Below the pieces are notes generated by a model that saw nothing but the letters and a program-made list of their open reading frames with translations, was not told the origin of the DNA and made no database searches. From Owenia fusiformis (Eukaryota; Annelida; Polychaeta; Sabellida; Oweniidae), in NCBI GenBank assembly GCA_903813345.2, contig CAIIXF020000007.1, forward strand, positions 7,881,730-7,945,729: a stretch of 64,000 nucleotides of DNA, given 5' to 3'. This document shows, piece by piece, positions 1 through 64,000 of this stretch. A program made the translations under genes and the position numbers. Each line of letters starts with the position of its first letter. Position 1 is the stretch's first letter.

Positions 1-301
1 TTAACATGGTCTTAGGTCTTTTTCTGTTATTAAGTATATCTCTGGTATTTCTTGTCCGATTTTGACGATTAACATATTATATCTGTGTTCGGTTCTACAC
101 TTTCAATCATGATTTAGTACAGGGAGGATTGTGACATTTAGGAAACTGTACTTACTCAACTAACCAGTTCTCAATCAGATCTCAATCGCTTTAATCGAAT
201 CCCCCGAAATATAGATAACACTTGAACTGACCATATAATAGTATTTGTACCAATCAATCAATTGAATCGATTAATGTTACTTATTTTACTTTTATCAAAA
301 G

Positions 302-454
302 GAATGTAAATCAGACAAGTGCACAAATGGATTCTGTGGCAACTGTTCTTCACACGAGGATTGTGGTGAATCTAAGTACTGCATGGAATCACCCGGTGAA
401 CCAAGTGACTGTAAAGATAAACTTGAATATGGTGAAGATTGCACAAGCAATGGT
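302..454 (+). CDS. Exon 1 in window, type A cysteine module
   Basis: Acceptor ...caaaag precedes the exon and donor gtaagt follows it; length is 51 codons, phase 0-0. The translation begins ECKSDKCTNGFCGNC and ends GEDCTSNG. It is closest to the exon at 1692 and also resembles those at 5172 and 5869 (type A, marked by C-G-N/E-C followed by an E-D-C or E-E-C element). The pyrimidine tract before the acceptor is short, as in the other type A exons. Confidence 0.75.
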
Positions 455-3400
455 GTAAGTACATGGGGCTACATATAATAGAGCATGGCTGATATTGATA
501 ATACACCATTTATTGAAGATATCACGATTATGCATTGGAGGCCACATCTATAAATTAATGAAGAAAACAGCAGTCCACCCATTGTAATGTATTGTATTGT
601 ATTGTATTGTATTGTATTGTATTGTATTGTATTGTATTGTATTGTATTATATTGTATCGTATCGTATTGTATTGTACATTGTTTACCATCAATGAAGGTG
701 AGCGATACCTCTTAGGTATATCCCGTATATATACGGTAGTAATTAACGCCTAATCTTGGAAGGCAGACCCCTGGAGGCAGACCCAAGAACCCCTCCTCGG
801 AGAAGCCCTGTGTTCTTTTATGTGCACTCATACATAGTAGTCTACAAGTACATCACGGTCTTTTTAAGAGTTGTGGACTATTCATTTACTCTTTTATAGG
901 CATGTAGCAGTGAAATATGTATCGATTCCAAATGTGTTCAATGCGCTGCTTCAACCGATTGTCCAGAAGACAAAATATGCGACATTTTATTAGAACACCA
1001 ATGTGTGGAAAAGGTCCGGCCTGCAGGAGAAGTTTGCGAACGTAATGAGGTAAGAGTGTAGGACTTACTCATGACCAAAATGTGAGTACATTTGAAAAGG
1101 GCATCGACTTCTGACCATTTCCCGCAACCAGAAAGGTTGGAATTCGAAGAATGAATGAGGTTTGAATAAGTAGAATGCATGTCTCACTTCTTAATTTTTA
1201 AATTCGTGCTATTTTATGGATCTTTCTTCGTAATGTAAAAGCAAAGGGTCAGACAAGGAATGAGAGTGGGCTAAAATTGAAATAGCTAACCATGATATAT
1301 TTGTCATACACAGTTATGTGAAACTGGCAAGTGCGTTGGAAGTGTATGCGTTGAATGCACATCTGACGATGACTGTTTTGGAGAATATTGTGCCAAACCT
1401 GAGGATGGTGAACAGTACAAGTACAGTCAGTGTTCTATGAAAAAATCTATTGGAGAAATGTGTAAGAGAAATCAAGTAAGTGTTTAGGGAGTAAAAAATT
1501 ACCGAACAATATCTTGCACTTTCTCATATTGACCTCGCACTTAACCATGACCTTGCACAGAATTGGCAGAACAATGTTAAAGGAACTTTTCCAAACTCGA
1601 TAGAAAGTTAAAATATGACAAAGAATCGCACTTCTTTTCAATCAGAAAATTGACTTCAGCAACGCCATTTGAAAATGCAATTTGATTTCAGCAATGCAAT
1701 TCGGAGAAGTGTACCAATGGGTTGTGTGGTGAGTGTTTCATACACGAGGACTGTGGTAAAACTGAGTATTGTGCGGAGTCGGAAGTTGAACCGAATTATT
1801 GTGAAGATAAAGTTGACCTTGATGACGATTGTAAAAATGATATAGTAAGTGCAATTGCTACATCGCCCAAATCATTTAAAACCAATAAGTTTCTTTCCCG
1901 ACAAATAATAGTATGCTTATCTCTATGGACGATCCTCTGAGGATGCAACTATCTTCGTCGTCTAGATCTAAAACTACTTTCAGGAATGTTCGAGTGAAAT
2001 ATGTCTCGATGGAAAATGTGTTCAATGCAGAAACGATTCGGATTGTGATGAAGACAGACATGAATTTTGCTTCCAAGGCTTATATCAATGTAGAGAAGCT
2101 GGTGAAGAGGCCGAAAGCTGTGAGACAGATGAGGTAGGCTTTAAATTAGAAAAGATCTTTTTAAATACCTATTCAAGAAACTAAATGCAATTGTTTACAA
2201 ACGGTATATACAAAACATGCGACATATTGGAACACCAATGTGTGGAAAAGGTCCGAATAAGATGGTGTAAGTACATATGACTACATAGGGAATGACTTAC
2301 ATAGATAATACGCCATCGTGTTGAGCCCCTTAGTCATGACCAGTGAAATGCTATTGGGTTTTATAAATGTGTGACAGCCTGGCTGAGTGAATCGTGTACA
2401 ATAGGCATATCCAAGACAGAGTAGTGTGTCCTATAATTGTGTCCATATAATGAGTAAAAAATAATATATACTCCACAATTTGAAAATAAAAAAGAGGTAA
2501 GAGTCCATCATTTTCAAATTTATCCAAGGGCACCATTACGACCACACTCAAAGGATAACACCTGTATTATTTCACTTTTTGACAATCTAGGCGTGCAAAA
2601 GTGGCAAGTGTATTGGAAATATATGTGTAAACTGTGCAACCGACAGTGATTGTGAAGGAGGATTTTGTGCAACTCCCGGGGATGCGGGAGATTTTACTTA
2701 TAATCAATGTTCCCTAAAACAATCTACAAACGAACCATGTACAAGAAATCAGGTAGTGAATGGAGAAGACACTTATAACAATTAAAAGGAAGTCATGAGT
2801 TTATATGGTTTGATCTGAGAACAGCATTCATGAGCATACAAAATAACATATGATTACTGGTGTATCAAAGTTTACGTCAAGCAAGGCGAAGGCGTCTTAG
2901 CCAAGAGTACGTGGACTCGAGTACCGTGTCTTTATTGTTATGTCACCACCACAAGTGTTGATATCTTGTTATAGTCTCAAACTTTTTTGTGGACAGTGTT
3001 TGGCGTCTGTAACAAATGGCAGGTGGTGACATTTTGCATGTCAATGCCCTTTGTTTACTCATACATATCCACTGTACACAACATAGACATGTACATACAT
3101 GTACATGTATTATATTGCATCATAATCACATTATAGGCATGTATAAGTGGTAAATGCCAATCTGGTAGGTGCGTTGAATGCAGAAACGACCCGGACTGTT
3201 CTTCGGGTGAATTCTGTGACATAAGGTGCATCCCAGCAAGACAAAATGGAGAAACATGTACCCGTTATCAGGTAGGGTGTCATATTTTATCACAATCCAA
3301 AACCACTAAAGGACATTTCACCCATACAGGAGTCATTTTCAATATATATACTATCATAGGAAGGGAATTGGAATATATTCGCGAATATCATATATTGAAA

Positions 3401-6400
3401 TTATCGAATGTAGTTGCTGATACTTTAATTGTACTCATACTAGAGAGATCAGAGGGCGTGACACATGAATATCGCACTGTCTACTTGTTTTATTTACTGT
3501 TACATCTTTTTTTAAGGTTTAACAACATTGCAAAAATTACACAAAGGAATTCGAAATACAACATAAAAAATTTGGGCATAGCTTCCCTTTAAATTAAAGT
3601 CATTGCATGGCGAGATGCTTTATGGTCACACTGACACCACACGCACAACATTTGTACAAGTTCAAATTAATTTTTTTTAATTTCAGCAATAAAATCAATA
3701 TAGAGATGTTTAAGAAAAACACTTAAAATATCTTGATGATTCGAAAAACATCAATTGAATTCGATCTGGACCAATTACTTTGATTTACTAAGTACGAACA
3801 CTAGATATGTTTGTTTGCTATATGCAAATAGAGAAAATGTTTAGGTTTACTGATCCCTAAAGTATACATTATCTCATGTATATACTGTAGATGTGTGCAT
3901 CCGGGTTGTGTATAGGGCACTTCTGCTCTGAGTGTGACGCGGACGACAAATGCGATGGGACGTCACTGTTTTGTTTAAGTACCCAGGACAGGGATAATGT
4001 TCTATATAACCGCTGCAGCGAAAAACAATCCGCCGGAACACGTTGCCGGAGAAATGAGGTTTGTAATAAGCAATTAATGTCAATAGAAAAACATATAACT
4101 CGCAGATAAAAGAAAATGGATTCTACAAAAACACAGGTCACTAGTTAAAATACAGTTAGATAATTATATGTGGGAGTGAAAAGCATCATTTCTATCAAAC
4201 ATATACATAATTTGTCGTGGATCATTGTTAGCCTTGATTTTCAGCAACATAAAAATAATGCATCAATATAGGATGCCCTATGATTTATGAGTAAGTAATA
4301 TGATTTTTATCCACGAATGGATATCGATAATATGCATGAACAAGCGTAAATCACAAGACGCTCTTTTTATTTTGCCTTATAGTTAAAAGGGTGTTGTTCC
4401 ATAAGGAATAAATCATCAACAAGGTTAACGTTAAAACTTGCTTTGAGTAAAAAAGTTAACATTGAGCATGGTCCATGCATCCCCCCTGAACCATAAGCTA
4501 TCGTACTGTATCCGATAGTTTCGAAGCGAATTCGATGGTTTAGTTCTTCTTCGTGAATATGTATAGCATTTTGTAATCCTAAGTTTTTTCAGATGTGTAC
4601 AAGTGGTAAATGCATCGGCAATGTTTGCTTTGATTGCATTATTGACGAAGACTGTACAGAGGACCAATCATTCTGTGGCGACAGTATGAATGGCAATCCT
4701 TTCAAGACATGTTTTAGTAAGAAAGATTTCGGGAAGAATTGCTCCAGAGATCAGGTAACTCTTTCCTTTCCATCAGGACTACTTCCTTTTTAATTTTGTG
4801 ATTTATAGGTTAATTTGAAAAGAACCATATATGCATTCTGATACACCACGCCCCTTCATCTCTAATTATCGCTTGCTTCTGAAATTGCCAAAAAAGTAGC
4901 AATAAAAGTTTTTATTTTGCCTTACAGTTAAAAGGGTGTTGTTCCATAAGGAATAAATCATCCCTGCCCTTCATCTCTAACTTATCGCTTGCTTCTGAAA
5001 TTGCTAATCCGAAATCTTTCTTACTAAAAAAGTAGGTTATCATTTTTTGTATATATGGAACACCTTTCATCGTAAATATATGGGCAGTATTGAATTTAAA
5101 ACACAGAACAAGGCATACAAAAACTTATTGAAAGAATATACAAAAATTAATAGCTTTTACATTTAATAAAGGAATGCACGTCAGATAAGTGTGTGGAAAG
5201 TTTGTGTGGCAATTGCATCAATGACGAAGAGTGTGAAGACGCCATGTATTGCGAAGGATTTGGTCAACCAGATGTTGCGAATGATTGTAAAGTCAAACAA
5301 CAGAATAGAGAAAACTGCACCAGAAATGCTGTAAGTGAGCATTAAATTAACACATTATTTATGGCCTTATCTAGTCAAATATCTATTGAATAATTTCAAT
5401 TTAAAAATATTTCATGCTGTTGAGGTAAATACGTACCTGGGCATCTTTTAGGTAAGGTTTGAATTGGAATTTTCCTTGGCATTTCGGTTGCGAAGTATCG
5501 ATACTCTCCCATCTTTATTTCCAACTTCACAAAAATTTTCTAATCTTGTATTCAGTTTTCGTCTTTGCACATCTTGCAAATAAATACCTTTCCCAGTCAC
5601 TTTCAGTAAAAAAATTAATTGAACTTCTTGTTGAATTTTTGTGTAAGTAGTGTCAGATTTTCAATTAATATAGCGGTAACGGTGAACATGCTTTTGCGGT
5701 GAATATGCTTAATATTCACCGTGTGTCGAATTTGATAAGCAAGCGTGACCGGTGAACATCGCTAGATTTTTCATGACACGTGACCCGATTTCGACCAATC
5801 ATATAATTGCAAGATTTTCAGCGAAATAATAAACTGTAGATTCTCATAAATGTTTTAATTTAAAAAAGGAATGCTCGTCCAACAAGTGTGCGGAAGGTTT
5901 GTGTGGCAACTGCTTCAACGATGAAGAGTGTGGAGACATGTATTGCGATGGGTTTGGCCAACCAGACGTCGTGAATGATTGCAAGGAAAAACACCAGATT
6001 GGAGAAAACTGTATAAGAAATGCAGTAAGAAAACCTATACTCATGAAACTCATATATTTTAAATCGAATTGTATGTCTTTTTTTATTTTACTTGTATTCG
6101 GTGGTATAAAAGATTTAAGTAGTTTACAGGGCGGGCCCAAAAATGGTAGTTCATACACCCTTCTCTATTAACTCCAATCGCTTTTTTATTGATATAAACT
6201 TCCCTCCAAGAGTTTAAAATACATTGTTAACATGCTGTCAAACGGAGAGTGGAGTTTTGTTATCACGTTCTCATATTAATTTTTTGTGTATAACAGATGT
6301 GTACCTCAGAGAAGTGCGGCATACCACCAGGAGATGACCTTGGTATATGCGGGTATTGTGCGGAAGATAGAGATTGCGAAGAGAAAGGCGCATTTTGTAA

Positions 6401-7297
6401 AGGATTAAAGAAACGTAATGTGGTTAATGAATGCGCGAAGAAAATCAAGAAAGGAAATGAATGTGAAAGGAATGAGGTGGGTCGGATTTCTATTGAGCTT
6501 ACTGTTTTCTGTCTTTCTCAATCAAACTGGTGACCTTGAACTTTTACTGTCTTTGACCTTCTGTGGCATCTGTGTGATGACTCCTCATAACCCCTACACA
6601 AGCACACAGTTTAAATGTGAAATAGCCTCATCGTTCGATCTTAAGCATAACACTCTCAGTTTCATTCTGATCCCCATTTTGTAGATTGTTTGTTTGTCAG
6701 AAATATTATAAAGTCAATATGTGAAAAATTCTATAATAGGTACTTACAATGCACCCTTGCACGCTCCATTGGTATTGGATTGTGTTTCTATAATTGCTGT
6801 AAAAAACATAAAATACATGCTTTCAGCAGACTAATCTATCAATCGTTTTTAACTGCAAAATCATTGTTTTACTTGATATACGATTCACTATCTATTTGTA
6901 TGTCTGTTTCATATTTCAGCAATGTTCGGGTAGCTCGTCAGGGAGCGGTGGGTTTTGTGATACACTTTGTGGAGATTGCATATTGAATACACATTGCGAG
7001 GGTGATAACCATTGCAGGGGAAGCGGGTCCTTCAACGTTACAAACGAATGTAAACCTGCCCTTAAGAATAACAAGTTGTGTCAAGATGATACTTGGTGCG
7101 CCAGTGGACACTGCATCGGCCATCTTTGCAAAACGTGCGGCATAAATGAACATTGTGGAGAAAAGAGGGTTTGCACAAGTGAAAACAGGTGTAGAAAGCC
7201 TCTCGGCTTGGGTGAACATTGTTTTAGGAATGATCAATGCAAATCGGGATATTGCAAGAAAGGCAAATGTAAAATAAAGAAAACAAAGAAATCTTGA
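302..7297 (+). CDS. Multi-exon cysteine-rich modular protein gene, 5' end outside window (gene span)
   Basis: Thirteen plus-strand exons with GT-AG borders lie at 302-454, 900-1049, 1314-1475, 1692-1844, 1984-2133, 2591-2752, 3137-3271, 3891-4058, 4593-4754, 5172-5330, 5869-6024, 6297-6476 and 6920-7297. Every internal exon is a multiple of three with phase 0 at both ends, so each is a portable module of 45-60 residues. The recurring pattern is C-x-S-x-x-C-x-x-x-x-C-x-x-C-(x)n-D/E-C-(x)n-Y/F-C-(x)n-C-(x)n-G-E-x-C-x-R-N, usually eight cysteines. This resembles the Dickkopf N-terminal cysteine-rich domain and related secreted disulfide modules; that assignment is by pattern only. No signal peptide is visible because the 5' exons lie upstream. 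Cysteine density implies an extracellular or secretory-pathway protein. The binding partner is unknown. No transmembrane segment follows the last module; the protein ends in a lysine-rich tail. Confidence 0.82.
588..678. repeat. ATTGT pentanucleotide microsatellite
   Basis: About 18 tandem copies of a 5-bp unit (tattg) with minor variants at the 3' end, inside the first intron of the cysteine-rich gene. The same unit in reverse complement forms a shorter run near 9688-9719. Confidence 0.95.
900..1049 (+). CDS. Exon 2, type B cysteine module
   Basis: Fifty codons, phase 0-0, with acceptor ctttttatag-like sequence and donor gtaaga. The translation starts ACSSEICIDSKCVQC and ends GEVCERNE. Closest relative in the window is the exon at 1984 (ECSSEICLDGKCVQC). 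A broken copy of its middle part survives in the intron near 2218. Confidence 0.78.
1314..1475 (+). CDS. Exon 3, type C cysteine module
   Basis: Fifty-four codons, phase 0-0, acceptor catacacag and donor gtaagt. The translation starts LCETGKCVGSVCVEC and ends GEMCKRNQ. It shares the Y-x-Q-C-S-x-K-x-S signature with the exon at 2591, which defines type C. Confidence 0.8.
1692..1844 (+). CDS. Exon 4, type A cysteine module
   Basis: Fifty-one codons, phase 0-0, acceptor gatttcag and donor gtaagt. The translation starts QCNSEKCTNGLCGEC. It has the same length and layout as the exon at 302, with H-E-D-C-G conserved, and begins the second A-B-C exon triplet. Confidence 0.8.
1984..2133 (+). CDS. 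Exon 5, type B cysteine module
   Basis: Fifty codons, phase 0-0, acceptor actttcag and donor gtaggc. The translation starts ECSSEICLDGKCVQC and ends AESCETDE. It has the same codon count as the type B exon at 900. Confidence 0.78.
2218..2290 (+). pseudogene. Relic hybrid exon fragment in intron
   Basis: This short stretch repeats the middle of the type B exon at 900 (tgcgacat...gaacaccaatgtgtgg, then aaaaggtccg). It then runs directly into a copy of the donor and intron start that follow the type A exon at 302 (tggtgtaagtacat...ctacat...gataatac). It has no acceptor or complete module, so it looks like debris from an unequal exchange between repeated exons. Confidence 0.7.
2591..2752 (+). 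CDS. Exon 6, type C cysteine module
   Basis: Fifty-four codons, phase 0-0, acceptor caatctag and donor gtagtg (non-consensus at +4 and +5). The translation starts ACKSGKCIGNICVNC and ends NEPCTRNQ, matching the type C exon at 1314 in length and layout. It closes the second A-B-C triplet. Confidence 0.77.
2965..3058 (+). repeat. Dispersed repeat family 1, copy
   Basis: ttgttatagtctcaaacttt, then ttttgtggacagtg, ctgtaacaaatggcaggtgg and acattttgcatgtcaatgcc. It lies in an intron of the cysteine-rich gene and is the family copy farthest from the cluster in the kinase introns. Confidence 0.78.
3137..3271 (+). CDS. Exon 7, short type B-like cysteine module
   Basis: Forty-five codons, phase 0-0, acceptor cattatag and donor gtaggg. 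The translation starts ACISGKCQSGRCVEC, continues RNDPDC and ends GETCTRYQ. It resembles type B (C-R-N-D-x-D-C) but is five codons shorter between cysteines 5 and 7. Confidence 0.75.
3891..4058 (+). CDS. Exon 8, type C-like cysteine module
   Basis: Fifty-six codons, phase 0-0, acceptor tactgtag and a weak donor gtttgt. The translation starts MCASGLCIGHFCSEC and ends GTRCRRNE. The first residue is methionine, but the upstream acceptor and matching phase make this an internal exon rather than a start. Confidence 0.74.
4370..5040 (+). repeat. Local duplications in the introns around exon 9
   Basis: The stretch attttgcctta-agttaaaag through cataaggaataaatcatc occurs at about 4371-4421 and again at 4913-4962. 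A second segment (cccttcatctctaa...cgcttgcttctgaaattgc) occurs at about 4852-4891 and 4966-5006. Part of exon 9 reappears inverted near 5008-5028. Confidence 0.72.
4593..4754 (+). CDS. Exon 9, type C-like cysteine module
   Basis: Fifty-four codons, phase 0-0, acceptor gttttttcag with a good pyrimidine tract and donor gtaact. The translation starts MCTSGKCIGNVCFDC and ends GKNCSRDQ. About 17 bases of this exon (agtaagaaagatttcgg) reappear inverted in the following intron near 5008-5026. Confidence 0.77.
5172..5330 (+). CDS. Exon 10, type A cysteine module
   Basis: Fifty-three codons, phase 0-0, donor gtaagt. The translation starts ECTSDKCVESLCGNC, has GFGQPDVANDCK and ends ENCTRNA. Together with the exon at 5869 it is the most recent-looking duplicate pair in the gene. 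Confidence 0.78.
5869..6024 (+). CDS. Exon 11, type A cysteine module
   Basis: Fifty-two codons, phase 0-0, acceptor after a purine-rich aaaaaag tract and donor gtaaga. The translation starts ECSSNKCAEGLCGNC, has GFGQPDVVNDCK and ends ENCIRNA. It is strongly similar to the preceding exon, including the weak AAAAAG-type acceptor. Confidence 0.78.
6297..6476 (+). CDS. Exon 12, enlarged cysteine module
   Basis: Sixty codons, phase 0-0, acceptor gtataacag and donor gtgggt. The translation starts MCTSEKCGIPPGDDLGICG. An insertion of about eight residues lies between the second and third cysteines compared with the other modules. It ends NECERNE. Confidence 0.76.
6920..7297 (+). CDS. Terminal exon, two fused cysteine modules and lysine-rich tail
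   Basis: The acceptor catatttcag precedes an open frame of 125 codons ending at TGA 7295-7297. It codes a serine/glycine-rich entry (QCSGSSSGSGGFC), one full module, then without an intron a further module (WCASGHCIGHLCKTC), and a third partial cysteine set (QCKSGYCKKGKCK) before a basic tail. Elsewhere an intron separates modules, so one intron appears to be missing here. Confidence 0.8.
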   Translation, partial: QCSGSSSGSGGFCDTLCGDCILNTHCEGDNHCRGSGSFNVTNECKPALKNNKLCQDDTWCASGHCIGHLCKTCGINEHCGEKRVCTSENRCRKPLGLGEHCFRNDQCKSGYCKKGKCKIKKTKKS

Positions 7298-8227
7298 AAT
7301 AATAATTTTATCAACCATTATTCCCGTCCTTTATTATGTCAACTATTTCACATGTATCCACCGGCTGAACTTGTCATGAAATAATAATTGATTCACTTCA
7401 AATAATGGCATTTCCAGTAAGCCATGCAATCAACTACATCAAACGATGGCAGGTTTTATTGAAAATGGCTATTCATCGACTTTATGAAACGTAATAACTT
7501 TGTCATCGATCGAATTATTTTTTGTTCCCTTGTACACCCCATATACAACATATTTTGGAAAAAAAATTATATCCATGGAGTTAATCGGATTTGAGTTTGA
7601 GCGATTTAGAGTTGATATTTGAACAATGCAAGGAAATCAACAGCACGAGTACTTAGTAGTTACATAGAAAACAATCATTTGAAATAAATACTAGTATATA
7701 TTATGTTTACAAAAGATGTGAAATGTTGTTATATATTACTTTTCATGAATAACCAAATTGAAATTAAGTGTAAACGAATTAAAAGTTAAAAGCCCAATAA
7801 CAAAAGCCTAGATTTCAAACGTGACTCTGTGTAACTTGCAAGGCGGGTCCAAAGTGTTGTCGGATCACATCCCGGGGTCACACATTTGCTTCCAAAGAAA
7901 TATAATAATAACAATTAAAATACAAACAGATCTTGATTGGGGTTTCAGAAAAATAATTCAACTGTTCTCTAAAAATAAATTGAACACTGTCAACAGCCAC
8001 ATTTTGAATCCGAAAAACTGTGTCAAAGAAACATTAGAGAGGTAGCCAAAACAGTCAAAGTCCATTGTTAGATTGAAAACCCCCAACTAGAAGAGGTCCA
8101 GTGTTACAGGGGCGAAATCAGAAGGGACGGGGGCCCAAAAATATTTGCGATTTTGTGAAAAATGTTTTGGACACAGTTTTGAATTTTGGGCCAAATCTCT
8201 TAAAAACTAGGCTCGAAATTAAAAAAA
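7298..8227. other. 3' flank of cysteine-rich gene, no coding signal
   Basis: AT-rich sequence holding the presumed 3' UTR and polyadenylation signal. Short open frames here lack splice context or recognisable protein content. I see no other structure. Confidence 0.5.
7683..7688 (+). terminator. Candidate polyadenylation signal of the cysteine-rich gene
   Basis: AATAAA lies 386 bases after the stop codon at 7297. It is the first canonical hexamer I noticed downstream. The cleavage site is not established. Confidence 0.35.
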
Positions 8228-8752
8228 TGGAAGTATGTATCTATATACAATACTGACTATATCTGTATATGTGCATGATTCGTTGGACAAAAATGTAGAT
8301 TACTTCCCCGAATATGGACGTATTTATAAGCAATGTGCATAATTCATTGGACCACCCTGTAAGTAACTTCCCGAAATATGGACGTATTTATAAGCAATGT
8401 GCATAATTCATTGGACCACCCTGTAAGTAACTTCCCCGAATATGGAAGTATCTATAAGCAAAACTAACTATATGTGCATAATTCGTTGGACCAAACTGTA
8501 GATAACTTCCCCTAATATGGAAGTATTTGGAAGCATTAAGACTGACTGTAGGTGTATGATTCGCTGAACAACCCGACTATGGAAGTATGTATTTATTATA
8601 AGCAATACCGACTATATGTACATCCGGATGTACATCATTCGTTGGACCACCCTGTAGGTAACTTTCCCGAATATGGAAGTATTGCATTTATAAAATACGG
8701 ACTATATGTATATGATTCGTTCGTAGGTAACTTCCCCGAATGAGGAAGTAGA
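8228..8752. repeat. Degenerate tandem repeat, unit about 64-85 bp
   Basis: About seven diverged units, each with the core cataattcgttggaccacc, then taacttccccgaatatgg and aagtatttataagca. Two adjacent units near 8320-8440 are nearly identical over 64 bp; later units carry insertions of 10-20 bp. No coding potential is evident. Confidence 0.85.
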
Positions 8753-9143
8753 TTAAAAAGGATTGACGTGAACAATACTAGACTCTTAATCCATTGTTGA
8801 GGAGTTGATCGAAAGTTAATTATATCGCATGTATATCATGCAATTGAATTCTGCAGGCATCCTGTGATGCTGTTTTGGCCAATCCAGAATCGTTTAGCGA
8901 AAACATACAGACAAAAAGATCTATGGGATATATCAATTTTCTTCGCCATAATTTTTATGCTGGAACCCTGCCAGGTCTCGGAAAGAGTAGCACTGCAATC
9001 ATAGCATAGACAAGGTATACGTGAATAAGGATGGAAAGACAAGTCTTAGCCTACTAAGAAGGCAAAATAGTCATGGTCGAATCATTGTTTAGGTAAGTAT
9101 TTCTGAAATTAAATGGTTTGTAATGTATTTATATGTATTTATT

Positions 9144-9468
9144 AGATACCTCCCAAGGAGGATAGACAGCCATTAATTAAACTCGATACTCCATTTCCTG
9201 GCATGGAACAATTTAGTAAAAATATTTTTACAAGGTTCTCTTCGGACCAAGCATTTCATTTTAAATTGGACATTGCGAACAATAACAATAACACTTTAAA
9301 ATATGGGACGGAACTCTATATTCTGTTTTCAGAAGACGAGCAAAGGCGCACTGCGTTTTGGTACTTATCAATACAAATTGCTAACGCCCATATCACATAT
9401 ATCATCAGCAAGACAGTGGGGTCGGGCCAAGTAATACATAATGGCATTCAACAAAATGTACAACAAAA
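9144..9468 (+). CDS. Orphan exon candidate, laminin-G-like
   Basis: An open frame runs from a plausible acceptor (tatttattag) to a strong donor (aacaaaag|gtaagt). Its translation alternates hydrophobic residues like a beta sandwich: FHFKLDI, YGTELYILF, WYLSIQIANAHITYI and VGSGQVI. This resembles the laminin-G strand order (F-x-F, G-x-L-Y, Y-L-x-L, G-x-G). The match is by eye and weak. No adjoining exons are convincing, although a short open stretch at 8857-9006 with an acceptor lies just upstream and ends in an in-frame stop. It could be an exon of an unannotated gene or a decaying copy. Confidence 0.3.
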
Positions 9469-9687
9469 GGTAAGTGTTATCATCTATATTTTCAAACAAT
9501 ATAAAGCGCGGTCTAACAGTGACTGTGTTTGAGACACTTACAGTGCCTGATTCAACCGTGCGAGGATTTTGCTCATTGAATAGTTTTTTATACATCTAGC
9601 ATGTATATAATTTTGTACTTTTATTTTACATTACTGGACATATAAATTGTATATCTCCATTTTATTATATTATGGGCAATGAAGATA

Positions 9688-9719
9688 TACAATACAATAC
9701 AATACAATACAATACAATA
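9688..9719. repeat. AATAC pentanucleotide microsatellite
   Basis: A run of about six copies of acaat. It is the complement of the longer array at 588-678. Confidence 0.85.
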
Positions 9720-10727
9720 AGGGTCTATCATCCTCCAGGCGTGGAACTTCTTCCGGTAGCAGACCTTTAGAAGGAGTGTCGTGTATTTGGTTACATTAAA
9801 AGAAACATAACAATCGACCAATAAAGATATTTCCTTTTCAATTGAAAAAGGACAACATGAAAATAATATATTGTTGAGCACAAAATAGAAATAAATATCA
9901 AGGTTTATCAAATAACATAAACTAAGATCAAAAGTGGAAATAGCTTGATATTTTTGCTGTATTTCAATGCTAAAAATAATGCACCACTTAAAAACGATAC
10001 AAGTTCGATAAAGTATCGTTTAACACTAGAAGGATCAAATCATGTCATCAAATTCTATCGAGATAAATCATTAATAATTAAATTACCAGTTGAATCGAGG
10101 CCAAGAGCATATCGATAGATCTTGAAGACATACTTTGTGTTTTTACGCCAACGTCATTTCATGAACCAACCTTATAACACCAGAGCATTTTGACCTCTTT
10201 AAAATCCAATTTATAGGTATATATATATCATCTGATGAGTAAAACGTTTTTAAAACAAAAGTTCTGAAAAATGTGGAAAAATAGTTGAGTTTGAAATTAT
10301 TGGTGTTATTTCATCTTTACTTTTGACACTTCACCTTTCTAATGATAAATCCAAACCCTGTGCCCAATAGTCTCATTTTTAACCTTATTTGGCCAACAAT
10401 AAGGATTTATTCCAATACCTTGAAAATGAGACGACAGATCACTATATAGCCTGGTCCCAGACTGTTTAGATTTGAAAACGAGAGACTACGAGCCTGTCCA
10501 CTCGTACACCCACCATAATATGGGCATCAGAAAGGGGGAGGGGGGAGGATGCGTTGGGTGCTGAAACCGACTAGATTTTTTTAATAAGATTCCTCTTTGA
10601 AACTTCAAAAATGCTATTTTATATCAGAAAACAACTATTTATGGTCCTTAAAAACGCTCAGATTGCACCAAATAAAGTCTTCAATGACAAACACTTTCCA
10701 AGGGGAGCATGCCCCCGGACCCCCAGA
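9720..10727. other. Intergenic, no feature recognised
   Basis: AT-rich sequence with no supported exon. A short G-rich patch lies near 10533-10550. Confidence 0.45.
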
Positions 10728-12650
10728 TGCACTATGGTTGGCCTATTAGTATAAAGAATACATGCGTTGTTTACGGGTGTGTAGGCGTTAATTACGCCCG
10801 TGTAGGCGTTAATTACGCCTGTGTAGGCGTTAATTACGCCCGTCAAAGCGTTAATTACGCCCGTTAAGAAGTGAATTCTATACGCGTTAAAACAAATACA
10901 GGCGTAAACTAACGGCGTCAAAATGTTCAATAGCGGGCGTCAAGACAGTATCTAACACCCGTTGAAAAACATCTATACGCCCGTCGAGTTCCTTTTAGCG
11001 CCGTGAATTATGAACCAATCAGCATCTTGCTTACATGATGACACGATGCATTATAGCTAAAAGTACAACTCCAAGATCCTTGTGCAAGTTAATAACATAC
11101 TCATGATTGTGCCAGGAACAACTGTTGCAATTGGAGGCATATGAAATATTATTTCTTTTCTGGGTATCTCGGTGCACTATTTGTGCAAATGTGAAAGATG
11201 TACATCGTATATTAAATGAGTTATGTATTCCTGGAAATAACATGTGACATATAAAGACGGCTGCTTTAAAAGATTCCAAAAAGTACACATCTCCCTAACA
11301 CCAAATTTGAACATATGTTGGCTAGGTATACTAGGTATATAGGCTCATTTGACATTTTCAGTACATTTTCAAAAAATGCCACATCTGCAGGATATAGTCT
11401 AGAGTCAATTTGCAGTTGATCAGATACTATAATTCTAGTATCTGGACACATCCTTTAGAGGGATACACTAGCGATCTGACTGTATAATGAGACTGTAAGC
11501 TGCAATGCATGTGAGCTTAATAAGTCCCTACCTAGGGGTCAATATAACCTACTTGAGATTTGTTTTGCTCATCGTATAGGAAAAGTAGTACTTAATACAC
11601 TAGTTCGCTACTTTGTAGATATATGGCACGTATATGTGTACATGTATTGGCAATTAATGTTTGGTGATAGCTAGTAGGAGTGTCGGGGACCGCTGACAGA
11701 TTATTATTTTGAACCAAAAAATTGAATTATATTTTTGGCGGTCTCAGTAAATCAATGGGGTAATCAGGTCCTACGTGCTTTTTACAGGCCCAGAAATCAA
11801 TGCTCGCTTATAAATGTAGCAAAATCTTTTTTCGTTCGTGGGATATTTTTTTCACCATATAACCGAACGGGAAGTTTTTGAATAGGACTACATGATCTGA
11901 ATGGATGTGAGGATTCGATGGGCTGGGATTTGAGAAATTATGATTTGAACTTTGCCAATTTTACATGTATTCCAATGGGTGAAAAAGTAAGTTGCTTTCT
12001 ACCTAATAGCCTACCTCTGAAGCCGACGCCTAGATTGGAGAATTATCCAAAAATCATCGTATTTAGAAACCAAACATGTATACCTTCTCAAAATATTCTG
12101 CAATTTTGTCGTTTCTACAATGGGTGTTGATAACTGCCAACACAGTACACGTCTCTTCAATTTGCCTTTTAATATGATTTACTAAAAATTCTCTTTGGTT
12201 AAATCTAGTTCAATCTTGAACGAATATTTAAGGACCTCAATGCAACACACTAAAATGTAAGCAGGCTTCTGATTGTTGTTTACAAGTGCAAGTATCTCGG
12301 AGTTGCTCTTTTAGCAAGGATGCATTAAATCATCATGTAAGTAAGGTTCTGATTGGTTTATAATTTACGGCGCTAAAAATAAACTCCACGGGCGTGAAGA
12401 TGTTTCTCAGCGCGTGTAAAATAACAGTCTTAACGCCCGTAATTAATAATTTAAACGCCGTAAGTTCACGCCTGTAAATGTATTCTGAACGCCCGTAGAA
12501 TTTACTTCTTCACGGGCGTAATTTACGCCTACACAGGCGTAATTTTACGTCAGCACGGGCGTAATTTTACATCTACACGAGCGTAATTAACGCCTACACA
12601 CCCGTAAACAACGCATGCATTCTTTATACTAATAGGCCAACCATAATGCA
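10728..12650. mobile_element. Foldback-type element with about 370-bp inverted arms
   Basis: The left arm (about 10728-11100) and right arm (about 12270-12650) are inverted copies. Both ends read tatggttggcctattagtat inward, followed by a stretch rich in GGCGTTAATTACGCC units. In the left arm four tandem 21-bp units (tgtaggcgttaattacgcccg) lie at about 10777-10862; the right arm has matching but more diverged units at about 12515-12600. Tandem near-palindromes inside long inverted arms are typical of foldback/Galileo-like elements. The interior (11100-12270) holds no recognisable transposase, so this copy looks non-autonomous. No target duplication could be fixed. Confidence 0.85.
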
Positions 12651-13664
12651 CGGCCTTCTTCCACGCCATCACTTGCCTAGCCATCTATATTTTCTGGAAA
12701 ATGCACCCGGCCCCTTTTCTCAAATTAGGTGCGGACTCTGTTCTTTATAGGCCTAGTCTATGTAGGTTTTAGGTTTTAGGAAAACATTGACTTTTGCACG
12801 TTGGTGTCGTTGTGCCTTTGTGATAGATCTCGCACCTTGTTGTGTATCAATTAAGAAAAAAACATAAAATACCTAACAGATTTCACCAGACCATGCACCT
12901 ATACATTTAGCGATTTATTAAACTTTCTCGTGAAAAAAATAAATATTGCAGTATTGAATTTTCTAGCAAATTTCGGCTATCCCCCTCCGTTCATTTTTGA
13001 CAAATAAATTGTAATAGATACATGTAGCTACATTAAGTTTATCTTTTCTTTATCTTTTTAAAGGATTGAAGTTTTTATAACACTTGAAGTGTTTTCTCTA
13101 AATTTAAACAGCCTATTCGTTTTTACAATACAGCGATGATGTTTTGATTATCTAGTGAATATACCTTACGAATGTGGAATGTGAGATAATTCCGAAAGTT
13201 CAAGATGTAGTTTTCCACTACACTGAAGTTACATCCTTTAACAATAAACGATAAAATACTTTAAACGTTCTTTTGTAATTCTAGCCTAGTAAACGGGTAT
13301 TTTCATTTGAACATAAAGAGTTGTATTTTAATTTGGTAGTCTGTGAACGTTTTTTCGTATTTCCTAAACTGGCAATACTGTACGCTCATCGTATTCCCAG
13401 CGCCACATATATTCTTTGGAAAACGCACCCCCCTCTCTCCCTTTTCAAATGTCACCCGACGCCCCAATTTAATATCGAAATATATCTTTATTCAAGTGCA
13501 CTCCAGAATTTAAGTGATTTAAGAAAAACCCATTCGGGTCGATATATATGCAACATTAATGACTGATTGGTTTAAATGAGATATAAAAATTAACTCGAGA
13601 GGCACGTCACTCAAAATAGTTGTAGACCTGTTGTAGATTAGGAGCAGAAACAATAAACTTCTCC
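12651..13664. other. Intergenic, minor dispersed repeat only
   Basis: No supported gene. Two similar stretches (near 12680-12725 and 13396-13450, with tatattctttggaaaa followed by cgcaccc and cccttttcaaa) suggest a dispersed repeat present twice in the same orientation. Confidence 0.4.
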
Positions 13665-13669
13665 ATCCA

Positions 13670-15366
13670 TTTTTATATTATAGTACTATGATAATACATA
13701 CTTATAATATACTACTATGTACTATACTATAATCCGGGGGGGGGGGTTCACTGTGTACAAAATTTGGCGGGGGTCCTAGGCTGAACCCTCAGATACCAAT
13801 ATATTCCCATACCAAAGTGTCAAATTTGGATGTGTTCCCATACTAACCAATATAGTGCCCAAAAGCCATACCAAATGCCCAAATATGAAACCAATGCCAT
13901 ATAAAATGTCGAAATATAGGACCAATGCCATACCAATGCCATGACTGGTCCAAAGTAGAATATTATCTGGGAAAAAAGCTATTTATTCAAACTGAAGAAG
14001 GTCCCAAGAAGAAGGTGATCTTTGAGGAAAACGAACCAAAACAACCTCATATTATGTGTAACTACTAGACCAATTCCATACCATAATTGTGAGATAACAT
14101 ATTTTCCATGACCATTCTCATACCAGAAAGTTGATATACAGGGTGTTCCAAAAGTAACAGGACTGGTGCTGGCATTTTGTCAATTCTGCACCGAGTGTGT
14201 TCAAATTTTCACAAATTGTACTTTGACGTTGTGCAACTAAAATTGTAAAGTCTCAGAAACAATGATAAAATGTGGGTAAAGTTATGGTTACTATAGTAAC
14301 GTGATATCACAACACCCGGGGCAACTTTTTCATGAAAATGTAGTATCTAACATTTTTATATAACTGAAGAAAGTATCTAATTCACCTATTACAATACAAT
14401 ATTTCTTGTTTGTTTTATTAGTTGCTTTATAGTTATGATGTTGCTATAAAACTCAGATTCAAGTATAATTTCATAATAATAATATTTATTCAATTTCCTG
14501 AAATATCATTATGTATAACAGTCTTCACAATTCACTGTTGAGTTTTTGAAAAGACCTAATTTGAAGCCAGTCATCCAACTTGATAAGGCGCCTGCCTGCA
14601 AGTCAGCGTTAAAGACCACTGCACTATAGCGGAGCTAGGTCTTAAAGTCTAAGACCATGCACCATAATCTTCTGATCATGCAATATCTAATTTTTATTTT
14701 TATATGGAGAATGGAATGCTAATCAGCGTGGCAAGATAGTTAAAGATGAGAATGACCTTCTCCAAGTCCTATCGACCCTGCATGACATGTCATCAAATGG
14801 GTTCACTCATGTGTTTGAGTCATGGATACTGAGTGCTACTCTTGTACTAACCCAAGAGGATCCTACTTTTCAAAGTAGAGGATACATAGGAATATCAAAT
14901 GATGTATTTAGCAAAAAATGTAATTCCCACCAGTTGTTCGATCCTAACTTTTATATGGGATGTACAAAATGCTTAAATTCTCTGTAACTTTCTGCGTGGA
15001 ATGTTGCCCCGGGTATTGTGATGTTATGTTACCATAGCAACCATAACTCTATCACAGTTTCATAATTTTTATCGAAACTTTGCATTTTTAGTAACAATAC
15101 ATGAAAGTATATTATGCACAATTTTGAAGACAATTGGTGCATATTCAACAAAATGCCAGCACCAGTCCTGTTACTTTTGGAACACCCTGTATCTGACCAT
15201 TTCCATCCCTCAAAAGTCATGATGAGGGGGCATTCTCATACCACATCCTAAAATTTGGGTCCATTGCCTTACCAAATGTCAAAAAAGATACCCCATGTGC
15301 GCCGAGGATCCCCGTCAAGGTTTATATACAGTGAAGACTATAATGTACTTATAATATAGTACTATG
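13670..15366. mobile_element. Outer inverted-repeat element interrupted by a younger insertion
   Basis: The left arm (13670-13800: tatagtactatg, poly-G, ttcactgtgtacaaaatttg, cgggggtcct) is mirrored on the right (15290-15366: ggatccccgtcaaggtt, tatatacagtgaag, tataatatagtactatg). Between them lies a degenerate repeat built on cataccaaatgcc and ccaatgccatacc. The TA-flanked element at 14139-15189 sits inside this one, so this is the older layer. Its right end reaches the first visible ZNFX1 exon. Confidence 0.6.
14139..15189. mobile_element. TA-flanked element with about 200-bp inverted repeats (mariner-like)
   Basis: Both termini read CAGGGTGTTCCAAAAGTAAC inward and are bordered by TA, as expected for Tc1/mariner-type insertion. 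The inverted arms extend roughly 200 bp, with the outer 42 bp nearly perfect (through ggactggtgctggcattttg) and later similarity such as gttatggttactatagtaac. The interior has no recognisable transposase; a 66-codon frame at 14787 matches nothing I know. Probably a non-autonomous element. Confidence 0.82.
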
Positions 15367-15389
15367 TTATTATTTGGGTATATTTTCAG

Positions 15390-18300
15390 AAAATCAGTCG
15401 AGGTCATTGGTTTTAAGAAGCTAGAAGGCATTACCAAAATGGACCCAGCGGACAGTGTGATAAGCCTTACCAGTGAAACAAGTGGGTTTCAGCCTCTTCT
15501 GGAAAGCCAGACAATTCGTCCTGATCTCATTTCTCTGGTTCTGAATGCCATGGTAAGAATATTCTATTCTGAATGCCCAAGTGAATTTGTGAGGCAACTC
15601 CTATCTATGATCCTAGACTCCTCTTTCCTAAAAGTCGCACTACCAGATTATTTGGCACAAGTTCTTGAAGATACTACTGCTAAAGGTACGAGACAGACAA
15701 AAGAAAATATCAAATATGCGCTGTCACTTTTGACGACAATAATTACAAAGAGTCCATGTAATTGGACAAGTTTACGTATCTCTTTCTCAGTACTTAAGAG
15801 CACCATAGAACAACTAGCCATTCGCCAAGTGAATCCCATAAATGAAGAAGAAATATCTGAAAAGCTCAAAACACTTGAAACCCTTAACACAACACAGAAC
15901 AGGAAACGGGAGGCAAAAGAAGAAGAAGAAAAGACGGCTCCAAATGACTTCCGAGAAATATCAATTTTACCAACAGTAAATGATATCCACACTACAGTAC
16001 CTCCCTTTCTTAGGAAGAACAAAGTGGACGGTGGATATGCTGATCTGAATGAATATCTAGATGTGCAATTTCGTTTGATGCGGGAAGATTTCATATCACC
16101 ACTCAGACGTGGAATTAAAGAAATCATGTCTCGCCATAATGACACAAAGCGACGAAAGAAATATCAAGATGTGTGGATATATGAAAATGTTCACGTGATC
16201 TCGCAGATCTATAAACCGCCAAACAGAATATGCCTTCGGCTGTCATTTGCCAAAGTAAACATCCGTTGGAGCTCGTCTAAGAGATTAGTTTACGGATCAA
16301 TGCTATGTCTCTCGAATGACGGATTCGAAACACTTCATTTCGTAACTGTGGCCGAGAGGGAAATCAGGGACTTGGTAAATGGTTTTGTGGAGGTTAACTT
16401 TGAAATTTCACCTGGAGAAAAGTTTGACGTTAATGGCACATTCCAGATGGCTGAAACAATGGCGTTCTTTGAAGCATATAAACACGTCCTAACAGCTCTT
16501 CAACAGATTAAAGCTGAAGATCTCCCATTTCAGCAATATATAGTGAAGTGTGAAAACAGAATAAACTCGCCAATGTACATGAGGGAAAACCCAGCAAAGT
16601 ACAATTTTGAGTCTTTAATGGCACTCCAGCGAAAAGGAAACCATGAACATACGACCAAAGAAGTGAATGTTTGCGAGTACGGTGAATGGCCAACTCCAGA
16701 GCAAATGAAGCTTGATGTTGCGCAACACAGAGCGATGCAACTGGCACTTACTAAAGAATTCGTCATTATCCAAGGACCGCCGGGTACCGGAAAAACTCAT
16801 GTTGGTTTAAAAATAGTCGATGTCCTACTTCAAAATAAATTTGTTTGGTCAGAGCCAGCTCCAAACCCACGTAACGTGCAAATTCTTATTGTATGTTACA
16901 CAAACCATGCATTGGACCAGTTCCTTGAAGGAATCGCCAACCAAGGTCATAAAGATATGGTTCGAGTAGGAAGCAGAAGTAAAAGTGATTCTCTGAAGCA
17001 GTATAGCTTGAAAGAAAAAAAGAGAATGATGCCTGGAAGAAATTATGTACATAACCCAAGAAGAAGACGAAGAAATGAAATTTTTGCTGGAATGAAAAGG
17101 AAGAAGGCGGAAATTGACAAAATAAATGCCCAAGTGATTGCCACCTACAATGGAATTGTGTCGTTAAATCGACATCATATTCAAGTAGTTAAATGGCTGG
17201 ATCCGTTCCTCTCTGAATACCTCGAAATCCAGAAACGATTAAAAGAACCTTATTCAAGAGAAAGAGGTCCTGACAATCGTAGATCATACGATGGAGATTA
17301 TCTAAAAGAAATTGACAGATGGAACAATGATAATGTACAACATCCTGGGTCAGAATATGGCTCTAGAGGCCATGGATTACATGACAGAAAACATAAAGAG
17401 TGGGGTCGAGGGAATAAACAAAACATTCGAGAGAGGCGACAAACGTCAAACCAATGGGACAAAGGTAAGGTTCAACACTATAGTTGGCATGATGCTCGAT
17501 TGTCAGTGAATAACCTGGATTACGATGATCCAGTTTATAAAAAGAAGGACAGTGATATAAAGGATGTTTTTCAAAATGTCACACGTCGCATGAAGTCGAG
17601 AAGATCAGCCAATAGGGATCGACGTAGCAATTGGGGAGAACCTGGTACAAGTCATGCATTAGCCAAAGATAAAGGGAGTGGGCATATGGGAGAGTATAAT
17701 GAAGACACAACTGAATTTCCTGTTATTCAAGTGGATGATAGACTGGAAGAGGGGGAGTTGGAAGATGAGAATAAAGATGACCAAGAAACACATCACACTG
17801 ATAGCCGTGAGGTTATAGCAGCTTCCGATGACGAAGCGGTTTATATGGAAAATGAACGAAGACCAGATGTAGACGATAGTTATGAACAAGACGGTGATGA
17901 GTCTATGGATGATCTTAGTGATGATTTTAGTGTTCATGATGAAAACTTGGCTTTAGAATTGATAGATGCCAATAGTTTTGCAGACAGTTGGAAACAGGAC
18001 CAGTGGTTGGAGATAATCAGAGATGTAGATAGGTATAATCTCCTTACTCAACGGATACAACTTTTGATTAATAGCGACGACAAGATGGATGAAGAAGAGG
18101 CTCAACAGTGTCTTCCAGATCAACTAGATAGAAATGATCGCTGGAGACTGTACAGATACTGGATTGATACAGGATACAGAAACGAATTGCTTGCCCAAGT
18201 GAAGGAGTGTGATGAAGAGTATGAAACGTTTGCAAAACGCCTACGTGAACTCAACTTAGAAGAGGATTTTGAGATTTTGCGTAACACAAATGTTATTGGT

Positions 18301-21019
18301 ATGACAACAACTTGCGCAGCAAGATACCACTCCATTCTCAGAAGAATCCAACCCAAGATAATAATCATAGAAGAAGCTGCGGAGGTGCTTGAAGCCCATG
18401 TTATAACAACACTAAGCCAGGGATGTGAACACCTAATTCTCATAGGGGATCACAAGCAATTGCGACCAAAACCAACAGATTTCAATCTTGAGAAGAATTA
18501 CAACTTGGGTGTGTCTTTGTTTGAGAGGATGATCAACAATGGTATGCCGTACGAATGTCTACAGCTGCAACACAGAATGAGACCAGAGATAAAAGATCTT
18601 CTTAGCGATATCTACCCAGATTTGAAAAACCATCCATCAGTATTGTCATATCCAAACGTTAAAGGTGTCAGCAAAAACATGTTTTTCATCAACCATACAG
18701 AGTTGGAAACAATAACGTGGAGCAAAACGTCTAAAGAAAACCAGCACGAGGCAAACTACGTTGTAGCGTTGAGCAAGTATTTTTTGCAGCAGGGATATAC
18801 ACCAAAGGCCATCACGATCCTAACTCTCTATTCTGGCCAAATGTTTGCCATAAGGAGCGCCATGGATAGTTCTATCAATGTGAGAGTATGTGTTGTTGAT
18901 AACTACCAAGGAGAAGAAAACGACATCATAATTCTGTCCCTTGTAAGGAGCAACGATGATGATAGCATTGGATTCCTTAATGTTGATAACAGAGTGTGTG
19001 TAGCTCTTTCTAGAGCCAAAGTAGCATTCTATGCTATTGGAAACATCGAGATGCTTGCAAACAACAGTGATCTGTGGAGAAATCTGCTTGAGAGGCTTAG
19101 AAAAACAGGTAGTATCGGTGACCACTTGGAACTGTATTGTCAGAATCATCCCAAGGAGTATCACATAAAGGCAAAGACAGCGAAAGACTTTAAGAAAGCT
19201 CCAGAGGGAGGGTGCTCAAAGATGTGCGAAATTCGGTTACAATGTGGCCATACGTGTCCCAGGTTCTGTCACATTGATGAATCGCATAACGATGTTCAAT
19301 GTGTGAAGAGGTGCCAGATAAAGTGCAAAGCTGGATTGCACTTGTGTCGACGTAAATGTTGTGAGCGGTGTGATCATGATCCCTTCTGTTGTAAAAATGT
19401 AGAAAAACATATGCCAGGTTGTGGACACGCTCAAGCGATGCCCTGTTATTTAGATCCAAAGCTTGTGGGTTGCGAGACTCGGTGTGAGAAAAAGCTTAAT
19501 TGTGGACATCAGTGTCAGAATAAATGCGGAACGTTTTGCACATCTGCTTGTAAAGAACCAGTCGAGGTGAACTTGAAATGTAGCCATAGGAGAAAAGCTG
19601 CATGCTATCTTGTTTCGGGAACGTCCGATGAAATAATCAGTTGTGACAGCCCATGTGAAGAAATTCTTGACTGCGGACACGTATGTCCCGGGACATGCGG
19701 CTTATGCATTAAAGGGAGATTACACCAACCATGTTCGCAACCATGTGGGCGTATTTTGGTATGTGGACATACCTGTAAAAGCAAATGCTCTTCAAAATGT
19801 CCACCGTGTGAGGAACCTTGCCCGACCCGATGCAAGCACAACAAATGTGACAAGCTATGCGGGGAAAAATGCACGCCTTGCATGGAGCAATGTGAATGGA
19901 GATGTAAGCACTACGCCTGCAGCAAACCATGCAGTGAACCATGTGACAGACCGAAATGCATGTCCAGATGCGATAAAAACGTATTTTGTGCCAAGTGTAC
20001 TGCTTGTTTTGAACATGTGACGGCATTTCAGAAAGTTGCTGCAGTAGTAAGACCAAGATGCATCGGTGCATGTGGTGAACGTTGCATTGAGAAATGTCGA
20101 ATGTGCAACGACGCTGAAATAACTGAAGTTTTCTTTGGAACAGAAGATGAGCGGAAGGCGACGTTTGTTGAGCTGGAAGACTGTGGACACATCTTTGAAA
20201 TTACCAGCCTGGATAAATGGATAGATGATAGCGATCAAACTGGTACCAGCACTGGTATACAATACAAACTTTGCCCAAAGTGTAAAACTCCGATTCGCAA
20301 AAACTTACGCTATGGGGATTCAATCAAAAAAATGGATGCAAACGTTGAGATGGTGAAGGATAAAATACTTGGCAGTGAAGAAGAAATAAAAGCTGCTCGT
20401 TTGCGCCTTGCAACTGCAGGTAATCGTGGTCGACAAATGTACACATGTTTTCAAGAAATGATCCAAGATCCACCAATAATGTGTGTCGACTCCATTAATA
20501 CCAAAGCAGGTCGTATTATCATGGATACACGTTGTAAAAAGTTGAACATTGAAATTAAGAGAATCATTAAGGAGGTCGATGATAAGAAAGACGAGGGAGA
20601 GAAGGCACCGGAAAAATTACACAATGAAAGGTTTCGAGAGTTATCTGACGAACTTATGACAATAATGCAATGGATTCGACTTAACCGATACATATTCAGC
20701 GAGAAAGAAGTAAGGGAATTTAATCAAGAAATGCGAAGAGTGATACTCCTCGGTAAGGCGTATGCCCTGGATTACAAAGCTTCTCTCGTCAATAGCCCAG
20801 AAAATGATCACAGAGGTAATATTAAGACTGACGTCATTGATGCAATACAGCACATGAACGTGATAGATGAAGATACAATGAAGGACATTTCCAAGCGACT
20901 GGAAAACCTGGAAAAGAAAATTTCTCCGAGTGGTCTTGGAATTAGTGATTTGGAGAAGAAGGATATCATCGCTGCTATGGATTTCAAGAAGAAAGGGCAT
21001 TGGTACAAGTGTCCGAAAG
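15390..21019 (+). CDS. ZNFX1: ZNFX1-like helicase/zinc-finger protein, large exon
   Basis: One uninterrupted exon codes nearly the whole NFX1-type zinc finger-containing protein 1. Residue numbers count from the in-frame ATG at 15364. The N-terminal region (VIGFKKLEGITKMDPAD) is followed by the SF1 helicase: Walker A GPPGTGKT at 471-478, motif II EEAAE at 1003-1007, motif III GDHKQLRP near 1029, motif IV QHRMRP near 1069, motif V NYQGEENDIIILSL near 1180 and motif VI VALSRAK near 1213. A long charged, low-complexity insertion (about 620-860) separates motifs I and II. Cysteine/histidine-rich NFX1-type fingers (CGHTCPRFC, CGHQCQNKC, CGHVCPGTC, CGHTCKSKC) span about 1260-1590. The exon ends inside the RZ finger at GHWYKCPKG. 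The real start is probably in an upstream exon: an acceptor (tattttcag, 15381-15389) precedes KSVEVIGF, and 15364-15389 looks intronic. Known family roles are cytosolic nucleic-acid sensing and antiviral defence in vertebrates and small-RNA inheritance in nematodes. Confidence 0.95.
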
Positions 21020-21358
21020 GTAAAACTCTAGTATTCTTGCACCGATTGTTTTTAACACAATTCACATTTCACTAACTTGATTCGGTGGACTACTACTCAT
21101 GTTGTGAAACCCAATTTTAATGAATGCACAGTGACACGAATGATAGCGATTGTAATACACGAAATTATACACGAAATTGTTTCAACTTATTAATCAAATT
21201 GGGAATCCTAGAATACTATGAGAGCTGCTATATAGAGTCAAATAATTCAAAACACGGCTTTATTATTAACATCAGGCTGCTTTGTTTAACCCCCGGTTTA
21301 ACCATCATCAACCCTTGTTTCATAGTCATTCTTGATAGTCCGTGCTTTATATTTCCAG
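21020..21358 (+). other. ZNFX1 last intron
   Basis: Donor gtaaaa at 21020 and acceptor atatttccag ending at 21358. Removing it joins ...CPK-G to HIYSIGECGG in frame, restoring the conserved RZ-finger sequence. Reading through the intron gives an immediate unrelated tail and a stop at 21075. Confidence 0.92.
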
Positions 21359-21549
21359 GCCATATTTATTCAATTGGTGAATGTGGCGGAGCAACGGAGG
21401 AGGCCAAATGTCCAGAATGCGGTACAGTGATTGGTGGAAGCAGTCATCGTCTTCGCCAGGATAACACTGTTGCAACAGAAATGGATGGTGCACACCATTC
21501 AGCTTGGTCTGAACAAGCCAACTTAATGAATTATCAGGAGTTTGCTTGA
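21359..21549 (+). CDS. ZNFX1: ZNFX1 terminal exon, RZ-type zinc finger end
   Basis: The exon begins gc-cat, completing the glycine codon begun at 21019, and runs to TGA 21547-21549. It codes HIYSIGECGGATEEAKCPEC followed by GTVIGGSSHRL, the second half of the RNF213/ZNFX1 (RZ) finger with its C...C-x2-C and H ligands. A tail of about 30 polar residues ending in NYQEFA follows. In family members this finger closes the protein, so the gene model ends here. Confidence 0.93.
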
Positions 21550-21871
21550 AGAACGTTAAATTATATGGTATATGGAACAAGTAGACTATGATGAATGGAT
21601 TGGAGATGAAACATTTTATGGAGCACTACATGGTGAATGAGTAGATCACCCGTTGTCTTCTGGACTAAAATTGTTAATAGCTAAAATTACAAAGTTATTC
21701 ATATTTATGCTTGAACACTACATGTAAAGCTTCAGTCACATTTTCTCTATGGCCGAAGCCAACAGACGGCAGTTGAATTCGTGAATGCCAGTTGTGTCCA
21801 TTTTAATCAGTCCACTACAATTGCTCAAAGACAAGTTGTACATCCATCAGTTTTACGTATTTGATGCATAG

Positions 21872-21955
21872 TTATGCCTTGGTCACATTTGCTCCTATTT
21901 TCTCTACGGCGCCCGGCCCGGGCGATGGATCGGAGCAAATGTCACCAAGGCATAA
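21872..21955. repeat. Near-perfect hairpin in presumed ZNFX1 3' UTR
   Basis: A 24-bp arm (ttatgccttggtcacatttg plus ctcc) is mirrored by ggagcaaatgtcaccaaggc plus ataa with one mismatch. The loop of about 36 bases contains the GC-rich palindrome cccggcccggg-like core. It is likely a small MITE remnant or a stable RNA stem. Confidence 0.85.
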
Positions 21956-22100
21956 GATACATACTTTTGTTGTATAGGATACGACCCATATCTATTGGAC
22001 AAAGAAATCATATAAGCCTTGGAAATCATCATTAACATCTAAATTTTTGTTGCTCTTTGCCTATATGTTATAACAGTCTTGATTCAAATATGTTATGTGT

Positions 22101-22106
22101 AATAAA
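22101..22106 (+). terminator. Candidate polyadenylation signal of ZNFX1
   Basis: AATAAA about 550 bases after the ZNFX1 stop codon, in AT-rich sequence. The palindromic insertion at 21872-21955 would lie inside the 3' UTR if this signal is used. Confidence 0.4.
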
Positions 22107-24008
22107 TTATATTTATATTCGTTTGAGCATAGCGATTTAAGAATATAAATACTTTCTTTAATGTGCAGTGAAGTGAAGTGAAGTGAAACAAGACATGAAA
22201 GTCGTGTTCGTTTAGAGTGACGGTTTTTGATTGAGTAGTGGTCTCTGGATAGTGAGTAGGTTTTCATTCTGGGCTTGGTCGAGGAACACTAATGTTCCAA
22301 AATTTTAATTACAATTTGTTGACAATCTTTAGTTCGAGTAGAGTTTATTTGAGATATCCTGATAGGTGGAGAGGTGGTTACATACCTTTCAAAGGGGCAT
22401 CGACTTCGGTCGAATAGCCTCTTTGGTATAATGGTGACCAACCACCTTAATATCAATCAGATAAATCTAACATAACACCAAATGTGTATAACAAAATATA
22501 TCGGGTACAATATTATATCAAGCAGACCTCATAATTGTGTACTCGTAATATCACCCTATGCAGACAGAGCCTGTGGGAAATATTGGGTGCGGAGCAAATG
22601 AGCGGAGGGTGCGGAGCTAACGGTCATTTTTGAATTTAAATTTGGGATATTTCTGAAACTAAGCCGTTTTGGGACTTCAAATATACCAAGATATGTGTAT
22701 TTTACACCAAATATCAATACAATTGTGAAAATAGTAGCGCAATTCATTCTATAGCGACGCAGTGTGCCTTAAAGGGTGACGCATATCGTTTAGCAAATCG
22801 AACGCTCGTTTCTGGTGTTGCTCACCGTTTAGTATAAAAGGCCCGATCCCGGAATAATACTCAAGGGTTCACAGGTTCGAGATCGTTGTGTCAACACCTC
22901 TAACTGTTATATAGCATAAGTATATTATAGATCGTCACACATTTATAAAAGGGTGATTTTTATTTTGACAAATCAATTCCACATTTATGGATGAAGTTTC
23001 AGGATCTTCTATTTGTGTATAATAAGGAAAAATTGGCATCTAAATTTCCCCATAACGTAATAGCACACAGCTTGGCATATGAAATATCCTACAAATGAAA
23101 CAAAGCAAGACAAACCGGTTTCTAATACAAGGATTTATATTGGCTGTTGTACATGTATTCTTTGAACGCAATCACTCTTTGGATAACGTTTTCAAAATCA
23201 TTATAAACGGATTACTTTATCTCAAAGACAATTTCAATAAACTGGATTTTACAGAACTCCCCTTATTTCTTAAAAATGGACTGATCCAGTTGATTCGCCT
23301 GGAGCCGCCATATTGTTTTTATACGGGATGCTAATCGGAACCCTTTAAACCTTTCCCAGACCTATATATTTTGAAATTATCCTTTTAATACTGAGTCCCC
23401 AGCATTCATAAAAATGGTGTTCAAGGTACACTATCTATACAAATTAATTTTGCATCTTTGAAGCCAGGCAGTATCTGTGTGATTTTATAAAAATTCGGGA
23501 ATTTTTTCAGATATGAGCCCCCTCTAAATATTGGGTGCGGAGGAGCTCCATAAACGTACCTCAGTATCAGTATAAGCTGTAGCGACCACTAGCCAAAGCT
23601 TGTTCTAAATTAGAAAAATTGGTTTTGTTGATGTAACGTAATGTAACGTAACGTACAGTATAGAACATCCTTGGTCCAAGGGTATTTCACTTCATTCCAT
23701 AATGAATTTAAGCATAAATGAAGTCTTTTGAAGAAGAGTAGAATTTTTTATCTGTTCCGCTGTTTCTTAATCGACGGGAAAATAGAAATATTTGCTTGGT
23801 CTCGCTTCAAAATTAATTCCATTAAAACACGGAACCTAAGTAGGTCTAAAAATACTCTATATATTTATCATGTACTATTATGCAGAATTTATCCCTCGTG
23901 AAATATGTGTACCTTACTCGATTCCTCTGGAGATATTACTCACTTATTTCATTTGGGATAAACCGTGTATCTGAAACCTCTAGACAGATACGGAACAAAT
24001 TAAAATTT
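22107..24008. other. Intergenic between ZNFX1 and the Ngaro element
   Basis: No supported gene. Two same-orientation copies of aaatattgggtgcggag occur near 22577-22594 and 23525-23542, and short repeats gtgaagtgaagtgaagtg (near 22170) and gtaacgtaatgtaacgtaac (near 23634) are present. A small hairpin-like pair (gaggtggttacatacc and ggtgaccaaccacc) lies at 22370-22450. Confidence 0.45.
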
Positions 24009-24126
24009 TTAATGTCCTCCTCCATCACCAGGAACAAAACACAAATTAAACAGAAAAACGTCGTTTGGGCTAAAATGAGCGGATGCTTTATTTCAACAGT
24101 TTTATTTTAACTTGTAAAAACCGCCC
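24009..24126 (-). repeat. Ngaro terminal repeat B2
   Basis: 118 bp, identical to 24353-24470. It forms the 3' terminus of the element on the minus strand. Host-side bases differ at the outer edge, which fixes the element boundary to within a base or two. Confidence 0.92.
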
Positions 24127-24225
24127 TATGAATATAAAAGAAACATATATACATTTAGACAATAAATATACATAGATACGAAATACATTTACAAATTGTC
24201 CCATAAACTGGGTGGGAGGGTGTGG

Positions 24226-24353
24226 AAAAAGCTTTACTCAACTATGACTAAGTGTAAATCGAATGAACATACGCATGCGCTAATAATCAGTTATAGTAAG
24301 ATAATAAAGATGTCGCTCTGCTATTAAAAACTATTTACTTTGTAAATAATCAT
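24226..24353 (-). repeat. Ngaro internal repeat A2
   Basis: 128 bp, identical to the 5' terminal repeat at 28599-28726. It abuts B1, so A2-B1 reproduces the joined-ends sequence expected of a circular intermediate. Confidence 0.92.
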
Positions 24354-24470
24354 TAATGTCCTCCTCCATCACCAGGAACAAAACACAAATTAAACAGAAA
24401 AACGTCGTTTGGGCTAAAATGAGCGGATGCTTTATTTCAACAGTTTTATTTTAACTTGTAAAAACCGCCC
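24353..24470 (-). repeat. Ngaro internal repeat B1
   Basis: 118 bp, identical to B2 at 24009-24126. It lies just downstream (minus strand) of the tyrosine recombinase frame. Confidence 0.92.
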
Positions 24471-24634
24471 AACAGCCGCCCAAACGACGATATAACATTA
24501 TACACTATGCGTTTTACGCGTAAACACTAATCACCACTGATAGATCTAACATAAGTACAAAATATTAAGATACATAGCCATGGATATCTATATAATTTAA
24601 AGGCTAATCTTTTGATACAACATGTAATTAAACA

Positions 24635-25591
24635 TTAATGTTCTGTCAATTTTGCCGATAATTTGCAAAGGGTTTCCTTGGGTATTCTGATGTATCTCTG
24701 ATAACATTGACTTTTCCATCTACCGATAGCTTTTATTTCCCAATCTTTAAGGCCTACATTACCCCCTGTGGTCGCTCCCCCGCTACGAAGAGAATGACCA
24801 GAGAATTTTGCTGGGTTATACCCTAAAACTGCCATGGAGACCTTAAGATGGGATATGAAACATTTTCTATCTATTGGTTGTCCATTACTCAGAACAAAAA
24901 GTGCATTTGAATCTGACTTACGACGACTAATGTACATTTCAGTAGAACACACCGCACACATAGGTTGCTTTGTGCATGCTATAACTGCTTCTAGACCTTT
25001 CCCAATTGGGTCTGTTTTTGAAATTCGTATTTTGACTACCATATGTTTGTCTGACTCACAATTTTCATCTCTTACTACACTTATATCATCTAATGTCAGA
25101 TTTATCAATTCAGAGCATCGTAAAAGTCCAAAAAATGCAATTGATAATGCAGTAAAATACATCAGTTGATCTATGCTGTTAAAATCATGTATTTGAAATA
25201 ATTGAAAAAGTACATCAGCTGTAATAGCATCTTTTTGATTAACGCTATCTCCTGAATTATTTTGTTCTATTAAAACAGCTTGTAGTGCTCTTTTTATTTT
25301 AAAAGATTTTTCTAAAGGATCATTGAACCCGTGCTCAAGGTGCATGGATCTCACTGCATATAAGTAATTGAGGATTGTGCCATGCCTTAGTTTCTTTTCA
25401 TAAGAATATGCTATGTACATTAAAAGACATTCTTCTGATGCTGGAAGACATTCTAAATTGGCTTTATCACAAAATTCCATGAAAGATTTTTGACCTGATG
25501 AATATGTCTTTCTAGTGGCAGGACGTAATCCTCTTCTTACCAAAGCTTGAGCCGTTTTCTTTAGTTCCCGACAGTCCAAAGACCCTGACAA
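24635..25591 (-). CDS. Ngaro tyrosine recombinase (integrase)
   Basis: The frame of 318 codons covers a full tyrosine recombinase, which would insert the circular DNA intermediate without a DDE integrase. The N-terminal SAM-like domain is RPATRKTYSSGQKSFMEFC (residues 23-41). The catalytic set is Arg158 (LLRCSEL), Lys192 (SKTD), His266-x-x-Arg269 (GHSLRSGG), Trp292 (GRWKS, in the second-histidine position) and Tyr300 (YQRYI). The frame has no upstream ATG: the listed start is TTG at 25591, and the first internal ATG would cut into the conserved N-terminal domain. A pyrimidine-rich acceptor-like sequence (ttattttgtcag) ends at 25584, so splicing or non-AUG initiation may supply the start. Confidence 0.9.
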   Translation of the reverse strand: MSGSLDCRELKKTAQALVRRGLRPATRKTYSSGQKSFMEFCDKANLECLPASEECLLMYIAYSYEKKLRHGTILNYLYAVRSMHLEHGFNDPLEKSFKIKRALQAVLIEQNNSGDSVNQKDAITADVLFQLFQIHDFNSIDQLMYFTALSIAFFGLLRCSELINLTLDDISVVRDENCESDKHMVVKIRISKTDPIGKGLEAVIACTKQPMCAVCSTEMYISRRKSDSNALFVLSNGQPIDRKCFISHLKVSMAVLGYNPAKFSGHSLRSGGATTGGNVGLKDWEIKAIGRWKSQCYQRYIRIPKETLCKLSAKLTEH

Positions 25592-25809
25592 AATAAATAT
25601 TTATTAACATTAATACGAATAACTAGTCTATCTCAACATATGTATAGAAATAACTATTTACAAATATGAGCATACATTCAACAATACTCGTTTATATTGC
25701 CTGATGGCGTACAGTGAAATTCGATTGAATTTTTGTTTCAATCTAAAAGTGACTGGTATATATGATATGATAAAATACTATGGTAAGCTTTTGTTATCAT
25801 GATTTGTAT
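25592..25809 (-). other. Spacer between RT-RNase H and recombinase frames
   Basis: 218 bases of AT-rich sequence separate the RT stop from the recombinase frame, with in-frame stops and no initiating ATG for the recombinase. The acceptor-like ttattttgtcag straddles its downstream (minus-strand) edge. Confidence 0.6.
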
Positions 25810-27675
25810 TCAGTAAAATACTTTAATATTTACTGGTTCCCATTGCCTCGTATCGTTTGATGACACGAACTTATAAAACTTGTCCATTTGGTCTCTACTT
25901 AACGCATCGGCTAATATATTCTTCTGTCCCTCTATATGCACGCATCTACATTCGCATTGGACTGAGGCACAATAGAAGAATAAAGCTCTGACTAGTGACA
26001 TTAAGTGTTTATTTCTGCTTGTTCCTGAGTTTACCACATGTACTATGGCTTCGTTATCACATCTGATTATAATCCTTTTCTGGCAAAGCTGTTTTCCCCA
26101 AGTAGCTATTGCTACAACAATGGCGTAAAGTTCTTTCCATGTGATATTTTGATGGGAATCTTCCTTGGCGAACGATCCTTTAAGCCAATCTCCTTGGAAA
26201 TATGCTCCATAGGATTTTTCAGATGCGTCTGTGAATAGCTTTAACTGTGTGTTCGTGGTCCATTGATCTTCGTAGAATACGGAAATCCCATTCCATCTTG
26301 GGAGATAATACAGCCACCATTGAATATCAGATCTGAACGATTTATTCAGTTTAATTTTATGATGCAGATATTTCGCTGAAGTAGATAGATCGATCATTCT
26401 TCGTAGAAACGTTCTACCACTGCGCACTAGTCTACATATAAAGTTAAGTTTTCCTATCAAAGACAGGATATCTCTTTTCGACGCTTTTTGACGATATCGC
26501 CACGCTTTAAGCTCATCTAAAATGTCCACCAATCTGTTATTTGTAATCCTCATCTCGAGAACTTCCGAGTCTATCTCGATTCCCAGAAACTCTAACTTCG
26601 ATGTTGGTAAAATAGTTTTCTTTTTGTTAACTGTGAAACCGGCATCTTCACATGTTTCTAACATAATATTCAAATTGTTATTACACATATCAGATTCAGG
26701 GGGTCCACACGTAAAATAATCATCCAAGTAATGTATACACGAACTAACGCCGTTGTTTATCATAATATATTGTAGAGCGTCCGCGAAATCTGAAAATATT
26801 CTAGGTGAACTTCTGGAACCGAACGGCAAAACTAAATCTACTATATACACCATTACTGTATCACCGCTATCCATATCGATCATTTCCCATGTCGTACCTA
26901 ATAGTTCCCAGTCAGCTTGTCTCACTGGAATATGTTTAAAAGCGTCTGCTAGGTCGATTTTACTCATCAAACTACCACGCCCATGGGCTTTAATTAGAGT
27001 TATAGCGTTGTCAACCGATACATATGAGCACGAATAATCTTCTTTTGAGATAAAATCGTTTATAGCGCCACCTGGAGGCCATGACAAATCATGTATAATC
27101 CTGTACTTTACAGGAACCGAGCGCTTTTTAGCGTATGCGCCCATCGGAGAGCCGACAAAATTAGAGAACGGTTGTGTGATAAACGGTCCTGCTTTACGAC
27201 CTATTTTCAAATCATTGAGTATATTAGCCTCCACGGCTTCACTATATGTTTGTGTTGATTTCCAATTTTTATGAATTCTTGGACCCCGAGGTCCTGTGTA
27301 GCCAAGATTAACTCCAAATGTACCACCCTGTATTATATCATTTACAAATTCACGATCCGGATGAGATTTCAACTTATTCTCGAAATATTCAACATTCAAA
27401 GGATTATAGGGACTTATCTCTGTTTTACTTTGAACAATCACATTTGGCGTATGGCAACAGGCCAACTTTGCAATTTTTGCAGACGTGTTTTCTAAAACAA
27501 CGATTTCCGAAGGTACATTCTCCAGTTTGGAATTTGTTACAAATTTCTCCACTAATATTTCCTGTGCCTTTGGGTTTCTCATTTTTCTCCGCCGTCTCCA
27601 CCTTATTCGTCTCGAGAAATGGACATTTAGACACTTGATGATCTCCTTTACACCTGTAACACTTAATGGCAACAT
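25810..27675 (-). CDS. Ngaro reverse transcriptase - RNase H polyprotein
   Basis: 621 residues from ATG 27675. The reverse transcriptase spans roughly 150-420, with RIIHDLSWP, motif A SKIDLADAF (Asp241), motif B LPFGSRSSPRIFSDF, catalytic YLDD at 316-319 and LEFLGIEID near 361-369. RNase H follows, with Asp483 (LFTDAS), Glu515 (WKELYAI), Asp540 (IRCDNE) and Asp590 (NILADALSR). The frame stops soon after RNase H, with no methyltransferase. Its start overlaps the gag frame by 251 bases in a different frame (+1), so it needs frameshifting or internal initiation. Confidence 0.94.
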   Translation of the reverse strand: MLPLSVTGVKEIIKCLNVHFSRRIRWRRRRKMRNPKAQEILVEKFVTNSKLENVPSEIVVLENTSAKIAKLACCHTPNVIVQSKTEISPYNPLNVEYFENKLKSHPDREFVNDIIQGGTFGVNLGYTGPRGPRIHKNWKSTQTYSEAVEANILNDLKIGRKAGPFITQPFSNFVGSPMGAYAKKRSVPVKYRIIHDLSWPPGGAINDFISKEDYSCSYVSVDNAITLIKAHGRGSLMSKIDLADAFKHIPVRQADWELLGTTWEMIDMDSGDTVMVYIVDLVLPFGSRSSPRIFSDFADALQYIMINNGVSSCIHYLDDYFTCGPPESDMCNNNLNIMLETCEDAGFTVNKKKTILPTSKLEFLGIEIDSEVLEMRITNNRLVDILDELKAWRYRQKASKRDILSLIGKLNFICRLVRSGRTFLRRMIDLSTSAKYLHHKIKLNKSFRSDIQWWLYYLPRWNGISVFYEDQWTTNTQLKLFTDASEKSYGAYFQGDWLKGSFAKEDSHQNITWKELYAIVVAIATWGKQLCQKRIIIRCDNEAIVHVVNSGTSRNKHLMSLVRALFFYCASVQCECRCVHIEGQKNILADALSRDQMDKFYKFVSSNDTRQWEPVNIKVFY

Positions 27676-28576
27676 GTTTGACTGCAGATGCGTCTAATAT
27701 AGTGGTATATAAGAATGTATCCAAATTACCAAACGCAAATGATTTTGCGGCCCCTAATTTCAGTCTAAAACGGATGTCATATTGTGATACAGCTGACCAT
27801 TGGAATTTCTTGTCGCATTCCTGAATGTGTGCTCTATATGTTCTCAGATCAGAATAGGCGCTGGGGTTGTGCTCCATAATAATCATTTCATAGACATTCC
27901 ATGCTGTATTCCATGATAAAAATGATTGTACTTGTGTTTGTTTGTTTTTCTTTTGTAATTTGAGTTGACCGTTATCCGAACATAATACTTGTTCATTTTG
28001 CCATTGATTGTCAACTGATTGATGATATAGGTTTGTTGGGAGCAAATCCACCAAATTCACGTACTCACCAGCAATTATTTTATTGGTAACTTTAACTGGC
28101 ACCCCCATTGTACAGCCTTCGTAGGAAACCCTATTATCGTTCACTGGTGGAATTGTATCAGGGGTTGGGTTGGATTGTTGAGGTGCATTTTGTGCTGTGG
28201 CCCCTTGTACTGGTGGAACAACCCCCATATTAGGGTCAGGGAGGTTACGCTGTTGTATTATACCCTCCATTAATTCACGAAGGTTATCCTGACCTTCTTT
28301 CAGATTTGATGTTACCATTGATAGGTTCGAAATTTGGTCATTCATTGTCATTATTGCATTAGTTATCCAAGACGCTGATGGTTGATTATCACTTACGATC
28401 TCTGATGACGTGTCAGTCGAATCTGGTGTTTCAATTTTTGACTGGGCGTTTCCCTCTGTCTGAAAATTCGTACATTTCGGGCCATACGGTCCGTTATGTC
28501 CCCTGACCGTGTTACCACAAGTGCTGCAACACCTTGGCTTAGCTCCTTGCGTTTCTATATCACTATTAGTATCCAT
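27425..28576 (-). CDS. Ngaro gag-like protein with zinc fingers
   Basis: 383 residues if translation begins at ATG 28574-28576 (MDTNSDIE); the frame itself extends to 28600 without another ATG. An N-terminal cysteine cluster (CCSTCGNTVRGHNGPYGPKC) is followed by a polar, Pro/Gln-rich stretch and a core with FLSWNTAWNVYEMI. C-terminally there is a zinc knuckle CYRCKGDHQVSKC, spaced C-x2-C-x3-H-x4-C (one residue short of the classic CCHC). A CCCH finger CNKFQTGECTFGNRCFRKH (C-x7-C-x5-C-x3-H) follows. Such fingers are known in tyrosine-recombinase retroelement gag proteins and suggest RNA binding. Confidence 0.88.
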   Translation of the reverse strand: MDTNSDIETQGAKPRCCSTCGNTVRGHNGPYGPKCTNFQTEGNAQSKIETPDSTDTSSEIVSDNQPSASWITNAIMTMNDQISNLSMVTSNLKEGQDNLRELMEGIIQQRNLPDPNMGVVPPVQGATAQNAPQQSNPTPDTIPPVNDNRVSYEGCTMGVPVKVTNKIIAGEYVNLVDLLPTNLYHQSVDNQWQNEQVLCSDNGQLKLQKKNKQTQVQSFLSWNTAWNVYEMIIMEHNPSAYSDLRTYRAHIQECDKKFQWSAVSQYDIRFRLKLGAAKSFAFGNLDTFLYTTILDASAVKHVAIKCYRCKGDHQVSKCPFLETNKVETAEKNEKPKGTGNISGEICNKFQTGECTFGNRCFRKHVCKNCKVGLLPYAKCDCSK

Positions 28577-28598
28577 TATACGGTTCTCCAAAAACTTC

Positions 28599-28726
28599 AA
28601 AAAGCTTTACTCAACTATGACTAAGTGTAAATCGAATGAACATACGCATGCGCTAATAATCAGTTATAGTAAGATAATAAAGATGTCGCTCTGCTATTAA
28701 AAACTATTTACTTTGTAAATAATCAT
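28599..28726 (-). repeat. Ngaro 5' terminal repeat A1
   Basis: 128 bp, identical to A2. It forms the 5' end of the element and presumably contains its promoter. The gag ATG lies 23 bases inside its inner edge. Confidence 0.92.
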
Positions 28727-29452
28727 ATTTTGAGGGCCGCTTTGCGCTAAGTTCCCTTAATAGCTTTTTTCTGATTGAAGGCAGGAAGATTTAAAGTTCA
28801 ACCAATTTGGTCACTTCAAGACATTGTCATGCACTACATTATATCAAGGATGAAGAAAATTCATTCTAGATTAGGTATAAAGATGCTAACCAGATCGTTT
28901 TGTAAGCGTCCAAAGCTTATTTACTCGAACCAAACACCGAAAAAGAAATAGAACGATGAGGATTCCAAGTGCAACCTGTCACTGGGAAGGCAGGTGCCAC
29001 TTTGTATAAGGAATGTTTGGAAGGGTGGTCAATATGTTCAGGTTTTCAATTTTTTTCAATAGACTAGATGCGAGTAGAAATATTCTTGATTTGCGTCATT
29101 AAATATTCAAAATTCTTTACAGTTTATGTGTCACAAGCAATTATATTAAAATTTAAAAAACATTGCTTCTAGCCAATGCCGGTGTAAAAGGGTAGGTGGT
29201 CCTACTCTCTATTGATTTAAATGGTGGCCTAATTACAATTATTACCACCTTGCAGGGCCTGTTCTAGGGGTTTTAGTACTAGTTGAGAAGGCATTTAAAT
29301 TGCTATATTGACGTGAGCAATATTTTGTCGGGCGTTAATGACTTTAGTCGGGCAATAATGACATTACCCGCCCGGCTATGTTTCCCGGGAAAAGTGATAT
29401 CGTTCAGTGCGTAAGATTTTCTATTTCAAATTTGCTATTTCAGCCCTGGGCA
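28727..29452. other. Intergenic, no feature recognised
   Basis: AT-rich DNA with no supported exon. Short frames show no family resemblance. Confidence 0.4.
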
Positions 29453-30476
29453 TTAAGGTGTCACTCCGGTAAATAGCACTTCTCATACCAGAATGGGAGA
29501 AAATCAACTGGAATTTCATCAAAATTGCTGGTTATTTCTCCATAAATTACACGATTTTAAGGTTCTATACCTAATTTAAATTGCTACAATGTTGCAAATT
29601 ATCATTTTTACAGGCTTAATAAACACGCCAGGTGTATCACAGGAAGAGTAAACAAGATTAATTTGTAAATTGCTACATTGTAGCAATGGTATGAGTATGA
29701 TGTCACAATACACTGGGGCCTAGCTGGCTTAATTAGGAGAAAAAGGGCAAATTTTGCACATGGGGACCACATTTGACTCAAAATATTTGCATTTAGCAAC
29801 ATACATTTCAGTTCATTCTGTGTAATACTTGAAAGGCATTACTATAAAGATTGACAAAATGAAATAATCTCGGAGAATTTTTAGAGACTCAGCCTTCACC
29901 TATCTCCCCAAATATGGCTAGATTTTGTAGAAAACGTATTAAAAGTTTGAAAATGCAGCTGTTTCGAGCAATTGTTTGAAAAAATGCTAAATGAGCAAAA
30001 AATATCATAGTCAAATTTTCCCGTTTTGGGATATTAAGGTGTCACTCCTTTTAATACTTTAAAAACGAAGCCATGCCAACTTCAATGGTGTGTATAGTAG
30101 GTTTAAGTGTATGCAATGTGGCCATTTGAGGTAGGTATGTAAAGCTGAGGCCAAGTACTTTCTAAATGTGCCATTTTAAGAAAAAATCGCAAGAATATAG
30201 TCCCGTAAACTGTAACTACTTTATTCGTTAATTTTCATCGGTGAAGCAGGGATTTTACCTGAAAATGAGTCCCTATGTTGGCGTAGTGATATCTAAAAAT
30301 CGAGACGCAAACCCTATGTTAAATATAGTGTCAAGATGAAGGTTATGTATAGGGGAACGCAGAAATATAGTCATTGTATGGGCTAGTTCGTTCGAAAATG
30401 GCGATATGTACCCCAGAACTTGAATTTTGTGATTTTTTTCAATATTTTTCGATGATTTACAGGAGTGACACCTTAA
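29453..30476. mobile_element. TTAA-flanked element with short inverted termini
   Basis: The left end reads TTAA-GGTGTCACTCCGGTAAAT, and the right end is the inverse (ATTTACAGGAGTGACACC-TTAA), with one mismatch over 18 bp. TTAA at both outer edges fits piggyBac- or Kolobok-like insertion. An extra left-end copy (TTAA-GGTGTCACTCC) sits inside at 30034, so a second insertion, nested copy or tandem end is present. No transposase frame is evident. Confidence 0.75.
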
Positions 30477-32414
30477 CGGTGGTAACAATAGTAATAACGT
30501 CATTTCTGCGGGCAAAATAGTGAAATATTGGACCTTATTATACTATTATTTTCCTTATTATTTATACACAGTCAGTGCCGTAAGGAAAGGGGACCATAAT
30601 CCCCAGGGGACTATAATTTCTTTTACATCGGCTTATGAGACACCAAGTTAATACATGTGTGGATCAAAATTCAGTCAAAGTAATGTCATATTTCTTAAAG
30701 TCCATGTCTAAATGTAAAAGCACATCTACAATTTTTTGGAATGTGACTTCTATTTCTGGGAGATTACCCCATGGCATGGGCCATGTTATAAACCCGGGAT
30801 TATAAAATCACAAAAAGTGAAATATCTTTTCTTGTATCGGACAGATAATATTTTCTTTTACTGGACATATTTTAATTTGCATAACTATTTAGATACATGA
30901 GAGTAGTGATATGAAAATTGATCCACTAAGTAAAACGGAACGCCATGCTAGCTGACCCGAATGAGCCACACCCAAGCAATCTTCATCTTGGTGGGGTCAA
31001 AAATTCAGCATTGACCTGCAAAATGGTTTTTCTTCCTAAATTATTTAATAGATGGCAGACTAGGCTAAACATAATTTTGTTTACATTATTTATTCCGTTC
31101 CACAGGTACAGGTGTTTTAAATTTATACGAACTGTGACCTATGCCTTGATTGGTTGATATTCTAGATGACGTCATCTTTGACATATCAGTTTCTAGATAT
31201 TTATTTCTACCTTCGTATTGTGAGGGTGATAAGTTTGGTGATCTAGAAACCATTGAGAGAACAAATCACTGTGAAACATGCACAGTAGAAAATATTATTT
31301 CACTAAAAAGTTGGATTGATACTGCGAATTAAGGATCTACTCGCAAAAACTCGGAATACTATCAAATGTCAACAATATTAGGAAAGCTCATACAGTAATT
31401 TCGATGCTAGATCTATAGGTAAGCTATTTTTCATGGATTTATAGATTTAGGCTGCACTTCAATCGTCCGTTTCGTTTTTTTTCAAAAAGAACAAATTCAC
31501 TTTTCAAAAATTAGGCTACTCAGACAGTCAGAGAATATCTAATATTTCTATAGAGATCTAGATTTATTAGATATTGTTCATCTTGAATGTGTGTTTGGAC
31601 TTGGAGACTTCATACTAGGCCTAGTCGCAGTATATTTGTCATGTGTGAACTGTGAACATTGCAGATTGTCTTGTAGATTCTAGATCAGACAATACCTGGA
31701 CATTTCAATGAGAGACCAAGAGATGTAACTATATCAGTCACTGGTAAAGGCTCAAGTTGTTCTTACTTAAACCTGCACTTTTCGATGAACAAATGTGTTA
31801 CAAATACTCACGATAAAGCTGTCATTATGAGCATTGTTCCTTCAATTGGTTGGATGGTAGCCGAACATCTGATTTCTCGAATATGTCTTGGTTCAATATC
31901 ATTTGACTACAAAATCAGAACGTTTAAAATACAGCGCATTGAATTATTCCAACTGTATTTAGCAAAACCAGTGGTCTAGCTGCTGAAGAATCTTCGCTTC
32001 CAACGTGACAGATTGGTTCTCTTCCCTGTTCAACCTTTTTTGTTGAACTTATTGCTATGCTTTGATATCATGCAGAAATTCAGTTTATACCTACTACACC
32101 AACTAAATATAAGAGCAATAATATGTAGAAAAAATATATGTCCAAATATTGCGTTTTTGACTGAAGGTCTGGCTTTAAACCTATATCAGGAAAATCATTG
32201 AAATCATGTTGTATATGATATCAAATAAATAGACAAACATATTTATGAAGGGTATACTTTATCTTACAGAGTATGCTGCATATGTTAACCACGGTATGAC
32301 ATATGCATATACCAAAAACACAAAACACCATTTATAAAGCACCAGACAAACTGCGACTAACAAATGACTTGTTTTATATTAAAGTGTAAAATAATAAATG
32401 ACCTTTCATTGTAG
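30477..32414. other. Upstream region of DRAK exon, no gene recognised
   Basis: AT-rich DNA, probably the 5' flank or first intron of the kinase gene. Frames at 30945-31157, 31150-31332 and 31785-31979 show no recognisable protein and no splice support. No CpG-rich promoter is visible. Confidence 0.4.
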
Positions 32415-32579
32415 AAAACATCTAACCAAGCAGCCCATTGAACTACATAAAAGAGTGTGGGAAATAGACATCAAGATGAATGGTCTGATGCATACAGAGA
32501 ATATTGCAAAGAAGATGAAATCTAAGATCAAAACTGAGCAGTTTTCAGACTTTTATACCATAGAGGAAGAAATAGGAAG
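32415..32579 (+). CDS. DRAK/STK17-like kinase, first coding exon in window
   Basis: The exon runs from acceptor cattgtag to donor ggaag|gtatgt. It codes IKTEQFSDFYTIEEEIGR, the segment just before and into the glycine-rich loop, and ends with two bases (ag) of an arginine codon. The next exon begins with a-gga-aag, so splicing gives E-I-G-R-G-K-F-A-V-V, the DRAK-type loop. The likely start is ATG 32476 (MNGLMHTENI, with A at -3); 32415-32475 would then be 5' UTR. An upstream exon supplying the start cannot be excluded. Family members are death-associated protein kinase-related serine/threonine kinases linked to apoptosis signalling. Confidence 0.82.
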
Positions 32580-33454
32580 GTATGTGATTGGAATCTTTAT
32601 ATGCCAGTGATCTGGACCACATCATAACTAGATACTGCACCCATTGGAGATTTGAAAATGACATGCCATTCTGTTGAAAATTTGTTTGCACACTATCAAA
32701 CATACGAAATATTGAGATATTTTGACCAAAATATGTAAAACTGAATATTTTACACTCTGTTGAGAAGAAACTAGAGAGGTCATTGATTGTTGGTTTTGAT
32801 GCAATCATTTTGATTTTAGTTGATATTTTTCCTTATTCCTTAGAATTCATATAATTGTACCGAGTTGACATCACTTAGAGTTGATATTATTTCGTTGAGT
32901 TGATATTTTTGTACTGAGTTGCTATTTTTGCAACAAACTTACATTTTTGCTTCATTGAAAGATTTTTACATTATTGAATTGATATTACTGGAGCATCAAG
33001 TTGATTTGAAACTGCATTAAAATGAAATCTGAGCATATTTAGTTTTATAGCTAACCAGGCTCCAGGGGCATTAGTAGGCCTATAATATCAAGCCTAAACA
33101 CTTATCAAAATACCACATACCATAACTCTCACTTTTCTGATTTTGAATCTAGACTATAAAAACATAGGACAATAATTCCATTATATACCGATTTAGATTT
33201 TAACTAAGATTATGTTTAACTGTTGAATACATTGCCAATGTATTGATCCTATAATCCTAATGGAATTTGGACTAGTAATCAAGTGCTTATTCCAAGGTCC
33301 TGAGGATTTGGGGAATTTTATGATACAATTCTATTCTCATTATAATCATTCAAAAGGTATGAATTGAGAACCTGGTATAGATCCTACCTTACTAAATATA
33401 AAAAACAGCTTGCCAGGAACATAAAACATTTCTTCACTAAGTAATAGGGATCTT

Positions 33455-33648
33455 CACAGGATTTTTTCTCAAGTGGGTGCAAAATTTCAATTTCAATTCA
33501 ATTCAAAATTGGTCAAAATATGCAGATTTTTCATGATTTTTTCATTTTCAAGTGGGTGCAAATGGATTTTCAGGTGGGTGCAAGCATGTTTTCAAAATCT
33601 CAGGTGGGTGCTGCACCCACTTGCTTTATGCTGGGAAGATCACTGAGT
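33455..33648 (+). repeat. Dispersed repeat family 2, copy
   Basis: Contains caagtgggtgcaaa, caggtgggtgcaagc and the self-complementary ggtgggtgctgcacccactt, ending atgctgggaagatcactga. Related copies lie at 37985-38160, 48420-48535 (diverged) and 60137-60316 (opposite strand). Confidence 0.75.
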
Positions 33649-35056
33649 TAAACATATTTTACCTTTAAGAGCCAGGCTGTTAACTTGTTAAGAGTGTCGT
33701 TTTGACCTTAGGATTTTATTCAGTTTCTTGTCTGAGTGAAATTCTTTTAAAAATGAATTTTAAAGAGGTATTGTCATAGTATTTGAACAAAATCACTTCG
33801 TTGCAGGTTTTCTTTAATCTGTTCTTTAGATAGAATGAAAGTTTTCTCCTGAAAATATTGAAACAAACTTTTCAATTTTTCAATGTTTTATTGTTGTAGA
33901 ACTATAATGCTTTATAATATTAATTTTTTCTGCTAGATTCCAATCATTTTTTGTATCAATAAATAACATATGCGGGTGGGCTTTTGAAGTTGGATTGGCA
34001 GTCAGATCGTTATAAGCAGTCATGTTTACTTTGTAAATGGTCAAAGCGGAGCTAACACGGATGTTCAATTTGACCATAGTGCTGTATATTAATGGAATGT
34101 TTGAGTTTAAGATTATTGCTTTTGTGATATACACCTGTCAGAATCTTGAAAGCAGTATTAGGAACAATTTCTATGGATATTTCTCTGCAAAAGGAACACA
34201 GTCCATTTGTGTTTCCCTTTTGGTATTAAATCTGGTGACCACTGATGTTTTGAAATTGTCAACTTGGCAAATATGCATTCCTCCCATGAGGCTTGGTGTA
34301 AAACCCCATTTTGATTGCCATTTAAGGAATGTTAACAAGGTCACTTCAAAGTGAAGATATGTACTTGATTTTCATTCAAACCAAATCCAGTATTACACCA
34401 GATAATGTATCTCTAAGGACCAATTAGCCAAGTGTTGACTATTTGAAATGTTTGTTGGACCTTGTAGTTGGTTTTCAAGATTTTGTTGTAAGCCTCATTC
34501 TGAAATAACGGATACTTCATGGCCAATGATGTGTTAATAGCACTCGAGTATCGATTGATCTTTAAAAATAAAATTAAAGCTGTTTCAGTTGTCAATATCT
34601 CACACACCAGTATTTTATCGAGTGCATGTTTTAGCTCTACTTTACAAATATTATACTTCTTAATAGTAGGTTTGCAAACAAATTAGAATTTAGTTTTTTT
34701 GTAACTTATGATTTGTTGCCCACAGTGGTCATTGAACTTAAATAAGTAATGTATGTTGTTGATAACTGTGTAATTACAAATTCATGCATTCAATGTCATT
34801 ATAACCAAGTTAAATATTTATAAATGTTACCTCATTTCACTGTCTGACATGCTGTTATACCCCATGTACCACTATAGGTAGTTGCTACATACTTTATGAT
34901 AATATTAGAGTATTACTCACTTACCAAATGAAGCATCTTTAATGTTTTGGTAAGTTTCCATTTACAAATAGAAGCGGGAGGGGGGGGGGTTCTTATACTA
35001 ACCCAGTTTTGAAATTATAAAGCATATTTTTGCAACCAATAGTCAATGAGATATCA

Positions 35057-35175
35057 TTCTCCAACGTTTTTGTGGATGGTGTTCAGCATTTGGTGGTTAG
35101 TTTCCAGTGTTCGGCAGTTGGCGTCTGTAACAAATGGCATGGCAGGCAACATTTTGCATGTTGATGCCATTTTTA
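35057..35175 (+). repeat. Dispersed repeat family 1, copy
   Basis: Carries tctccaacgtttttgtggat, ggcgtctgtaacaaatggca and acattttgcatgttgatgcc. Family copies at 2965-3058, 37118-37212, 51420-51535 and 56899-57010 are all on the same strand. This copy has an internal insertion of about 25 bases. Confidence 0.75.
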
Positions 35176-37117
35176 AATTTACCGGAATCCCGAATATTAT
35201 CTTAGAATGATTTTCAGGATTTTATGTGATATTTTCTTACGATGTTTAAAACATTGTATAATTAATCATCAAACAAGGTAACTAACATCCTAATATCCCT
35301 TCAATCTGTTGCTTCCTAAGGAGACAGGTGGCTCCAATATTAATATTATTTATAATTTTATGCTACCCCATTCAACGTTTTGTATATCAGTGAATAAAAA
35401 CCTCAAGCTTCATTATTTGTTAATCTTCAAATGTATTAAAACAAGATGAACTAATGAGCGTCACTCTGAACACATTTGCTCAGTCATCAATATCAAGCCT
35501 TTGCATCTCCCATTTATGCTTCAACTTTGCTGTTGGTAGATAGATGGAGGGGGAGGGGGTGCAGATACTACATGAATACCTTGCATTGTGATATATAAAA
35601 TCCTATTGCAAAGGATATGTGGATATCACTATGCCTGCCTTATACTTTTGATAATACAGGCATTTTTCATATGAGATACAGTTTTGGGCATAGCCCTAAA
35701 AAAAAACAAGTTTGCATATGTGTTAGAATAGAATTAGAAAGGTAGTTGTCTCAAATTAAGATATGACTGTGTTCTAGACTGATCTGTTAAATGTGATGTT
35801 ATGTACATCAATACAATACATGTACCAGTATAACATGTACATTCCAACAGTAATAATATACATGTTCATTGTCTGTCTGAGGACAGGACCTTGTAGCCAT
35901 TAACCTAGATACGCAAGATGTAGGAGGTCATCGTCATCGGCGTCATCATCATCCTTCATCCCCTCTTACTGTCCATTTTTAGTCTATTTCAGATAAAGGG
36001 AGGGGGGGGGCACGGGACCTTGTAGTAAGATTAATCTTCTGTGTGTTTGATGCAAACTATAAATATTTTTTTTTACGTTCCTTTCTTAAGTTGCTAATCA
36101 GGCATAGATGTACAGTATGCTGTAACAAATGTTGCAACATGTGGTATATACATGTAAACAATAGATGAATTAAATGCATTGACGTATGTGATGAACTTCT
36201 CACGTCATCACATAAAAAGTTTCATTTTATTTCAGGCTATTATACAATACAAGGCTTGATCAATAAGTTCTCATTATATTTTGTAACTTGTAATTTTTTC
36301 GATTAAGCTCAGATTGAATATGTTTTTGTCTGTAAGGAATTAAGAGCACAGTGCAACCAGTTATTGGTAAACAGTTTCTAAAGGTATCCACTGTAGACAG
36401 GTTTTACTATGTATGGCCCCCCTCGAATTCTTGTTTCGTTTATAATTCCAATTTTTTCACATTTGATATGATTTAGGAATGCATATCTAGTATCTCCTCT
36501 TTTTGAATAATGAAATAGTATGGAATGTAATATCGTAGACCACAAAACCCTACTAATGTTTCAAATAAATGTTTTTTTAAATTTTTCTTTAGCTTATTTG
36601 TGTCTGATGTATCAACAGAGTAAACCGCATATTAAAAAAGCACTATATAAAAATGATAGCACATGGCTTATTTGACATTTATTACATTCCAATATATGGT
36701 GACACCCTCATAAATTATTTCAGATTTAGGTTATTTTTTGGTTGATGAAATAGTTCAGTCACAATTTGATTTGTTTTGACATGAAATGGTTCCAAATATT
36801 GATTATGACTGTTTGAAATATTTCCAAATTGTCAGAAAATAAGTTTGCTCAGAAGGTAAGGCAATTGAGGGACTGATTTTCCACAGTTAATAATAAACTT
36901 TTAATTAATAAGTACATGTCAACGCATATATGTACCATATTTAACCCTTACCACCTTAAATATTATAAAGCTCTAATATTTTCAATGCATGATCATCACT
37001 GCTTGGTTCATCTCTTACATGGACGAGGTACAGAAATCTCTATCCAAACCTCAAGTTCAAGAGGGGCAATGCTAAATAGCTCATATCTAGGGACTGCACC
37101 TTCAAATTGTCTGGAGT

Positions 37118-37212
37118 TATTGTTATAGTCTCCAACTTTTTTGTGAATAGTATTCGGTGTCTGTAACAAATGGCAGGTGGTGACATTTTGGATATTAATG
37201 CCTTGTGTTTTT
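37118..37212 (+). repeat. Dispersed repeat family 1, copy
   Basis: tattgttatagtctccaact, ctgtaacaaatggcaggtgg and acattttggatattaatgcc. It is close to the 2965 copy over its whole length. Confidence 0.78.
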
Positions 37213-37984
37213 GCAATGAATTTGTCTTTCATGGTTTGCCATCTAAATGTAGACTTAGGAAATGAAATTAACATTAGCCTTGCTTCAAGTTCCTGTGACC
37301 CCATTTTAAATGTGACCCTTCTGCCCCCCCCAAACATATATCACCTCATAGAGGTGAATGGATAAGAAAAGGTAATGTAAAGACTTGATGCAAGACTATC
37401 TACCATCTTTTGAAAAATAGAATATGGATGACTTTGTTGTTTTTTAAACTTCATACATGAACTTGTTATATGACTTCAAGCAAATGTTAAGACGCAGTTA
37501 AATCATATTCACTTTTTGTCATGTGATTCCATGAAGATATGCACCTTTACCTTTGATATCATTTATTGTATGTCATTTACAATGTTATAATGTCAAAACT
37601 TCAAAATGTCAAAAACATGCATGAATTTAGCATGTTTCACAGTCTCACTGCAAAACTGGACATGTTTACTCTTTAAATTGATTGTAAATTAGCTCAATCT
37701 TTACAACACAATTATTAAATCATCATGATTCTACTGAAATATATAAAGTTAAATATTGATCACTTATTCGTTAATGTTTAATCAAATCTAAAACCGTTAG
37801 CAGGTTTAAGTAGATTACCTATGATGTAATGATCTTTTTTGTACAATGATCATTGATTGAGTATTTCGATGATAATCAATGAAAATATTCTGTATCATCA
37901 AATTAATGTTTTCAAGACATTTGATTGTTGAATTGTTAAACTGTGCAAAATACAAACACCTCGAGAGTGCAAATTCCTCATTTC

Positions 37985-38160
37985 CAGAATTCTGCCCAAA
38001 TTTGGTCAAAATGTGCCGATTTTCATGTTTTGTCTTTTAGACTATATGTATAATACATAGATTTTCAGGTGGGTGCAGGTGGGTGCAAATCTATTTTCAA
38101 AATTTCAAATGGATCTGATACAGCACTCACTTACTTCGTGGCATAGCTGGGGAGATAACT
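37985..38160 (+). repeat. Dispersed repeat family 2, copy
   Basis: Shares tttggtcaaaatgtgccgat, gattttcaggtgggtgca and the end tggcatagctggggagataa with the copies at 33455 and 60137. The central palindrome is damaged (gatacagcactcacttactt). Confidence 0.65.
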
Positions 38161-39229
38161 TGAAACTATATTTTCACCTTAAATGTCTGAGATCCATGAA
38201 TGAATATTATATATACACATATGATCAGGTATATTTGTCCTGCATATTAAATGCACTTGCAAATTGTAGATATACTTCATCATTCACAGATTGCAACTGG
38301 TCACATGCCTGATATGATAGCTCTTATGTTTATCTTTACCTTATAACACCCCTACCCTTTTCAAGATTCTTACACTTAAAAGAGAGCTTCATCTGTACTC
38401 TTTGAATAAGCGATAATGCTTTGATCTCAAGTCATTTGATACAATACAACTGATATCAGCTACTTTCCATTTGAGTTGTTATGATCACGCTGATACTCTG
38501 AAATTATTAAAATATAATATCCTAATACTCGAAGAGTGTAGTTATTCCAACTTGCCTTTATGCTCCAGGGTTAATACCCTGGTCCCAAATTCTGCACTCA
38601 TTCTTTATCAGGTTGCTCAAAATAAGTGACTACTAATATTTCTCACTTAGATTTGATACAGGTTCTGGTTTATTTTGGTAATAAAGCAAATTCACACGTT
38701 ATGAAGACATCTTGAAATGTATGGTGTAAGAGATCACCATAAATAAAAGAAATCTTAAAAAATAAATAAATAGATTGATTTTGTTGTGTTTAAGAGCAGA
38801 GATTAGAGACTAAATGAGAATGTAGTTGTTCATATATTTGTGTTTCCAAATGTTAACCTTTGTGCTTTATCATCAGCTTGAATTTTTATCAAGATTTTTA
38901 ATGTTCATGTTTAGTTTGGTTAAAGGTACACTGTCATGTTTTTGTTTGAGTCTGGAGTTAAAGGTCATGTTCAGTGAACCTCACAGAATAAAGATGACAC
39001 TAAAAAGATCTAAAATATAAAAATGGTGTTCAAGAAATGTTGGTTCATTCCCAAGGGGTAATTTAGGGACATTTTGAGATGACAGAGGAGAGGGGTAATT
39101 TGATGTATTTTTCCATATATGTCATTGTTATACTGATCTGCCAAGTTTGTAAGTTTTCTTCCAGGGGGGGGGGGGGGGTCACATTGACAAATTTGGCCCA
39201 AAATCATATGAAAAATGCTCAGAATCACA

Positions 39230-39607
39230 TACCCTGCGTGCAGAGTCTAGTTAAACTACACTCTGCCTAGTAGAGACCATATTACAGTTTAGTAGCCCCA
39301 ACCCCACGACGGGTACCGGTGGCAGTTCGGGTAATAAATCACTTTTGACCTACGCGCTGACCTTTCTTCCACCAATCAGCGAGCTTGAAGAAACATATGC
39401 CAAATGCGTTCTAATTAAATATTCGCATGTCATTGGTCAATTTCGGGCTCAACGATGACGTCAGAAGGAACGACTATATATAGAACGTCGGTCAAATTTG
39501 GCCGACGAACACTGATTGGCGCGGTGAGTTCACAGGTTTATTTTAGTTTGAAAGAGTGAAGACGAAGCTCTCTTTTAAGAAGTGAAGTCAAACGAATGCA
39601 AAGGGTA
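39230..39607 (+). mobile_element. Promoter-bearing MITE-like element, copy 1, with 9-bp target duplication
   Basis: The 378-bp element has ends TACCCT...AGGGTA and is flanked by perfect 9-bp direct repeats AGAATCACA (39221-39229 and 39608-39616). Inside, in plus orientation, are a CCAAT box (39372), ATTGG (39432), a full CRE TGACGTCA (39456-39463) and TATATATA (39475-39482). About 120 bp of conserved downstream sequence ends in GG|GTAAGA, a good splice donor formed partly by the target duplication. Nine-bp duplications suggest a Mutator-like origin; the superfamily is unproven. It lies in DRAK intron 1 on the kinase's strand. Confidence 0.88.
39456..39482 (+). promoter_or_regulatory. CRE plus TATA box in element copy 1
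   Basis: TGACGTCA at 39456-39463 and TATATATA at 39475-39482, with a CCAAT box about 80 bp and an ATTGG about 20 bp upstream of the CRE. The spacing is that of a compact Pol II promoter, predicting initiation near 39505. Activity is inferred, not shown. Confidence 0.5.
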
Positions 39608-41034
39608 AGAATCACATGAAAACTGCATGATTTTGAAAGAAGTTTTTGCCAGTGCCCTCCCCTGGCTACAGGCCTGGCAGTTAATTGTTATGTTTTAAGC
39701 ATGAAGGTTATTTGTAATCAGGAATGCTATTGTCAATAACTAAGTATATTGTAAGGTTAACACGTTTTATTTTACTTAATTTGTTATTCCTCGTTAACTA
39801 TCAAAACAGTTTAGTGAATTACCTGTATTAAATATGAAAGTAATAACAGATTAAGAGGTATAATATTTCCCAATATTGTTACATGTCAAGTATACTTAGT
39901 ATAATTAGCCAATTAAAGAAGTGTCAAAACCAAGTTATTGTAAGGTATAATTATTAGATAACTAAAACAAACAACTTAATTAAAGAGAAAGCAACTGTTG
40001 CTATGAAACGATGAATCTGTTTTTGATGGTATAGACCATTGCTTTTGCTTATAACAGATTTAGCCTTTCACGTGATGATAACGTTAGTTTATATTTTGAA
40101 GTATTGTGATGATTAAATATTGATAAAATAGAAAGAATTTGGGTAATGTCCAGATTGTTTCAGCTTCATGGTCAATGTTATTGTAAATGCCAGAAAAAAG
40201 CTCTTCAAAATTACTAAATAAGTTTCCTACAAGTTGTGTTTTCAAAACATTACATTTAGATTAATTATTTAATGAAATCTGAGGGCCATTGACCAAAACC
40301 AAAAAATTATAAACAAATTAGTGTTAACAAAGAAATAAATCATAATGTAATGTGATACCCCACAAATTGAATTTGGAACTTGAAAATATTTACGTATTTT
40401 GGGTTTATGAAGAAATACAAGGATGTATATAAAAGGTTTTATACGCAACGATCGGTTTTGAAATAAATTATAGTCATAACTGAATAATTACAAGATCGTA
40501 AACAAAAACATCAACCCGTTTCACATCCATCAGTACCTTCTTCATGATATTTCCGCCTTTCATGTATCAACAATCCTTTTATGGGCAAAATATTCCCCGA
40601 TTTGAACATTTAACCTGAGGGGGTCACATGGAGTGTAACTACACCTCATTAACATGTCAAGAAATTCTAAAGAAAATAAAAAGTATTATTTTTTGTTGGT
40701 TGACTTGGATTGATTTCTGCTGGGAAATATGTGAAAAGGGGTGAATGAAAAGAATCTTAACAAAAGATATCTAAAAACCAGTCTACTCACAAAAATTATC
40801 TTATAATATTTTTTTGGAATAAATTGGATTGGTATATCAGATTAAAGTCTACATGAAGATATACTCGTAAAGATAACTGATGAGAGTATTAGCTTCCCCT
40901 GTTCATGTCATAACCTGGTTTGAGATAGAAAATTTAAAGATGCAATAATAATGCTTAATGAAAGACTAATTGACATCATATTTTTGCATTACTTGGTCAA
41001 AAGGTTTGCCAAGTCAGTTAAAAGGTTACAAACT

Positions 41035-41104
41035 CTGATTGGCTCGGTGAGATCAGAGAGTTCTTGTAAACTGAAGAATTGAAGTCGAACGAATGCAAAG
41101 GGTA
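41035..41104 (+). mobile_element. Truncated 3' end of the promoter-bearing element
   Basis: About 70 bp matching the downstream part and 3' end of the 39230 element: ctgattggctcggtgag, then gaagtcgaacgaatgcaaag and ggta. It lacks the CRE and TATA part. It may be a third, older insertion or a deletion derivative. Confidence 0.65.
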
Positions 41105-42294
41105 AACTATTTTGGAGTTACCTACTGCATTAAATTTTTTTGACTGTCTTCAATCTTTATGCTTGAACTATTTTTATGGTGTTATCATATTCAATTATGT
41201 GTCAAATGTCCAGGTTTTGTAACAACTTATAAAAAACAAAAATTGACTGGTTGCAGATTTCCTGTTATAAAAACAAGTCGTGCAAGAAGTTTGTTTGTTT
41301 GTGTCTGTAAAATATCAAAGATAACTCAGTAAGAGAGTGAACTCCAAAATTCCAGACACTCTAATATTAGAGGTACAGCCCCTCCAGAAGTGTGGAAACT
41401 GAAGGTCCCCACTAGAAAGCATTGTAGTTCATGTTTAAGGTAGTGAACATTTATGTTGATAAGGTAGATCCACATGCTGAGAATTTTCTAGAATAAAATT
41501 AAAAACAATAAATGAAACCTAATATAGTATTTTGCATATATAGATATTTATACAGTATGGTAGAATGCATTGTTCAAAATCAAAATATTTCAATTAAAGT
41601 GTTGAAATGTTTATTTCAAACTTATTTTGAAAATGTCAAACTACCTCAAAAGTCAAAACTGATTTTTATTCCTGTAGTCCTGTAGTCAGTGTAGTATTAG
41701 GATGGATGAAGTGTGAATTTATTAAAAATGCCAAACATAAACAAAACAAGCTTTAACCGATGGCTTAAAATGTCATCTACCAGTTGCCAAACTTTTTGTG
41801 GGGGTGTATAATGCGAAAAAGGAAAAATGAGTTTCTTTACAGAAATAGACATGTGCTTACCTGTCTGTTTTTACTAATGTAACAACTTCCCACCATTTGT
41901 CATCTTGAAAACATTACTTAGATTAAGGTACATTAGTCTGAGTAAGATATATTAGAAAAATACCTGTATTATAGTTTACAATGACTGGCTTTCAAGAATT
42001 TGTCAAATAGAATCATTTTTTCACTTCAGTGATGGATGATCTCTTGTGTATGATTCATATTTTGTGTATTATGTATACAATATCTGATGTATCATTTTAC
42101 CTTGTTTTTGTGTTGTAAAATCATGAAAATATTTACTCCGTAGCATACAAAATTATAGTCTTGCTTTTAGTCCCTGTAACCCGCTTATACCCCTCGTAGT
42201 AAGGGGGTCAGTTATAAGACTCCTAGAAGACAATAATGTACTGGTACATTCATTATATTAAGCATTTTACTCATCTCTATTTATCTATTTACAG

Positions 42295-42507
42295 AGGAAA
42301 GTTTGCAGTCGTGAAACTATGCAGTCACAGAGATACTGGGTACAAGTTTGCCGCAAAATTCTTGAAAAAGCGACGTCGTGGCAAAGACTGCCGGGAGGTT
42401 ATCTTACAAGAAATTGTCATGCTAGAAATGGCGCTGGTTCATCCGAGGTTGATTGATCTTGTTGAAGTCTATGAGACACGTCATGAGATCGTCCTCATCA
42501 CAGAATA
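42295..42507 (+). CDS. DRAK/STK17-like kinase exon, N-lobe
   Basis: Acceptor tatctatttacag, donor gtacgt, phase 2 at entry and phase 2 at exit. It codes GKFAVVKLC, the ATP-anchoring lysine in AAKFLKKRRRG, the helix C glutamate in VILQEIVMLEMA, and VYETRHEIVLITE followed by the first two bases of tyrosine. The K-F-L-K-K-R-R-R-G-x-D-C-R string is characteristic of STK17A/B. An in-frame TAG just after the donor shows that the reading frame must be spliced here. Confidence 0.94.
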
Positions 42508-45500
42508 GTACGTAAAGTTTCCTTATCAATTCTACCAAAAAAAAGTAATAGGAATATTTGTCTGAGTTGATTGGCCTTTTAGAACAAATACAATATAAAT
42601 GTTTCTTTCGCTAGTTCTGTAAAAAGTCATTTGAAAAAATTATTTTGAAAGTCGTGAAATTTTGTCAAGCTTGTAACTTAGAGCTACCTTATACTTCAGC
42701 AATATCTGAGCATACTTGGACCAATATGTATTATACAAATACTATCATAATGATGTTTGGTTAAATATGATTCAAAGTGTAATTTTCACTTTGAAGTTCA
42801 GTTCGAAAATGTCCACTTAGCCCATTCTACTTGAACACATTTACAGTATGTCCAAGGTTACTAAAACATAATAAAGGTTGTACTTGTTAATAACATGCTG
42901 TTATTTATAACCAATTAAATCAGAAAGTAACTTTTATTAATTGCTCAATCATATCCAATTTCTATATTCAGCATATACTCTACCAGTCAAAAAATGTCAT
43001 GTAACAAGCTGATTTTGCCTGTTTCTCTGTAGTTTACAATGGGAATAACTGATTTTTAGCGTTTCTGTACAATTTGGTAGATTTGCTCCTTGGCTGTTTA
43101 TTTTATACTTTGTTAATTCTATACTCTTCATTTTATTTTGCAATTATGGAGTATGACCATGATGATATTTTTCTCTTGGGGCAATAACATCACAGTATAG
43201 AGGGATCATATTGAGCTTATTGAATAAATTATCAAATACTCATTTCAATTAAATCAATATATTTCCCTGAAAATGCCCAAATCAAAGTGTATTTTCCTCA
43301 TAAATGCAGAGAAATTCCAAGGAATTTGTGTTTTGCCTTTTCTCATCCTTGTTTGTAGATTGTAATTGTATATGTTGTTTATTTATAAATACACTAATTT
43401 GATGAAAACAAATGGAATTCTTTTTGGTACTTCAAACTTTTTGCAAGGTTTATCACTTGGCCTTTCCCTGCCCCTTGACTTTACCCTCACCTTTGCTACT
43501 CCAGGCATGAGGAATGTAACGTTGTGGTTTTTGAAATGAAACACAGGGTGCAAAATAAGCATGAAGTAAACCAGTTATTTTATGGAGAGGTTTAAAAGAA
43601 AACTTCAGAAATGCATATACTTTTCATCTTTACTACCATAAAAATGCATCTTATTTCTACAAAATAAATAAAATGTACGGTGATCAGGAACCAGAAATAG
43701 CTATTTGCCCCTAACACTTAATTTCCTGACTCATTAAACTATATTCCTGTCCATTTTTCAAATTAACACTCAAAATAAATTGTTTTGTCAAAAATACCAC
43801 CAAACATGAAAGTATGATGACCATTGGTATTACACTTTCCCAGTGATTCAATTTCACTTCATTAAAAGAGGTTTTCATCTTACTAAGAGTTTATGGGTTT
43901 TAGGATATATAAAAATGGTCTTCTGGATCTCTGCTATGTGTGCTCTTAAACTGACCATTGAGCTCTTTTGGCAATTCTCATTATTCATTACCAGGTGATG
44001 ATAACCAGACTGAAGTGATATCAATACTTCTAGAGCAACCCATCAATTTACCTAGTTCTCTAGCTGGAATTGGGATAAGTAAATATGTCAGTTATCAGAC
44101 CCATAGTCCCAGACTCAATGATTGCATTTAGATAGAGGCCAAATGTAAAAATGGGCCACTTTTGGGAATTGATTGTTGGAAAATGTCTGTTTTCAGTTTT
44201 GGTTTTCCATTAAAAGGCGATGATTCTTTGGCAACCTGATCTTCCCCTGAAATCTTTGCATGCTATGAAGGGCTGCCTATGAATGATAACAAGACTATGA
44301 TTATCTAAAATAAAAGTTTGGCTCAATATTTCAAATCATTCCTTCATTTGTTCTTAATCTGCACTGTCTTTATTATTTAAAATGCCCATAAAGGGGTGGT
44401 CTGTTTCTTTTCCCACTTCCATCAAATTCTTTGGTTCTGTATTTTGTACATGTTGACACCTGACACATTATAGATTTCATCCCCATATGGTATCAATGTA
44501 TGTCAATACCTCTACAGGAATGATAAATCTGCTGAAAGTACAGAGATTGGAGCTTTGAATAGAGAAGACATTCTCCAATCTCCATTACAGAGCTTTATAG
44601 ACTAATCTCCCCTCTGCGGTTGGTATTGAATACATAAGAGGATAGAAAGGGAGATTGAGATGATGAAATTATTTGTTGATAACCTTACCTGTTTCATTTT
44701 CTCACATCAAAGTGGTTGCCTTGGTGTATCATTTCATGCTGTATTTCTCCCTGATTAGCCTGTGGTATGTTGGATATTGAGATGAGACTAAGAATGTGTT
44801 ATTGATAAATAGGTAGGGACAGTCAGGCTCATTCTGACATACTATATATAGTCTGGCTTCACCCCTTGTGATTCTAGTCTTGCTACAAGTCCTTGTGATT
44901 CTAGTCTAGCTACAAGCCCATGTGATTCTAGTCTTGCAACAAGCCCATGTGATTCTAGTCTTGCTACAAGCCCATATGATTCTAGTCTTGCTACAAGCCC
45001 ATGATTCTAGTCTTGCTACAAGCCCTTGTGATTCTAGTCTTGCTACAAGCCCTTGTGATTCTAGTCTAGCTACAAGCCCATGTGATTCTAGTCTTGCTAC
45101 AAGCCCTTGTGATTCTAGTCTTGCTACAAGCCCTTGTGATTCTAGTCTAGCTACAAGCCCTTGTGATTCTAGTCTAGCTACCAGCCCTTGTGATTCTAGT
45201 CTTGCTACAAGCCCATGTGATTCTAGTCTTGCTACAAGCCCTTGTGATTCTAGTCTTGCTACAAGCCCTTATGCACCTACTTATGAAGTGGATAAAAGGG
45301 GGAGAAGGTTCCAGTCTTGAAGCAAGACTATTGTGGTTTCATCTCATTCTTTCTAGAGCACAAATTATCTGGTGAAATATCTATTATTATGGGGGAGGAC
45401 AGATGGAGGGTATCAACCATAGATTTGAATTTTTCAACTGTTTCCATCTTTAAATGATAATTTTGCCTACTGTTTTCATTAATTTTGCCGATATTTGTCA

Positions 45501-47363
45501 GAAATTCTAATGAAAATCCTACATATCTGTTCAGATGATATGCAAGCTTGCTGTAATACCTGCCTGAAATATTTGCCAGAAACACAATCGATCAAATCTA
45601 AATTAAACCAATACATACTTACTCTAAAGCTGGGATCACTGGAATTAAGAATCAATTAGATTTATCATTTGATTCAGTTGGTAATTATTTTACAACATGG
45701 GTTGATTTCTCCCAGTACTTAAATCTGGACTCAAAAAACTAATTTGCATTTTTTAATTGAAAAACATTTTCAAGTTCAAGATAAGATTTATTTTATGAGC
45801 ATATTGATCAAATAAGGAAGTACGTCAGGTGGTTTGTGTAAGGTGTGTAAAACAGAGATAAATCTTCGTTATTGTTTCCTCGTTCAATTCTGATGTCTCA
45901 ACGTCACCACTTTAACATGTAAACTATGCACCTAAAGCAAACTATGCAAAAACTTTTTGTAAAAAATGAACAAAAATGTTTGAGCACGAAATAGAAGCAC
46001 AAAACTATTCTAAATCTTTCAGTTCGCTTAGGGCATTCCCATAAACCTTCAATATGTCAACATTTTCATATTTCTGGCATATATTTTAAAGGACATTATC
46101 ATCATTATCTCTTTTTAGAGTTTGAATGGCGAGAATGGCGATGGCTTGTGCATTTATAGGTTTTAGGTTTTCAATGTCACATTCTGTGGCATGCTCCCAG
46201 TTCAATAGGTTGGTACAAGGGGATGCTAACCTGTCAATTCTCTGTATTCCTTTTGTAGCAAAATAGCACCCATTCTTTGTTGAAAACTTTAATTGAAGCC
46301 CTGGATGTTCTTCATTTCAATGTGCTTTAAGTGTGCTCAAAGTGATATTTCTCTTTTACATGTGTTATCCTTGAGTTTTGAGCATAAAGGGATGTATTTT
46401 TGTGTTATTTTATTTTCAGTTATCCGTCATAGCGTAATCAGCCAAATATTTTTCATACATCAAATTGCAGTTTCAGTGATTTAGTGCGTGACTCCTAAAT
46501 GAAACTGTCGGCCTGAATCCAAAAACATTTTGTCATCATGTAACTCCATTCTTTATCAAAATTACAAATCTGTATAGTTTTATTGTGAAGATTGCTTATT
46601 GAGTGTGATGTTTTTATTCATTAATTATTTTTTATTTTGTGTAATTTCAATGAAGCTTTAACACAAGATTGAGAAAGTAATTTATTGTCGTTGAACTGTG
46701 TTTTACCTTTATTTCAGCTACATTTCCTGTATTTTATGGAGAAACAAATGTTTATGATTTGAAAAGTGGAGAATCTATTGCTATTAATGTTTTTAACATT
46801 ACAGTGTTGCACGTGTACTCTTGTTTTCATTTTTTCTTAAAAAGACATATTATTTTGCACCTAGAGATCTGTATTACCTTCAGTTCGGTGACTCCAAAAG
46901 GTAAACTTTTCAATTTCAAATTTGTTCAAGGCACGAATTGCCAACTTCAATATTAACTTGGGGTTACCCCTCTATTTATAAAGAGCACTAAATCGCACAT
47001 TCCAATTTCTTTCTGTTCTTCAAAAATGCCTTTATCTTGCATGTTTTTGCACTTATTTTACAATACAAATTTTGTTTTTATGGGTAGCAGTTTTATTAAC
47101 TAAAAGTTAATGAAATTGAAATTTTTCAAAAAGAAATTCTCACTTTCACAAAATAATGAGGGAGGGAGGGAGGGAGAGGCATAATATTAATAATAATTAT
47201 TTGTTAAATTACATTTACAGGAAAGGCTATAGAATGTTACAAACACAGTAAGGAAAAGAAGCATCTGAGAACATAGCCATTCAAAAGAAAAACAAACCCC
47301 ACTATCCCAAACTATTATTGTATGATTTCAAATGATTAACAAAATGATGATATTGTGTTCCAG
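42508..47363 (+). other. DRAK intron 2 (4.9 kb)
   Basis: AT-rich intron carrying the 27-bp minisatellite at 44865-45270 and a GGGA-rich run near 47159-47177. No exon is recognised. Confidence 0.8.
44865..45270 (+). repeat. 27-bp minisatellite with open frame
   Basis: About 15 tandem copies of a 27-bp unit containing gattctagtcttgctacaag followed by cccttgt, with one unit shortened by 3 bp. All lengths stay multiples of three, so one frame is open throughout and reads the nonamer DSSLATSPC. A second frame reads MILVLLQAH-type repeats. There is no splice evidence around it, and it lies in intron 2 of the kinase gene. Confidence 0.93.
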
Positions 47364-47502
47364 TGCTGCTGGTGGGGAACTATTTCATCAGTGTGTGGTG
47401 GAGGAATCCTTTCGAGAAAGAGATGTGATTAGGCTGATGAGGCAGATTTTAGAAGGCCTGATATTCCTCCACGACAGAAATATAGTCCACTTGGATTTAA
47501 AG
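47364..47502 (+). CDS. DRAK/STK17-like kinase exon, hinge to catalytic loop
   Basis: Acceptor gtgttccag; first base t completes the tyrosine (ta|t), giving E-Y-A-A-G-G-E-L-F as in DRAK hinge regions. It continues RDVIRLMRQILEGLIFLHD and ends NIVHLDLK, whose Asp is the catalytic base, at donor gtaagc in phase 0. HLDLK in place of HRDLK is the DAPK/DRAK form. The next exon should begin P-Q-N-I-L-L and carry DFG; I could not find it before 64000, so the gene continues beyond the window. Confidence 0.94.
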
Positions 47503-48778
47503 GTAAGCCATTGAATGTGTAAGTCATCTTATAAACAAAGCCTGTCAGAATGAGTATAACAACAGAGATTTTCATGCAGGTTACAAATTGTAGTCTTGTA
47601 TCAATCCCCCCCATTCCTCCAGGTGATAGTGAATTGGGGATGCTTTTGTAGATGGTCTTGATTCAAGACTACAAATTGTTAAAAACCAAAAACAGACATT
47701 TTCAAACCTGGTTCTTTTTAGTATCAAAATGGCTTACCTATACCACAGGAGGAGCAAATTACAAGAAAATTGAATTAGTTTTAGTGTGTACTATCCAAGT
47801 CATAAGTGTCAAAACTCATCAATGGGATTACAAACTGTGGAGTAAAATAAAAGAAACAGGATAAAAAATGTGCTCAAATTGGACCACCTAAGCCACCCTT
47901 GACACATGGGTGGTATGAGTTTGTTTAGAATGAGTGCTATATTGTTTTGGTCAGCAAGTTAATTTAATTAGACACATGTATCACATAAATTGTCAGCTCA
48001 ACTGTTTGCCTTATCAGGTAGCCTGATTAAGTAGAGGGATGGAAATAGAGGAACGAATTACCCTGTTGACTGCTATATGTAGCTGTATATGCTTCAAAAT
48101 GTCAAATTGAGTTGAAAAATTGCATCAATTTACTCTTACCTACCCCTGGATATTTATTTTGATATTGTTTCAAGAGCATTTTTTGGAAAACACTTCACAA
48201 ACACTTAAATACTTAAGAAATACTTAATTATTAATTTTTTATGATTAAAATCACTAGGTATTTAGTCCTGGAGTCTCATTGGCTTGTTCTATGAAGACAG
48301 GTCAAAATGAGTTTACAGCTTTATTTACATGTAGTCCTGTATTGGGTCATTGAGATAAAGCATTTATACATATTTTTTGAATTGTTTTAAAAGTATTGCG
48401 ATGTTGAACACATGGAAAGATGCAGTTTTTCATATTCTCCATTGGGTGAAAATAGATTTTCAAATGAGTGCACAAATTTTTGAAAAATGCATTAAAGATT
48501 CTAATAGGTGCAACATAATTTTAGTGAGATTCCTGTGTAGGATAAGCATGTAATATTGATATCCCACCAAACAGCACACAGTTATTACACCATTGTCCTG
48601 GTAAAGCTTGTTTACTAGCAGGATTACCTGATAGCAAAAGTCTCAGATCAACTTTTCAATTAAAATCCTATTTTTGACAAATTCCATTAATTATCTGGCA
48701 CAGTGCTACATAAGAACTTTATTCTATTACATCATATAGCTAATATGGGATAAGGCTAATGGTAAATAATTATTGTTA

Positions 48779-49611
48779 CAATCAAATTTTTTATTCTGTC
48801 AATCAGTTCATATGGTTAGAATAAGGAAAGAATGTGATGTAACCACATGTCTACTTACTAGCTTGTTCTATGTCATCCATCGGACTAGGTTACATCGTGG
48901 AACGCAGCCAAACATGACACTGAAGGCAGTATTCTGAGGTAATAAAATCTAAATTTAAATAATTTCCCATTTGCAGCCCCTTGGAGATTTCCGGAATTGA
49001 ACAAAGTAGCGAACGTTGCGATCTTTCAACTTTAGTTCGTTGTTTTTTCACCACCTTATGTGTACTGTTTTCATTTAGGAGGCGGTCTTATTTGAATGCA
49101 TCATTACAGGTCTTTATGAATCAATAGATCAATAAACAGCTCAAAAAATACAATTTAGCAGTTTCTTTCATTGCGTACTGCGCATGTTAGGCACGAAAAC
49201 AATTTAGCAGTTTCGTTCGTTGCGTAATTGGGCCTTCTATAATCAGTAGCAAATGCTCGGAAAACATTTTCCAAAATATTTACTTCCGTTTTCCTTGAAG
49301 ACATGATTGGGTGACACGTCATTGACACGTGATTAAGTCACATGATCGATACAGTAACTAGTCACGTGATCAGACATGTGTCACGTGTCAGTCACGTGAG
49401 CTTGCAAAATGGACGATCTAAATTTCCAAAAATTCGGCTAAGATCAAGATAGATATGCTGTTGCCTTCAGCGTCCTGTTCGGCTGCGTTCCACGATGTAA
49501 CCTAGTCCGATGGATGACATAGAACAAGCCGGTAAGTAGACACGTGGTTACATCACATTCTTTCCTTATTCTAACCATATGAACTGATTGACAGAATAAA
49601 AAATTTGATTG
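48779..49611. mobile_element. TA-flanked element with 131-bp inverted repeats and E-box cluster
   Basis: The left arm 48779-48909 and right arm 49481-49611 are inverted copies with only a few differences (caatcaaattttttattctg at each end). TA borders both ends, as in Tc1/mariner-type insertion. The 570-bp centre has no transposase but contains four perfect CACGTG boxes at 49326, 49363, 49382 and 49393. Confidence 0.87.
49326..49398. promoter_or_regulatory. Cluster of four CACGTG E-boxes
   Basis: CACGTG occurs at 49326-49331, 49363-49368, 49382-49387 and 49393-49398, two of them in the GTCACGTGA context preferred by USF/MITF-TFE type bHLH-ZIP factors. Related CACATG and CACGTC sites lie between. 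Function is inferred only from motif density. Confidence 0.45.
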
Positions 49612-51419
49612 TAAGAGTGATTTTGTTCATTGGGGAAACTGAACTATACATAGTAAAACCTGTGTATATTGAACATTTTTTGCTGAGAAAAAATGTTCAG
49701 TGTTGGTAGGTGTTCACTACAGAGAAGGTAATTTATACAGAAGTCAGTTCAGAGTTTATGCGGGGTAAGAGTGTTCATTAAAGTAAGGTGTTCACTAAGA
49801 CAAGTTTTACTGTACATGTATACATGTATTTCTCATTACCCTTTTCCATGGCCTTAATATCCCCAGGATTCGGGAGGATGTTGTTTTTTTGGAATTGTCG
49901 CTTGTCATGTTCATCTGAAAGAAAACAATGGTTTTAGAGTCACCATAAGTTATGATTGGAGTTGTACCAAAAACACACTTAGACACACTTTTGGAACAAT
50001 CTTTCTCACTCTAGATAAAAATTAGATCTATCAATTAGCAATTTTAGCCTCTCGTTACTACAACTGATTCTACAGATTTGATGCTGACAGGATCTCCATG
50101 ATCTCTAATGGTTCTTTGATGTCCTTTAATTGGGGATTTTTATTGTGAAATTGAATGTTGATGAGATTGAGCTCTTGTGAAGGTTAAGTACACCAATTTG
50201 GCTTAATAAACAAGAGAGTGTTGCCAACTCTTGACTAAGATGCTAAGTTAATTAGAAATTACTTAATTAAAGGAAGAGATAAGAGAAAAAATCCCAACAA
50301 TTTTTTTACTGAGAATTGAGTTATGTAAGATATGTATACATGTACATACTGTAGTCAAGTCATCATACACTTTAGTACAGTTCACATAGCCCGCGGGGAA
50401 AAAATGAACACATTTAGCTGACATCATAATGTCACATTATGGACTTCAACCAAACTTTTTTTGTCTTGTGGTCAGATTTCATTAGAGAACATCTATCATA
50501 TATTATGTATATTTTTATCTAATATCTATAAATACAATTTGAACTGTAATAATAACATCTCTATAGGTTGTATTTATAGTTTCATGTGACGAAAAGTGCA
50601 TTCGGTGCTTGATCCTTTTTTGGTATTTATATGTTGTAGTTTTGTAAACTTACATATGATAACATATTATGTAAAGTAGCCAAAGGCATTGCAGACATAT
50701 TAGAGAATACTTTCAAAGCACATATCAATCAAGCCTTTGGCCTATGGACTACATTATGAGTATTTCTTGATCCCAATTACATGTACCAATCAGATTTAAT
50801 GAAATAGACAGTACCTATGATCATTTTAGTTATGTTTACAATTTATTTAGTTCAATATAAAGTTTTGTCTTTATAGACTATGTTGAAATTACATTTCCTC
50901 AAATTAATTTATCAATTTTTTATGAAGTTGCAGATCTACCTTAACATGAAGCCTTATTTCTGGGGCATTTTCTGAAATGGATGTAGAATTCTCAGTTTAC
51001 TTGTTCTGATTTAGAAACAACTTAAGGTTTCATAATTGTTGAGATGGCAACTTCAGAATCCAAGCTGGACCGTGTTTGTTTAGGTCATATATTACCTTGT
51101 GAGTGGGCACAGGTGATAACATCTTTGAAGTATTGAGAAGCTTTACATATGAGACAGAAGTCTTTTCTTAGTGATCTTTATGAGACAGCAAAATGTGGTT
51201 CATTCCTCCATATTTCATTTTAATTGATTTAATGGGGACATCCCAAGTATTTCTTCGAGAATCACATCCTTTAATGAATAAGTTTTATTTTATGATGGAC
51301 ATTGACTTTTCATGCTAATGCTTCCAGGTCTAAATTATAAACTTGGCATCAAAAATAGGGTTTCAAAGCACTAATCAGATATGACTATTACTGTTCGTCT
51401 CTCACAAGTGGCCACATAT

Positions 51420-51535
51420 TGTTGTAGTTTCCAACTTTTTTGTGGCGGCGGATGGTGTTTGGTGGTTGATATTCAGAGTTTGTTGTCTATAACAAATGGC
51501 AGGTGGTGCAATTTTGCATTTTAGTGCCTAATGTT
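51420..51535 (+). repeat. Dispersed repeat family 1, copy
   Basis: ttgttgtagtttccaacttt, then ttttgtggcggcggatggtg, and tataacaaatggcaggtggt with ttttgcattttagtgcc. Moderately diverged. Confidence 0.7.
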
Positions 51536-51904
51536 CAGATGTGTTATTCTCTGGACTAATAAAGATGGTTTCTGAAAAACTGTTTGGTCTGATTGTGGCA
51601 TTCTGGGTAAACATGTTATGTGTTTTGTTAACCATGATGCATAATATGTCAGAAAATGACTGACAGAAGAATGTTGGTTTATTTTGAAACTTTCCATTTT
51701 TACCCATGTACCATATATCTTACATAATGCAAGCAGGAAATTATTAAGCACAAGATAAGCCTTTGTATGAGTACATATAGTACATTTAGGGCAGCTGGTT
51801 TGCCTCAAGAGGGTGGGCGTGTGGCTAATTAAGTATCATAATGCACATTTATATCAAATAACTTTTTATAAGAAATGGTTTAGGAGTCCAGAATGATTAA
51901 TATA

Positions 51905-52098
51905 TGAGGGTTGATCCAAAAGTTCTGCACTGTTTGCTCTAAATGGTCCTATGTTGCTGTGTTAATGGTCAAATTTTTTACTTAATTTTTACACAAAATG
52001 ATACTATTTATAAGGTGGATGAGGCCATATATTAACAATATTCATAAAATATTAAGATTTTTAGAGCAAACAGTGCAGAACTTTTGGATCGACCCTTG
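51905..52098. mobile_element. 194-bp TA-flanked MITE
   Basis: Inverted termini of about 38 bp (gatccaaaagttctgcactg, then tttgctctaaa, inward from each side), with TA at both borders (51903-51904 and 52099-52100). Typical of mariner-derived MITEs. It lies in DRAK intron 3. Confidence 0.88.
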
Positions 52099-52424
52099 TA
52101 TATCCAATGGTTGTTTGGATATTATATATTATAAGCAAGATATATTTTGGCTCCCAGTGTTAGTTCCACTCCCACTTCATGATGTTGTATTTGTTATAGC
52201 TGAGTTATACAATCTTCCCCCCTCCCCCCAGATCCTGTGTGTTCTTTTTAAAGGCAAGAATTGGCTTATCACAAGGGACATGATGCAAGACTATCATTTT
52301 CTAATTGTACTCTGGTGAAAGGCAATAAGCAGGGTGGAACAGGGTTGTTATAGAAAGCAGTCCATGCCCTTCATAAGTTTTATCTAACATAAACACAAGT
52401 TATCAGTGAGGGTGTGGGTTATGC

Positions 52425-52795
52425 TACCCTGCGTGCAGAGTCTAGTTAAACTACACTCTGCCTAGTAGAGACCATATTACAGTTTAGTAGCCCCGCCCCC
52501 ACGACGGGTACCGATGACAGTTTGGGTAAATCACTTTTGACCTACACGCTGATTTTCCACCAGTCAGCGAGCTTGAAGAAACATACGCCAAATGTGTTCT
52601 AATTAAATATGCGCATGTCATTGGTCAATTCCGAACTCAACGATGACGTCAGAAGGAATGACCATATAAAGAACGTCGGTCAAATTTGGCCGACGAACAC
52701 TGATTGGCGCGGTGAGTTCACAGGTTTATTTTAGTTTGAAAGAGTGAAGACGAAGCTCTCTTTTAAGAGGTGAAGTCAAACTAATGCAAAGGGTA
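52425..52795 (+). mobile_element. Promoter-bearing MITE-like element, copy 2, with 9-bp target duplication
   Basis: 371 bp, highly similar to 39230-39607 over its full length, with the same TACCCT...AGGGTA ends. It is flanked by a different perfect 9-bp repeat, GGGTTATGC (52416-52424 and 52796-52804), which proves independent insertion. ATTGG, TGACGTCA (52644-52651) and TATAAA (52665-52670) are kept; the upstream CCAAT has changed to CCAGT. Its terminal donor reads GTAGGG and is weaker than in copy 1. It lies in DRAK intron 3 on the kinase's strand. Confidence 0.88.
52644..52670 (+). promoter_or_regulatory. CRE plus TATA box in element copy 2
   Basis: TGACGTCA at 52644-52651 and TATAAA at 52665-52670, conserved while the surrounding bases carry substitutions. 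The TATA variant differs from copy 1 yet remains a functional-type box. Confidence 0.5.
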
Positions 52796-54614
52796 GGGTT
52801 ATGCCATTGTCTGTTGATATTTTACTGCCCATGGTTAGCTAACTATATATGTCATGTTGACAGCTGATGACACAAACATGGCACTTGTTGCTCTGTGGGC
52901 TCTGTGACTTGTCAAGTAATGTACATACCAGGATAACTTTCAAAATCTTGGCTTGCACAAGGAAACATTTTTAAAAGTTTTTTCAAAGATTGATGACCAT
53001 TTTTCTAAGAAGGACTATTCTAGGTATATTTTGGAGGGGTGAAAATGGAATAGGTCTTGGCTTAGAAACATTTTTGGGCTCAGGGGCCCCTATGACTGCC
53101 AGAACAGCTATTCTAACATTACCCTTATATGCAAATAGCATTGTGGAATCCCATTAATAATTTCACATATCCATCAACAGTTTCTTTTGAATAATATTAA
53201 TCAATATAGAAGTTCCAATTATAGCATTCCAAATTTTCTATCACATTCCTCAAGTTCAACATCCCATATCAGTTCAAATATCTGTTTCAATTATGATTTT
53301 GTTCAGACCATAGAAGCATTATCCTTTGCACATTCCTGGCAGTTATGTCTAGTTTCCATGCATTCTGGTTTTTATGAGCCATGAAAACATTGAGGAATTT
53401 GCTAAATTGATTATTTGTGGCCGCCCAGCCTGATGATTTTACTGATTTATGTAGCCTTACATTATTGACCACCCCATAACAGATCTGACAACAAACAGGA
53501 CCACTTAGCTGCTAGACACACTTGTCATGTTAAGTTGAGGGGTTGTATCATGAGCCAGATCACTTCTTAAAGAAAAAAATTAATTAGCCTTTTCCTTTAT
53601 TATCCCAGGGTTTGTTTTTGGGAGGATTGTAACCTACGATTCCAGAAAAACCATTGCCTGCTTTTTGACGAACACTGTGTAACCAAAATATAAGTTGCGA
53701 CAGTTCAAAAAAGTTGCCTCATAATAAATGTGAGGATGAAGTTCTCTTTTAGTGAAGTGAAATGGATTATCCATTTCTGCTATTCCCTTACTGGAAGACT
53801 GAGGTATTAGACATTTGATATGTTAACCAATCAAGAAAATTGTATAACTGTTACAGTGACTTAATTTTTTTCTTTTCTGAATTATCGTGATTTAAAATTA
53901 AAGAATCTTTTAGTATAAAAGAAAAACTTATTTTTTAAGAATGAAGTTATTAAAGAAGTAGATTCCTGTTATTTTTATAGCAATTTTTATCATGGTAATT
54001 GGATCATTTGATTGCTAAAAAGCATTGGATAAATGGGATGAAGAAATAACATTAGGTATTTTGTCTTGATTTTACTTACCTCAATTTACTTGGGGGATAT
54101 GTCTATACCATATAAATCAATTTGAGCATTTTTGGAAATGTTTTCAACTGTTGATGTCCCCATTTCGACATTTTCAAAGAAATACTTCAGAGTTTATGGT
54201 TATTTTATAATTTTGTTTACTTTAAATCATCTTATCTGAGTATGCTTTTATATTTTCTTATCAGAGCTTTTGTTTTTTTTATTCTCGAATTATAGAGGTA
54301 CCTGGTTCTGGAAGAAAATCAAACAGGATGTTATGAAACTGTAATCACATTTTAATTGGTTCTATCTTAAGATATGGAGACATTGTACCTGAAGGATATC
54401 TTGAGTATAATACTGTATTAAGTGCCACAGTCAGGTGAATGCCTGGGGAATATTGTTGAGATGTCATTGCTATCTTCAGCACTTAGACTCTTGATATTAG
54501 CATAACAGTTTTGTTTATGCATTTTATCATTACTGTCTCATATATGTTTCAGGTCAATTTCATCAACCTGAGTTACCTTTATTGACCATGATGTTTATTG
54601 CAATGATATTGTAA

Positions 54615-54880
54615 ACACTTCTTGCAACAAGCCCATGTGTTACTATTTCCTTTGCAACCAATACAAGTGATAGGGAAATATGTAACGTGCAGATAGTTTC
54701 AGGATGTTTTCAAGTGCATATTGCATACTCACTAAAAAATATTTAATTGTTCTCAGCTACTCAAAAAGGTACTCTAGCTACGAGCCCTTGTGAGCCCGTC
54801 CCCCCAACTACACATATCCTTACACATGTTATGTTGTGTTGGTGAAGTAGATAAGGGGGGGGGGTCTACAGTCTTGATTA
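54615..54880 (+). repeat. Diverged single units and flank of the minisatellite
   Basis: Single unit-like pieces occur at 54620 (cttgcaacaagcccatgtg) and 54774 (ctagctacgagcccttgtga). The latter is followed by gaagtagataaggggg and tacagtcttga, matching the 3' flank of the array at 45281-45320 (gaagtggataaaaggggg, ccagtcttga). The array thus arose inside a dispersed repeat. Confidence 0.65.
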
Positions 54881-56079
54881 CTCAAAAGGTCTTTTACTTT
54901 ATTCTGTTCATTCCTTCAGAAATTATTACATGTATTCCAGGCTTAATAAAGTAGATCCAGACCATGTGAAGTTGTGTAATGTCTCAGGTGAAATTGTGAC
55001 AGAATCCAGTCATAGGAATGCACAATAAAACCTAATGACGCACAAAAGGTCAATGGGTGTTTTACATAATATGTACCATATGTTAATTGTTTTGAATATG
55101 GTAGGAGATCCTGTTTTTTGGAAATACCAGCTTTCAGTTCTTGAACCCACTATAAAACCCAATGACACTCAAAAGGTCAGTGAATGTTTTATATAACATA
55201 TACCATATGTGGTAATTCTCCTAACTCTTAGCATATGGTGAGAGATCATGCCATTTAACTTAAGGGCAATTGTTTTATTCAAGGTATATGGACTGATGGA
55301 AGTGTGATCTAATATGGGGGTGTGGATTCGGATATTGGATTTAAATTACCAGTTACATGTTTTCTGATCAAAAAATGTTTTTGACGCAAAAAGTTTGTGG
55401 CCCTACACATAGAGCTGAAGAATAGGTGTTAGCAAGAACATTATTGACTTAAATTGTAAGGAATACATTCTATGATACATGTATGTCTACGTGTACATTC
55501 AAGTTTACTTAGTCATCAAGGCAAGAGAGCCAAAACACGCAAATGTCATGTAAAACATTAACCTTATCAGTTGAAATTTAAATGAAATATTTTTATCGAT
55601 TGAAAAAAACTTAATGATTGTGAAAATTGAAATGTCATTGCAATAAGTTTGAATTGGAATTCAGATTCAATGAAAGCCTCATTCAATATGGTAAACTTCA
55701 TATGAAAAGCAAGATTTCTGCTTTGAACGTGAATTCCAAATATCCTGATTTCTGGATTGCTTATTCTTTTGTCACCACATCAGTTCAGTAGCCTGTAATA
55801 TTTCATTAATAGTACACTTAGTGATACAACTCTATTTAGTGACAGCATCTTTTATTGTAAGGGTATGATTGTAACAGGTTGTTTTATTAAAATATCTGAT
55901 GTTATCACTTCCCTGAAATTTAATTAAAGTTATTGAGTCCTTATTGAGGTGATCAACTTAGATTCAATTCAGTAATATAATATTGTAATTTATATTTGAC
56001 TCTAAGTGAATTCTGGATATAAGTGATCTTTATCATCAACTCATCTATCATTGATCAGCTACCACTTAAACCAGCATCC

Positions 56080-56170
56080 TTGACCAACCAACCAACAAAC
56101 TTCTTTGACCAACCAATTGGCATCTTCGACCAACCAATTGGCATCGCTGACCAACCAGACAACAATTTTG
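56080..56170 (+). repeat. Short 24-bp tandem repeat
   Basis: Three to four imperfect units of gaccaaccaattggcatctt-like sequence. The covering frame (56023-56271) reads FDQPIGIFDQPIGI but has no support as a gene. Confidence 0.6.
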
Positions 56171-56898
56171 ACCAACTGAACGAAAATCCTATCATTTTGT
56201 CTTCATCCAAGAAACCAATCGAAAAAAGCACCAAAGCTCAAGCTGTTTACAACTGTAGTAAGTTGTTGTAATTAACCTGTAAGATGAAGGGAGCCCAAGG
56301 TTTATTTCCCAAAACACAAGTCACATGTCAGATGCTTGAAGGGGCATTTCTTATGAGATGTCCCCCAGAAATCATTACAGTAGTCATCTCTATTTTACTC
56401 TATTTCTCTTTAAAATAAGAATGAAGGGTCTGATGTTCTGCCATTCCTTTACAAATTGGAATATGGACTACATGTATACACATAATTCCTTGCTGATTCT
56501 ACTCTCTCCCACTCTATTTTGCATTTGAAAACAGGACTACCATGAATTTTTGTCTGCACAATCTGGAATACCTGAGGATGCAATTAACCTGTAAATTAAA
56601 CCAGGTCTATCTTGAGCAGTTTCTATATCACCACACACAGTGTTCAAAGCTGGTTTGTGCACATCATTGGTGCCTTGTTCTAATTGTTTGGCAAGAATCT
56701 ATCTCTGTTTTTATTTGAAACAGCTTTTCATTTTGAGGTGAATGTTAAGATTAACCCATGAGCTGTATCCAAAATATAGCCACAAGTATAACCATCATAC
56801 TGTGTAGTAATATATCTGATAATTCCATCATTTGACAACAGGCATTTTAAGAGTAATATACCAGTATTATAAAGGTATTATTGTGTCACCTCCAAAAG

Positions 56899-57010
56899 CT
56901 GTTATTGTCTCCAATTTTTTGTGGACAGTGTTCAGCAGTCGGTGTTTGGAGTTCCGTATCAATTTGCAATCACTTACAAGTAAAGTCGATGACATTTTGT
57001 CATGTTTATG
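56899..57010 (+). repeat. Dispersed repeat family 1, diverged copy
   Basis: ctgttattgtctccaatttt, then ttgtggacagtgttcagcag and gacattttgtcatgtttatg. The central aacaaatggcagg part is replaced by other sequence. Confidence 0.6.
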
Positions 57011-58744
57011 CCTTGTATTTGCACTTGTATCAAACATGGAACAACCATACATTTAATATCATATCCAATATGTAATATCATTAAAACTGATTAGTAGATT
57101 ATACGCCAACGGTTCTCATGAAACAGAGATTAATAATGACCAAATTGAGAATATCTAATATTGGTAAGAGATAAGTGGTTTGCTGACATTTAGATTTGTC
57201 TAAGAGGATTTAATTGATATTTTACCTTATCTATCCTGATATTCATGAAAAGAATGTGAATTTAATAGAACTGTCCTGATAGCTGGTCATGAAGTTGAGA
57301 GTTATAAATAAGAAGTCATGACTTTTCTTATCTATACATTTTAAGAGCTCTATATAAGTAGTTTTCAAGCTAATAGGAATGTATGATTGAAAAGCTTATT
57401 AGGTTTTTCCTTCTTGAGAAGGAAGGAAATTGATGATTTATTTCGGGAATTTGAAAGTTTAATTATTTTAACATTTTTTCCTGTGAATTATTTTGTGATT
57501 TATAAATCCTATGAATAAATGGCTCTCTCTATTTCATAAATTTTCTCTATTTTTCTCACTTTCTTACTTTTCTTTATAATTAAGAGTGGTAACTGTGTGC
57601 TTGTTCACTTATTTCCTTGCTAATTCCATTTTTTTGTTATCTACCTTATTTTGTATTTTATCGGCCCCTTAATTGTTTTTCTTATATAAAGAATGATGTC
57701 ATATAATATTGAATCATCAGAATAATAAAGTTATGATATCTATTTCATGTTTGATATCAAAGTCTGTAATTATCTTTTATTGCCTCCATTGTTACATTAA
57801 TTACTGAATTATGGTCACTTTCCCCAGGTTTAATTACAGTCAGGGCAAATGAGTCATCAAATTACAAGACTTGTTAGACATGTTTTTAATTGATTAATTG
57901 TGTGAAAATACATTTATGTATACTTTATGTACTTATTCAATAAACTGTTCTTTAATACTAGAGTAAAAAGAAAATACTTTCATCATAACTTAGTAATTAA
58001 AATTTTATAATGAAATATTAAATATACCAGTTTCAACTTAAGATGGATGCCTCTAGATTAAAAACACCATTCATACTTATATTGCCAGCATTTGACTGAC
58101 ATTCTGAAATAAAAAATCTTTAAGTTAATTGATCAGTTTCACACATAACCACAAGAAAACATGAACAATAAGGATTGTCTAAACTAAGGCATTTCTTATG
58201 CCATGCATTAGACTGAGTTACATTAAAGGGATATTTATCTTTGAAATACATAAGTTCCAAATGTCATTAATCAGTGCTTAGTTGCTTAAAGAGAGAAGCA
58301 AAAGCAATTTGTAAAGCTGATAAATTGGCAAAAAGTATTGCTTGATTTCATATCTGTCACCATGACTACTTTTTTCCCCTTAATTACCATCAATAAAAGG
58401 TCAATGTAACTTCTTAAGTAGACATAACAGAAGGGGAACATACATTAGTGATATTGCAACTGTTTCATTTACGTCAGCATCTACTTACATCTAAGCATCT
58501 ACTTACATAATTACCAGGTTCAAAGTTGTTGCCAAGTACCAATTTACCTGATTGATGTCATTCATATACTCATCACATCTTTCTGGTTTTTTATTTAAAG
58601 CAGATATGAAATGGTATTTTTAACCTAAAGGAATCAATATAATTTTTTGATAGATGTATTTGGACATGTTTTCTAATCAGTAGTGTGAAAACTATTTCAC
58701 TCTAACGATCGTTATAGCTGCTTAATAAGCAATATTCGAATTGG

Positions 58745-58950
58745 TTGTGACGTTATTGGCCCCCACGTGATCTTTCACTGGCCCCCACGTGGACCGTTTT
58801 GGTCCATTAGATCATGACGTCATAATGCCAAAATGTTTTGTTATTTGTTTACACAACAATCCTATGGTTGCCGTGACGTTGTGATTACTATGGAACCAAT
58901 AAACCAAAGCTATAATTTGTATATGACGTTACTAATCATGTGGGGGCCAA
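58745..58950. repeat. Inverted repeat with CACGTG and CRE sites
   Basis: ggcccccacgtg occurs twice in tandem (58758 and 58780) and its complement (catgtgggggcc) at 58937. Between lie TGACGTCA (58815-58822) and two tgacgtt half-sites. The mirrored layout suggests a small inverted-repeat element carrying regulatory-type motifs. Confidence 0.5.
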
Positions 58951-59545
58951 TTTGATTTATCAGTTAGTTTTATTTCGTTATCTATGACCGTTAGCAGTTA
59001 TCTAACATTTATTTTATAATGGCTATCGCAAGAACTCTACGGTGGGCTTACAATGGAGAAAACCGCATTTTTGTAGCCGCAAGTTGAGAAAAGCTATTTC
59101 AGTTGTCCTTTAAGCATACCACTGACGGTTCTTGGGTGTTTTTTTAGGGGCTCGATTAGTAGGCCTTTTTTGGTATAAATGGACCTTTTAAGGCTTTTTT
59201 AATTTTAGCCTAAATTGTCAAGAAAATGGGACTCAACTTTTAAAAATTTGCCTACTTTTCCACCTTTGGGCACCTACGTTGTTGGTTCCTGGATCTGCCC
59301 CTGCATACTGTGTCCTCATTCATTCTGATAATCATCACATATTTCTGTTTGGCAGTCAAGGTTGGAAAGAATTAAGATAAAATGACGTCTTGAGCGGGAA
59401 GGAGATGCCATGATGATTTTTATGTGATAAGCTAGCCCCTGTAATGTCATCATTTTTCCTCTAGTAGGGAAGACCGTGTATCCCCCTCTGCGTCTCTCTC
59501 TCGCTCTCTCTGTCTTCTCCCTTACCTGAGAAAGAGAGGAATGAG

Positions 59546-59631
59546 CAGTGGCGGATCCAGGAACCAACAAGGGCGGGGGCCCAAAATGTCGGTCTTAGAA
59601 AAAACATGGCCTCCCCCCGGATCCGCCACTG
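59546..59631. mobile_element. 86-bp mini-element with 13-bp inverted ends
   Basis: CAGTGGCGGATCC at the left and GGATCCGCCACTG at the right, bordered on both sides by ATGAG, a 5-bp direct repeat. CAGTGGCG-type ends are common in non-autonomous DNA elements. A related end in the opposite orientation lies at about 59283-59309. Confidence 0.75.
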
Positions 59632-60136
59632 ATGAGGTAGATAAATGGTTTAACCTAATTAAGAGCGAGGGGAAAAAGGAATTAGCAAGACTATTTCTCA
59701 AGTACATTATCTCTTTCTTACTAAGTCAGGAAAAGACAGGGAGGAAGGGGAGATCTAAATACGTAATATAAGAAAATTACATACCTACGTAGAAAATTAA
59801 TATAATTTATCATTTGCGGAAATGATTTTCTCTTAATATTACAATATGCTGAGAATATTTCCTGATCAGCCCCTATGATGTAATATCATTACCTTCTCAA
59901 GCATAATCTATATCAGAACCTTATCCTGGGACTACTTTTAGCTAATCAGACATATATTTAATTAGATTTTTTCCGGTCAAGGCAAAGGAAATTTTTCATT
60001 AATGATGTGTAATTGTACCAATTTTCATATTATGCCATTATTTCTTGGTTAAGGTGAAGTTCTATATTGTTTACTTGAACATTCCATTTAATTATATCAA
60101 ATATTTTTATGAATGTTGATTTATTGTACTCATTTC

Positions 60137-60316
60137 AGTGATCTCCCCAGCATTAAAGCAAGTGGGCACAGCACCCACTTGAGATTTTGAAAATAGGCTC
60201 GCACCCACCTGAAAATCCATTTGCACCCACTTGAAAAATTGGCATATTTTAACCAATTTTGGTCTATATTTTGAAAACGAGAACTTATTTGCACCAACCT
60301 GAGAGAAAATCCAGGT
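60137..60316 (-). repeat. Dispersed repeat family 2, inverted copy
   Basis: The reverse complement of the 33455-33648 copy: cagtgatctccccagcatt, agcaagtgggcacagcaccc, then gcacccacctgaaaatcc. It is well preserved in the region shared with 37985-38160. Confidence 0.78.
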
Positions 60317-62993
60317 GAGAGCACTGCATTTTATGTTCTTACATGAATTTCTATGGGCAAAGCAAAAGTTGTTATTGTTTGTGACTCACACAAGTCTAAA
60401 ATTACTGATTTTTCTACCTCTGAGTAACCATGGTGAAATCTTTGGATTTTACCATAAAAAAGTTACATGCTTGAAATTGATAGTTGGTAGCATATGGTGA
60501 TCATTCAGTCAAGTTCACTGTCAGTCAGGTTAGAACATGCCCAAAAATTAAATTGCTCAATAACATGACTGAAGACATCCAAATAGAGAAGATGGGCTGA
60601 ATTAACAATAAACAAGTTGATAAACATTTAATATGTACATTTATTGTATACATGCGTCAATATAGGAGGAATTTTGGATTTCTTCCCGGAGAAAATATAT
60701 GAATACATTATATCTAAAGTAACACCAAATGTACAGGCAGATGGGGATCCAATTCCTCTCTACCTGTGACTCACTCAGCATTGCATTCAATTATACCTGT
60801 TCCTGTTGTGTTATATGCAAAACATATGAGATTGATTTTCTATCACTGCGATACAATATATAGAAGGATTGGTATTGATGAATGGTGAAACATCATGCAA
60901 AGGGAATCCATTTCTCATTTAAGTCGTCAATGGAATCGAACCCATTTCACTCCGACTTCCTCAGACTTACCACCTCCTTTAAAAACAAAGCAGAATTAAC
61001 TCATTTCATGTACTAGTTTTCCTTCCAGAAATAGAAACTGAGAAATGGCAACATCATAATTCATCAATTTTTCTGTTAGTTCCTTCTTGACTCTCACAGT
61101 ATTTTGCATATTTACATATAATATCATGTTGACATTTAGAGCCCCCTACGAATGTAACTTTGAAATGTGCTATGTTATTTGAGAATATTCAAGGATAACT
61201 TCATGAATATCATCAACCTGTACAATATAGATACTGTGATTAGTTCTGTTATCAATTATAATCCTACATGTACACTCAGTAATTAAATTAACAGCCGATA
61301 AGAATGGTAAGTAAGGTTTGTTACCTATGAACATGACAGCATGATGATGAAGACTGAGAGAGGTCAGTAACCAGTACCCTTTTCAAAATTTTGATATCAC
61401 ATTTTGAATAAAACACTCTTCAGATAAGAGATAATATTTGGTTCAGTCTTTTCCACTCAAACTATTTTGGCAGCTACTCTTGGGGTCATTCAGATCTCTG
61501 AAGAAATTGAAATTACTGGTTCCCTTGCAATCTGTTCATGAAACTGTATTTGCCAAGAGTAATAGGATGACGTAAATAGGGAGGGATTTAGTTTAAGGAC
61601 TCGATGTGAGACAAAAACAACCAGGCCTGGATTATTTAGATTTCTTGGCTTTTCATGTAAAATATCAAAGGTAATTGGAGGTGGGACTAAAATGTACGTT
61701 GATATTTAAAAAGGTAAACAAGTTATGATGCAATACAAAACAGACCTTTATAAGACTGATCAACTTCATCTCGGTCTCTTTGAATTACTGGTACTTTCTG
61801 CATCTGTCAGTCAGATGTCAGTATCAATCAGTGTGGTAGATCTGAATGAATTCTCGCTCAAGCACCAGCACTTGAGGGGCTATTAAATTATACAATTATC
61901 GGTCTTAGTAAGAGGCTAGTACACTTGTGTGGTGTCAAGCCCAGGGTAAATAATGCATTATTTTTGAATGATGCATAATCACTCATTCCCAGCTGGTAAA
62001 CACTGCAGAGTGAGTAAACCAAGGTGAATGCAAGAACAGAGTGCCCTATATGTCCTGGTAATGAAAATAGCATGATCCTCACCTTTCTCTATTTATCATT
62101 TTATTTCGGTCATGGCATGGCAGGTGTGTTGTTTTTGTCAGAAAAATGTATATTTCTGTTATATGTGGAACAGTTGTCCTATCAGTAAGTGGGTCATGTT
62201 TGAGTTCCAGAGAGGGAGAGGGGGGTGGGGCATGGATGCAAGACCAAATGGTCTAACACCAAGTCGAGAATTTGAAAATTGCCTTGCACCTACTGTATTT
62301 GAAACTCCTATTATTCAATTTACTATTCAAGTAAACTTCACGTCATTATAAAATCAATTTTGGACAAAATAAATGAAAAATCAATTTAGTACAATGAGAA
62401 ATGATTTATAATCCCTGACCTACTAGTTCATGTGCTGCTATGGGTACCCTACTATGAACCCCTAAGCTCTCTTTCAGAAGGAAAACCAAATTATTGAAAA
62501 GGCTAAGCCACAAGCATTTAATATTTTCATATGCTCTGTGATGTTTTTCTTTACCTTTGTACCTATCATTAGAGTATCAGTTCTGGCATTTCTTTCAAAA
62601 TGTTACCATTTGTTCTTCGAGGTTCCGTTATTAATCATGACTTTGAAATGTTGTGTTGAATTTGCAAGAATACCTGATTTAATGAGCTGTGTTGTTTATA
62701 TGTTTATTGTTTGTATGTTTTGGGAGAACAGTTCTCGTTAATACCTCATCTGGATAAAGGTGTTTCTGATAATCACAGTAATATAGATAGAACTGATGGC
62801 TACAGTAAATAGTAATATTTACATCTGTCGGTTCACATTATCTTGTTTGATAGCTTGTCTAAATTGATATATCTAAATGATGTTAGCATTCTTTGTGTGT
62901 ATATATATTATTGACTCTTAATCATGAGAGGCTCTCTTACATATGGGCCACTAAATACCCTTTCAATATACCTTGATCAACACTCATTATCCC

Positions 62994-63720
62994 AACGAAC
63001 GAAGTTCGTTAGGGATATAGTGAAGCCCTCCGTCCGTCCATCTGTCCGTCAGTCAGTCAGTCCGTCCGTCTGTCCGGAAGATAACTCAAATACTAGTCGA
63101 CAGATTTTCTTCATATTTAGTGGAAAGATGTATATTGGTGAATAGTTTTTTCAAGATGGCCGCCGCTTTAAAAATGACGGGACTTTTTCACAAAAATCAT
63201 AAATTTTTCATTCTAAACCAAAGTAATTAATATTATTGTTTGAAATTTTGGTAGTGTATTCACAACATTTATCTATTTCACATATATTCCGTGTTTTTCA
63301 TCCTGACCCCCAGGAAAACAGAAATTTTTGCTAATTTTTAGATCTTTCTGAAGTATAGCTTTATTATACTCAAATGAAAGGCAATTAAGAGTAGATTGCA
63401 AATATTGTATCTTTTGTCTGATTCGAGCCTCGTAAAATTCAAAATGGCCGTCTAATGTACGATTTCGCAATAATTTTTCGATCCCTTCAAAGTATGGCTA
63501 TATTATACTCAAATTGAAGGAATTTTGGAGTAGATCACAATTATGGTATTATTTTTCAGATTTGTACCTCAGAAAATTCAAAATGGCTGCTTTGCAGGAA
63601 TTCGCAATTCTAAAATCTAATTTTTTCATTTTCAACCAAAGTAATGAGTATAATTGATTGAAATTCAGTAATTGATATTTTGTTCATTGGGATTTGCTAC
63701 TCCGCGGAGTTGCCGTTATC
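62994..63720. repeat. Dispersed element with CCGT/CAGT microsatellite and tandem units
   Basis: The palindrome cgaacgaagttcgtt is followed at 63027-63077 by a ccgtccgtc/agtcagtcag run. Then two or three tandem diverged units of about 140 bp follow, with shared tattatactcaaatgaagg, gagtagat and aaattcaaaatggc (63340-63450 and 63480-63590). It ends with the palindromic ctccgcggag near 63702. It resembles a dispersed repeat rather than a gene. Confidence 0.6.
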
Positions 63721-64000
63721 TAGTTGAATGAGAGATAATCCTTTGATCATCTACTCTTCTACTAGAAAACGAACTAAAATATACAAAAGTTAGGATAAAT
63801 TAAAATGTTTCTATTTTTACATAAACTGTTTCAATATGGTCATTTGATTGCTTATTTTTTAAATTCAAAGTAGTCACAAACATAACTGTTTTGACTATAG
63901 CTCTCTGTCTCATTTAGCTCCATTTTCTTAAAACCTTGCTGCCTTATTGAGCTCTCTGTTTTAGTCAGAGGGTAGAAATTATTAGCATCTTGTCTTCAGG

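What the first reader, a model, noticed from the sequence alone, without database searches (positions are those of the whole stretch)
39230..52804. A mobile element that carries a compact Pol II promoter and half a splice donor, inserted twice in sense in one kinase gene
Copies at 39230-39607 and 52425-52795 share the ends TACCCT...AGGGTA but have different perfect 9-bp target duplications (AGAATCACA and GGGTTATGC), so they inserted independently. Both keep ATTGG, TGACGTCA and a TATA box in promoter order on the strand of the DRAK gene. The 3' end supplies GGGTA, and in copy 1 the duplicated target completes GTAAGA, a good donor. Insertion could therefore create an alternative first exon upstream of the kinase exons. 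From intron 3 it could yield an N-terminally truncated transcript. I infer the activity; the structure is seen directly.
Basis: partly seen in the sequence, partly recalled or inferred. Interest (0 to 1): 0.75.

Follow-up and report, generated by a model that had tools for sequence, protein, structure and literature searches.

The report
Transposon leaving hundreds of uniform scars
The two insertions are ordinary members of a very abundant short DNA transposon, but about half of that family survives only as tiny scars broken at the same two internal points and rejoined in many different ways, which makes this genome a natural archive of how DNA breaks left by a jumping element were repaired.

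Summary
In detail: 39230-39607 and 52425-52795 are copies of one element with different perfect 9-bp target duplications. The left-end pattern has 4,452 matches in the 498-Mb genome, so two in 64 kb is unremarkable (P about 0.11). The promoter and donor reading is weak: an older subfamily lacks the CRE (0 of 19), a terminal GTAAG forms at 4 of 79 sites, the exon's ATG is out of frame, and copy 2 lies after the catalytic-loop exon. The surprise is elsewhere in the family. Beside 970 intact left borders there are 889 stub joints. Fetched stubs (58; 48-95 bp) keep at most about the left 31 and right 51 bp, usually within intact duplications, and lack the 296-bp core. Breaks pile up at CA^CTCT and AGAG^TG; joints are diverse (52 sequences in 93 listed). 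I read stubs as end-joined excision scars of a transposase that cuts the non-transferred strand far inside each end, as P elements do at 17 nt, here about 31 and 51 nt. No helper transposase with these ends was found, and interrupted gap repair is not excluded.

The parts
39230..39607 (+). element copy 1, 378 bp, intact form
   Evidence: TACCCT...AGGGTA, 9-bp TSD
39221..39229 (.). left target duplication AGAATCACA, copy 1
39608..39616 (.). right target duplication AGAATCACA, copy 1
39240..39266 (+). near-perfect palindrome GCAGAGTCTAGTT-A-AACTACACTCTGC (element 11-37)
   Evidence: read directly; minus-strand self-match 11-37 at 88.9% in other copies
39230..39260 (+). left segment kept by stubs (element 1-31); left break falls after 39260 (CA^CTCT)
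39261..39556 (+). 296-bp core removed in stubs; holds the promoter-like motifs
39557..39607 (+). right segment kept by stubs (element 328-378); right break falls before 39557 (AGAG^TG)
39372..39379 (+). CCAATCAG, conserved also in the old subfamily
39456..39463 (+). CRE-like TGACGTCA; 28 of 32 young copies, 0 of 19 old
39475..39482 (+). TATA-like TATATATA
39523..39529 (+). internal donor-like GGTGAGT; 26 of 32 young copies, 0 of 19 old
52425..52795 (+). element copy 2, 371 bp, intact form; CACTCT once per strand as in copy 1
52416..52424 (.). left target duplication GGGTTATGC, copy 2
52796..52804 (.). right target duplication GGGTTATGC, copy 2
42295..42507 (+). STK17/DRAK-like kinase exon (glycine loop to LITE)
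   Evidence: limits by eye
47364..47502 (+). kinase exon ending HLDLK, taken as the next DRAK exon
   Evidence: by eye, not searched against a library

Best explanation
The window copies are intact members of a short non-autonomous cut-and-paste DNA transposon family (9-bp target duplication, TACCCT/AGGGTA ends, conserved ends of about 60 bp). When an intact copy leaves, its transposase cuts the transferred strands at the outer ends but the non-transferred strands deep inside, at a CTCT-type motif facing inward (CA^CTCT in the young subfamily), about 31 nt from the left end and 51 nt from the right end. The donor site therefore keeps the two terminal segments, which the host joins end to end with small losses, microhomology or filler, leaving a short stub between the old 9-bp duplications. 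Stubs lack the inner part of the conserved ends and probably cannot move again. SHOWN: the two forms, the sharp breakpoints, joint diversity, intact duplications at most stubs, no free core among the hits inspected. INFERRED: that a staggered excision makes the breaks, which strand is cut, that stubs are immobile, and the enzyme.
For: With 17 fixed bases each and no mismatch, 889 stub joints and 970 intact left borders genome-wide, controls 0; intact right borders 898. In 58 stubs fetched through their outer ends, the left segment ends at or before position 31 in 52; three end at 32, two (one lineage) at 33, and one at 35 with 4 nt of microhomology. The right segment starts at or after 328 in 57 of 58; the exception, at 326, has 6 nt of microhomology. 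In both window copies CACTCT occurs once per strand, exactly at the two break sites and in mirror orientation; the same once-per-strand count holds in 29 of 32 young copies. Of 58 stubs, 43 have a perfect 9-bp duplication and 8 have one mismatch. Joints: 93 listed after removing a 7-copy hitchhiking lineage, 52 distinct, 33 with filler. Intact borders: 100 of 100 listed at the left and 100 of 100 at the right have unaltered spacing, so one-ended cutting leaves little trace. Core-left pattern on C1 up to 30.64 Mb: 43 of 44 hits have the left arm attached; the 44th has its right end at the expected distance and its left side was not read. Element 1-60 and 320-378 are conserved in the old subfamily (0.89-0.99) against 0.66 for the core, so the break sites sit inside the conserved ends. 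One stub, L044, has the old-type left end and by eye breaks at the same place. [quoted passage not shown]
Against: No transposase with matching ends was found: 5 MULE loci and 7 P-type loci, of 8 and 11 hits, were fetched (8-10 kb each) and none shows this element's ends around the gene; ends beyond the fetched stretch are not excluded, notably for L126 and L127. A stagger of 31 and 51 nt would be larger than any I know. The P superfamily duplication is 8 bp in the passages read, not 9. The CACTCT motif is not universal: 17 of 19 old copies have none on the + strand, the left site reading mostly ACC^CTCT. Two of 51 aligned intact copies have a small indel close to a break site (L074 left, L102 right), which could be one-ended scars. 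Two copies of intermediate length exist (L003, 250 bp; L049, 169 bp), as interrupted repair synthesis would also give. No population data show an intact copy turning into a stub at one site.
Confidence: 0.48

Rival explanations
1. Interrupted gap repair: the whole element is cut out at its outer ends, repair copies inward from both sides of the sister template, stops early, and the unfinished ends are joined. The stops are fixed by a barrier, for example transposase bound to the inner motifs.
For: A known explanation of internal deletions (papers holding the term listed; mechanism recalled). Explains intact duplications, diverse joints, filler, absence of a free core, and the intermediate copies L003 and L049.
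Against: Deletion breakpoints from this process are usually scattered (recalled); here the inner limits are sharp at both ends in 58 stubs and only 2 intermediate copies were fetched. It needs an added barrier at both inner motifs.
Confidence: 0.26
2. The core is a second, nested transposon or a nuclease target, removed by separate double-strand cuts at CA^CTCT and AGAG^TG.
For: Mirror-image CACTCT...AGAGTG borders and footprint-like joints; two of 51 aligned intact copies have a small indel close to one break site.
Against: The core was not seen outside the outer element in the 44 hits inspected (with 5, 9, 18, 22, 28); no altered spacing in 100 plus 100 listed intact borders; inner inverted repeat only about 6 bp.
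Confidence: 0.13
3. Stubs arise at the target: two short pre-cut ends held by transposase integrate together with a 9-bp stagger and the gap between them is then joined.
For: Explains duplications and varied joints equally well; nothing here separates donor from target sites. No call.
Against: Needs both ends to be severed from the core before integration, with no reason for a roughly 1:1 ratio.
Confidence: 0.08
4. One reading: a promoter and donor carrying element that gives the DRAK gene alternative first exons.
For: Motifs in promoter order in both copies; CRE block above core background in the young subfamily; CCAATCAG and a TATA-like box partly conserved in the old one.
Against: CRE and GGTGAGT absent in 19 of 19 old copies; terminal donor formed at 4 of 79 sites; out of frame from copy 1; copy 2 follows the HLDLK exon.
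Confidence: 0.05

Closest known systems
P element superfamily (Drosophila P, zebrafish Pdre/THAP9)
   Same: Documented long staggered cleavage (17 nt; PMC7776569, passages), end-joining at the donor (same passages), subterminal repeats (PMC10983969, passages); P-type transposase domains occur in this genome (11 hits).
   Different: 9-bp rather than 8-bp duplication; retained ends of 31 and 51 nt; TACCCT ends; none of the 7 P-type loci fetched (of 11 hits) shows these ends.
Mutator-like (MULE) MITEs
   Same: 9-bp duplication, high copy number, no coding capacity (family traits recalled).
   Different: Only about 6 bp of terminal inverted repeat; 5 of 8 MULE loci inspected do not show these ends around the gene.
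Internally deleted DNA transposons (Ac/Ds, MuDR, mariner; abortive gap repair)
   Same: Deletion between retained ends with filler and microhomology (recalled).
   Different: Sharp, shared breakpoints with many different joints, instead of scattered breakpoints (comparison recalled).

Membership tests
non-autonomous DNA transposon (MITE) | many dispersed copies with fixed ends and constant-length target duplication | tested here: met
   4452 left-end matches; 79 distinct sites with perfect 9-bp duplication, and the tenth base agrees in 19 of 79, as by chance
non-autonomous DNA transposon (MITE) | no coding capacity | tested here: met
   no ORF of 90 aa or more overlaps either window copy
P element superfamily | 8-bp target duplication | tested here: not met
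   9 bp at 79 sites
P element superfamily | helper transposase with P-type domains and the same ends | tested here: inconclusive
   11 domain hits; 7 loci of about 10 kb fetched, none showing these ends; 4 hits not fetched, and ends could lie beyond the stretches
P element superfamily | long staggered cleavage leaving terminal segments at the donor | tested here: inconclusive
   scars fit it; cleavage itself cannot be seen
Mutator (MULE) | 8-11 bp, usually 9-bp, target duplication (recalled) | tested here: met
Mutator (MULE) | MULE transposase carrying the same ends | tested here: inconclusive
   8 hits, 5 loci of about 8 kb fetched, none with these ends around the gene; 3 hits not fetched
Merlin | IS1595-type transposase with the same ends | tested here: inconclusive
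   4 weak partial hits, loci not fetched
solo LTR | TG...CA ends and 4-6 bp duplication (recalled) | tested here: not met
   TACCCT...AGGGTA and 9 bp

The most novel reading that the evidence does not exclude
A cut-and-paste transposase with a very long, asymmetric stagger (about 31 nt left, 51 nt right) set by an inward-facing CTCT motif at each end. Its donor scars form a genome-wide record of about 900 or more germline break repairs, and the stub to intact ratio (889 to 970) measures how often donors were lost to end joining rather than restored, roughly 48 to 52 under a simple model.
Probability: 0.4. Interest if true: 0.75.

Novelty: new variant of a known kind. Interest (0 to 1): 0.6.

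Why it matters
Excision scars are usually a few bases long, rare, and studied one at a time (recalled). Here hundreds of scars with fixed break positions and diverse joints lie in one reference genome, most of those fetched beside an intact target duplication. They can be read as a natural library of end-joining in an animal germline, and the ratio of scars to intact copies bears on an old question: how a cut-and-paste element without a replicative step can still multiply.

Tried and rejected
Helper search: MULE, P-type and IS1595/Merlin domains; 12 loci read for matching ends, none found around a gene (L085 merely contains a stub). The Merlin hits were not followed. Long copies as possible autonomous elements: L001 is an intact copy with an unrelated insertion of about 1.06 kb (CAGGG...CCCTG); L042 and L052 are truncated copies with no right end and no ORF over 109 aa in 8.5 and 6.6 kb. 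Reading the 1477-bp pair in L002 as one element: rejected, it is two separate stubs. Splicing as the source of stubs: rejected, because joints vary and carry filler. Palindrome-loop cleavage: considered; it predicts left breaks near position 17 as well, which were not seen in 58 stubs. RAG-like cleavage before CAC: would make position 29 the common left limit, but 31 is commonest (22 of 58). A microhomology excess holds per copy (40 of 60 filler-free against 0.47 expected) but not per distinct joint (11 of 23), so I claim none. Because of the re-check I lowered the main odds from 0.50 to 0.48, raised interrupted gap repair to 0.26 and the nested-core rival to 0.13. Literature: searches (listings and starts of abstracts; no paper found) showed me no family described as having this two-form structure; only passages of PMC7776569 and PMC10983969 were read. 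I guessed the annelid Owenia for one search; no call confirms the species.
Full report
Observation. The left-end 21-mer with up to 3 mismatches has 4,452 matches, 2,203 and 2,249 by strand, against control counts of 0 and 2; the right-end 20-mer has 5,616, controls 16 and 14. At that density 0.57 copies are expected in 64 kb and two or more occur with P=0.11; another copy within 13.2 kb on either side in the same orientation has P about 0.105. One search also shows a copy split by another: pieces 1-174, 1-378 and 166-378 lie end to end, so a 9-bp duplication can be read from a nested insertion.

Insertion chemistry. Of the sites fetched, 79 with distinct flanks have a perfect 9-bp duplication, and the next base agrees in 19 of 79, as by chance. 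Outside the duplication a symmetric preference is visible: G is 3% at the third base to the left and C is 5% at the third base to the right. This is typical of a DDE-type cut-and-paste transposase (established knowledge).

The two forms. Pairing the listed left and right ends on C1 (first 30.6 Mb, exact matches) gave two length classes. I fetched 129 loci in all; they were chosen from listings, not at random, and intact copies were under-sampled. With both ends recognisable, one search counts 33 copies of about window length, 19 of an older subfamily (of 22 such loci; L105, L112 and L113 lacked a recognisable end), 58 stubs of 48-95 bp, and 2 intermediates (169 and 250 bp). One of the 33, L096, proved on re-check to have only left 1-19 and right 332-378 around 295 bp of unrelated sequence, so 32 are true intact copies. 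Left out as lacking an end or carrying an insertion: L001, L042, L051, L052, L088, L089, L093 and the second stub of L002. Duplications are perfect in 28 of 32, 10 of 19 and 43 of 58 (L096 is not among the perfect ones). Genome-wide, with 17 fixed bases each and no mismatch, there are 889 stub joints and 970 intact left borders, controls 0. The stub figure is probably low, since the pattern misses larger losses and long filler.

Break positions. The joint pattern cannot see segments longer than its gap allows, so sharpness is judged only from the 58 stubs fetched through their outer ends. The left segment ends at or before 31 in 52 of 58, with a peak of 22 at 31. Three end at 32; two end at 33 and belong to one lineage; one ends at 35 with 4 nt of microhomology. 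Three stubs counted as ending at 20-22 (L044, L059, L099) carry an altered palindrome centre and by eye reach about the usual point. The right segment starts at or after 328 in 57 of 58; the exception starts at 326 with 6 nt of microhomology. In the young subfamily the break sites read CTACA^CTCTGCC and, on the other strand from the right end, CTTCA^CTCTTTC. CACTCT occurs once on each strand in both window copies, exactly there, and once on each strand in 29 of 32 young copies. A 13-base window match this good (9 or better) occurs in 27 of 11,664 position pairs. In the old subfamily the left site mostly reads ACC^CTCT: 17 of 19 have no CACTCT on the + strand, while 18 of 19 keep it on the other.

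Joints. Of 100 listed joints, 7 belong to one stub carried inside another repeat: that flank with up to 3 mismatches has 92 matches, a few of the weakest perhaps other sites, and all 7 lie at it. Two further pairs are local duplications (L004, L010) and were left in. In the remaining 93 there are 52 different joints, 33 of 93 with 1-10 nt of filler; of the 60 without filler, 40 have 1-2 nt of microhomology (expected 0.47 of joins), but of 23 distinct filler-free joints only 11 do. Some identical joints recur at different sites, as microhomology would favour; limited movement of stubs is not excluded. By contrast all 100 listed intact left borders (of 970) have the same 6-nt spacing and all 100 listed right borders (of 898) the same 10-nt spacing. 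The left pattern could show deletions only; the right one deletions of up to 10 nt and insertions of up to 4. Against this, among 51 aligned intact copies (32 young, 19 old) L074 has a small indel just inside the left break site and L102 a 2-nt insertion at the right one, so one-ended scars may occur but are uncommon.

The core is not mobile alone in the hits inspected. Of 44 hits of the core's left edge on C1 up to 30.64 Mb (1,445 genome-wide with up to 3 mismatches), 43 have the left arm attached, by comparison; the remaining one, at 9,381,968, has the right end at the expected distance and its left side was not read.

Conservation and the promoter question. Against window copy 1, the old subfamily matches at 0.89 in 1-31, 0.90 in 32-60, 0.99 in 320-327 and 0.93 in 328-378, but 0.66 over the core. 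So the ends needed for movement probably extend past the break sites, which would make stubs immobile; this fits their varied joints. In the core, CCAATCAG is conserved (0.95) and a TATA-like box is kept in 12 of 19, whereas the perfect CRE (28 of 32 young) and GGTGAGT (26 of 32 young) are in 0 of 19 old copies. Within the young copies the CRE block is at 0.98 against 0.91 for the core. A promoter inherited from an autonomous ancestor is plausible; the perfect CRE and donor are features of the young subfamily. The AGGGTA end gives GTAAG at 4 of 79 sites. In the kinase gene, copy 1 is 2.7 kb upstream of the exon at 42295, whose phase (A|GGA AAG) does not fit the ATG CAA AGG of the proposed exon; copy 2 follows the exon ending HLDLK (by eye).

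Mechanism. A single scheme covers intact insertions with full ends and donors that keep terminal segments with sharp inner limits: strand-specific cuts at different depths. P elements do this with 17 nt (PMC7776569, passages). Here the depths would be about 31 and 51 nt. L096 could be a scar that captured foreign DNA during joining, or a later insertion; I did not follow it. Interrupted gap repair with a barrier is the main rival and is not excluded. Under the simplest cut-and-paste bookkeeping, where each move adds one intact copy and turns its donor into a stub with probability 1-h, the ratio gives h near 0.52; this assumes no loss and no counting bias, and is an inference.

Limits. No helper was found, no second individual is available, G000 counts may be incomplete, listings of patterns are capped at 100 and drawn from C1 (and C2), and no RNA data were used.

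Noticed in passing
L096:60-420 (+): A copy with this family's outer ends (left 1-19, right 332-378) and a near-perfect duplication, but 295 bp of unrelated sequence between them: a scar that captured DNA, or another element sharing the ends.
   Followed up: partly
window 24635-28606 (-): Three long minus-strand ORFs that look like tyrosine recombinase, reverse transcriptase and a zinc-knuckle protein, as in a DIRS-type retrotransposon (judged by eye).
   Followed up: no
window 15355-21075 (+): A 1906-aa open frame with helicase-like and NFX1-type zinc-finger-like sequence, resembling ZNFX1 (judged by eye).
   Followed up: no
window 44906-45268: Tandem repeat open in both directions with a short repeated peptide (SQGLVARLE on the minus strand).
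   Followed up: no
window 45601-45680 (-): Sub-threshold Rfam match to SNORD105 (28.6 bits, gathering 45, E 0.013).
   Followed up: no
L017, L019, L059: One stub lineage is carried inside another dispersed repeat; its flank plus left end has 92 matches genome-wide with up to 3 mismatches.
   Followed up: partly
L001:101-1547 (-): An intact copy interrupted by an insertion of about 1.06 kb with CAGGGTTCGAA...TTCGAACCCTG ends.
   Followed up: no
L059, L099 (left ends): Some stubs have an enlarged palindrome centre (CTACATGTAGTTAAACTA), suggesting hairpin-related change at the left end.
   Followed up: no
L126, L127: P-type transposase-like sequence inside a segment of more than 9 kb that is 98-99% identical at two places; hits with equal 125-aa frames lie at two more.
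   Followed up: partly
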